Source: Nitrospirales bacterium
Lineage (GTDB): Bacteria > Nitrospirota > Nitrospiria > Nitrospirales > UBA8639
DNA length: 47,298 nt
Assembly: GCA_021604365.1 (NCBI GenBank)
Contig: BQIZ01000007.1
Span: forward strand, 1-47,298
Direction of reading: 5' to 3'
The first letter of the stretch is position 1, and each line of letters starts with the position of its first letter. Below the pieces are notes generated by a model. That model was not told where the DNA came from. It worked only from the letters and a program-made list of their open reading frames with translations, and did not search any database. A program made the position numbers and the translations under genes. Shown here piece after piece: positions 1 to 47,298 of the stretch.

Positions 1-207
1 GCGGAGATCTGGGCCGTGCGTGTGGGCCAGGATGGCACCCTCTTCGACACCAGCCTCAGTGACAAGTTCAGGCGCCCAAACTGTAAACGCTGGCGCGAGA
101 AGGTTTCCTGCCCGAGCGACCAAATCGCCATTGGCTTTGAGGCCACCTATGGCGATGGCGGTTTTGCCGGCTTGCGGCTTCGTTGTAAGGCCGTCGGGCC
201 GAAGTAG
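1..207 (+). CDS. C-terminal end of an uncharacterised protein (5' end outside window)
   Basis: Frame 1 is open from base 1 (AEIWAVRVGQDG...) to a stop at about 207; ends CPSDQIAIGFEATYGDGGFAGLRLRCKAVGPK. Confidence 0.5.
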   Translation, partial: AEIWAVRVGQDGTLFDTSLSDKFRRPNCKRWREKVSCPSDQIAIGFEATYGDGGFAGLRLRCKAVGPK

Positions 208-328
208 CGACTACACACGGTCAGCCTGGGAAATCCTGCGCCTTGCCATTGTAGATAATGGATTGACGTGACTGCGGATCGTTTCGACGATGAAACCGAG
301 AACACACGCTTAAAGAGTTTCTCCATCA

Positions 329-367
329 CGTATCTGATTGGATACAAGGTCGTATCTGATTGGATAC
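329..367. repeat. Tandem 17-bp repeat CGTATCTGATTGGATAC (329-345 and 351-367), each containing GTATC-N6-GATAC
   Basis: Direct reading: two identical 17-mers with 22-bp period. Confidence 0.85.
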
Positions 368-663
368 GCCATCGATCACTCTACATAAATTCCATTTTCC
401 ATTGGCGTTCCTTTTGTTTCATTCTTTTTCTATAATTCCGCTGGTTTGTCATCTGTTCGCTCAGTGGGGGGAGAGTCTTCGATTGCGCTCGCATGAATCT
501 TGAGTTTCCGGTAGGCATGAACGGGACCGTGGCCGGCATTATTTCCAATTGAACCTATGGCATTGTTCAACCAAACATATTTTCTTACCCATGAGAAATG
601 AGATGAAGCAGAAAAGCCCCATCCGGCAATTGTCTTGTTCCAGGAAACATTCGCGAGTAAATC

Positions 664-3600
664 ATGTCCTTTGAAAAAAGTGATGACTCCAAAATTCCTA
701 TTACGGGGTTATTGATACTGCTCACCGTACTGGGAGGAATTCTGTTTTACCAACAACCGTTTAAAAGTGATCGGCCCGTTAATGGACAACAAAACAAGGC
801 GGTGATCGTTGGTGACAAGCGGGTTCAAAGCCGTCTGTGGCAAGACCCTTTCGCATCGGTGAAGGCTCATAAAAATGTCGAATCCAATGCCAACCAGTCT
901 CAGCCTGTGGCTCCGTCACCCCAAGGTCCTCTCAATGCTTCCCAGGCCAAAAACCACCATAATTTGCTCAGTCAGTTGCATGAGATTACGAAGACCATAG
1001 GGAAACCCACACCAACATTCAAAGTCCTGATTGTCGTGACAGAAGGGACTCCCTTTGCCTCCGGAACAGAATACCGGTTACGCCATCGTTATGCGGTGGT
1101 GTCCGCTCTGGGGGAGGCCGGATATATTCCTGAAGAAGGAGAATTTTTCCGGTATTTTGGGTGGGACCGCACACAGTTTCAAGGAGAAGGCATCTGCTGG
1201 GATGAGAGTTGCCCCCCCCTTGATGTGCCTCTCGAATGGTTTAAACCAGACGACAAGTCAAAAGATCACGTGCTTATCTTATGGGTCAAGGATCAAGACC
1301 TTGATAAAAAGCCCTTGGCATCTCTTGAAGGCCTTGTTGCCTTTGTGAAGGAATCGGCACCAGACTCTCATAAGAACCCAAGTGGTACAGATTCATTTCC
1401 TTTCGCCAAGCCGTTTACGGTTTTAGGCCCGTTTCATTCCGGGACTTTACGCGCCATGATCGGTGAAGCGCTCGCAAAACAGAGTCAGGATTCTTCCTCC
1501 ACCCATCCAATAGAGGGTTCGCACGCGATTGAATACCTTTCTTTCTCCGCCACGGCGTCTGATGCCGTTCTTTTTGAAGGTTTCCCTATTGGGCGAGAAG
1601 AGTGTTTGAGTGAAGCCACATGCTGGGAATATATGAGGTCCTTGGACTTTGATGTGCATCGTGTCATCGGAACCGATGAAGAACTGGCCAGAACACTCGT
1701 CGAGGAATTAACGAAACGAAAGGTGGACCTTCAAAAGGGACATGATCATATTGCCTTGATCGGCGAGTGGGATACCCTCTATGGGCGTAAATTGCCACTG
1801 ACCTTTCTTGAGGTGGCAAAAAATACTCCTGATCTTGATTTTATGACTAAAATTGAAAATTTAGCAGACGTCGGCTGGCCGGATTGGGCCCATCGCTATA
1901 GCTACCTTCGTGGAATTGACGGTGAACTTCCTCAGAATATGAAAGGCTCTGACGGAACATCCAAGGATGACGGAACCGTTTCCCAAAACTTTTTTAAAAT
2001 AAATAAGGGTCTTGAACGCCCCGAAGGCCCAGCCCAATTCGATTACCTGAGGCGTTTGGCCTTACAAATCAAAGTTGAAGATGAAAAAATTCGTGAACGG
2101 TGTATGGACAAGGTGGGGGAAGGATCGTGGCCCATCTGTCCAGGCTTTAAGGCCATGGGCATTTTGGCAGGAGATGTCTATGACAAACTGCTGCTCCTCC
2201 AAGCCTTGCGAACGGAATTTCCCGGGGTCATTTTCTTTACCACCGATCTTGATACCCGCCTCATCCATCCGGCCCAATATCAATGGACTCGAAATCTTCT
2301 GATTGCTTCCCATTTTGGCCTACGTCTTCACGACCAGGTGCAAGGCTCGATTCCCCCGTTTCGTGATGCCTATCAAACCTCGTTATTCTTATCCACGTTG
2401 CTGGCTCTTGACCCCGTCACCGTCTGTCGGATGGCTCCCTCCTTTTTTTCTCATGGGGCATGCGACCAGTCACCAGACACCCACACCTATGAAAGAGCGC
2501 CGAGAGTCTTCGAGGTCGGACTCACAGGCGCGTACGACCTGAGTGCCGCTCCCAACACCATTCATGCGGCAAGACCAGACTTTGAAGATGGAAAGCCGGC
2601 TTCCCTTATTGGCTTGCGAACGTTCTTGCTGCTGGGATGTATTGTCTTTGGTAGTTGGGTGATTTATGCGGCCATGAGCCGGAGAGCAATGTTTCTTGCC
2701 AAGACGACGTGCAAGTCCCACATGTTCTGGATGTTCTTGGTCGCAGTCGTCGGTATCTATTGCTCGCTTTTTGTGTCCATCACCAATCAACTCCAACATG
2801 GAGAACCGTTTGTCTGGCTGGAAGGCATCAGTGTCTGGCCAACTGAATTACTCCGGTTAGCGGCGTTCTTTTTGAGTCTCTTATTTCTTTGCCGAGGATA
2901 CAGAACCCTTCAGGCCAAATTTCGTCAAATGGAAGCGGAATTCCAACTCCATCCAGGACAATGTTCAGGATGGTTCGAATGGAAAAAATGGATGGAATTC
3001 GGCCCTGATACTTTAGGGAGTCGCGTATCCCCCAAGAATACCGTCCGCGAATGCTGGGAAGTCTATACCGCATTAATGAGCCTCAAATGCGCAGGATCCC
3101 GTGTGGTCGTTCAGACGGCTGTCTACCTGTTTCTTTTTGCCTGTCCGATCTTTTTTCTCATTGGATTTCCAACCACCCCTTGCCGGGATGAGACCTGTTT
3201 CATGTGGGATAAGGGGATTCTATTAGTGAGCGTGATCACTATGTGGCTCCTGGTGTTTTTTGTGGTGTATGCGACACGGCTTTGTGCCCGGATGGTGGAT
3301 TGGGTTTTACAAAACGGCGTTGAATGGCCCTCTCGGCATACGATACGGGAACCCTGGTTCCACAGTTCACTGACCATTTCCCTGGCCCATATCCAACAGA
3401 GTCTGCGGTTTTGTGGCCAGCTCACAGAAGTGGTCGGAACCTTAATCTATTATCCCTTTATCATCGTCTTGGTCATGATTGTGTCGCGCTCTTCGTTTTT
3501 TGATGACTGGGATCTTCCAATCAGCCTACTTCTCGTGATAGGGAGCAACCTTGGGTTGGCAATATTTTCAGCCCTCCATTTTCGGCAAACGGCTGAACAC

Positions 3601-3813
3601 GCACGGGGACGAGTGCTCAATGAGCTGTCATTCATGTTGAGCACGAGTTCAGGCTCGACACGAAAGACCCAAGTGCAGAAGGTCATCAGCGAGGTCCAGA
3701 ACTTTAGGAAAGGGGCGTTTTCCCCATTTGCCGAACAGCCCATTCTGAAGGCATTTGCCATTCCGTCGGGAGGCTATTTCTTAATGATCTTCATTGAATA
3801 TCTTGGAAGGTGA
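664..3813 (+). CDS. Large membrane protein of unknown function (1049 aa; N-terminal TM, large soluble part, several C-terminal TM segments)
   Basis: Long ORF; hydrophobic segments at ITGLLILLTVLGGILFY and from about residue 650 onward; no family recognised. Confidence 0.85.
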   Translation: MSFEKSDDSKIPITGLLILLTVLGGILFYQQPFKSDRPVNGQQNKAVIVGDKRVQSRLWQDPFASVKAHKNVESNANQSQPVAPSPQGPLNASQAKNHHNLLSQLHEITKTIGKPTPTFKVLIVVTEGTPFASGTEYRLRHRYAVVSALGEAGYIPEEGEFFRYFGWDRTQFQGEGICWDESCPPLDVPLEWFKPDDKSKDHVLILWVKDQDLDKKPLASLEGLVAFVKESAPDSHKNPSGTDSFPFAKPFTVLGPFHSGTLRAMIGEALAKQSQDSSSTHPIEGSHAIEYLSFSATASDAVLFEGFPIGREECLSEATCWEYMRSLDFDVHRVIGTDEELARTLVEELTKRKVDLQKGHDHIALIGEWDTLYGRKLPLTFLEVAKNTPDLDFMTKIENLADVGWPDWAHRYSYLRGIDGELPQNMKGSDGTSKDDGTVSQNFFKINKGLERPEGPAQFDYLRRLALQIKVEDEKIRERCMDKVGEGSWPICPGFKAMGILAGDVYDKLLLLQALRTEFPGVIFFTTDLDTRLIHPAQYQWTRNLLIASHFGLRLHDQVQGSIPPFRDAYQTSLFLSTLLALDPVTVCRMAPSFFSHGACDQSPDTHTYERAPRVFEVGLTGAYDLSAAPNTIHAARPDFEDGKPASLIGLRTFLLLGCIVFGSWVIYAAMSRRAMFLAKTTCKSHMFWMFLVAVVGIYCSLFVSITNQLQHGEPFVWLEGISVWPTELLRLAAFFLSLLFLCRGYRTLQAKFRQMEAEFQLHPGQCSGWFEWKKWMEFGPDTLGSRVSPKNTVRECWEVYTALMSLKCAGSRVVVQTAVYLFLFACPIFFLIGFPTTPCRDETCFMWDKGILLVSVITMWLLVFFVVYATRLCARMVDWVLQNGVEWPSRHTIREPWFHSSLTISLAHIQQSLRFCGQLTEVVGTLIYYPFIIVLVMIVSRSSFFDDWDLPISLLLVIGSNLGLAIFSALHFRQTAEHARGRVLNELSFMLSTSSGSTRKTQVQKVISEVQNFRKGAFSPFAEQPILKAFAIPSGGYFLMIFIEYLGR

Positions 3814-3842
3814 AATGAGGAGAAGACTTTAAAGAGGACTAT

Positions 3843-3877
3843 TCAACGGGGAGAACAAAGACCTTTCTCCCCGTTGA
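3843..3877. terminator. Perfect 12-bp stem hairpin TCAACGGGGAGA-N11-TCTCCCCGTTGA between convergent genes
   Basis: Direct reading of inverted repeat; no clear poly-T tract. Confidence 0.6.
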
Positions 3878-3899
3878 GAGGTAGGGAATCGTAATGGTG

Positions 3900-6500
<2,601 letters not shown>

Positions 6501-6672
6501 TAGCTTCTCCCCGAAAAAAGAATGAATAGATGAAAAATTTCCCTCTCACTCTATGAGATAACAATCCCTGGATCGTTTTCAACCCCTCTGGACTGATTCA
6601 CACCCGATATTCCCCCTACTGCTGGAAACACCCAGAGGACACGAAGTGTGAAAAAGGTCTATCGCGGAGCCG

Positions 6673-8307
6673 CTAGGAGGGTGACGAGCACAGAATGCGG
6701 TCGTACAACTGATGCACCCTGGTGGTATGTCGACGATAGTCGCTCAGAAACGCTTCCATGGCCTGGGCAACGGTGACCTGTTTGAGGTAACCCATTCTGA
6801 CGGCACATCTGGCAATCTCTTCAGACTTGCTCGGAAGCAGATGCGTTTGAAATTCATGAACCATTTGAAGTTTGTTCTCAAGATTTCTCAGAAACACATA
6901 CGACTCTTTTAGGAGGCGAGCGTCCTGTGCCGTCAGCTTCTCAATGTGCGTCAACTTCACCAACGCTTTGAGTGTTTGCCGGTCGCGGATTGTGGGATAC
7001 GCCTGTCCCCAACGCAGTTGAAGAGCTTGCACAATAAACTCTATTTCCCGAATGCCTCCGATGCCCAGCTTGACATGCCGGTCGACTTCCCCCCGTCGAA
7101 TCATTTTGGAAAGAATTTGTGACCGGAGTGATTGGATGGCTGGAAAAACCTCATCTTCGGCTTCTTCATTCCCATAGACAAACTCTGTCAACCCTTTGAT
7201 TAACGATTGCCCCACACGAAGGTTTCCGGCAATGGGCTTGGCTTTGAGAAAGGCCAGGCGTTCCCAGGTTCGGCCTCGACCCGCGTAATAATGGAGGGCA
7301 TCCTCAAGGGACGAGGCCAATGGCCCGACCACCCCTTCCGGACGAAGACGGAGATCGACGCGAAACAAGGCGCCTTCGGCTGTTGGCGCCGTCAAAACCG
7401 CCGTAAGTTCCCTGGCCAAAGTTTCACAATACAGGGCACGCGCAATACTGGTTTGTCCCCTCCCCGCTTCCGTCTTTCCTTCTGGCGCATGGTACACATA
7501 AATCAGATCGACATCCGAGCTGTAATTCAGCTCCCAGCCTCCGAGTTTCCCCATGGCCAGCACGGAAAAACCATCAGCCTTTTTCCCGGTCGGTCCCCCC
7601 CCTCCAAAATCGCCAAACCGCTGGGTTAATTCCCGGTTCACCAGTTCATACACCGCCTGAATGATTATGGAGGCGAGATCCGATAACACGGTATAGGTTT
7701 CTACGGGCGTGGCGATCCCCAATAAATCGCGAATCCCGATTCGGAGCATTTCGCGCCGCTTCATCCGCCGTAACGCTTCACATTTTGCTTCAAAACTCGT
7801 CACGGTACCGAGGGCGGCCTGCACGTTGGCCCCAAGAGCAATCCGGGTCATCCGCCGGCGCAGGACCCCATCATCCTCGATCCAATACACTAATAGTGGA
7901 TCACGAATAAACGTTTGCGCCATGGCCGGACTATTCCCGAATGCCGTGCCCATCACTTCGACCACATGCGGAACCATTGCTAAATATTGATAGAGTTGAA
8001 GGCGTTGGATACCGGAGTCGACATACCGTTCCCATTCATTCATGGCCTGATCCGGATCCGCCGTACGCGCGACGCTGCGTAACACTGCGGGCAGAATGGT
8101 CGCCAGGGCCTTCCGGGTGACCGGTTCCCCCGCCATGGCCTGTAGGTTATGGTCGGCTCGTTTCCAGTCCTGTAGGCCATAGGCCTGAAGTATCCGGGCC
8201 ACGTCTTGCGTGATAAGTCCTGAAGCCAGGAGTAAAGGCGTGGGATCGGGAAGGGAAGCATCAGGAGCATCCCCCTCGGAGGCTGCGTGTGATTTGAAAG
8301 CGGTCAT
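6673..8307 (-). CDS. GlnE-type glutamine synthetase adenylyltransferase/deadenylylase half-protein (single nucleotidyltransferase domain)
   Basis: SVLAMGKLGGWELNYSSDVDLIYVY motif; LRPEGVVGPLASSLEDALHYYAGRGRTWERLAFLKAKPIAG; 544 aa. Confidence 0.85.
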   Translation of the reverse strand: MTAFKSHAASEGDAPDASLPDPTPLLLASGLITQDVARILQAYGLQDWKRADHNLQAMAGEPVTRKALATILPAVLRSVARTADPDQAMNEWERYVDSGIQRLQLYQYLAMVPHVVEVMGTAFGNSPAMAQTFIRDPLLVYWIEDDGVLRRRMTRIALGANVQAALGTVTSFEAKCEALRRMKRREMLRIGIRDLLGIATPVETYTVLSDLASIIIQAVYELVNRELTQRFGDFGGGGPTGKKADGFSVLAMGKLGGWELNYSSDVDLIYVYHAPEGKTEAGRGQTSIARALYCETLARELTAVLTAPTAEGALFRVDLRLRPEGVVGPLASSLEDALHYYAGRGRTWERLAFLKAKPIAGNLRVGQSLIKGLTEFVYGNEEAEDEVFPAIQSLRSQILSKMIRRGEVDRHVKLGIGGIREIEFIVQALQLRWGQAYPTIRDRQTLKALVKLTHIEKLTAQDARLLKESYVFLRNLENKLQMVHEFQTHLLPSKSEEIARCAVRMGYLKQVTVAQAMEAFLSDYRRHTTRVHQLYDRILCSSPS

Positions 8308-8380
8308 CGTGAAAAAAGAAAATTATACGGGAGCGCGTCCGACCTTACAATCCAACATTTTTTCAGTATACTCGGGCACC

Positions 8381-10627
8381 ATGACCGAAGCAGAGCGGAT
8401 CCAATCGTATCAAACCCAATGTCCTGATCTTCGTCCGGCCTTGATCAGAGATTTTGTTCAGCAGATGGACCCGGATTATTTTGAAAGCTTTCCTCCCGCC
8501 GCGATCCTGGAACATTTAGTCCTGGCAAACCAGCTCACGTTTGAACGACCCTGTGCGATCTCGATCCGGACTCTGCCCACCCGGCAATTTCAACTGACTC
8601 TGGTGGGTTACGATTATTTTTCCGAGTTTGCCACATTCTGTGGCGTCTTATCCTCCTTTGGGCTGGATATTCGAGAGGCCACAATTTTCACGTCGTTAGA
8701 AAAAATATCTCCAACTTTTCCCTCAACCCCATCACTTCAGGGTCTTACATCCACAGGCTCCTCCTCACAAGCGACTCGAGGGTTGACCCGGAAAATTGTC
8801 GTGGATGTCTTTCATGTGCAGGCTCTTGAAGATCTGAAATTTGCCGAACCCGAACAACGTGAGTTTCAAGAGATGGTGACGGCCCTTCTCGTCCTTCTTC
8901 AAAAGAATCAGATCCGGCAGGCCCGTCGACAGGTGAATCGCCGGCTCGTTGAGAATTTAGAGAACATGCGTCAAAAACCGACGGAGTTGGTCCATCCGGT
9001 CCACATCACATTTTCCAATCCGCGCGGCGGTCATGAAACTATTCTGGATATTAGCTCAACCGATACGCCGGCGTTTTTGTACACCTTTGCCAATGCCCTG
9101 GCCATGCGCGGGATCTATATTGTGAAAGCCAAGATTGAAGTCGCCAACCACCGCGTCCGCAACCGTCTCTACGTCCGCGGACGCCAAGGCGGAAAAATTC
9201 AGGGAAAAGGCGAACAACAGGAACTACGAACGGCGGCGACCTTACTCAAAGAATTCACCCATTATCTCAGGTGGGCACCGGACCCCGGGAAAGCGCTCGA
9301 TCATTTTGATCAATTCCTGGATCTATGGTTAGAGCAGGCGAATTCCCCCTCGCATGTCACCAAGCTGAGCCAGGCTTCCACGCTCGAACGACTGGCTCAA
9401 CTCTTTGGCAGCAGTGATTACCTGTGGGAGGATTTACTCCGACGGCAACATGACAATTTGTTGCCCATGATGAATCAATACCAAAAAGGCCCCCTGATTC
9501 AATCAAAATCTGTACTCAGCAAGGCCATCGAGCCGTTATTGCTGAAAGCCAAATCTCCTGTCCACAAAAAAGAGCGTTTGAATCAATGGAAAGACGAAGA
9601 ACTGTTTCGAATCGACATGCGTCATCTCCTGGAAAATAGTCCCCTCCCCGACTTTTCCGAGGCCCTGACCAATCTCGCTGATGTCATTCTCAACCAGGCC
9701 CTTCTGCATTCTCAACAGGCGATCAATCCGAAAGCCTCTCTCACCGCTCCTCCTTCGATGGCGATTTTTGGATTAGGAAAACTCGGAGGCGGCGAATTAG
9801 GGTATGCCTCGGATATCGAAATTCTGTTCGTCTATCACATGCCGGGCAAACCCTCGCGAGGCCAGACGGACCAGAAATCCTCAGATTATTTTGAACGCTG
9901 GGCGCAGGAATTTCTCCAATGGATTGAAGCCAAGCAGGAAGGCATTTTTCACCTGGATACCCGATTGCGCCCGCATGGGGAAAAAGGCCTCCTCGCTAAT
10001 TCCCTCCAAGAAATTCAGCGCTATTATGCGCCACAAGGTGGAGCCGCTCCTTTTGAACGACAGGCGTTACTCAAGCTCCGTTTTCTTGCTGGAAATCGTG
10101 CGGTAGGAAAAGCCGTTGAACGGCATCGTGACCAATTTGTGTATGCCCCCGACCCCTGGGATCTTCAGACGGCCCTCCATCTTCGTGAGCGTCAAATCAA
10201 AGAGTTGGTCCAGCCGGGAACTACGCATGTCAAATACGGAGCCGGTGGCCTGCTTGATGTGGAGTATACTGTGCAATATTTCCAACTCATGCACGGGCAC
10301 GACCATCCTTCCGTTCGCACGCCCAATACGCTGGAGGCTATCGATCACCTGAGCGGCGAAGGCCTGTTCACTCTTGAAGATGGGGCTCAGCTCAAAGACG
10401 ACTATCTGTATTTTCGACAACTCATTGATGGACTCAGAATAGTCCGTGGCCATGCCCAGGATCTTGTCCTGCCACCATCCGGTTCTGATGAAATGGTGTT
10501 TTTAGCTCGCCGGCTCGGGATGCTCACCACAAACTGGCTTCAGGGAGCCGACGACCTGGAGCATGCCATTCACACCAGAATGACGAAAATTCGCAAACAA
10601 TTCCTTCAACGGTTTCCCAAACAGTAA
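8381..10627 (+). CDS. GlnE-like nucleotidyltransferase with two N-terminal ACT-like domains
   Basis: AIFGLGKLGGGELGYASDIEILFVYH motif, LDTRLRPHGEKGLLANSLQEIQRYYAPQG, preceded by two ACT-like segments. Start placed at internal ATG 8381, because the ORF start at 8210 would overlap the divergent gene. Confidence 0.85.
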   Translation: MTEAERIQSYQTQCPDLRPALIRDFVQQMDPDYFESFPPAAILEHLVLANQLTFERPCAISIRTLPTRQFQLTLVGYDYFSEFATFCGVLSSFGLDIREATIFTSLEKISPTFPSTPSLQGLTSTGSSSQATRGLTRKIVVDVFHVQALEDLKFAEPEQREFQEMVTALLVLLQKNQIRQARRQVNRRLVENLENMRQKPTELVHPVHITFSNPRGGHETILDISSTDTPAFLYTFANALAMRGIYIVKAKIEVANHRVRNRLYVRGRQGGKIQGKGEQQELRTAATLLKEFTHYLRWAPDPGKALDHFDQFLDLWLEQANSPSHVTKLSQASTLERLAQLFGSSDYLWEDLLRRQHDNLLPMMNQYQKGPLIQSKSVLSKAIEPLLLKAKSPVHKKERLNQWKDEELFRIDMRHLLENSPLPDFSEALTNLADVILNQALLHSQQAINPKASLTAPPSMAIFGLGKLGGGELGYASDIEILFVYHMPGKPSRGQTDQKSSDYFERWAQEFLQWIEAKQEGIFHLDTRLRPHGEKGLLANSLQEIQRYYAPQGGAAPFERQALLKLRFLAGNRAVGKAVERHRDQFVYAPDPWDLQTALHLRERQIKELVQPGTTHVKYGAGGLLDVEYTVQYFQLMHGHDHPSVRTPNTLEAIDHLSGEGLFTLEDGAQLKDDYLYFRQLIDGLRIVRGHAQDLVLPPSGSDEMVFLARRLGMLTTNWLQGADDLEHAIHTRMTKIRKQFLQRFPKQ

Positions 10628-10695
10628 CGCCCGGGCATCAAAAGGAAATGTTGATCTCCTTCATATTGACTCACCCGGGCGTTAGACATCCGTTT

Positions 10696-10723
10696 GCCTT
10701 CCCCACAGGAACGCGGGGAAGGC
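10696..10723. terminator. Intrinsic terminator-like hairpin GCCTTCCCC-N10-GGGGAAGGC followed by CATTTTT
   Basis: Direct reading; lies between convergent glnE-like and glnA genes. Confidence 0.7.
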
Positions 10724-10736
10724 CATTTTTCAGCGC

Positions 10737-12146
10737 TTAGCAATCAAAGTACATAGCGTATTCATACGGGTGTGGCCTGACTCGAATGGCATCGATTTCA
10801 TTGGTCCGTTTATAGCCAATCCAGGCTTCCAGCAGGTCCTCGGAAAACACTCCGCCTTTCAGGAGAAATTCATGGTCATCCTCAAGAGCCTTTAAGGCCT
10901 GTTCCAGACTCGACGGTAATGAGGGAATATTCCCTAATTCCTCCGGCTCTAAGTCATAGAGATTTTTATCCATGGCTTCGCCCGGATGAATTTTATTTTG
11001 AATCCCGTCTAACCCGGCCATGAGCATGGCACTGAAGGCCAAATACACATTGCACGAGGGATCAGGGAACCGGACCTCAATGCGTTTGGCCTTGGGACTT
11101 GGCGAATACATGGGTATCCGGATGCCCGCTGAGCGGTTCCGACTGGAGTAGGCTAGCAACACCGGCGCTTCAAAGCCCGGGGTGAGCCGTTTATACGAGT
11201 TCGTAATCGGGTTGGTGAGCGCGGCTAACGCCGGCGCATGCTTGAGAATGCCGCCGATATAATACAGGCACATCTGCGACACACCCGCATATTCCTTCCC
11301 GGCAAACAATGGTTTCCCGTCTTTCCAGATACTCTGATGGGTATGCATTCCGGTGCCATTATCCCCGTAGAGCGGTTTGGGCATAAAAGTGACAGTTTTG
11401 TTATGTCGACGCGCGACATTGCGCACAATATATTTGTACATCATCATCTGATCGGCCATCTTGACCAGGGTGTCGAATCGAAGGTCGATTTCAGCTTGCC
11501 CTCCGGTGGCCACTTCATGATGATGTTTCTCCACCTTGATCCCGGCTTTTTCCATTTCCCGGCACATTTCCGACCGGATATCCTGTTGCGAGTCAACAGG
11601 GGCCACGGGGAAATATCCCTCCTTGTGACGCGGGCGGGATCCGAGGTTTACGCCATCTTTTCCGGAATTCCAAATGCCCTCTTCCGAGTCGACAAAGTAG
11701 TAACTGGAGTGACTGTTTTGATCGAACGACACGTGGTCAAAAATAAAAAATTCAGCTTCAGGCCCCCAAAAGGACACATCCCCGATTTTCGTGCTCTTGA
11801 GATATTGTTCCGCGCGAAGGGCCACTCCGCGTGGATCCCGCTCGTAGATGGTACGGGTAATCGGATCTTGCACGTCCCCCAGGATGCTTAACGTCGGAAT
11901 CTCCGTAAATGGATCCATGCGGGCGGTATTCGGATCAGGCACGATCAGCATGTCGCTGTTTTGGATCATTCGCCAGCCGCGGATAGAGGATCCATCAAAT
12001 CCTGAGCCCTCTTTAAATAAATCCAACGTTAATTCTGAGGTGGGAATCGAAAAATGCTGCCAGGTACCCATGAGATCGACAAACTTGACGTCGACCATTT
12101 CCACCTTGTTCTTTTTCGCAAAATCCAACACTTCTTTCGCGGTCAT
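10737..12146 (-). CDS. glnA: Glutamine synthetase type I
   Basis: [35 protein letters not shown], and conserved adenylylation-site context [10 protein letters not shown]. Confidence 0.97.
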
Positions 12147-12288
12147 TCAATACCTCCTTCGCAAGCACATCAGTTTATAAAAGGAATCCCACGCTCTCAC
12201 CGCCGCAACCACTGCCAGGCACTCATCAGAAGTGGATCAGAGGCAATGACCGTTCCACCGAATCATGCTCATCCACATCCCTCCTGCA

Positions 12289-13602
12289 TTAGGAATAGGC
12301 TCGCTCATTATGTTGACTAAGATCCAATCCCATTTCCTCGTCTTGGGCGGAGACTCTCAGTCCGACTGTCACATCCACGATTTTAAGAATGAGATAGGTT
12401 CCGATGACAGAAAAGGTCAAGGTTACCAAAGCCAATACGACTTGTATACCGAACTGTCCGGCGTTACCGAAAAACAAACCCTGGGCTCCGATTGAGGCAA
12501 ACAACCCTGTCGCGAGGATGCCCATAAACCCGCCCACGCCATGAATGCCCACGACATCAAGCGAATCATCATAGCCCAGTCGCATTTTCCATACGACGGC
12601 GGCATAACAGACGCAGCCTGCAACCAGACCAATCAGGAGGGCTGCCATTGGCCCGATAAATCCTGCGGCAGGGGTGACCGTGGCCAACCCCGCAACGACC
12701 CCACTGGCGACCCCTAACACGGTCGGCTTACCCCTATGTACCCATTCAGCCACCATCCAACTGAGTCCCCCTGCCGACGCGGCCGTGTGCGTGGCAAGAA
12801 ACGCGGCCGCAGCCACACCGTTGGCTCCTAGCGCACTTCCCGCGTTAAAGCCGAACCACCCGAACCAGAGGAGTCCCGCACCCAGGACGGTCATCGGCAA
12901 ATCATGGGGGGGCATCGGCTCTGCCCCAAATCCCTTGCGCTTTCCAAGCATCACGGCACAGACTAACGCCCCGAACCCTGAAGAGATATGGACGACCGCA
13001 CCGCCGGCAAAATCCAAGGCTCCAAGCTTGGCTAACCACCCTCCACCCCACACCCAATGCGCCAACGGGGTATAAATGAGGAGAGACCATAAGACGGCAA
13101 ACAACAGTAGGGCTTTAAAATTCATTCGCTCGGCTATACTGCCGGTAATCAGGGCAACCGTAATGGCCGCAAACATGAGTTGAAAGAACATGAAGACTTG
13201 ATGGGGCACCGTCGACGCATAGGTCGGACTCGGGTCCAACCCCACACCCTGGAGACCAATCCATTCGAGCCCGCCGATTAACCCTCCGACATCAGGACCG
13301 AACGCTAAGCTGTATCCGCACAGCACCCAAATCAGGCTGATTAAACACAGGATCACCATCGTGTGCATGATGGTCCCGAGCACATTTTTTTTGCGAACCA
13401 GCCCGCCGTAAAATAAGGCCAGTCCAGGAAGGGTCATACACAACACCAGCGCCGAAGACATGAGGAGCCAGGCCGTATCCCCGGTATCAATCTTCGGCAA
13501 ACCATCTTCAACTGCCCAGACAGCTAATGGCTGACTCAGACTCATCCATAGCACCAATCCGGTCAACCTTCCCATCGTTGAGCGTGGAATAAACAGATTC
13601 AT
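12289..13602 (-). CDS. amt: Ammonium transporter (Amt family)
   Basis: GDTAWLLMSSALVLCMTLPGLALFYGGLVRKKN; HWVWGGGWL; DVVGIHGVGGFMG. Start MNLFIPRS at 13602 preferred over the extended ORF. Confidence 0.93.
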   Translation of the reverse strand: MNLFIPRSTMGRLTGLVLWMSLSQPLAVWAVEDGLPKIDTGDTAWLLMSSALVLCMTLPGLALFYGGLVRKKNVLGTIMHTMVILCLISLIWVLCGYSLAFGPDVGGLIGGLEWIGLQGVGLDPSPTYASTVPHQVFMFFQLMFAAITVALITGSIAERMNFKALLLFAVLWSLLIYTPLAHWVWGGGWLAKLGALDFAGGAVVHISSGFGALVCAVMLGKRKGFGAEPMPPHDLPMTVLGAGLLWFGWFGFNAGSALGANGVAAAAFLATHTAASAGGLSWMVAEWVHRGKPTVLGVASGVVAGLATVTPAAGFIGPMAALLIGLVAGCVCYAAVVWKMRLGYDDSLDVVGIHGVGGFMGILATGLFASIGAQGLFFGNAGQFGIQVVLALVTLTFSVIGTYLILKIVDVTVGLRVSAQDEEMGLDLSQHNERAYS

Positions 13603-13645
13603 TTCCCCTCCTCGAGTAAACACGTAGTGTGGTGGGTGGCAATGG

Positions 13646-14005
<360 letters not shown>

Positions 14006-14099
14006 TTATGACACTCTGAACAACCTCTTCATTTGTCGTGGCGACGGACCCATCTGACCGTCGCTCGCTCTCGACACCTTCACATCTCTTTTGCATGCA

Positions 14100-15413
14100 T
14101 TACCCATAGGCCCGTTCCCGGTGCTGGGTAAGATCACATCCAAGCACCTCTTCTTCCCGATTGACGCGCAACCCGATCGTGCCGTCAACGAGCTTGAGAA
14201 TAAGGAAGGTGCCGACAAATGAGAACACCCAGGTTGCACCGACTCCAATGAACTGAATGACGACCTGGCCGGGATTCCCGAAAAAGAGCCCGGTGCCTCC
14301 ACCCATGCTGGCAAATAACCCGGTAGCTACTGCCCCCCAGGTTCCTCCGATTCCATGGATGCCAAGCACATCTAGAGCATCATCATAGCCCAGTTTATGC
14401 TTTAAAAATACACCGAGATAACACACCACGCCTCCTCCAAAACCAATCACAATCGCCGCGATGGGCCCCACATACCCGGCGGCTGGCGTGATAGACACCA
14501 GCCCCGCGACGGCGCCGCTAGCCGCGCCCAACACGGTTGCTCTTCCTCGATAGAGACCCTCCACTCCGACCCAGGCTAACGCTCCTGCGGCTGTCGCCAC
14601 ATGAGTGGCCACAAAGGCACTCGCCGCAACCCCATTAGCCGCCAGGGCGCTTCCCGCGTTAAAGCCGAACCACCCGATCCACAATAGACTGGCCCCGATC
14701 ACCGTAAACGGGAGGTTATGAGGGCTCATATTCTCTGTACCATATCCGTGGCGTTTTCCTAGGACAAGGGCACAGGCTAACGCAGCCACGCCAGAACTAA
14801 TATGGACGACCGTCCCCCCGGCAAAATCCAAGTCCCCTAACTCAGCCAGCCACCCACCTCCCCACACCCAATGAGCCAGGGGGGCATAAATGAACGTGAC
14901 CCATAACACAGCAAATAGGGCAAAGGCGCTAAATTTCATTCGCTCGGCAATGGCTCCGCTAATGAGCGCGACCGTAATCGCGGCAAACATGAGCTGAAAC
15001 ACCATAAAGGCTAAATGGGGAATCGTCGAACCCTCAAGCGGTTCGGGTCCCACCCCGGCTAATCCCAACCACTTCAGTCCCCCAATGACTCCTCCCACAT
15101 CGGGAGCAAACGCAAAACTATAGGCCCAAAATACCCACACCACACTGACGAGACAGACCGCAATAAAGCTATGCATCATCGTACTTAACACGTTTTTACT
15201 ACGAACCATCCCGCCATAAAACAACGCTAATCCGGGAATGACCATAGCCAACACCAACGCCGAGGACATCAACACCCAAGCCGTGTCCCCGGCATTGAGT
15301 TGCGACGCCCCTCCATCCTCGGCCCACGCGAATGAGCCCAAACCGTTCAATACCAGGACAAACATGAATCCCGAAAATATGGCTCTACTGGCTTTATGAA
15401 TATAGACGTTCAT
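14100..15413 (-). CDS. amt: Ammonium transporter (Amt family), second copy
   Basis: GDTAWVLMSSALVLAMVIPGLALFYGGMVRSKN; DVLGIHGIGGTWG. Confidence 0.95.
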   Translation of the reverse strand: MNVYIHKASRAIFSGFMFVLVLNGLGSFAWAEDGGASQLNAGDTAWVLMSSALVLAMVIPGLALFYGGMVRSKNVLSTMMHSFIAVCLVSVVWVFWAYSFAFAPDVGGVIGGLKWLGLAGVGPEPLEGSTIPHLAFMVFQLMFAAITVALISGAIAERMKFSAFALFAVLWVTFIYAPLAHWVWGGGWLAELGDLDFAGGTVVHISSGVAALACALVLGKRHGYGTENMSPHNLPFTVIGASLLWIGWFGFNAGSALAANGVAASAFVATHVATAAGALAWVGVEGLYRGRATVLGAASGAVAGLVSITPAAGYVGPIAAIVIGFGGGVVCYLGVFLKHKLGYDDALDVLGIHGIGGTWGAVATGLFASMGGGTGLFFGNPGQVVIQFIGVGATWVFSFVGTFLILKLVDGTIGLRVNREEEVLGCDLTQHRERAYG

Positions 15414-15437
15414 CGTCCTTGCTCCTTCTACCTCTTT

Positions 15438-16760
15438 TTAAAAGAGGAAAATGGCTTCAACTGCCAGTGTTTGTTGGTTATTGGTTGAATTATTTTTTCC
15501 ATCTAAAAAGACATTTTGATTGGATTTGTCATAGCGAAATTCCAATCGCGTGATCAGCGAGGGAGCCGGCTTATATTGAAGCGTCACCGTGTTCTCCCAC
15601 AGGGTTTGTGCTATCGGGGCAGAAACGGTACACACATTCGCATTGCCGCCGGATCCGGCCGTCCCCAAGCAGCTCTGATCGCCGCCGGCATCCTCCCAAA
15701 TTTCTCCACGAAAACGGAGGCCCCATTGGTCATTGAAATCATAAATGGCATACCCTGCTACCCCATCCCAACGGGCATTTTTCCCCGAGCTGATCGCACT
15801 TGCATTTTCCTGATTGGCATAATACCCCTCCACCACAAAGCCTAATTGATCGGTAGCCTGGAAAGTCACATACCCCCCGACAAGAACCCGTTTTCCTGAA
15901 CCAGATCTCGTATTCGAACTCTCTTTTCCAACAATTCCATACACATTCAATCCAAGTTGGTCATTGGGATGATAGGACACCAACCCTTCCACGGATTTCG
16001 CCGTATTATGATCTTCCGTCAACCCGGTATAGGAATTCAGCACACTCATTGACAATGAAAGCTTCTCGTTGACGGCATAGGCCAGACGAATGCCGGTGAT
16101 TGTGAAGGGCTGACCCAATCCAAACAACCAGGATCGGGAATAATTATTATTGTAGGGACTCTCAATGACCTCATATCCCACCAAGGCATTCATTCGTCCA
16201 ATCCGAATATCCAACCCGTTGCCCAGAGGGGCGACATACTGGACATACATTTCCTGGAAATCCACATCATCCCCGGTTCTCCCGCCTGTAAATTGCACAT
16301 CCTCACCAACATCTAATTTGAGTCGGAATCCGGCACGCTCGACGGCATTGGTCCCGTTAGTCGCTTCCTTCTCAAAGACCAATTGCGCCATATTGGGCCT
16401 GAAAGAATTGGCATCCCCGTCAAAGATCCGCAAATCATTGGCATTGGCCCCGGAATTTTTGGGAAAGTTGAAATTTTGAGTGTAGGACGCCTCCACATAC
16501 CCATAGAGCTTGAAATCCTCCTTGGTTAGCACCGCCGCCTCACTCACGCTCGATCCGCCAATAATCGCAAGCAGCGCAAGACCGACGCTGACCAGCCCTC
16601 CATATCCTCGACTCTTAGGTGAGTAGTGAAAGGTGATTCCAGCCATTAGGTCTCCAATCATGTAGCCCTCCATGTTTTTGAGGTCGCACTCGCCAAAACA
16701 CGACCAGGATTTTCCACGCCACCTTGCCTCGGTCACGATGAGCCACGCTTTATTGACCAA
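15438..16760 (-). CDS. Outer-membrane beta-barrel (porin-like) protein
   Basis: N-terminal signal-like segment, alternating aromatic beta-strand pattern, C-terminal terminal-Phe strand (TLAVEAIFLF). Confidence 0.75.
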   Translation of the reverse strand: MVNKAWLIVTEARWRGKSWSCFGECDLKNMEGYMIGDLMAGITFHYSPKSRGYGGLVSVGLALLAIIGGSSVSEAAVLTKEDFKLYGYVEASYTQNFNFPKNSGANANDLRIFDGDANSFRPNMAQLVFEKEATNGTNAVERAGFRLKLDVGEDVQFTGGRTGDDVDFQEMYVQYVAPLGNGLDIRIGRMNALVGYEVIESPYNNNYSRSWLFGLGQPFTITGIRLAYAVNEKLSLSMSVLNSYTGLTEDHNTAKSVEGLVSYHPNDQLGLNVYGIVGKESSNTRSGSGKRVLVGGYVTFQATDQLGFVVEGYYANQENASAISSGKNARWDGVAGYAIYDFNDQWGLRFRGEIWEDAGGDQSCLGTAGSGGNANVCTVSAPIAQTLWENTVTLQYKPAPSLITRLEFRYDKSNQNVFLDGKNNSTNNQQTLAVEAIFLF

Positions 16761-16841
16761 AATTTTTGTGTTTCTTTAACTCCAAAGAGAGGTCATGGGC
16801 TCAAAAGGCAAAAAAAAATCCCCAACCAAATTTTTGGCTGA

Positions 16842-16900
16842 GGACTTCATTGTCCGCGTTCTTCTATTGTATGGAGGCCGACCATTGGACTTCATTGTCC
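16842..16900. repeat. Two copies of palindromic GGACTTCATTGTCC (16842-16855, 16887-16900)
   Basis: Direct reading; GGAC-N6-GTCC palindrome duplicated with 45-bp period. Confidence 0.85.
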
Positions 16901-17198
16901 TTGACGACCTATTCTGATTTTTTTACCACCCAAGATCCCATGTGTCAAGGGAGGGCCCTGAAATGTGGCCTAGGTCTCCGTGAAAAAGAGTCGCTTGGCA
17001 ATACCTCTACAACTGACTTCATTCTCAAATTCTTCAGCCCGGATTGTAGATACATGGCAACGCACTCCCTTCCGGCTTGCCAATGCTCCGGTCCCCTGAA
17101 AGAATAGGCATTCTACTCCGGCTCAGGTTCTCGATTGGCCCGAGTTGAAACAGTCCTTCACAAACTGACCATTCTGTTTCTTTTTAAGGAGGTCATAG

Positions 17199-18128
17199 AT
17201 GGAATCTTTTGGTTTTGAAAAGCTTACTCCCTTCCTCGCAGCCAAATCGCTCGTCATAATGGAAGGCAGCTTGCGCCTTCTCCTTATCCTGGTGGTTACC
17301 TATGTCGGGATACGAGCCGTTCGGTTTGGCCTGCACAGACTCGAAATCTTTTTACTCACCATAAGGGAAAATGATGATAAGGACCGCCTGGCCCGTGAAA
17401 AACGGGTTAAAACTCTCATCGGCTTGCTTCTGACCATTGGCCTCACTTTGGTCTGGGTCATTGCCGTCGTGATGGGCTTGGATCAAATAGGGTTGGATAT
17501 CACACCCATTATCGCCAGTGCCGGGATCGTGGGACTGGCCGTCGGCTTTGGAGCCCAAAATCTGGTTCGGGATGTCATTAACGGATTTTTTATCATTTTA
17601 GAAAACCAGGTTCGGATCGGGGATGTGGCCGTGGTCAATGGAACCGGTGGCTTAGTCGAAGCCATCAGTTTTAGAACCATTACCCTACGCGACCAGGCGG
17701 GAACGGTCCACATTTTCCCGAATGGCACCGTCACGACCCTTTCCAATATGACGAAAGATTGGTCTGCCTATGTCATGAATATCGGCGTGGCTTATAAAGA
17801 GGACACTGACCGCGTGACAGAAATCATGCGGGAGGTCGGAAAAGACCTGCAACAAGATGAGCAATTAGGCAGAAAAATCCTGGAACCCATTGAAATACTG
17901 GGAGTGGATGCTTTTGGGGAATCGGAAGTCGTCATCAAAGCTCGAATCAAAACCATTCCCATCGAGCAATGGGGAGTCGGGCGAGAATACCGGCGACGTC
18001 TGAAAAAAGCCTTTGACCAAAATGGCATTGAAATTCCTTTTCCCCATCGAACGCTTTATATGGGAGAGGCCAGTCCGCCATTTATCGTCAAAAACACATT
18101 GCCTCAGAAAGAAACACCAACGCCTTAA
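17199..18128 (+). CDS. Small-conductance mechanosensitive channel family protein (MscS)
   Basis: GIVGLAVGFGAQNLVRDVINGFFIILENQVRIGDVAVVNG typical MscS core. Confidence 0.95.
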   Translation: MESFGFEKLTPFLAAKSLVIMEGSLRLLLILVVTYVGIRAVRFGLHRLEIFLLTIRENDDKDRLAREKRVKTLIGLLLTIGLTLVWVIAVVMGLDQIGLDITPIIASAGIVGLAVGFGAQNLVRDVINGFFIILENQVRIGDVAVVNGTGGLVEAISFRTITLRDQAGTVHIFPNGTVTTLSNMTKDWSAYVMNIGVAYKEDTDRVTEIMREVGKDLQQDEQLGRKILEPIEILGVDAFGESEVVIKARIKTIPIEQWGVGREYRRRLKKAFDQNGIEIPFPHRTLYMGEASPPFIVKNTLPQKETPTP

Positions 18129-18150
18129 TCAGAGCAAGAGGAGGTCTCGA

Positions 18151-18561
18151 CTAGGTACCATCCGGCCGAGAGAATGGAGTGTTCTCAGCGGGAAAGGCTT
18201 TCCAATACCCTCGGGCCAGCAAGCCCCATCCCACCAGAAAACACAGGCCTCCTAGAGGCGTGATCATCCCCAGTCCACGCACACCGGAAATGGACATGAC
18301 ATACAGGCTTCCTGAAAACAACACGATGCCCAGGGAAAAGGCCCAACCTGCCCATCTGAACGGGCGAAGGGGAACATTCGCCAGACTCAATCCGGCACTA
18401 AGGATGGCCAAGGCATGGATCAAATGATACCGCACACCGGTTTCAAAGGCCGCCAACATCTGTTCCGAAAGAAATGATTTGAGTCCATGCGCGCCAAAAG
18501 CGCCAATCGCGACACCAAGGAGAGCCATCAGCGCCCCAGTCATCAGTATTTGCCGTGCCAT
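18151..18561 (-). CDS. DUF423 family membrane protein
   Basis: GALMALLGVAIGAFGAHGLK...FETGVRYHLIHALAIL; start at MARQILMTG (18561). Confidence 0.85.
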   Translation of the reverse strand: MARQILMTGALMALLGVAIGAFGAHGLKSFLSEQMLAAFETGVRYHLIHALAILSAGLSLANVPLRPFRWAGWAFSLGIVLFSGSLYVMSISGVRGLGMITPLGGLCFLVGWGLLARGYWKAFPAENTPFSRPDGT

Positions 18562-18607
18562 ATCATTTATCCTTTTGTGATGGAAGAAAATATCACTTAT
18601 TGAGAAA

Positions 18608-18829
18608 CTATGGAGAACTGGTTGTCGGATATATCCGCCCCCAGTGAATTTTTTGCCAGACTCGCTCATGAACCCAATATAAAAATATTTTCGTGACCAA
18701 TTCCGTCAGGCCAACGGAGGCGGCAAGAAGGAGTTCACCAGAAAAAATAAACACCAGGAGAGTAGTATCCAACGTACCGACCGCCCGCCAACTTATCCCT
18801 TTCACCACACTACGCCAATGAGTTTCCAT
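18608..18829 (-). CDS. DUF2061 family small membrane protein
   Basis: METHWRSVVKGISWRAVGTLDTTLLVFIFSGELLLAASVGLTELVTKIFLYWVHERVWQKI. Confidence 0.85.
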   Translation of the reverse strand: METHWRSVVKGISWRAVGTLDTTLLVFIFSGELLLAASVGLTELVTKIFLYWVHERVWQKIHWGRIYPTTSSP

Positions 18830-18881
18830 AGGTTCCTCTTATCGTTGACCTTGCCACATGACGACAGCAAAAAAAAACCGG

Positions 18882-19391
18882 CTAAAATTGACTATCCGAC
18901 GACTTCTTTTTCTTCTGTGTTGCACCTGACAATGGTTGGGTTTTCAGATTGAGTAGTGCCCCTCCCTCCTGGGGAAAGACAAAATCTTCAAGAGTGTAAT
19001 GATCAAGGACCGATGCAATGGCGTTCCGCACATCCAGCATGATGCGCTGAATCGGACACGCCGCCGTTGCCGCATGGGGACAATCCCGGCATTTCTGATA
19101 CGCCGTCTGACTCACACAGGCAATCGGGGCGAGTGGGCCATCCAGAAGCCGAATAATCTGGCCCAAGGTGACTTCACGGGGCGACTTAATTAAAAACACC
19201 CCGCCATGGGCGCCACGACGACTCCCGATGAGCCCGGCGTTTTTCAACGACAACAAAATCATTTCCAGAAAACCCAATGGAATATTCTGCCGCGCCGCCA
19301 GGGATCGTCGTTGCACGAGTCCCTTCCCGAACTCCTGAGTCAGCTCAGTCATGGCCCGCAAGGCGTATTCACTTTTTTTAGAAAATCGCAT
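18882..19391 (-). CDS. Rrf2 family transcriptional regulator
   Basis: MRFSKKSEYALRAMTELTQEFGKGLVQ...; cysteine cluster CVSQTAYQKCRDCPHAATAACP. Confidence 0.92.
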   Translation of the reverse strand: MRFSKKSEYALRAMTELTQEFGKGLVQRRSLAARQNIPLGFLEMILLSLKNAGLIGSRRGAHGGVFLIKSPREVTLGQIIRLLDGPLAPIACVSQTAYQKCRDCPHAATAACPIQRIMLDVRNAIASVLDHYTLEDFVFPQEGGALLNLKTQPLSGATQKKKKSSDSQF

Positions 19392-19412
19392 AATACTACA
19401 TAAAGTTAACTA

Positions 19413-19432
19413 ATGTTATGCACAATTAACAT
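19413..19432. promoter_or_regulatory. Inverted repeat ATGTTA-N8-TAACAT upstream of the Rrf2 gene (candidate operator)
   Basis: Direct reading, 22-41 bp upstream of the start codon. Confidence 0.4.
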
Positions 19433-19577
19433 AAATTGAGTTAGGTTTCTAGAGGAAACTCAGAGGTTTTAGGACCGGTACGGGGAGGCGGGCGGAAGAA
19501 ATATCGATAGCCTCAATGGCATCGGCCCAAGGCTATAGTTAGGTAAAGGTTCTCTATCTCAGCGCGATGTAGGGAGG

Positions 19578-20110
19578 TCAGGCCCGCTTCCGGTGGATAA
19601 CATAATTCAGATCTCCTACTCTAAACCAGCGGTACCCGTAGGATTCAAGTGCCATTTTATGGATGCCGGAAGAAGGACTGTGACTTTCTTCCTCTGCCAA
19701 GAGGTTGACTAACCGATCTCCGCCTTTCACGCCAGGACGAATCCGCACTTCTTGCGGTTTTTCATCGAAATTATGCAGCACCACCAGAGAATTACCCGGC
19801 CGATCCTATCGCATGCCGGGCATTTTCGAAAAGCCTGTATGAAGGATATTCCACATGCCCCAGCCAATTTCCGAACATTCTTTGCGTAAACGAATTGTCT
19901 GGGCCATCCAATTCAGTAAAGAGCCGGGATCCCGTCGTCGCGCTTCCACATTAATCTGTTTGTAACTATACATACCGGATTCAATGACAGGATGAATCGT
20001 GTGTCCAGCTGTGGAAAAGCCAGTCTGGGCCTCATCCGACCATTGCATTGGCGTGCGCACAGTCGCCCGTTCTTTTAAGGTCAAATCATCGCCCATGCCA
20101 ATCTCATATC
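19578..20110 (-). pseudogene. Remnant of trehalose synthase/alpha-amylase family C-terminal part
   Basis: EIGMGDDLTLKERATVRTPMQWSDEAQTGFS...MPGMR(TAG)DRPGNSLVVLHNFDEKPQEVRI. The two ORFs are in the same frame, separated by one TAG; the 5' part is missing. Confidence 0.8.
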
Positions 20111-20649
20111 GTAAATGGATTCCTGACCTAGATGTCCTGCAGGTTGATCGAAAGGAGCGAACATCTTTTTTACCAATTGCCAGCCAAAGAAAAAGTAAAA
20201 CTATTCTTCGTGTAGCTGGTGAATATTGTGGTGTATTGAGGTGATCCTATTGAATTCCGAATTTAATGGTTCAACTGCGGGCAATCATATAGCCAGTTCG
20301 TCATCAATTAATTCACATGGGGAATGCCCACGAAAGTTCTCCCTATGGAGTGCACCCTCAGTGGCCCTCGCCCGGACAAACCTGACTGATCTCAGTAGGA
20401 CCGCAAGCAAGCCCCGTAGAAGAAAACGAACGGAGACGATTAAAGATTCCCCCAAAAAAACGGATGCACTTCCCCTCATTCAAAATACAATTTTACAATT
20501 TTGGGAAATTATCAATAGCCTTGACAGAAATTTGAAATGAGTAGAATCTAACTAATTCGGTGTTGCCATATTACTATCAAATGATAAGTGCAACCGGAAA
20601 TGGTAGCAGAAAACCGGATTTCCTTTTTAAGGAGCGGAGAGGGATCCTC

Positions 20650-21108
20650 ATGAACAGTGACCAGCAAATACCGATGAAGGTGTTCTATTCATATGCCCAT
20701 GAAGAAGAATCCTTAAAAGACGAACTGGCAAAACACTTAGCAATTCTCGAACGAGGTGGATTAATTTCTTCCTGGCACGATCGGGATATTACCGCAGGCC
20801 AGGAATGGAAAGATCAAATCAATGACAATCTCCTTACAGCACAGATCATCCTTCTTCTGGTCAGTCCGGATTTTCTCAACTCCGATTATTGCTATGACAA
20901 TGAGATGGTTTGAGCCATGGAGCTTCACCAGGAAAAAACAGCCTGTGTAATCCCTATCATCCTCCGTCCCTGTCTCTGGTCTCTGTCCGTCTTCGGGAAA
21001 CTTCAAGCGTTGCCGACCGGAGCTCAACCAATTACCAGTGTCCCCAATCGAGATGAGGCGATTGCCAATGTCGCTCTGGGAATTAAAAACCCCATTGAGA
21101 ACAGGTAG
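20650..21108 (+). pseudogene. TIR-domain protein interrupted by an in-frame TGA (or truncated TIR protein)
   Basis: MKVFYSYAHEEESLKDELAKHLAILERGGLISSWHDRDITAGQEWKDQINDNLLTAQIILLLVSPDFLNSDYCYDNEMV(TGA)AMELHQEKTACVIPIILRPCLWSLSVFGKLQALP... continuing in the same frame. Confidence 0.8.
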
Positions 21109-21277
21109 GTTTGTCAGTTATTGCACAACAGATACTTCAGGCCGAAGGGTTGAATAAAATCGATGGGTTCGACCTTTCGCAATGCCATACGCCTCCTTTG
21201 GAGCCATCACAGAATTGACCAAATGTCACAACGATCTTTCTGCTGAAAATTCAACTCATTAAAAGAGAGAGGGCTTC

Positions 21278-21541
21278 ATGAACAACGTATATATTATTGT
21301 CGGAGTTACTTGTCTATTTGTGGGATGTATGGGAGGCCAGTGGGTCAAAGAAGGGACATCTCCCGAAACCGTCCAACAAGACTACCGCGAATGCCAAACG
21401 ATGGGAATAGTTCAAGAACCGCAACCGGCGACACTGGGCGATAAAATTGGCGCCAATCCCGACATGAGCGGCCAGGCTATTGAACAATGCATGCGAGGGA
21501 AAGGGTATCGGTGGGTCACCGAAAAGACGACGAGCCCATAG
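21278..21541 (+). CDS. Small putative lipoprotein
   Basis: MNNVYIIVGVTCLFVGCMGG: signal with lipobox-like LFVGC; 87 aa. Confidence 0.65.
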   Translation: MNNVYIIVGVTCLFVGCMGGQWVKEGTSPETVQQDYRECQTMGIVQEPQPATLGDKIGANPDMSGQAIEQCMRGKGYRWVTEKTTSP

Positions 21542-21838
21542 GAGAGGGAAACAACCTAGGCCTCCTTCTTCTACGTTTTTATCTTATTGGCAGATTATCC
21601 GGATGGTTCCATTTTGATTGCAGGAGGGGCCGACAATTAGCCTGTAAGTGAAGACCGGAAGGCTTTTTTCAAGCGTTAATACCTGAAAAGTATGTAAATG
21701 GTGGAGCCCGATGGAGAAGTCTCGAAACAACTATTCCTGATTTTAGCAGAGTGGGACTTCATTCTTCAGAGCGCTTCGGTCGATCTCAGCCCATCTCTGT
21801 AATACCCGATAATACTGTATTTCAGTAGTACCTACTTT

Positions 21839-21880
21839 AAACGCTAGTCCAGAATCTTACTGGGCTGGCGTTTTTCTTTT
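21839..21880 (+). terminator. Intrinsic terminator-like hairpin AAACGCTAGTCCAG-AATCTTA-CTGGGCTGGCGTTT followed by TTCTTTT
   Basis: 14-bp stem with two G-U pairs, 7-nt loop, T-rich tail; directly upstream of mobC. Confidence 0.7.
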
Positions 21881-21951
21881 CCCTCGGTTTAACCAAGACA
21901 ATTCATGGCACGTATCGGCTCTGTTTCCCAGGAACAGGGTTTGGCCGTGCT

Positions 21952-22440
21952 ATGTCAATTTTAGAAAAAGTGAAAGATATGCCTGTACCCAAGAAAAAGC
22001 AAATATCGCCTTTCTCACTACGCCTGACGCCAGAAGAACGCACGCAGCTTGATAAGGATGCGGCAGGCATGTCTTTGGGGGCTTATATCCGTTCTCGTCT
22101 TTTTGAAAGCTCAATCCCTAAAAGGCGAACCCGGAATAAGTTTCCAGTCAAAGACCATCAGGAGTTGGCCAAAGTCCTGGGCGAACTGGGCAAATCACGC
22201 CTCGCCAACAATATGAACCAACTAGCCAAATCCGTGAATAAAGGAATTCTGGAAGTCACACCGGAAACCGAACAAGCCATTCACGCTGGCTGTTCGGATA
22301 TCCGGTGGATGCGTCATGTCCTAATGGCAGCTCTAGGTTTAATAGTGGAGAAAGATCATGATTCTGAAAGGCTCACAACGTGGTGGAGCCAGGCAACTGG
22401 CGACCCATCTTTTAAAGGTGGAGGAAAACGAGCATGTTGA
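21952..22440 (+). CDS. MobC-like relaxosome/mobilization accessory protein
   Basis: SPFSLRLTPEERTQLDKDAAGMSLGAYIRSRLFE...LGELGKSRLANNMNQLAKSVNKG; directly upstream of relaxase. Confidence 0.8.
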   Translation: MSILEKVKDMPVPKKKQISPFSLRLTPEERTQLDKDAAGMSLGAYIRSRLFESSIPKRRTRNKFPVKDHQELAKVLGELGKSRLANNMNQLAKSVNKGILEVTPETEQAIHAGCSDIRWMRHVLMAALGLIVEKDHDSERLTTWWSQATGDPSFKGGGKRAC

Positions 22441-23668
22441 AATTCATGAAATCTACGGCTTTGTCTCAGAAGACTTGGATGGGGCTTTGAGAGAAATCCA
22501 CGCCATCAGTCAAGGCACGCGCTGTAAGCAATTCATGTTTTCCCTAAGCCTAAATCCGCCTCAATCCGAATCTGTCCCAGTTGAGTATTTTGAAAAAGCG
22601 CTAACGGATATTGAAAAAGAGTTGAAACTTGAAAATCAGCCACGCGCCATCGTGTTTCATGAGAAGGAAGGCAGACGGCATTGCCATGCTGTCTGGTCAC
22701 GGATTGATACGAATGAGATGAAAGCTATCAACCTGCCGTATTTCAAAATGAAGCTTCAGAATATTTCCCGCCAGTTATATTTCCAATATGGCTGGCAAAT
22801 GCCCCTTGGCCTGATGAATAAGGAGGAACGCAATCCTCTCAATTTTTCCCTAAAAGAGTGGCAACAGGCCAAGCGCCTACAGGAAGATCCGAAAGTGATT
22901 AAACAGCTTTTCCAGGGTTGCTGGGCGGTTTCGGACAATAAGACCTCATTAGAAAAGGCTTTAAATGAGTATGGGTATTATCTGGCCAAAGGTGACCGAC
23001 GTGGTTTTGTCGCCATTGATTATCGCGGCGAGGTGTACTCTTTGAGCCGCTGGATGGGGGTGAAGACCAAAGACCTTAAACATCGTCTTGGAAATTTGGA
23101 GGCCCTACCAGGTACGAAAGAGGTTAATGCTCAAATCGCCGGGCGTATGAGCCAAATGCTGGAAACATATATATGCCAAGTCCAGAGTGGTATGAATAAA
23201 TCTCTTGAGCCTTTCAGGCAAAAGAAAGAGTCGATGAAAGACTCCCACCGAACACAGCGCCAGGACTTGAAAAAAAGGCAGAATGAGCGCCGTAAAGATG
23301 AAGAAAAAAAACGTTATCAGCGTCTGCCAAAAGGCTTTAAATCCCTTTGGGCAAGGATGACAGGGAAGTATCAAAAAATCAGAGCCCAGAATGAACGGGA
23401 GGTCAAAAACTTAAATATCCGCGATAGAGAAGAAAAGCAAGCTTTGATAGACCGTCAGCTTACGGACCGGCAGAATCTGCAAGATCAGGTCCGGCCTATC
23501 AAACGCCAACATCAAAAGCTGGCCATCCAACTCAAAAAGGATGTTGTACAATATTTAGAAATGAGAGAAATGCCAGAAGCTATATTTCAGCAGAAATTAT
23601 TCGATGCTGAAGATCGCTTGACAAAGACATTCATTAGAAGACGGGACTATGATCCCGAAATGAATTAA
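22358..23668 (+). CDS. Relaxase/mobilization nuclease
   Basis: MILKGSQRGGARQLATHLLK...IVFHEKEGRRHCHAVWSRID (His-rich metal motif), long charged C-terminus; overlaps mobC. Confidence 0.85.
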   Translation: MILKGSQRGGARQLATHLLKVEENEHVEIHEIYGFVSEDLDGALREIHAISQGTRCKQFMFSLSLNPPQSESVPVEYFEKALTDIEKELKLENQPRAIVFHEKEGRRHCHAVWSRIDTNEMKAINLPYFKMKLQNISRQLYFQYGWQMPLGLMNKEERNPLNFSLKEWQQAKRLQEDPKVIKQLFQGCWAVSDNKTSLEKALNEYGYYLAKGDRRGFVAIDYRGEVYSLSRWMGVKTKDLKHRLGNLEALPGTKEVNAQIAGRMSQMLETYICQVQSGMNKSLEPFRQKKESMKDSHRTQRQDLKKRQNERRKDEEKKRYQRLPKGFKSLWARMTGKYQKIRAQNEREVKNLNIRDREEKQALIDRQLTDRQNLQDQVRPIKRQHQKLAIQLKKDVVQYLEMREMPEAIFQQKLFDAEDRLTKTFIRRRDYDPEMN

Positions 23669-23729
23669 AATTGTAAGAGGGGTGCTTGTATTGGCATAAG
23701 CGTTTTTAATTATCGCCTCTCACCTACAA

Positions 23730-24596
23730 ATGAGCGAATCAAAAAGAGTTAAAAAGTTTTGCTTAACGATAGCTAAAAATATTCCTATCTTTCCAAACAA
23801 CAAGCAAACTAGACAAAAGCTATTAAATGAACCTTTAGGAACGCTGTTGATTCACTACGCAAACTGGGCTTCTCGGTACGTATCAATTAGGCCAAGAGTG
23901 GTTGAAGTATATTGTGAAGTGGAAGACAGCCCAAGAGGGGGAATTTTATCAGGTCTGATTACCACTTTCCTAAAAAAGGTAACGGAAGGTGAAGATTTAA
24001 CGACATATTTATCTTTGAAACCACATACCAGAGGCTACTCACCTGAAGCTTCAGGAACTGGACCAAATGTTAACCGTTGGGCGGATAAAGACTTTCTCCT
24101 CACAGTAATGGGTTATCACCATTTCCATTTAGGTCCAATTTGTGGTGAGAAGGGATTGGCCGCCCGCACTAACGAGATTCTGTTTGCCTACGTGTCTCGC
24201 GAAAAATTCGAAGTGTTAGGAGTCTTTGATCATTCTGTATTTGTTTCCAGCTCTTCTTCCCACCATGAAATGTCACAAGAACGATCCCGATTGTGGGCTA
24301 CTTTCGATGCCCACTCTTCAAGAGGAAGGCCTAGCGATTCTGTTGTGATATCCGGAGCTATAACTACGTCAGGCCATGCATTGCATTTAGTAATGCTGGC
24401 CCAGGATTATTCTCGTGTTATTCGAGATGTTGATCCATTGCTGGATGATCCTACTTACGTCAAACGTCTATATGAAACAGCCAATGAACCACTTCCAAAC
24501 AAACTGCGACTAGAATGGAAATTAATTTTTTTGGACCTTGGGCTATGGGATCAGAAGTTGAATAGGTTTTTTATTCTCAGGAAAGGGCCTAATTAA
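23730..24596 (+). CDS. Hypothetical protein with HHFHLG motif
   Basis: 288-aa ORF; DFLLTVMGYHHFHLGPICGEKGLAARTNEILFAYVSREKFEVLGVFDHSVF. Confidence 0.7.
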   Translation: MSESKRVKKFCLTIAKNIPIFPNNKQTRQKLLNEPLGTLLIHYANWASRYVSIRPRVVEVYCEVEDSPRGGILSGLITTFLKKVTEGEDLTTYLSLKPHTRGYSPEASGTGPNVNRWADKDFLLTVMGYHHFHLGPICGEKGLAARTNEILFAYVSREKFEVLGVFDHSVFVSSSSSHHEMSQERSRLWATFDAHSSRGRPSDSVVISGAITTSGHALHLVMLAQDYSRVIRDVDPLLDDPTYVKRLYETANEPLPNKLRLEWKLIFLDLGLWDQKLNRFFILRKGPN

Positions 24597-24699
24597 CAAT
24601 GGGCAGGTCAGCATGATGTGCACAATTTCCATCACTTACAAAAAGAGCTTCCTATCTGGATGCGAATAGGAAGCTCAAAAAAATAGCACCTCTTTGTTG

Positions 24700-25131
24700 C
24701 TAGGAGTGAGTATGTTCGAAGTGTTCTACTCTTGAAGGATTTCGAGGGTCCAGATCATGAGGTTGGTTTAATTTGTAGATTTCTCTAATTGCCGCGTCGA
24801 TGACCAGTCTGGCTTTTGAGCTAAATTCCATAAGCTTTGTAGATTTAGCGATTATTTCATTACCCAGGTATTTATTGGCTTTCCTCAGCCGTTTTTCAAG
24901 AATTTCAGGATTTCCAACTCTCCCACCATAAATCATTCCCAAAACTGAAGATAATTCCATCGTTGCTTCGTGAAGCAAAGGCCTGAAGATTGGAAGTAAC
25001 GCACCAGATGTTGAAAGTGCCTTTTCCATTTCAGACACAATTTCGTCTAATTGCTTAATAGATGGTGGGCAATCTACTGCAGAGTTGGCATTACTCATTA
25101 AGAATATCCTTCGGTTTTTATCTTTAAACAC
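24700..25131 (-). CDS. Hypothetical protein (143 aa ORF)
   Basis: ORF divergent from the neighbouring membrane protein; likely start at ATG 25098 (MSNANSAVDCPPS). Confidence 0.55.
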   Translation of the reverse strand: MFKDKNRRIFLMSNANSAVDCPPSIKQLDEIVSEMEKALSTSGALLPIFRPLLHEATMELSSVLGMIYGGRVGNPEILEKRLRKANKYLGNEIIAKSTKLMEFSSKARLVIDAAIREIYKLNQPHDLDPRNPSRVEHFEHTHS

Positions 25132-25193
25132 TTAAGTAACGACCCTATTACCCTATATTTTTTTTGTCAAATCCCTTATTATCGCCGGCCATT

Positions 25194-26345
25194 ATGTCAA
25201 AGAAAGACTATATCTCAATAATCAATTCGTATCCTGATATTTTAGAACCTGCCGAGGAGTTCCTCACCTCCTTATTGGAAGATATTTCCAAACAAGAAGT
25301 TATCGATGACCGTAGGATTCGGCGGGAGGGATTGGAACGTATTGCAGGTCCTTTCAAATTTATAGATTTGGTCTACATTTTAAACGCGGAAGGTGATCTT
25401 ATTGATGATAGCTATAAGTGTGAAATTGCTGGAGCTTATATGTTCGCAAGTACCTCCGATAATGAAGCTCGCATAAGTAGGTATTTACAGCAGGAAAACA
25501 GGGAAAAAGCGTCGACTAACAGCGGACGGAAAAACCGAGATTATTTTAGACAAGTAGATCTTGACGGAGAGAGCGGAATTGTCCACGTTACAGAACCTTA
25601 TCTTTCTACAGCTACAGGATTTCCATGTATATCTGCCTCCGTAGCAATAGAGGAAAAATCTGTAGCAATAGGAGAAAAAAGTAAAAGAAAAATTTTAGTA
25701 ATGGACGCTGACCTTTCTGGTTTGCAAGCTTTTCTTAATGGCGATGTGGACGGACATAAAAGAGAAAATATTTTCAATAGGATATATAGGACATTATTAG
25801 TCACTTTAGGAGGGATAACAGGTATTTTATTCATCGGTGGGATTGCAGAACTAGTGATGGCTCTTAAAGATATAATATTTCCTAAATGGGACTATAAGGC
25901 CGCATTCTTTTCATCCAACACATCACACCATTTTGATATCACAGTTTTTTTAGATATTCTTGTTACGTTTACAGTAGCGTTAGCAATGTTGGACTTGGTG
26001 AAAACATTGTGGGAAGAAGAAATTATTTTTTATAAAGATTTAACAAAACCTAGTCCAGCAAGGAGAACGGTGATACGGTTCATTACCGCCATTCTCATCG
26101 CACTTTCAATTGAAACCCTTGTCCAGGTCTTTAAAGTTTCCCACATGGGTGAAACAGACAAAATTCCTTTAGACCCCATCTCGATGCTATATGGTGTCAC
26201 CGCGCTTTTAATTGGGCTTGCCGTATACATTGTCCTAACCAGCCTTACAGACCTTACAAAAGACAGAGTTTTACTCAGGGCCATTCAAGATAGCATTGGA
26301 AATCTTTCAAAAGTTAAGGAATCTAAAGATAGGGGAACCCCTTAA
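25194..26345 (+). CDS. Membrane protein with PDC/Cache-like N-terminal region and four predicted TM helices
   Basis: NRDYFRQVDLDGESGIVHVTEPYLSTATGFPCISASVAI...KILVMDADLSGL resembles Cache signature; hydrophobic segments in the C-terminal half; ATG at 25194 preferred over TTG at 25164. Confidence 0.65.
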   Translation: MSKKDYISIINSYPDILEPAEEFLTSLLEDISKQEVIDDRRIRREGLERIAGPFKFIDLVYILNAEGDLIDDSYKCEIAGAYMFASTSDNEARISRYLQQENREKASTNSGRKNRDYFRQVDLDGESGIVHVTEPYLSTATGFPCISASVAIEEKSVAIGEKSKRKILVMDADLSGLQAFLNGDVDGHKRENIFNRIYRTLLVTLGGITGILFIGGIAELVMALKDIIFPKWDYKAAFFSSNTSHHFDITVFLDILVTFTVALAMLDLVKTLWEEEIIFYKDLTKPSPARRTVIRFITAILIALSIETLVQVFKVSHMGETDKIPLDPISMLYGVTALLIGLAVYIVLTSLTDLTKDRVLLRAIQDSIGNLSKVKESKDRGTP

Positions 26346-26490
26346 ACTTCATACAGCACCCCTGAATTTATTGCTTACATCTTTAAATTTGCCATACTAA
26401 AGAATAACAAACTAAGGGGTGGCTGGTTTGTGTCGAGTCTGGAGAGAGCTCAAGGCGAGGCAGAGCCGAAGGCAGATAAGAAATGCATCC

Positions 26491-26559
26491 AAGGACGCAT
26501 CCTTAGTCGTCGTGCAGGGAACAAAACCCCTGCTTGAAGTCCAGCAACCGAAATGCTGG
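26491..26559. other. Three consecutive short hairpins in an intergenic region (possible structured RNA or repeat remnant)
   Basis: AAGGA-CGCA-TCCTT (26491-26504), GCAGGG-N8-CCCTGC (26514-26533), CCAGCA-N7-TGCTGG (26541-26559). Confidence 0.45.
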
Positions 26560-26752
26560 CCGTAATTGAACGGCGGAATAGATGGCGCGCAATTGGCCAA
26601 TAGTTTAGAACTAATTATTTCAGAATTTATATGATTGAAACCTAATTCTACAAAGCTCTCCTTCTGATTTCAGCCCATCTTTTTAAGTCTCAGCATCTGG
26701 CCTTTAAGAACGGCGTTTCCTTTATTCTTAACATTGGCTATTCTTCGGAATT

Positions 26753-28477
26753 ATGTCAGAAAACTTGCTCACTATCCCTAAAGATGCTGCCCAAAAAATT
26801 ATAGCTTCTAGCGCTATTATTGCTTGCCCGATTCTGGGCACAAACAATTTCATTAAGTTCTGCAGAGACCGTGACTTAAACATAAACCGCGAGCGTCTTT
26901 TTCGATTGGAACGCCTCGAGTTGTTTTCACCTATTTTCCGAGTAAAAACTCCAGAAAAAGACAGCCCCTCATTTGCAATCCCATTGGTTGAAAATAATAA
27001 CTGGTTTGTTAAAGGCTGGGCGTGGGACACAACTGACATAAAGCAAAAATATTCTGTGCCAGACCATAAAGACCATGCTCAAGAGGGATATTATTCGATC
27101 TTTCAAATTGACCACCTGAGCCTTGTCCTTTCGGCCATGAGTCTTGATGTTCATATGGATGATTTTTTGGATAAGGGTAAGCAACACGAAATTGACTGGG
27201 AAAAGAAAGGAAGGCGCTGGATTGAGTTATTTCAAAGTCAAGGAGAAAGTCTTGCCACCCATGAATACCGCCGCAGCACAGCACTTCTATGTCAATTCAT
27301 ATCTAATCGATATTATCCCCAAACCCAAACAGACCAGCGAACCATCAAAACAGGAGGAAGATTCTATTCAGACCAATGGATCACTGTATTAAAGAAAAAC
27401 TATGATTGGGATGAGGCTGTTCGTATTTGGCAACCACATTCTGCAGAAGAACTCTTTGATCTCACACCCGAAAAATTAAAGCATGCTTATGAGGGATTAT
27501 CCATCGCGCAATCATCCTGCGATCCTTTGGATAGTTGGTATCAACTTGTTCAATTTATATCTGTAAATGAACGACAGAAATTAAAAGGCCAAGCTTTACG
27601 TGCTGAGACGATCCGTGCAGGAGCAAACATGCTTCGCCTTCTATACAAAGACCTCTACAGCGAAGAATTACCCAATCCCAATGAAATTACACGAACCATC
27701 ATCACACACATTCCAGAGTTAGAGGTACGAAAAGACACTCGTCGCTATTTAGAGTTTGTAGTTAATCAGTATAAATTAAATCCTCAGCCGTCTCTTTGCT
27801 TGCTTGTAGAAGGTAAAACTGAAGAATTGGCTGTGACTAAGATTTTTGAGGAATACTTTAGTGCCCACCCAGGAACATACGGAATCGAGATCATTAATTT
27901 ACGCGGTGTCGATAATGCAACGGGCGGGAAAAAGGAGCAATATCAAGCAATTATTCGACTGATTGATTATTTACATCATCATCAAACTTTTGCCTTTCTA
28001 ATTTTAGACAATGAAGGATATGCAGGAAACCTTCAAAAGAGAGCCAAAAAAGCTAAATCCATCCACCAACATCGCCTATTCGTTACTCGACCAGAGTATA
28101 TCAAAATCTGGGGAATATCATTCGAATTCGATAATTATTCATGCCAGGAAATTGCCACGGCGCTAAATAAAATAGTCTGCGGCAAAGCACTTTTTTCCGG
28201 AAAAGACATAATGGCGTGTAAGAAAGATCAGTACCCTGGTGCAAGCCTAGAAAAACTCTTTGAAGAAAAAATCCAACGATCACTTCCTAAAGTTCAATTT
28301 AATGAAATCTTGCTTGAAACTATGTTCTCCGAAACATCTCGGAGAAAAATTAGCAATCGGCCCATTATCAAAATCCTTGAACGTGCTGCAAAACTTGCAG
28401 CAAGAAATCCTCTTCCTACGATGAACGAGATTTGGGTGAAAAACCAAGCATCAAAATATTTAGGGAAAAAAGGGTGA
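26753..28477 (+). CDS. Uncharacterised protein with TOPRIM-like region
   Basis: 574-aa ORF; PSLCLLVEGKTEELAVTKIFEEYF...TFAFLILDNEGYAGNLQKRAKK reminiscent of OLD-type TOPRIM. Confidence 0.65.
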   Translation: MSENLLTIPKDAAQKIIASSAIIACPILGTNNFIKFCRDRDLNINRERLFRLERLELFSPIFRVKTPEKDSPSFAIPLVENNNWFVKGWAWDTTDIKQKYSVPDHKDHAQEGYYSIFQIDHLSLVLSAMSLDVHMDDFLDKGKQHEIDWEKKGRRWIELFQSQGESLATHEYRRSTALLCQFISNRYYPQTQTDQRTIKTGGRFYSDQWITVLKKNYDWDEAVRIWQPHSAEELFDLTPEKLKHAYEGLSIAQSSCDPLDSWYQLVQFISVNERQKLKGQALRAETIRAGANMLRLLYKDLYSEELPNPNEITRTIITHIPELEVRKDTRRYLEFVVNQYKLNPQPSLCLLVEGKTEELAVTKIFEEYFSAHPGTYGIEIINLRGVDNATGGKKEQYQAIIRLIDYLHHHQTFAFLILDNEGYAGNLQKRAKKAKSIHQHRLFVTRPEYIKIWGISFEFDNYSCQEIATALNKIVCGKALFSGKDIMACKKDQYPGASLEKLFEEKIQRSLPKVQFNEILLETMFSETSRRKISNRPIIKILERAAKLAARNPLPTMNEIWVKNQASKYLGKKG

Positions 28478-28633
28478 AGCTTGTAAGGTGTAACCTGGAG
28501 GTTCTATGGGAATGCGGAGTCTCTTCTTGCGAATGATAAAACGGCGATACGTTTTGATGGTGTGAAGTGGGCGGATGCCAACACAGCTCCAAGGCTAGAG
28601 GGATGCAACGGGAGAGCGCAGCATCTCCCTTGC

Positions 28634-28679
28634 CAAGATGTGTTGTAGTACAACACACATCTTGCGGTAATCCTTACCG
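28634..28679. repeat. Two abutting hairpins: CAAGATGTGTTGTA-G-TACAACAC(AC)ATCTTG and CGGTAA-TCC-TTACCG
   Basis: Direct reading of inverted repeats. Confidence 0.7.
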
Positions 28680-28812
28680 TTAAGGCTTTCAGGCAGCTGT
28701 AATACAGTTAATGTTCTCGAGATGATCCGACATGAACCGTAACCGAACTGGCGTCAGACCCCATTGCTTGTTAATTCAGGTGCTTACGAGAAGACAAGGT
28801 AGGGCCAGAAGT

Positions 28813-29064
28813 TTATTGCGAGGCCAAGGATTCCTCAACGGCCTTGCGGATATATTTCTGGTAGGAAATACCTTCTTGGTCTGCTTTCTGCCGTACTGCC
28901 GAAAGCAGTTGCTCTGAAAACCGTAGATTGACCTGCTTGTCCTTCGGAAGCATCTCAAAATTGACCGAGGTGAAATTCTTCAGATTGATGTAATCCGTCA
29001 AATCCTGGTCCAGGAACTTTTCAGCGTCTTTATCACTCTTCAATTTTGGCACTTTCTTCTTCAT
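28813..29064 (-). CDS. brnA: BrnA-like antitoxin
   Basis: NLRFSEQLLSAVRQKADQEGISYQKYIRKAVEESL, downstream of and overlapping brnT; start at MKKKVPKLKSD. Confidence 0.75.
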   Translation of the reverse strand: MKKKVPKLKSDKDAEKFLDQDLTDYINLKNFTSVNFEMLPKDKQVNLRFSEQLLSAVRQKADQEGISYQKYIRKAVEESLASQ

Positions 29065-29350
29065 ATCGTTTCGCCTCTTTCTCATGCATATAACGGGCAC
29101 TAATGGGCCGGATTAACCTCTCTCCATTCACATCCCGCAGGGTAAACACTACAAACATCGGCTTGTGCTTTTTAGAGCGTCCAATGGCCAGATAACGTTC
29201 CTCTTCATCGGAATGCTTGGGATCGGGGGCAACCAACACCTCGTGTTGGTGAAAGAAATATTCAATTTCCTTCTGGGAGAGCCCATGTTTCTGGCACTTT
29301 TCCCGATTCCCTTCATCCCAATCAAAGCCGTTTACCTGTAGATTTATCAT
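29033..29350 (-). CDS. brnT: BrnT family toxin
   Basis: GFDWDEGNREKCQKHGLSQKEIEYFFHQHEVLVAPDPKHSDEEERYLAIGRSKKHKPMFVVFTLRDVNGERLIRPISARYMHEKEAKRYEE. Confidence 0.9.
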   Translation of the reverse strand: MINLQVNGFDWDEGNREKCQKHGLSQKEIEYFFHQHEVLVAPDPKHSDEEERYLAIGRSKKHKPMFVVFTLRDVNGERLIRPISARYMHEKEAKRYEEESAKIEE

Positions 29351-29682
29351 AGCATGACGTTATGCATTTGTCTATACAAATGTCAATCTCTTTATTCTTC
29401 CATTTTTGACTCGGCAAATGAGAACAAATCGTGTACATTTATTTTTGAACTCACCCAAACCATATCAAATACTTTTTATTACGAAAAATTGCTTGCCTGG
29501 TGTTGAGAGTTCTTCATCGAACAAACCGCTTTTCTGATTTCTCCAATTCAGACAACACTACCATGCGTCCTGTTTCCCAACCAGGAAACCTTCTCATGTT
29601 ATATATTTTTCAGTCATTCGTTTTAACCCTTTATGATGCGTCTGTCTTACAGCCAGCCGTAAGGAATCGTTGTGATCTTGTC

Positions 29683-29955
29683 ATGTCCTTAGATATTCAG
29701 AAATACACCCGCTTCGTCGAAGGCTTTGACCTGACCGACAAGCAGAAGCGGGAATTAATCCAAACGGTCTGGCAGATCATGGAAGGCTTTGCTGATCGGG
29801 GCTGGGGTATTCATCCCTTACAACAGGGGCGTGGTAAAGAGAAAAATAGAGATTGCCAAGGGAAGAATGGGTCCATAGAATCGAAGGACACCAACCCTGA
29901 AACATTCATTGGTTCTTCAATGCCTCCACCTTTGGAGAACAAGAAAGATTCATAA
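29683..29955 (+). CDS. Small hypothetical protein upstream of recombinase
   Basis: MSLDIQKYTRFVEGFDLTDKQKRELIQTVWQIMEGFADRGWGIHPLQQ; likely internal ATG start in ORF 29500-29955. Confidence 0.6.
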   Translation: MSLDIQKYTRFVEGFDLTDKQKRELIQTVWQIMEGFADRGWGIHPLQQGRGKEKNRDCQGKNGSIESKDTNPETFIGSSMPPPLENKKDS

Positions 29956-29964
29956 GCAATAGAA

Positions 29965-31548
29965 ATGAAAGCGAAACCCATGTCAAAGCAAAGTCATATA
30001 CCAAAGGCCGTGATTTATTGCCGCGTGTCCAGTACCGCCCAAGTCACCAAAGGTGATGGGTTGGGTTCACAAGAAACACGCTGCCGCGAGTACGCGAAAC
30101 ATAAACATTACGAGATTGTGGAAGTGTTTAAGGATGAAGGTATATCAGGTAGTTTGATTGACCGTCCTGGTATGCAAGCGATGCTGAAATTTCTACGAGC
30201 ACGGGAGACGAAACAAGATATCGTCATCATTGATGACATTAGCCGTCTGGCGCGTGGGCTGGAAGCACATATCCAACTTCGTATGGCCATTGGGGAAGCC
30301 GGGGGAAAGTTAGAAAGTCCTTCAATTGAATTTGGAGACGATAGTGATAGCCAGTTGGTGGAAAATCTTCTGGCTAGTGTCTCGCAACATCAGCGGCAGA
30401 AAAACACCGAACAGGTGGTTCACCGCATGCAAGCCCGGATGATGAACGGCTATTGGGTCTTTTTTCATCCGATCGGCTACCGCTATGAGCGCGTGAGCGG
30501 CCACGGCAAAATGCTGGTACGGGATGAACCACTCGCGTCCATTATCACTGAAACTCTAGAAGGCTATGCACGGGGTCGATTTGAAACGCAGAGCGAGGTC
30601 AAGCGGTTCCTGGAGTCTCATGAGGCCTTTCCAAGGGGGCGAGATGGGAAAGTCCATTATCAGCGGGTCAACAACTTGCTGGTGCAGGTCCTCTATTCAG
30701 GGTACATCACCTATTCCCCTTGGAATATCACACTCCATCCTGGGAAACATGAGCCCCTGATCAGTTATGAGACTTTCCAGGCTATTCAAAAGCGGCTAAA
30801 CGGACAAAGTAAAGCTCCAGCACGCAAGGACCTCAATGCGGACTTTCCGTTACGAGGGTTTGTCACCTGTGGATGCTGCGGCTCTGCCATGACGGCATGC
30901 TGGTCCAGAGGACGAGACCGGAGTTATCCGTATTATCTCTGTCCTCAGAAAGGTTGTGAAGCATACGGCAAATCGATCCGAAAGGAAATCTTAGAAAAAG
31001 AGTTTGAAACTCTTTTAAGCGAACTCCGGCCTTCACCCAATCTCTTTTACCTAGCTTTGGAGATGTTCAAAGAACTGTGGAGTCATCGGCAGCAACAAGC
31101 CAGACAAGAAGATCAACACATGCAGGGTGAGTTGCGCAGGATTGGGAAAAAGATTGATCAATTTCTTGACCGTATGGTGGAAGCAGACACCTCCATGCTT
31201 GTAAAAACCTATGAAAACAAGGTCAAGGACTTGCAGGAAAAACAGGTTATTTTAAACGAAAAAATCAAAAATTGTGGTCGTCCGCTCCAAAGCTTCGATG
31301 AGAGTTTTAGAACCGCGTTTGATTTCCTAGGAAACCCTTATAAACTCTGGAGTTCTGACCGTCTTGAGGATAAGAGAATGGTGCTGAGATTGGCGTTTTC
31401 TGAGAAATTACCCTATGACCGAAATGAAGGTTTTAGAACCGCCCCAACCGCCCTCCCCTTCAGGCTTTTAAGCGATTTGAAGGGGTGCGGAAATAGTATG
31501 GTGGAGGGCACGGGAGTTGAACCCGCGACCCCTACGTTGCGAACGTAG
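29965..31548 (+). CDS. Large serine recombinase
   Basis: AVIYCRVSSTAQVTKGDGLGSQETRCREYA resolvase N-terminus; recombinase domain; zinc ribbon CGCCGSAM...CPQKGC; C-terminus (GTGVEPATPTLRT) reads through antisense tRNA-Ala. Confidence 0.93.
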   Translation: MKAKPMSKQSHIPKAVIYCRVSSTAQVTKGDGLGSQETRCREYAKHKHYEIVEVFKDEGISGSLIDRPGMQAMLKFLRARETKQDIVIIDDISRLARGLEAHIQLRMAIGEAGGKLESPSIEFGDDSDSQLVENLLASVSQHQRQKNTEQVVHRMQARMMNGYWVFFHPIGYRYERVSGHGKMLVRDEPLASIITETLEGYARGRFETQSEVKRFLESHEAFPRGRDGKVHYQRVNNLLVQVLYSGYITYSPWNITLHPGKHEPLISYETFQAIQKRLNGQSKAPARKDLNADFPLRGFVTCGCCGSAMTACWSRGRDRSYPYYLCPQKGCEAYGKSIRKEILEKEFETLLSELRPSPNLFYLALEMFKELWSHRQQQARQEDQHMQGELRRIGKKIDQFLDRMVEADTSMLVKTYENKVKDLQEKQVILNEKIKNCGRPLQSFDESFRTAFDFLGNPYKLWSSDRLEDKRMVLRLAFSEKLPYDRNEGFRTAPTALPFRLLSDLKGCGNSMVEGTGVEPATPTLRT

Positions 31549-31574
31549 TGCTCTCCCAACTGAGCTAGCCCCCC
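31499..31574 (-). tRNA. tRNA-Ala (anticodon CGC), CCA encoded
   Basis: GGGGGGCTAGCTCAGTTGGGAGAGCACTACGTTCGCAACGTAGGGGTCGCGGGTTCAACTCCCGTGCCCTCCACCA folds as a cloverleaf; loop TTCGCAA. Confidence 0.95.
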
Positions 31575-31744
31575 ACACATGCGATTCGTGCTCTGTGAAG
31601 CGTTGGAAAGAAGAAAGCCTTATGAATTGAAAAATATCGAAGGATTATAACTGACTATTAGTCGGGTTGCCATCGCTGACCTATTTTTTTTGCCGGCCCG
31701 CATCCTCTCACGCGCCCATTAATCGTTTATTTCCCATAATTCGT

Positions 31745-32365
31745 TCAAGAAAGAATGTGAACCTGACGCCCCTCCAGATGTAATCGTTGTTGTGCCATCA
31801 GTTGAAGAGCCTGAGGATAACATTCATGCTCATTCTCCAATATACGAGCGGATAAGGATTCCACCGTATCCCCTTCAAGAATGGGCACGGCGGCTTGCAC
31901 AATAATAGGCCCTTCGTCGACCCCTTCCGTCACCAAATGCACCGTGCAACCGCTCACTTTTGCTCCCCACTCCAAGGCTTGGCGTTGCGCATCAAGTCCT
32001 GGAAACGCCGGCAGGAGGGAGGGATGGATATTAAAGATTTTCGATGGATACATCCGAATTAAAGTGGGTGTCACAATCCGCATGTATCCCGCCAGCGCCA
32101 CATATTTCACTCCATGGTGCTGAAGAAGGGCACCCATGGCCCGATCATAGGCTTCGCGAGGGTTGGTTTCCTGGGTAAAAGGTTTTGGATCCAGATAGAC
32201 TGTGGGAACGCCTCGTTCCTTCGCCCGCTCCAAACCCGCGGCATTGAGCTTGTTACTGGCCACGAGCTTGACCGTCGCATCCAACGAGCCACGATCAATG
32301 GCATCCAGAATGGCCATCAGATTTGATCCGCGGCCGGAGATTAAGACCCCAAGGGCAAGCGACAC
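31745..32365 (-). CDS. purN: Phosphoribosylglycinamide formyltransferase
   Basis: LGVLISGRGSNLMAILDAI...ALAGYMRIVTPTLI...NIHPSLLPAFPGLDAQRQALEWGAKVSGCTVHLV. Confidence 0.96.
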   Translation of the reverse strand: MSLALGVLISGRGSNLMAILDAIDRGSLDATVKLVASNKLNAAGLERAKERGVPTVYLDPKPFTQETNPREAYDRAMGALLQHHGVKYVALAGYMRIVTPTLIRMYPSKIFNIHPSLLPAFPGLDAQRQALEWGAKVSGCTVHLVTEGVDEGPIIVQAAVPILEGDTVESLSARILENEHECYPQALQLMAQQRLHLEGRQVHILS

Positions 32366-32377
32366 AGTTTCAACCTT

Positions 32378-33415
32378 CTAATGCGAATAACAAAGCTTTG
32401 GCTCAGAAGACGGGCGATCTCGAACCTCTCCAATGACAAAACCCGTCATCCCTTGTTCCTGAATTATGTCCAATATCCGGCTGGTTTCTTCAGGTGGGGC
32501 CACCACGACCAGACCAATTCCCATGTTAAACACGCGAAACATTTCGTCTTGATTAATGGCTCCGGCTTCTTGAAGAACTGTGAACAACGGGAGTGGCGCC
32601 CATGTGCTTCGATCGATGACCGCTTGGCAGGACTCCGGAATGACGCGTGGCACATTCCCTGTCATTCCCCCGCCGGTGATATGCGCCAGACCATGTAATC
32701 GGCTCTTCGACAATAAGGCTTTGACCAGCTTCACGTAAATAAAAGTCGGCTTGAGTAAGGCCTCTCCGACCGTGCCCGGCAACCCGGGTACCCGGGTCTG
32801 AGGAGACCACTCCTTCAGCTCAAGCACGACTCTACGCGCCAGAGAATAGCCATTACTATGAAGGCCACTCGACCCGACTCCAATCAACACATCCCCGTTT
32901 TTAATTTTTTCCGGGCCCAACATCTCTGATCGTTCCACCACGCCTACCGCAAAACCGGCCAGATCGTATTCGCCCTTCGGGTAACAGGAAGGCATTTCCG
33001 CCGTTTCTCCACCAATCAAGGCACAACCGGCCTGGCGACATCCCTCCGCAATTCCCTGAATAATCGCCTCTCCGACTTCCACCTCCAGATGGCCCGTCGC
33101 AAGATAATCCAGAAAAAAGAGGGGCTCCGCTCCGCTCACAATAATGTCGTTGACGCACATCGCCACCAAATCTATCCCGATCGAATCATGTTGATTCATT
33201 GAGGTGGCCATCTTGACCTTGGTGCCCACCCCATCCGTCCCGGACACCAGAATCGGCTCTCGATAGCGATCGGAAGGAAACCGAAAGAGACCGCCGAACC
33301 CTCCGATGTCCCCCAAGACTTCCGGACGGAAGGTCGAGCGAACCATGGGGCCAATGCGTTTGACAAACTCATCGCCTCGTTGAATATCTACTCCCGCTTC
33401 TCGATAAGTGGCCAT
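32378..33415 (-). CDS. purM: Phosphoribosylformylglycinamidine cyclo-ligase
   Basis: TYREAGVDIQRGDEFVKRI, GTDGVGTKVKMA, GGETAEMPSCY, HITGGGMTGNVPRV. Confidence 0.97.
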   Translation of the reverse strand: MATYREAGVDIQRGDEFVKRIGPMVRSTFRPEVLGDIGGFGGLFRFPSDRYREPILVSGTDGVGTKVKMATSMNQHDSIGIDLVAMCVNDIIVSGAEPLFFLDYLATGHLEVEVGEAIIQGIAEGCRQAGCALIGGETAEMPSCYPKGEYDLAGFAVGVVERSEMLGPEKIKNGDVLIGVGSSGLHSNGYSLARRVVLELKEWSPQTRVPGLPGTVGEALLKPTFIYVKLVKALLSKSRLHGLAHITGGGMTGNVPRVIPESCQAVIDRSTWAPLPLFTVLQEAGAINQDEMFRVFNMGIGLVVVAPPEETSRILDIIQEQGMTGFVIGEVRDRPSSEPKLCYSH

Positions 33416-33424
33416 GGCGTATCC

Positions 33425-34840
33425 TTAATCTCCGTCATCCGGTTCAGGTGCTGAAAGCGTCAATTCGACTAATGTTTCAAGATGTGCTGTCTGGGGAAAC
33501 ATATCAAAGGGTTGCATTCGCTGAATGGTATAGCCCTTTTCACATAATGATTTAATATCCCGGGCTAATGATGGGGCGTCGCAAGAAAGATAGAACAGTC
33601 TGGGGACTTGCAAGACTCCCAAGCGGTCCACAATTTTTGGATGAAGTCCCGCACGCGGTGGATCCAGGAGGATAACATCGTAGGCGCCGGATTTGACAGT
33701 CATGAGATAGGATTCGACCGAACTGATTCGCACACGACACCCTGCAATCTCATTAATGCGCAGGGACTCGCGGGCATCGTGGATGGCAAACGGATTCCCT
33801 TCCACACAGGTCACCTGAGCACCCTGGTTCGCGAGGCTGAGACCTAAAGGGCCGGTTCCGGCATACAACTCCAAAATTCGTTGCCCTTTAAGATTACCCA
33901 ACCACTCCCCTACCATCTTCCCCAACAATTCAAAGACGTCCCAGTTGGCCTGCATAAATGATCGATATCCTATTTTCAGGCGCAATCCTCCAAAGGCTTC
34001 CCATACATGATCGGCTCCTCGTACAATCGGCTCATGCCGCACACGGCGCCTCGAATCATGCTCCGGGGCATCCGCGCGCTCATAAATCCATCCCTTGATG
34101 TTGGGAATTTCAGAACAGGCGTGCATCAGACGCTCGACGTGTTCTTTGGTCACGGCTCGACCGCGGAATACCAACAGTCCCCCCTCCTCCAGTTGGGCCC
34201 ATCGGATTTCCACACTTTCTAAATTCATCCCATCAATGACCAAGGAGCGAAGGCTGGACCGGACAGCATCAATAACCGATCGCATTTTATCGTCCACCAA
34301 AAAACACGTGTCAACCGGTAGCAGTTGTTGAGTCCCTGATGCAAAAAATCCCAGGAATAATCCGTCCGGTCCCTCCCCGATTCCCATGCGCAGGACTTGC
34401 CGATAGCCATAGGGCCTCGGAGACGGGATCACTGGGGAAATCGGCACATCGAAAATTTTCCCAATCCGACAAAGGGTATCTTCCAGAATTAATCGTTTTT
34501 GAGAAAGTTGTTCTTCGTATTGCACATGCTGAAGCTGGCATCCCCCACATCGCCCGACGACGGGACAGGGTGGAACAACCCGGCTCTCAGCCGGATCCCG
34601 GACCTGGAGGATCTTCCCCTGGCTCACGCCTTTGCGCCGACTGAGTATCTCCACCTGTACGGCTTCACCGGGAATGCCACCACCACACAACACCACCTGA
34701 CCATCCACTCGTCCGAGACTGAATCCGCCTGCCACCAGTTTTTCAATCTGGAAAGGATGAGAAGATCCGGGAGACAACATTTCAGTAGAAGTAGGGGAAG
34801 GAGTCCTGCGAGGCTTAATGTTCGGGCCGGAGTTCAACAT
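33425..34840 (-). CDS. rlmD: 23S rRNA (uracil-C5)-methyltransferase RlmD-like
   Basis: TRAM-like N-terminus, CPVVGRCGGCQLQHVQYEEQLSQKR Fe-S motif, LDPPRAGLHPKIV, LSCDAPSLARDI. Confidence 0.88.
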   Translation of the reverse strand: MLNSGPNIKPRRTPSPTSTEMLSPGSSHPFQIEKLVAGGFSLGRVDGQVVLCGGGIPGEAVQVEILSRRKGVSQGKILQVRDPAESRVVPPCPVVGRCGGCQLQHVQYEEQLSQKRLILEDTLCRIGKIFDVPISPVIPSPRPYGYRQVLRMGIGEGPDGLFLGFFASGTQQLLPVDTCFLVDDKMRSVIDAVRSSLRSLVIDGMNLESVEIRWAQLEEGGLLVFRGRAVTKEHVERLMHACSEIPNIKGWIYERADAPEHDSRRRVRHEPIVRGADHVWEAFGGLRLKIGYRSFMQANWDVFELLGKMVGEWLGNLKGQRILELYAGTGPLGLSLANQGAQVTCVEGNPFAIHDARESLRINEIAGCRVRISSVESYLMTVKSGAYDVILLDPPRAGLHPKIVDRLGVLQVPRLFYLSCDAPSLARDIKSLCEKGYTIQRMQPFDMFPQTAHLETLVELTLSAPEPDDGD

Positions 34841-36188
34841 GAAGTAACTTAATCTTTCTGTGTAAATGACTACGCTCGATTTTCAATTCATCAGCGGTTT
34901 TGGAGACATTCCAATTATTCTCCCTGAGCTTAAGAGAAATGACCTCACGCTCAAAGGCATTGCGGGCTTCCCGGAGTGAGTCATAGTTGGTCCCCACGAC
35001 CAGGGAGGGCACTCCGCTAGGCGCCCGGCCCTGGAGAAACATCTCAACATCCGCCGCATCAATGATTGTCTTCGGCACCATGATGAGTAATCGCTCAATC
35101 AAATTCCGGAGTTCCCGAATATTTCCCGGCCAATCATGCCGTTGCAACGCCTCCATGCCTTGCGGACTAAACTCTTTAGGTTTTATGCCTTGTTCTTCCG
35201 AATGGAGTCGCAAAAAATGCTGAGCGAGTTCAGGGATATCATCACGACGCTCCTTGAGGGTCGGGACCACAATCGGCAGAACATTTAACCGGTAATAGAG
35301 ATCTTCACGGAAGGTCCCTTTTCCAATTTCTTCCGACAAATCTTTATTGGATGCCGCAATGACCCGGACCTGGACATTGATGAGTTTTGTTCCGCCAACC
35401 CGTGTAAATTGTTGCTCTTGAAGGGCACGCAACACTTTGGCTTGCGTGGCCAGACTCATGTCCCCAATTTCATCTAAAAACAGGGTTCCCCCGTCAGCCA
35501 GTTCAAACTTGCCACGTTTCATGGAACTGGCGCCACTGAAAGCCCCTTTTTCATGACCGAATAACTCACTCTCGATCAACGTTTCCGGAATCGCGGCACA
35601 ATTGATTTCCACAAAGGAACGATTATGCCGTGGGCTCTGCAAATGAATTGCGCGGGCGACAAGTTCCTTCCCTGTCCCATTGGCCCCGGCAATCAACACA
35701 CGGCTATTGGCTGGAGCCGCCATCGCAATCAGTTCGCGCAGCCGCTCCATAGCCGGCGAAGACCCCACCAATTCAAATCGCCGCTCCACCTGAATCCTGA
35801 GATTCAGGTTTTCCTCTTCCAGCTTGCGTTGGTGCAAGGCATTTCGCACCAATATCGTGACTTTTTCTAAATCTAAGGGTTTCTCTAAATAATCATAGGC
35901 ACCCAGTTTTGTGGATTTGACAGCGGTTTCAATGGATCCATGCCCGGACATCATCACAACTAAGATGTTGGGAAACTGGGTACGCAATCGCTTCAACGTC
36001 TCCAGCCCGTCCATCTCAGGCATCCAGATATCCAAAATGACCAGGTCTGGAACCTCACTTCGGACAATCTTGAGCGCCTCCAGGCCGCTCTTCGCCACCA
36101 GGACTTGATAGCCTTCATCCTCAAGAATGCTGCTTAAGGTATTGAGAATGGCTGGTTCGTCATCAATTAGACAAATGGTCTCGGCCAC
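34815..36188 (-). CDS. Sigma-54-dependent response regulator (NtrC/NtrX family)
   Basis: Receiver domain (ICLIDDEPAILNTL...VILDIWMPEMDGLE), AAA+ with GANGTGKELVARAIH, ESELFGHEKGAFSGA (GAFTGA variant), C-terminal HTH. Confidence 0.95.
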   Translation of the reverse strand: MAETICLIDDEPAILNTLSSILEDEGYQVLVAKSGLEALKIVRSEVPDLVILDIWMPEMDGLETLKRLRTQFPNILVVMMSGHGSIETAVKSTKLGAYDYLEKPLDLEKVTILVRNALHQRKLEEENLNLRIQVERRFELVGSSPAMERLRELIAMAAPANSRVLIAGANGTGKELVARAIHLQSPRHNRSFVEINCAAIPETLIESELFGHEKGAFSGASSMKRGKFELADGGTLFLDEIGDMSLATQAKVLRALQEQQFTRVGGTKLINVQVRVIAASNKDLSEEIGKGTFREDLYYRLNVLPIVVPTLKERRDDIPELAQHFLRLHSEEQGIKPKEFSPQGMEALQRHDWPGNIRELRNLIERLLIMVPKTIIDAADVEMFLQGRAPSGVPSLVVGTNYDSLREARNAFEREVISLKLRENNWNVSKTADELKIERSHLHRKIKLLHVELRPEH

Positions 36189-36290
36189 AATATGACCTCC
36201 ATCGGGTGTGTAATGAGTGGTCCCTCACGCGTGTCTTGCAAAACAACCCTTCCGGAAAAAAGACGGTCCAGCCACTGACGTTCTCCTCCC

Positions 36291-38609
36291 CTACAACGGC
36301 AACTCGAATGTAAATAACGCACCTTTTGGATGATGATTCTCGGCATGAATGGTACCATTGTGATCGGAGATTATACGGTGCACAATGGCTAACCCCAACC
36401 CTGTACCCGTTCGCTTTTTTGAAAAATACGGCACGAACAACATTTTGTGATCATCGGGCTGAATACCTATCCCTTCATCTGCCACCCTGACTACGGCCCG
36501 ATGCCGGCGCCAATCGCACTCCATCGTCACCCAAAGACGGCCGTGATCATTCATGGCCTGAATCGCATTATCAAACAAATTGACCAGCACCCGGTGCATC
36601 TGCTCCGGATCGCAACTCAGGGATGGAAGGCCTTCATCTAATTCAACAATAAATTCTATATCCCGATGAGCCCCCCTATAGAGGGAGATCACTTTCTCAA
36701 TAATGTCATGGAGCGAAGTCTTCCGCATCTGAGGAAGCGGCATCCTGGCATATTTTGAAAACTCATCAACCATCCCTTTTAACCGGGTAACTTCGCTAAT
36801 GATGACACCGGTAGCTTGATCGAAAATTTCATCAAACCCTGTAGATTTTTCTGCGTATTTTTTTCGCAATCGTTGAGCAGACAATTGTATCGGGGTTAAG
36901 GGATTCTTAATTTCGTGAGCAATGCGTTGCGCCACTTCCTGCCAGGCCGCTGTTTTCTGCGCCTTAATGAATTCCGTCCGATCTTCAAAGACAAACACAA
37001 AGCCCAGGTCCAAGCCGGCCTCGTTTTGCATTCTGGAAATATTCAGGCCTACCGTCAAGAGGCGGCCGTTGGGTGTTTCCATCTGGCCATCCAAAGACAC
37101 ACTTTCCGTCTGTTCCTGGAGCATCTGGTCATAGGCTTTCTGAAACAATTGCAAGTTGAAGGACTTGAACGCGTCATGGACCGGTCGTCCGCGCAAATCG
37201 TCTCCCTTCACTCCCATAATCCGCTCTGCAGAGGGGTTAAAAGTAGAGATCAGACCGGCCATATCGATCGATAACACTCCGGCGGCAATGGTTTCTACCA
37301 CAGCTTCGGTGTAGGCCCGCCGTTGGTCGATCTCCACATTGGATCGTACCAGCGACATATTCACTTCTTCCAAACTGGTTTTACTGGTACGCAAATCGGC
37401 CGTCATCCGATTAAACGACTGGACCAACGTCCCGATTTCATCCGTCGCCTTGACGTCGATTTTCACATCCAAATTACCCTTAGCAACAGCCTCGGTCCCT
37501 TCAGCTAATCGTTGAATGGGGACGGTAATCCCTCGGGCAACATAAAACCCAAACCAGGTGGCGCCAAATAAAATAAGCACAGTCACCACAGCCACAAACA
37601 AGTAGGCTCCCCCCTTGATCGGATTTTTCATGGATAGAATCTGCCGATACTCCTCAAATTGTTTGGCAATTCCATCCATTTTCATCACCAAGGCTTCCGG
37701 CACATAGGACGACACCACCACAACGCCAAACACCCGGTCAGTTTGACCATTCCCTCGAATCGGCGCTGCCGCCCGAATAAGTTTCCCCACCGGAGCTTCC
37801 TGGGCTGATGACATTGGCTGACCCGTATCTAAAACATGGAGCACCAATTGCCCCACAGGGAGGCTCAACACCGCATCAGACAATTTGGGATCCATCATGC
37901 GGGCCAAGGTTTCCATTTTGGGTGAAAAGACCTCTACCCCAGCTAAATGATATTCCTGCTGCATGCGGGCCATGATGGCTCGCAATAATTCCCGATGTTC
38001 CGGTTTTAAAATATCTTCCCGGAAAATTTCTTTGCTAATGGCGCGCGCCGTATCCGCCGTTAATGACTCACGCTCCTCCTGATAGAGATGCGCGACTTCT
38101 TCCGAATCCCGTAAGACATGCATGATTTGATCATTAAACCACACGTCGATGACTTCACTGATGACCCCACTCGCCACCAAAGCCAGCAGCACGGTGGGGA
38201 TCAGCGCAAAGCCGATAAAGGCCGCGACCAACTTTGACCGGAACCCCTTCCCCAGCAGCTTATGACGTTTTTCGAAAAAGGCTCGAATTAAATTTCGAGA
38301 CAAGAGGAGGGTGAGCGCCACCAAACCCACGCTATCCAGATACACCAGAAATAGTACCAGGGCATAGCTGGGACTCGGAAGAATCGAATCCGGTTGCAGA
38401 GGGCCTGATAAGCCATACCGCGCGTAATAGAGGGTAAGGGCCAGACAGGGTAGGAGTAAGACCAGCACAATCCAGACCGGTCTATAATGATGCCGTTTTT
38501 GTTTCGATGAAGAACTGTGAGAGGAGATACCCGGCTCGATGGACGCAGACGGTGGCCCCGTTCGGGGAAATTTCCGGGATTCAGTGAGCGGTTCTGAAAG
38601 AAGGTTCAC
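36291..38609 (-). CDS. NtrY-like sensor histidine kinase (HAMP, PAS, HisKA, HATPase)
   Basis: AHEIKNPLTPIQLSAQRLRKKY H-box, HAMP segment, TGTGLGLAIVHRII. Confidence 0.95.
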   Translation of the reverse strand: MNLLSEPLTESRKFPRTGPPSASIEPGISSHSSSSKQKRHHYRPVWIVLVLLLPCLALTLYYARYGLSGPLQPDSILPSPSYALVLFLVYLDSVGLVALTLLLSRNLIRAFFEKRHKLLGKGFRSKLVAAFIGFALIPTVLLALVASGVISEVIDVWFNDQIMHVLRDSEEVAHLYQEERESLTADTARAISKEIFREDILKPEHRELLRAIMARMQQEYHLAGVEVFSPKMETLARMMDPKLSDAVLSLPVGQLVLHVLDTGQPMSSAQEAPVGKLIRAAAPIRGNGQTDRVFGVVVVSSYVPEALVMKMDGIAKQFEEYRQILSMKNPIKGGAYLFVAVVTVLILFGATWFGFYVARGITVPIQRLAEGTEAVAKGNLDVKIDVKATDEIGTLVQSFNRMTADLRTSKTSLEEVNMSLVRSNVEIDQRRAYTEAVVETIAAGVLSIDMAGLISTFNPSAERIMGVKGDDLRGRPVHDAFKSFNLQLFQKAYDQMLQEQTESVSLDGQMETPNGRLLTVGLNISRMQNEAGLDLGFVFVFEDRTEFIKAQKTAAWQEVAQRIAHEIKNPLTPIQLSAQRLRKKYAEKSTGFDEIFDQATGVIISEVTRLKGMVDEFSKYARMPLPQMRKTSLHDIIEKVISLYRGAHRDIEFIVELDEGLPSLSCDPEQMHRVLVNLFDNAIQAMNDHGRLWVTMECDWRRHRAVVRVADEGIGIQPDDHKMLFVPYFSKKRTGTGLGLAIVHRIISDHNGTIHAENHHPKGALFTFELPL

Positions 38610-38786
38610 GGCATGTCAGTCGGAGAATAACACCCAAGGGCTAGACAACTATGACCATTATTGATCAAGAACGGTATCTTCGCAAGGTGCGACCACATAC
38701 CCTCTGTCGATCTACCTGTCTGCCTCAAGCCGAAAGAAGAAGCACTCGCCCGGAAGTTTGTGGGAAGGAAAAGGATTCGCCAGCAA

Positions 38787-39188
38787 TTAGGGGGAAACCA
38801 TACTGCCCTTACCTGACGTTAAGCTGACATATTTCATCCGCAGGGTGTAGAGCATATCTCCTAAGACGGACGCTTCTTCAGACGACAGATTTCCTTTGGT
38901 CTTCTCTTCCAGCAAGGATAAGATGTCCACAATTTCCTTGGCTTGTGGAAGATTCACGGGAGGTGGGGGCTGTTGAGGATCCAAAGTCTCTCCCATCAGC
39001 ATGAGAGAAGAGGTTCCGAGAGAAAAGACAAACGATGAAAATGACAATGGAGCATGAGGTGCATGGGGTGATTCCGCCGAAGAAACGGGTTCCGCCGGTG
39101 GATTCTTTGCCTCCGGAGGCGTGGAAGCCTCTGGCTCCGATCGCCCTCGTTTATCCCGAATTACAAAACCTTGTTCTTCCTCGCTCAT
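38787..39188 (-). CDS. DUF1844 family protein
   Basis: FSSFVFSLGTSSLMLMGETLDP...LPQAKEIVDILSLLEEKTKGNLSSEE. Confidence 0.85.
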   Translation of the reverse strand: MSEEEQGFVIRDKRGRSEPEASTPPEAKNPPAEPVSSAESPHAPHAPLSFSSFVFSLGTSSLMLMGETLDPQQPPPPVNLPQAKEIVDILSLLEEKTKGNLSSEEASVLGDMLYTLRMKYVSLTSGKGSMVSP

Positions 39189-39306
39189 CGAACACCTCCT
39201 CCTCTAGTGAGAAAACAGTAGCACTAACCAATGGGCTCTATCAAGAATCAGGGACTTACACTGAGAAAGAAAACGGGTATAATGCCCTCGCGCCATACTT
39301 ATATTT

Positions 39307-40239
39307 TTGGGCAACTTGATGAATCAACCATCTTCAGAGCCTTCCCCCTCCGCTCCTCCGACAAAATGTTTGTCAGATTTACTGGCAATCATGGGAAAAT
39401 TGCGTGGACCGGACGGCTGCCCTTGGGACCGTGAACAAACCAGCCAGTCCTTAAAACCCCATCTTCTTGAGGAAGTCTATGAGGTGCTGGAGGCCATAGA
39501 TACCGGGAAGCCTTCCGCCCTCAGGGAAGAATTAGGAGACCTCTTACTTCAGATTGTGTTTCATACACAAATTGCCTCAGAACAGAACCATTTTTCATTC
39601 GATGATGTGGCCAACGGATTAGCCGATAAACTCATTCGACGCCACCCCCACGTTTTCCAACCGACCACCGATCCTACTTCTATCACAACGGCACAAGATG
39701 TGAGCCGGCAATGGGATCAACTCAAACAACAAGAACAAGCCACCCAACCGGGGCCTCAGTCAGTTTTACAGGGGGTTCCCAAAATTGCCCCAGCCCTCCA
39801 GCGTGCATTTCAAGTTCAAAAACGGGCTTCTCATGCAGGATTTGATTGGGAGAGGATTGAGCCGGCTTTGGAAAAATTCCAAGAAGAATTAAATGAATTA
39901 TATACGGCCGTTGCGGAAAGTATTCCACGGACTCAGGAAGGGACTCTTCGGCCACCGAACCTCCCTGTTCAAAACACCATCGAAGAAGAGTTAGGCGATG
40001 CGTTCTTTGCGTTAGTAAATGTCTCCCGATTCCTTCGAATCAACCCTGAAGAGGCATTACGCCGCGCCACCAATAAATTTATCTCCAGGTTTCATTTCGT
40101 TGAATCACAAGCGACGTTGGCAGGAAAGGATCTTCGCGACTATACACTTCCGCAACTCGACAAATGGTGGGATGCGGCCAAACACCTGGAGCGTCAAACT
40201 CCACAAACATCCGAAAGCATCAAAGGAACGAAAACGTGA
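39307..40239 (+). CDS. mazG: Nucleoside triphosphate pyrophosphohydrolase MazG
   Basis: LRGPDGCPWDREQTSQSLKPHLLEEVYEVLEAI...LREELGDLLLQIVFH. Confidence 0.94.
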   Translation: MGNLMNQPSSEPSPSAPPTKCLSDLLAIMGKLRGPDGCPWDREQTSQSLKPHLLEEVYEVLEAIDTGKPSALREELGDLLLQIVFHTQIASEQNHFSFDDVANGLADKLIRRHPHVFQPTTDPTSITTAQDVSRQWDQLKQQEQATQPGPQSVLQGVPKIAPALQRAFQVQKRASHAGFDWERIEPALEKFQEELNELYTAVAESIPRTQEGTLRPPNLPVQNTIEEELGDAFFALVNVSRFLRINPEEALRRATNKFISRFHFVESQATLAGKDLRDYTLPQLDKWWDAAKHLERQTPQTSESIKGTKT

Positions 40240-40871
40240 ACCAAGAGGAAGAAGAAGAGTCGACAGAGGGTCGACGGGTAGGCATCCATCCCCTTATCGT
40301 GGTGTTTGGCGTCATTTTTGGTTTATGGCTGTTTATTACGTTGATCATCCCTAAATCGAAAAATATGCCCAATCAGGGAACCCGGGCAACACCTGATACT
40401 CCGGTGCGTATCCATAACATTGTATCGACTGATCTCATCCCGACATATGAAACCACCGGAACCGTCACAGACATGAAAGCCATCACGATTCTGGTTCCTC
40501 CGGCCACCACAGATAGTCAGGTCGTCGCGTTGTTGCAATATTTTCAAAAAGCCCGTCTGGATAATTCGCTGGATACCCTTTTGCCACCCACCACACCCGG
40601 AGACAAACTCGGTGAACTCGCCATTGCCGATATCTATATTTTTTCGGATGTTCAATATGGCGTGACCGAATCAGCCAAGGCCCTAGGCCGAGGGGCTCAT
40701 GCCCCTGGAGAGTTTTATCCCAGCTCCATTCCATACGAAGTGGCTATGGAAAATGTCAGAGGCCACTATGCGATTGACCTGTACAACAAAAACTCCCCGG
40801 AGCGTGCGTCCCTGGGATTTGGCGAAGACGACACCGGCGTCTATTCAAAACGCTATCAACGCGTCTTCTAA
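40236..40871 (+). CDS. Hypothetical membrane-anchored protein
   Basis: GTG start (VNQEEEEESTEG) overlapping mazG stop; single TM HPLIVVFGVIFGLWLFITLII. Confidence 0.7.
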   Translation: MNQEEEEESTEGRRVGIHPLIVVFGVIFGLWLFITLIIPKSKNMPNQGTRATPDTPVRIHNIVSTDLIPTYETTGTVTDMKAITILVPPATTDSQVVALLQYFQKARLDNSLDTLLPPTTPGDKLGELAIADIYIFSDVQYGVTESAKALGRGAHAPGEFYPSSIPYEVAMENVRGHYAIDLYNKNSPERASLGFGEDDTGVYSKRYQRVF

Positions 40872-40927
40872 CACAGTGATGCGCAAAGAGACCAAGGGTC
40901 TCTTCCCTCCTCAAGCTTCCCTGACTC

Positions 40928-41335
40928 TCAGAGACCGGTCATTTCCTGGATTGTCTTCCGCAGGACAGCCTGTTCCGCCTTCATCCACTCATCAAGCAGC
41001 CGAAACAGAGAAATTGAGTCATCGGCAAAAGGCCCTATCATTACATCCCGCCGATCGTCCAGCAATCCATCCGCATCAGCAATCTCAAGTTTTTTATCAG
41101 AAATTGCTCGCGAAAGGATTTGATTAATCCGAAGCTGTTGACCAATCGATCCGCCGGCGATGGACAGGATCGAATTTTTCAAATAGTCCAGTTCCAGTTC
41201 AATCGAAACCTTTACCCTGACTCCCTGTGCGGTTCCCCAGTCAGGCCGCTGAATGGAATAATCATAGGAAAAGGCCAACTCGCGTGGCTCCCGAAAGGGA
41301 CCTGTCACATTCAGGACAATTAAATCTGACGGCAT
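40928..41335 (-). CDS. Hypothetical protein
   Basis: 135-aa ORF, convergent with the upstream gene. Confidence 0.6.
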   Translation of the reverse strand: MPSDLIVLNVTGPFREPRELAFSYDYSIQRPDWGTAQGVRVKVSIELELDYLKNSILSIAGGSIGQQLRINQILSRAISDKKLEIADADGLLDDRRDVMIGPFADDSISLFRLLDEWMKAEQAVLRKTIQEMTGL

Positions 41336-41368
41336 AATTCACATTCCCCAAACGATGAATAATTAGAT

Positions 41369-42046
41369 CTATCCTACAGAAGGTGAAGACACCCGTGATT
41401 TAGACGATATTTGAATGAGGGATCCACTCGAATCCCCTTCCATGGGTCCCATCCACCCTTGTAATCCATTTTTCAAGAGGTAGATATTGGGATAATTCTG
41501 TCGACTCAGAAAATCGCAGGCAAGCCGACTCCGATCCCCACCCGCGCAATACACCAAGATTTTATCGGATTCAATCGGGAGTTCCGTCTGGTACCGCATT
41601 TCTAAATCCTCAACAGGAATGAGTTTGGCTCCCGGAATTCGCTGTTTGGCATATTCAGCATTCGTGCGGACATCCAACACAAAAATATTCGATGAAGGGG
41701 AAGGTTGCACCAGCCATTGGACCGCATCATCACCGGAAATCTCGTAATACAGTTGGCCATTTCGAATCAACGTATCGGAGACGCGTTGTCCTCGAGCCAA
41801 CAGCGCTGTCTGGATACGTAAAGGTTCTACGGCAGACTCAATCTTTCCAGGAAGTGCACCCACTTTCTGCTCAAGATAATATTGCTCACGCTTCAGGCGT
41901 AATACCTCTTGATGAAGCCGCCGAACAGACCAGAGCGCCACACTTGCGGCACACAGTCCGACGATTCCCACAATGAATGCTAGGCTATCCATCTCAGCAA
42001 TTTCTCTCTCTTTCGAAAAGGGAGAAAACCTCTCCATTCGCAACAC
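41369..42046 (-). CDS. Membrane-anchored rhodanese-domain protein
   Basis: N-terminal TM, IFVLDVRTNAEYAKQRIPGAKLIPVEDLEMR...KILVYCAGGDRSRLACDFL with active-site Cys. Confidence 0.88.
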   Translation of the reverse strand: MLRMERFSPFSKEREIAEMDSLAFIVGIVGLCAASVALWSVRRLHQEVLRLKREQYYLEQKVGALPGKIESAVEPLRIQTALLARGQRVSDTLIRNGQLYYEISGDDAVQWLVQPSPSSNIFVLDVRTNAEYAKQRIPGAKLIPVEDLEMRYQTELPIESDKILVYCAGGDRSRLACDFLSRQNYPNIYLLKNGLQGWMGPMEGDSSGSLIQISSKSRVSSPSVG

Positions 42047-42188
42047 AATAATTGTTGGTCATTTATGGTCCCACCTGCCTACAAGGTTTCGAACCCTCCA
42101 GGGCGAATGTTTCCCAAGTTTCTTGGGTGTAAGACATTTTCGCTGTAGGTGGATATGTCGAAAACAGAAAACCACTGTAGGAGAAAAC

Positions 42189-42287
<99 letters not shown>

Positions 42288-42305
42288 ATCACTACAAAAC
42301 TCCTG

Positions 42306-43412
42306 TCAGGAAGGAAAGGGCTCATACGGTAATCCATGGGCATCGGCAACGGCCTGGCATGTCACGCGACCATGCAACACACTCAATCCATTTCGCAAAC
42401 CAGGATGGTTACGCAGGGAACCTTCCAACCCTTCCTCAACAAGCTGGACTATAAAAGGTAGCGTGGCGTTGGTCAAGGCTAAAGTCGATGTATACGGCAC
42501 AATCCCAGGAATATTTGCGACGGCATAGTGCAAGACTCCATCGACAACATAAACCGGATCGCTATGGGTGGTCGGATGGGTCGTCTCCGCACAGCCACCC
42601 TGATCAACCGAAACATCAATAAGAACTGATCCGGGTTTCATGCCAGAAATCATAGATTTCGTGATCACTCGAGGCGTTCGCGCCGCAGGAAGATACACGG
42701 CTCCAATGACAAGATCCGCGCGGGTGAGGAAATGGTGAATCATTGACTGATTGGACGCAACCGTGACAAGACGACCAGGATACCGATCATACAGCATGCG
42801 TAACTGCCATAAATCCAGACTTAACACCGTGACCTTGGCTCCCATGCCTAATGCAATTTTCACGGCTGAGGCCCCCACAACCCCGGACCCCAAAACAACG
42901 ACCTCTCCTGGGGGAACACCGGCCACTCCTCCTAACATGACCCCGGAACCTCCACGTTGTTTTTCCAAAAAATGTGCCCCAATTTGGACCGACATTTGAC
43001 CGGCAATTTCACTCATGGGATACAAGAGCGGAAATTGTCCTTTTGCATCCTCAGTCGTTTCGTAGGCGATGCCCGCACACCCAATATTCAGCAGGGCCTC
43101 CGTCAAGGCTTGGGAGGCAGCCAAATGCAAGTAGGTAAAAACAACATGATCTTTTCTGAGAAATGGCCATTCTTCCGACTGCGGCTCTTTCACCTTCACA
43201 ATAAGTTGGGCATCTCCATAGGTGGCTTGTGCCGTTGGGGCCAGAACCGCACCAGCTTGCCGATAGAGGTCATCCCCAAACCCACTCCCCTCCCCGGCCC
43301 CCTGTTGAATTACTACCCGATGCCCACGACCACACAATTCCTTCGCACCATGAGGAGTCAGTGCTACACGAAATTCATGATCCTTAATTTCTTTTGGGAC
43401 CCCAATCACCAT
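42306..43412 (-). CDS. ald: Alanine dehydrogenase
   Basis: [59 protein letters not shown]; start moved to 43412. Confidence 0.93.
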
Positions 43413-43615
43413 AATTCTATCCCCTTCGCCTCTCTGCAAGCCTTTCATCCGGCCCGCACCCTGGTGAATCAATCAGGTACATTTTGTTCAATGAATACGA
43501 GGGTTCTCTCGTCAATATGGCCTGGTGACCTGGACAGCTTCCTGAACCCTCAGGTAAGATCGGCTCTTTATTTTCCCATTTCCTTTTCGGTCATTTTGAT
43601 GAAAATTTAAAGATT

Positions 43616-43960
43616 ATGAGTAAATTTACCCATCATATTTTCATGTGCGTCAATGAACGGCCAAAGGGAGATCCCCGAGGTTGTTGTGCAGCCCTGGGTT
43701 CTGTCGGATTACATGCGTTCTTCAAAAAAGAAATCGAGCGGTTAGGGTTAAAAGGAATTGTCCGGGCAAACAAAGCCGGGTGTCTGGACCAATGTGAGTA
43801 TGGACCAAGCGTCGTCATTTATCCCGAAGGTGTCTGGTATTGGGTTGGCCAGGAAACTGATGTCACCGAAATCATGGAGCGACATATCGGCAAAGGAGAA
43901 ATCGTGGAACGACTCCTGATGCCAGGAAAAAATGGTTCATTACCCAGAATCAAATCTTAA
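43616..43960 (+). CDS. (2Fe-2S) thioredoxin-like ferredoxin
   Basis: HIFMCVNERPKGDPRGCCAALGS...RANKAGCLDQCEYGPSVVIYPEGVWY. Confidence 0.88.
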   Translation: MSKFTHHIFMCVNERPKGDPRGCCAALGSVGLHAFFKKEIERLGLKGIVRANKAGCLDQCEYGPSVVIYPEGVWYWVGQETDVTEIMERHIGKGEIVERLLMPGKNGSLPRIKS

Positions 43961-44034
43961 TGCCTTATCTTCTCACAAAGAAACCACTGGTCTCATAACC
44001 CTGATGTCCCAACCTGGCATGCGGTCTTCATCTT

Positions 44035-44469
44035 ATGGGCAATGAAGAGAAATGGAAAGCCAACTTACGGAAAGTAGCATTTTTAAAGTCCTTTCCCGGG
44101 TGGCTCTCCTCCTGGGAACAGGGAATTGGAGCCACCATTGAACGAGTCATTCCTATTCCCGGACATACTCCACATACCGTCCTCCTATTATCTGAAGGCC
44201 GCTTTGTTGTCACACCACCCGCGCATGACGAGCCGCAAATGATCACAGCGGGACTCATGTCCGCTCGTCCACATCTGGAGTCCATCCATGCCAGCGCATT
44301 TACGGAATACGATCACCTGACGCGGCTGGATCAGGAATTGGGACGCATGGCCAGGTTAGAAAATATCCTGAACGCCATTGATAACAATCTTGATCGAATT
44401 CCTGAGCTCAAAACGCGCATTCAGGAATTGGTCAAACAATGGGAGAAGGAGAATCATCAATCACAATGA
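44035..44469 (+). CDS. Hypothetical protein between two ferredoxin-like genes
   Basis: 144-aa ORF overlapping the next gene start. Confidence 0.65.
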   Translation: MGNEEKWKANLRKVAFLKSFPGWLSSWEQGIGATIERVIPIPGHTPHTVLLLSEGRFVVTPPAHDEPQMITAGLMSARPHLESIHASAFTEYDHLTRLDQELGRMARLENILNAIDNNLDRIPELKTRIQELVKQWEKENHQSQ

Positions 44470-44744
44470 ATATGCTTGAAATGTTTTCCGGAGCCCTTTT
44501 TGAAGGAGTGAAGCCTATGATGGTGAGAAGAGATCACTTGGTCCGACATCCGGACCGTTGTACTCATAATTCAATTTGCATTCCAATTTGTCCGACGGGA
44601 GCCTGGCTCTCGACTCCTCCCTACAAGTTCGATTCTTCACGGTGCATGGAATCGTGCCGTCTCTGCCTGGATGCCTGTCCAACTCAGGCCATTTACGGAG
44701 TCTTTCTCAAAGGGGAAAAACTTCTCTCACCGAAACAAGAATAA
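44466..44744 (+). CDS. 4Fe-4S ferredoxin-like protein
   Basis: HPDRCTHNSICIPICPTGAW...DSSRCMESCRLCLDACPTQAIYG; ATG at 44466. Confidence 0.8.
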   Translation: MNMLEMFSGALFEGVKPMMVRRDHLVRHPDRCTHNSICIPICPTGAWLSTPPYKFDSSRCMESCRLCLDACPTQAIYGVFLKGEKLLSPKQE

Positions 44745-44745
44745 A

Positions 44746-45789
44746 CTAGATAATACGCTTCCTCCAATATCCCCAATAGGCTGTACCCACCGTGCCACAA
44801 CCACCCGTGAGTCCCGTGGAGGCCACGATTTGATAGACATCGCTCCGTGCAATTTTGATGGGTGAGTTCGGACTCAGCACGAGCGGTGACACCGACAATT
44901 GTTGCAAAGTGCGGATCCCAATCAAAATCGGCCACATGCAGGCCAAACGCAGGCGAACCTCCATGCGAGGAATGGCCATCGTATAGCGCCAACCTTGATC
45001 TAAATGATCTCGAGCCTCTTGAATCAATTTCCTGAAAAGGGGGCGAAATGCCTGGACAGAAGTTTCATCGAGTAGCTGATGAGGAGCAAGACCTACCTGA
45101 TCCAGCAACACCGTCGGAATATAGCACCGCCCATCCCTCAAATCCCGTGGCAAATCCCGAAGAATATTCACCATCTGCAATCCCTTTCCATAGCGAATGC
45201 CTAAGGGAATCATGCAGGCCTGATCCCACCCACGAAATCCCGGGAGGTGACTGCATACCATCTTCGTCCAAAATTCCCCCACGCATCCCGCAACCGCATA
45301 CGTGTAATATTCAAAATCGTGAATCGCCTGCAATGCTCGTACCGCCTCCCCATCCGTTTTTTGAGGAAATTGGTGGAGGTCAAATTGCATTCCTCCAATC
45401 AGGACTGAAAGAACCTGCGCAATCTGGGACCGGTCGCTTGGACTGAATTTTTGGTAAATTCGGAAACACCCCTCTAATTCTTCCAATAAGCGACGCTCAT
45501 CAGGATTGGATTGTTGGGTAAGTACTTGCCCCTGGATTTTTTTGATCTGCGCCAAATCAGGGACGCTTCCCCACAACTGCCCCTTTAAAAGACGTAAACA
45601 TTCCAGACGAACCCCATCCTCTAAGTCCCCTGTATCGGCAATAGTGTCCGCAGCCCTGGCCAGCAAGTAGGTCAGACCAATTTGCGAACGAACGGCGCGA
45701 GGCAGAATGGCGAGGGTTAAATAAAAGGAGCGGGAAACCCGTTTGAGCACGTCACCGAGAAGATGTTGATCCGATGGAGAAAGGCGCAT
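44746..45789 (-). CDS. Squalene/phytoene synthase family protein
   Basis: SRSFYLTLAILPRAVRSQIGLTYLLARAADTIADT; YCYAVAG-like YTYAVAGCVGEFWTKM; LQMVNILRDLPRDLRDGRCYIP. Confidence 0.92.
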   Translation of the reverse strand: MRLSPSDQHLLGDVLKRVSRSFYLTLAILPRAVRSQIGLTYLLARAADTIADTGDLEDGVRLECLRLLKGQLWGSVPDLAQIKKIQGQVLTQQSNPDERRLLEELEGCFRIYQKFSPSDRSQIAQVLSVLIGGMQFDLHQFPQKTDGEAVRALQAIHDFEYYTYAVAGCVGEFWTKMVCSHLPGFRGWDQACMIPLGIRYGKGLQMVNILRDLPRDLRDGRCYIPTVLLDQVGLAPHQLLDETSVQAFRPLFRKLIQEARDHLDQGWRYTMAIPRMEVRLRLACMWPILIGIRTLQQLSVSPLVLSPNSPIKIARSDVYQIVASTGLTGGCGTVGTAYWGYWRKRII

Positions 45790-45794
45790 GAGAG

Positions 45795-46265
45795 CTAGCG
45801 GACGATGAGACGGCCTTCCATCCCTTGCTCACGATGCGTGGGAAAGAACAGGAGCTGTTTATCACAATAAAAAGGATAGATGCCGGGCTCGGTCAAGGTG
45901 AGAGTAACGGCTTCAGTATCCCCGCTGGAAATATCCGCGTCCACCAGACGGATGCCGTTAGGATCATCCAGCAAAAAATTGTGAGGAACTAAAAATGACT
46001 GATTACTCAGAGTCAGTGTCACCGGTATACCCGCTTTGACCACAAATTCGGATGGCGTAAAGGCGTAACTTTCCATACTGATCATCACCTGTTGTCCGAA
46101 GGGTTCCTCCACCAAAGACCAGGAAGACTCTGACGTTTGAGCGTAAAGGCCATCGGAAAGACCCCAGAAGCTCATCACCAGAACAAGACCCAATATCAAT
46201 CGTGTATAATAAAATTCAGAATGAATACCTATGAAAAATGATTTCTTCATCCGGAAAGCTATCAT
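45795..46265 (-). CDS. Secreted cupredoxin-domain protein
   Basis: Signal-like N-terminus; VPHNF...FYCDKQ...THREQGMEGRLIV supplies His/Cys/His/Met type-1 copper ligand pattern. Confidence 0.8.
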   Translation of the reverse strand: MIAFRMKKSFFIGIHSEFYYTRLILGLVLVMSFWGLSDGLYAQTSESSWSLVEEPFGQQVMISMESYAFTPSEFVVKAGIPVTLTLSNQSFLVPHNFLLDDPNGIRLVDADISSGDTEAVTLTLTEPGIYPFYCDKQLLFFPTHREQGMEGRLIVR

Positions 46266-46456
46266 AACGGTTTTTCAGCCGAGGGTCACGTCTTTCCGGC
46301 TCTTGACTCTCAAGGAAAAGGTGTTATCTTCCAACATGTTGAACCCTAACAGCGGTTTATTAGGACAATCGTGAAGGGAACATCAAATCATTCATGAAGT
46401 CGAACACATTAGTGTTTTTCCACCAATGGATGTGGAACAATTAAGGGAGATTGTCT

Positions 46457-47298
46457 ATGAAAAAACTTAAAGGAATTGGTTTATTACTAATTGCCAATAT
46501 CCTCATCTTTATCACCCTCTCAATCTCGTTCACCGTGTTATCTGAGATGATCCTGCCGGCCTTCGGTATCGATCTCCGTGGATCATACGCGCAACAAGAC
46601 CTGCTATGGGCCTTTGTTATTGGGTTTGGTGGTGCCTTTATCAGTTTGGCCTTCTCCAAACAAATGGCCAGAGCATTTATAGACTGTACGCAAATTACCG
46701 AACCACGAACCCAGGCGGAAAGACTTGTGTATGACACAGTCCAAAAAATATCTGAAAAGTTAAGTATTTCGATGCCGGAGGTCTGGATTTATGAATCACC
46801 AGATCCCAATGCGTTTGCCACCGGACCTACAAAAAACAACTCCATGGTGGCTGTCTCAACCGGCCTACTCAACAATCTTAACGAAGGTGAAGTGCGAGCA
46901 GTCCTTGCTCATGAAATGGGTCATGTCTATAACGGGGATATGTTTACCACGACCGTGTTGGCAGGCCTGATGAATACATTTGTGTACTTTATTAGCCGAT
47001 TTGTCTATCGGCAAATGGCGGAGCGCAATGCGGCGCTTGGCTTCGCCTCTTACATCTTTTTGCAAATCATTCTTTCCGTCTTGGCGATGATTCCGATTAG
47101 CTGGTGGTCTCGCCGTCGGGAATTTGCAGCCGATCGATTCGCAGCTAACACGGTAGGCAAAGAACATATGATTTCTGCTCTGGAGGGCATTGATCGTTGG
47201 GTGCAACGCACCCAATTCGAATATAGCTCCCAAGATGCCCTGGCTACCATGAAAATTTCTGGAAAATCACACAGTTTCATGCAAATATTTGCCACTCA
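46457..47298 (+). CDS. htpX: M48 family zinc metalloprotease HtpX (3' end beyond window)
   Basis: Translated by hand from ATG 46457: MKKLKGIGLLLIANILIF...VRAVLAHEMGHVYNGDM...WWSRRREFAADRFAAN; open to window end. Confidence 0.93.
   Translation, partial: MKKLKGIGLLLIANILIFITLSISFTVLSEMILPAFGIDLRGSYAQQDLLWAFVIGFGGAFISLAFSKQMARAFIDCTQITEPRTQAERLVYDTVQKISEKLSISMPEVWIYESPDPNAFATGPTKNNSMVAVSTGLLNNLNEGEVRAVLAHEMGHVYNGDMFTTTVLAGLMNTFVYFISRFVYRQMAERNAALGFASYIFLQIILSVLAMIPISWWSRRREFAADRFAANTVGKEHMISALEGIDRWVQRTQFEYSSQDALATMKISGKSHSFMQIFAT

Follow-up and report, generated by a model that had tools for sequence, protein, structure and literature searches.

Results

The window (the whole stretch of DNA that was analysed, 47,298 bp) contains a block of genes in the order mobC, MOB relaxase, cargo, BrnT/BrnA, a small gene, and a large serine recombinase (LSR; Table 1). 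The reading frame of the LSR (29965–31548) continues into the 3′ end of a tRNA-Ala(CGC) gene. The LSR fulfils the domain criterion for a serine integrase: a Resolvase catalytic domain is followed by Recombinase and zinc-ribbon domains, all above cut-off. Among the scanned ORFs of the element there is no tyrosine integrase, and the tyrosine criterion of a tRNA-targeting genomic island is not fulfilled. The scanned ORFs also include no T4SS family, which fulfils the criterion of having no mating-pair apparatus of its own. The criteria for an integrative mobilizable element (IME), namely its own integrase, MOB genes, and precise ends, are met as well.

Homologues of the relaxase share 69% identity in genome G231 and 59% in G052, and mobC starts about 205–275 bp inside the core in five related elements. 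The non-coding stretch before mobC is a likely place for oriT, which we infer from position only. A defence role for the 574-aa TOPRIM ORF is possible, and the 90-aa protein might be a directionality or accessory factor.

Table 1. Features of the element and its surroundings (positions in the window)
Feature	Position	Strand	Evidence
Older accessory segment at the same tRNA	19435–21697		Not in G020, G009:C99; partly in G002; duplicated in G010 beside tyrosine integrase
attL core ATGGTGGAG	21698–21706	+	Last 8 nt of tRNA-Ala (antisense) plus one flanking base; exact junction vs G002 empty site
LSR gene 3′ part in predicted circular form, tail MVEPDGEVSKQLFLILAEWDFILQSASVDLSPSL	21698–21802	+	Stop 21800–21802; severed from LSR gene by integration; conserved in 15 loci
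Element-derived (attP) right arm	21707–21728	+	TCGAAA at 21722–21727, 24–29 nt from T of TGG; equal spacing in G052, G231, G011, G232; DNA pattern search of the order
Non-coding stretch, tail to mobC	21803–21951		Position only
mobC (NikA-like auxiliary mobilization protein)	21952–22440	+	PF21983 E=4e-10; homologues beside other left ends
MobA/VirD2-type relaxase (MOBP-like)	22358–23668	+	PF03432 E=7e-14
Cargo ORF, 288 aa	23730–24596	+	Weak similarity to defence candidate PD-T4-7 (PADLOC E=1e-4); no Pfam match
Cargo ORF, 143 aa, unknown	24700–25131	-	ORF list, Pfam, PADLOC
Cargo ORF, 393 aa, unknown	25164–26345	+	Pfam match below threshold only
Cargo ORF, 574 aa, OLD/GajA-type TOPRIM domain	26753–28477	+	PF20469 E=2.5e-6; GajA E=1.6e-5
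BrnA/CopG antitoxin	28813–29100	-	PF12441 E=1e-24
BrnT RNase toxin	29033–29350	-	PF04365 E=1e-20
90-aa protein, conserved just upstream of LSR	29683–29955	+	tblastn matches directly upstream of LSR in 7 homologous elements
LSR, element-encoded part (Resolvase, Recombinase, Zn ribbon domains)	29965–31497	+	PF00239, PF07508, PF13408; PHROG integrase E=2e-72
attR core ATGGTGGAG	31498–31506	+	Junction with G002 empty site
Host-encoded LSR tail, integrated state (MVEGTGVEPATPTLRT)	31498–31548	+	Read from tRNA antisense strand
tRNA-Ala(CGC), target gene	31499–31574	-	ARAGORN; antisense T-loop motif TTGAAC at 31517–31522, 19–24 nt from 3′ end

Empty sites define the element

The 9-bp core ATGGTGGAG occurs exactly twice in the window when both strands are counted. 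Given the base composition, about 0.25 occurrences are expected by chance, so the repeat by itself is weak evidence. An empty site in G002, a genome of the same genus (G002:C1, L046), joins window position 21706 to 31498. There, window 21201–21706 aligns at 91.9% identity and window 31498–36234 at 89.5%. The two alignments overlap by exactly 9 bp, which are ATGGTGGAG (L046 15165–15173), and the junction reads ...AAGTGTAAGTAAATGGTGGAGGGCACGGGAGTTGAAC... This rules out a chance origin of the repeat. A second empty site, in G059, was found by comparison with the homologous 38-kb element of G052; the overlap is 12 bp (TGGTGCGCCCGG), 18.3 kb of left flank match at 93%, and the same insertion rule is confirmed for this element. 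No empty site could be established for G097 via G100, where the flanks are too rearranged.

The relatives G002, G020, G001 and G009:C99 retain the tRNA together with the same downstream gene, which rules out that the tRNA is part of the element. ARAGORN finds the tRNA intact beside the integrated element. Together with the G002 empty site, this fulfils the tRNA-island criterion that attB lies in a tRNA gene that is left intact. We regard boundaries and target as shown. It is very likely (probability about 0.88) that window 21699–31498 is a 9.8-kb IME whose own LSR placed it site-specifically into the 3′ end of tRNA-Ala(CGC), and that this LSR belongs to a tRNA-targeting clade and carries attP inside its gene; recombination activity is inferred.

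The original prediction fared well here. It had the recombinase gene running into the 3′ end of tRNA-Ala(CGC), a 9-bp repeat at 21698–21706 and 31498–31506, and attL and attR bounding a roughly 9.8-kb IME, all of which held. It had also cautioned that the match could be chance and the left end was tentative; the caution was apt, and the left end has since been confirmed by G002. The comparison it proposed with relatives lacking the element yielded essentially the predicted junction, with exactly the predicted overlap. It missed the shifted T-loop motif, the split integrase gene and the older insertion, all described below.

A family of serine recombinases at tRNA genes

Homologues of the LSR (E<=1e-30) are present in 14 of the 238 genomes of the order, and all 14 end in a tRNA 3′ end or a displaced 3′ fragment (Ala, Arg, Glu). 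Thirteen adjoin a complete tRNA (Ala-CGC, Arg-ACG, Arg-TCG, Arg-TCT or Glu-TTC), and the fourteenth ends in a 3′ fragment of tRNA-Glu. The orientation is constant, with the LSR stop running into the tRNA 3′ end, and the spacing between a conserved LSR motif and the end of the tRNA does not vary among the 13 tRNA-abutting members. Very likely, the LSR is a member of a clade with tRNA 3′ ends as its targets. Outside the order, breadth was assessed in plasmid records only; in Legionella adelaidensis a tyrosine integrase gene lies beside the LSR. According to the open-access literature we searched, tRNA genes are not among the known targets of serine integrases, and the family described here uses them systematically. 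The earlier statement that large serine recombinases use tRNA genes less often was understated.

A T-loop motif shifted by 5 bp

The T-loop motif (TTCGAAC) lies 19–24 nt from the tRNA end in attB and 24–29 nt away in the element's own arm. In five paired left ends TCGAA(A/C) is found at 24–29, versus 19–24 in the tRNAs. A 5-bp offset between attB and attP is known for the zinc domains of LSRs (PMC3783163), and the expectation that, relative to attB, the zinc-domain motif is displaced outward by 5 bp in attP is fulfilled in the five paired elements. The offset is shown for one half-site only; the second attB half-site, outside the tRNA, has no clear motif. A DNA pattern for the att arm, which ended at GAAC before the tail, matched 23 sites in the order compared with 3 for a reversed control, and 14 of the 23 run on into the tail.

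The crossover can be narrowed down further. At position 4, G052 has T in both attB and attL but C in attR, and therefore strand exchange occurred at or to the right of position 5. The attL of the window diverges from attB at position 9. The two empty sites very likely place strand exchange 5–8 nt from the tRNA 3′ end, so the tRNA, completed by the matching CCA end that the element brings, remains intact.

The integrase gene is split by integration

The attachment site attP is located within the LSR gene: when the two ends of the element are rejoined, the LSR frame runs into a conserved tail of about 30 aa encoded at the left end. This fulfils the criterion for an Mx8-type arrangement, in which attP lies within int and integration replaces the 3′ end of int. 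The tail frame is open in 15 of 15 loci; the other two frames contain stops in 12 and 7 of them. With a dN/dS of 0.14–0.38, the tail is under purifying selection, as judged by sequence. Conservation peaks in an internal LFxxLEEWN stretch, not at the extreme C-terminus, and frame-specific conservation extends about 24 codons past the att arm. In a decayed copy (G230), LSR 3′ end, core and tail are contiguous and in frame.

Several left ends have no LSR in the same genome, which is expected of decayed copies and also of incomplete MAGs. No left end could be located in G009, G097, G155 and G110, where some contigs are too short, and an exact-repeat search for left ends in G009 and G237 yielded none.

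Discussion

Our results suggest how the element might move. It would excise as a circle with the junction ...GGAAATAGTATGGTGGAGCCCGATGGAG..., and ...GTGCGGAAATAGTATGGTGGAGCCCGATGGAGAAGTCTCG... is the junction expected after excision, with a tail-bearing LSR gene. This is inferred: no circular junction was observed, and the source genome is a MAG. The relaxase would then transfer the element via a helper T4SS; no transfer was observed and the dependence on a helper is inferred as well. One half of attB would be the acceptor and T-arm of the tRNA, where the near-universal T-loop TTCGAAC (or TTGAAC) is most likely the sequence recognized by the zinc domain, an inference without binding data. The element carries a T-loop mimic that lies another 5 bp away from the crossover.

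Once excised as a circle, the element would encode an LSR that ends in the conserved tail. Integration severs this tail, which stays at the left end before mobC, and leaves the LSR with a short one encoded by the antisense strand of the tRNA. By this swap the LSR may alternate between two forms, one that integrates and one for the integrated state. Support for the architecture is good; the effect of the tail swap is a structural inference without an assay of activity. One could go further and argue that the LSR clade uses the universal T-loop as its zinc-domain half-site and combines it with a tail exchange through attP in the gene, such that insertion itself sets the direction of recombination or shuts the enzyme down. 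This bolder reading could as easily turn out wrong as right. If the T-loop is a universal half-site, then movement between tRNA genes is possible, and such a simple sequence rule could account for how members of the family might change their target tRNA. How serine integrases control direction is an open question, and an enzyme of this type that rewrites its own C-terminus as it recombines is directly relevant to it. A serine integrase that reads the T-loop would, if real, offer a portable tool for which many bacteria hold landing sites.

Alternatively, the tail could be a stability tag. Element and target would be the same, but the circular-form integrase would be short-lived and the integrated form stable (or the reverse), without a change in catalytic direction. 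This remains possible. Removable C-terminal degradation tags are known from integration-dependent systems (PMC9262239), and many tails end in short hydrophobic residues (e.g., SL, AL, TL, SF). However, the conservation peak is internal and none of the tails has an ssrA-like LAA ending. It is very unlikely that the tail is a separate small peptide, or that the att DNA itself is conserved, with LSR read-through in the circle being a positional coincidence. An ATG at the core in some left ends (the window, G011, G232, G010) would make a free peptide translatable in the integrated state, but most of the 15 left ends lack this ATG, the frame-specific conservation continues well beyond the att arm, and G230 has the LSR fused in frame to the tail. 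That another integrase inserted the element and the LSR is a passenger is all but excluded: the tyrosine integrases of G010 and L. adelaidensis speak for it, but the scanned element ORFs include none, the homologues adjoin five different tRNAs with fixed spacing, and the att arms follow the LSR-specific 5-bp rule.

Serine-recombinase IMEs such as Tn4451/TndX and streptococcal elements (PMC5704250) also combine MOB genes with a single LSR and have short direct repeats at attL and attR. Those known IMEs disrupt dispensable genes or have low specificity, whereas here the tRNA 3′ end is kept intact. The large serine integrases of phages (phiC31, A118/LI, TP901-1, Bxb1) share the domain order of our LSR, and LI integrase shows the matching 5-bp zinc-motif offset between attP and attB (PMC3783163). 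Unlike them, the LSR described here has a tRNA target, carries attP inside the integrase gene and forms a separate clade in the tree. Tyrosine-integrase tRNA islands (Islander; PMC4383910) share the attB in the tRNA 3′ end, the matching 3′ end supplied by the element and the displaced fragment at the far end, but our element has a serine enzyme and a very short shared core (8–12 nt).

The placement of attP within the integrase gene is common to Myxococcus phage Mx8, where the integrase acquires a new 3′ end and altered properties upon integration (PMC6070905). Mx8 integrase is a tyrosine recombinase. Mx8 is a phage and not an IME, and a T-loop motif shifted by 5 bp is not reported for it in PMC6070905. 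In the integration-dependent immunity of mycobacteriophages, attP likewise lies inside a coding gene, attB lies at a tRNA gene, and the product is altered by integration (PMC9262239). In those phages a tyrosine integrase alters the repressor, whereas here the change falls on the serine integrase itself.

Older insertions at the same tRNA genes

Left of position 21698, the window does not continue as plain chromosomal sequence. Synteny with the closest relatives (G020, G009:C99) ends at window position ~19434, and these genomes arrive at the tRNA about 0.4 kb further on; hence the segment 19435–21697 is an older insertion at the same tRNA. It contains a TIR (ThsB-like) gene with an in-frame stop. 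Part of it is present in G002 without the 9.8-kb element, and in G010 tRNA-fragment scars at this tRNA flank a tyrosine integrase. In G231, we dropped a 48-nt displaced tRNA-Arg fragment 37 kb away as the left end, since a better fit is a mobC-linked site that lies 32 kb from the tRNA and has the conserved arm and tail. The 48-nt fragment is likely to be an older scar next to an LSR remnant.

Integration exchanges the end of the recombinase gene

Comparison with an empty site proves the ends of the element. In a genome of the same genus (G002, a single contig), window positions 21201–21706 are joined directly to 31498–36234, and the only overlap between the two alignments is the nine shared bases. 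The junction reads AAGTGTAAGTAAATGGTGGAGGGCACGGGAGTTGAAC, as the original prediction had foretold; its positions for the tRNA, the reading frame of the large serine recombinase (LSR) and both copies of the core ATGGTGGAG held as well. The 9-mer is found only twice in the window, where about 0.25 occurrences would be expected; this excess is suggestive of an att repeat without proving it. For the element of G052, G059 provides another exact empty site: an 18.3-kb left flank (93%) is followed by the tRNA, with a 12-bp overlap.

The LSR frame passes through the core in every member. In the integrated state, the C-terminus consists of codons antisense to the tRNA (VEGTGVEPATPTLRT, VRPTGLEPVAT and ARPEGVEPPTS, among others). 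If the element ends are joined across the core, as excision would do, the frame runs on into a left-end tail (MVEPDGEVSKQLFLILAEWDFILQSASVDLSPSL in the window, LARLNGVSSNLLFQILEEWNLILKSASVNLSPAL in G231, MVRPRGKSSNHLFHILEEWNAVLQNTSLYNIPSPS in G011) with pairwise dN/dS of 0.14–0.38. This frame is open in all 15 loci; the other two have early stops at 12 and 7 loci. In a decayed copy (G230) the LSR 3′ end runs through the core into the tail without a break (...RTARNEELSFPFRCLQDFTSGKHEVARPEGVSSNLLFQTLEEWNRILQGTSLLSCLTPGQ). A tail-independent pattern, covering only the att arm and stopping at GAAC, matched 23 sites spread over 18 of 235 genomes, compared with three for the reversed pattern; 14 of the 23 run in frame into a tail.

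Two loci show further left ends. In L193 two of them, each with arm and tail, lie 973 bp apart, possibly through successive insertions or the collapse of one element. L218 is a decayed element of about 6.4 kb at tRNA-Arg(TCT), extending from left end to LSR 3′ end, with a truncated tail.

Features of the element (genes in order from left to right), its left neighborhood and homologous loci
Feature	Position	Strand	Remark
Older accreted DNA	19435–21697
TIR-domain gene	20560–20913, on to ~21110		ThsB (Thoeris)-like, PADLOC E=1.6e-31
Segment absent from G002 and both G010 copies	20787–21200		~415 bp
Element	21699–31498
attL core	21698–21706
Tail-coding stretch	21698–21802
mobC			NikA-like
Relaxase			MobA/VirD2-type
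Cargo			four ORFs; one with OLD/GajA-like TOPRIM domain, one weakly similar to PD-T4-7
BrnT/BrnA			toxin-antitoxin pair
90-aa gene
LSR (element-encoded part)	29965–31497	+
attR core	31498–31506
tRNA-Ala(CGC)	31499–31574	-
L193 left ends	G236:C18, 1501 and 2474
L218 element	G123:C1, 8543 and 14796–14996
L048 autoinducer pair	G009:C432, 4752–6301		LuxI/LuxR-type
L051 tRNA-Ala 3′ ends	G010:C113, 577–600 and 11582–11605		degraded

A possible switch and its precedents

Integration would swap a conserved LSR tail of about 30 amino acids for a short host-encoded one. The likeliest role of this swap is that of a switch, although this is inferred, and neither the effect of the tail nor circle formation has been assayed. 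The tail-bearing LSR would integrate; the integrated form would be inactive or specialised for excision, perhaps together with the 90-aa protein. The main alternative, that the tail is a stability tag, remains possible and is likewise without an assay.

The proposed switch resembles Myxococcus phage Mx8, where attP lies inside int and integration alters the properties of the integrase (PMC6070905). In mycobacteriophage integration-dependent immunity attP also lies inside a gene, there the repressor, and attB at a tRNA (PMC9262239). To our knowledge, no serine integrase case of such an alteration has been described.

The 90-aa protein lacks any known domain. In seven homologous elements its gene immediately precedes that of the LSR, which makes the protein a candidate accessory or directionality factor. 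In five elements (G052, G231, G011, G236 and G137) mobC begins about 205–275 bp inside the core; hence the arrangement of tail, mobC, relaxase, cargo and LSR is a recurrent one. One homologous tRNA-Ala element has an autoinducer pair as cargo (L048).

A group of recombinases that target tRNA genes

Fourteen of 238 genomes of the order, many of the compared genomes being incomplete MAGs, contain an LSR match at E<=1e-30. Thirteen of these LSRs adjoin a complete tRNA gene, and the remaining one (G193) terminates in a tRNA-Glu 3′ fragment. The targets are Ala(CGC), Arg(ACG), Arg(TCG), Arg(TCT) and Glu(TTC), always with the LSR stop codon pointing into the tRNA 3′ end. More distant LSRs terminate inside tRNA-His (G007), tRNA-Ala (G237), tRNA-Met (G018), tRNA-Glu (G001, a broken gene) and, in Legionella adelaidensis (NZ_LR134433), tRNA-Asn. 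Phaeobacter inhibens DSM 17395, Tritonibacter mobilis and Paracoccus pantotrophus have C-terminal LSR remnants that overlap tRNAs; in Devosia neptuniae such a remnant lies just upstream of a tRNA.

In a maximum-likelihood tree 15 tRNA-ending LSRs form one group (support 90/91), apart from A118, TP901-1 and phiC31. The G237 LSR falls outside it on a long branch, so tRNA targeting may have arisen more than once. Serine IMEs have been described as disrupting dispensable genes or showing low specificity (2017 review, PMC5704250), and in mycobacterial surveys tRNA attB sites go with tyrosine integrases (PMC8092301, PMC10654092). Our literature search left out subscription journals and preprints; a tRNA-targeting serine integrase already published may have escaped it.

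In L. adelaidensis (L125) a tyrosine integrase gene lies directly upstream of the LSR. On Rhodobacterales plasmids (L121, L122, L123) the LSR is reduced to a C-terminal part overlapping the tRNA 3′ end, with no annotation beyond hypothetical protein.

Recognition and crossover

Positions are numbered here from the T of TGG, which is complementary to CCA of the tRNA. On this count, the target tRNAs that were examined have the antisense T-loop (TTCGAAC, TTGAAC or something close to these) at positions 19–24. In the left-end arm, which derives from the element, TCGAA(A/C) lies at 24–29 (window, G052, G231, G011, G232). For LI integrase, the rule is likewise that the zinc-domain motif of attP is shifted by 5 bp relative to that of attB (PMC3783163). 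Our inference is that the zinc domain recognises the T-loop, a sequence common to nearly all tRNAs, and that the element arm would mimic it at attP spacing. The non-tRNA half of attB has no clear motif.

At position 4, G052 has T in attB and attL and C in attR; exchange in this case must therefore have occurred at or right of position 5. Position 9 is where attL of the window diverges from attB. Provided that every member cuts in the same way, strands are exchanged at positions 5–8, within the acceptor stem, and the element would supply the final few bases of the tRNA. At the tRNA 3′ end, the G052 insertion appears to have altered a single base.

Older insertions at the same tRNA

In two nearer relatives (G020, 94%, and G009:C99) synteny is lost at about 19434 and the tRNA is reached about 0.4 kb further on, hence the older accreted DNA in the table. 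G010 has a related segment twice, flanking roughly 10 kb with a tyrosine integrase, and both copies terminate in a degraded tRNA 3′ end, TGGTGGGGGCACGG. From this, tRNA-Ala is probably a hotspot for serine and tyrosine integrases alike. The two degraded ends lie in L051 and bound this segment of about 10 kb, which also encodes one pentapeptide-repeat and one FG-GAP repeat protein; the arrangement is one of insertions in tandem at a single tRNA.

About 415 bp of the window are missing from the otherwise matching segments of G002 and of the two G010 copies, where 20786 is joined straight to 21201. The ThsB-like gene in the older DNA is broken by an in-frame stop.
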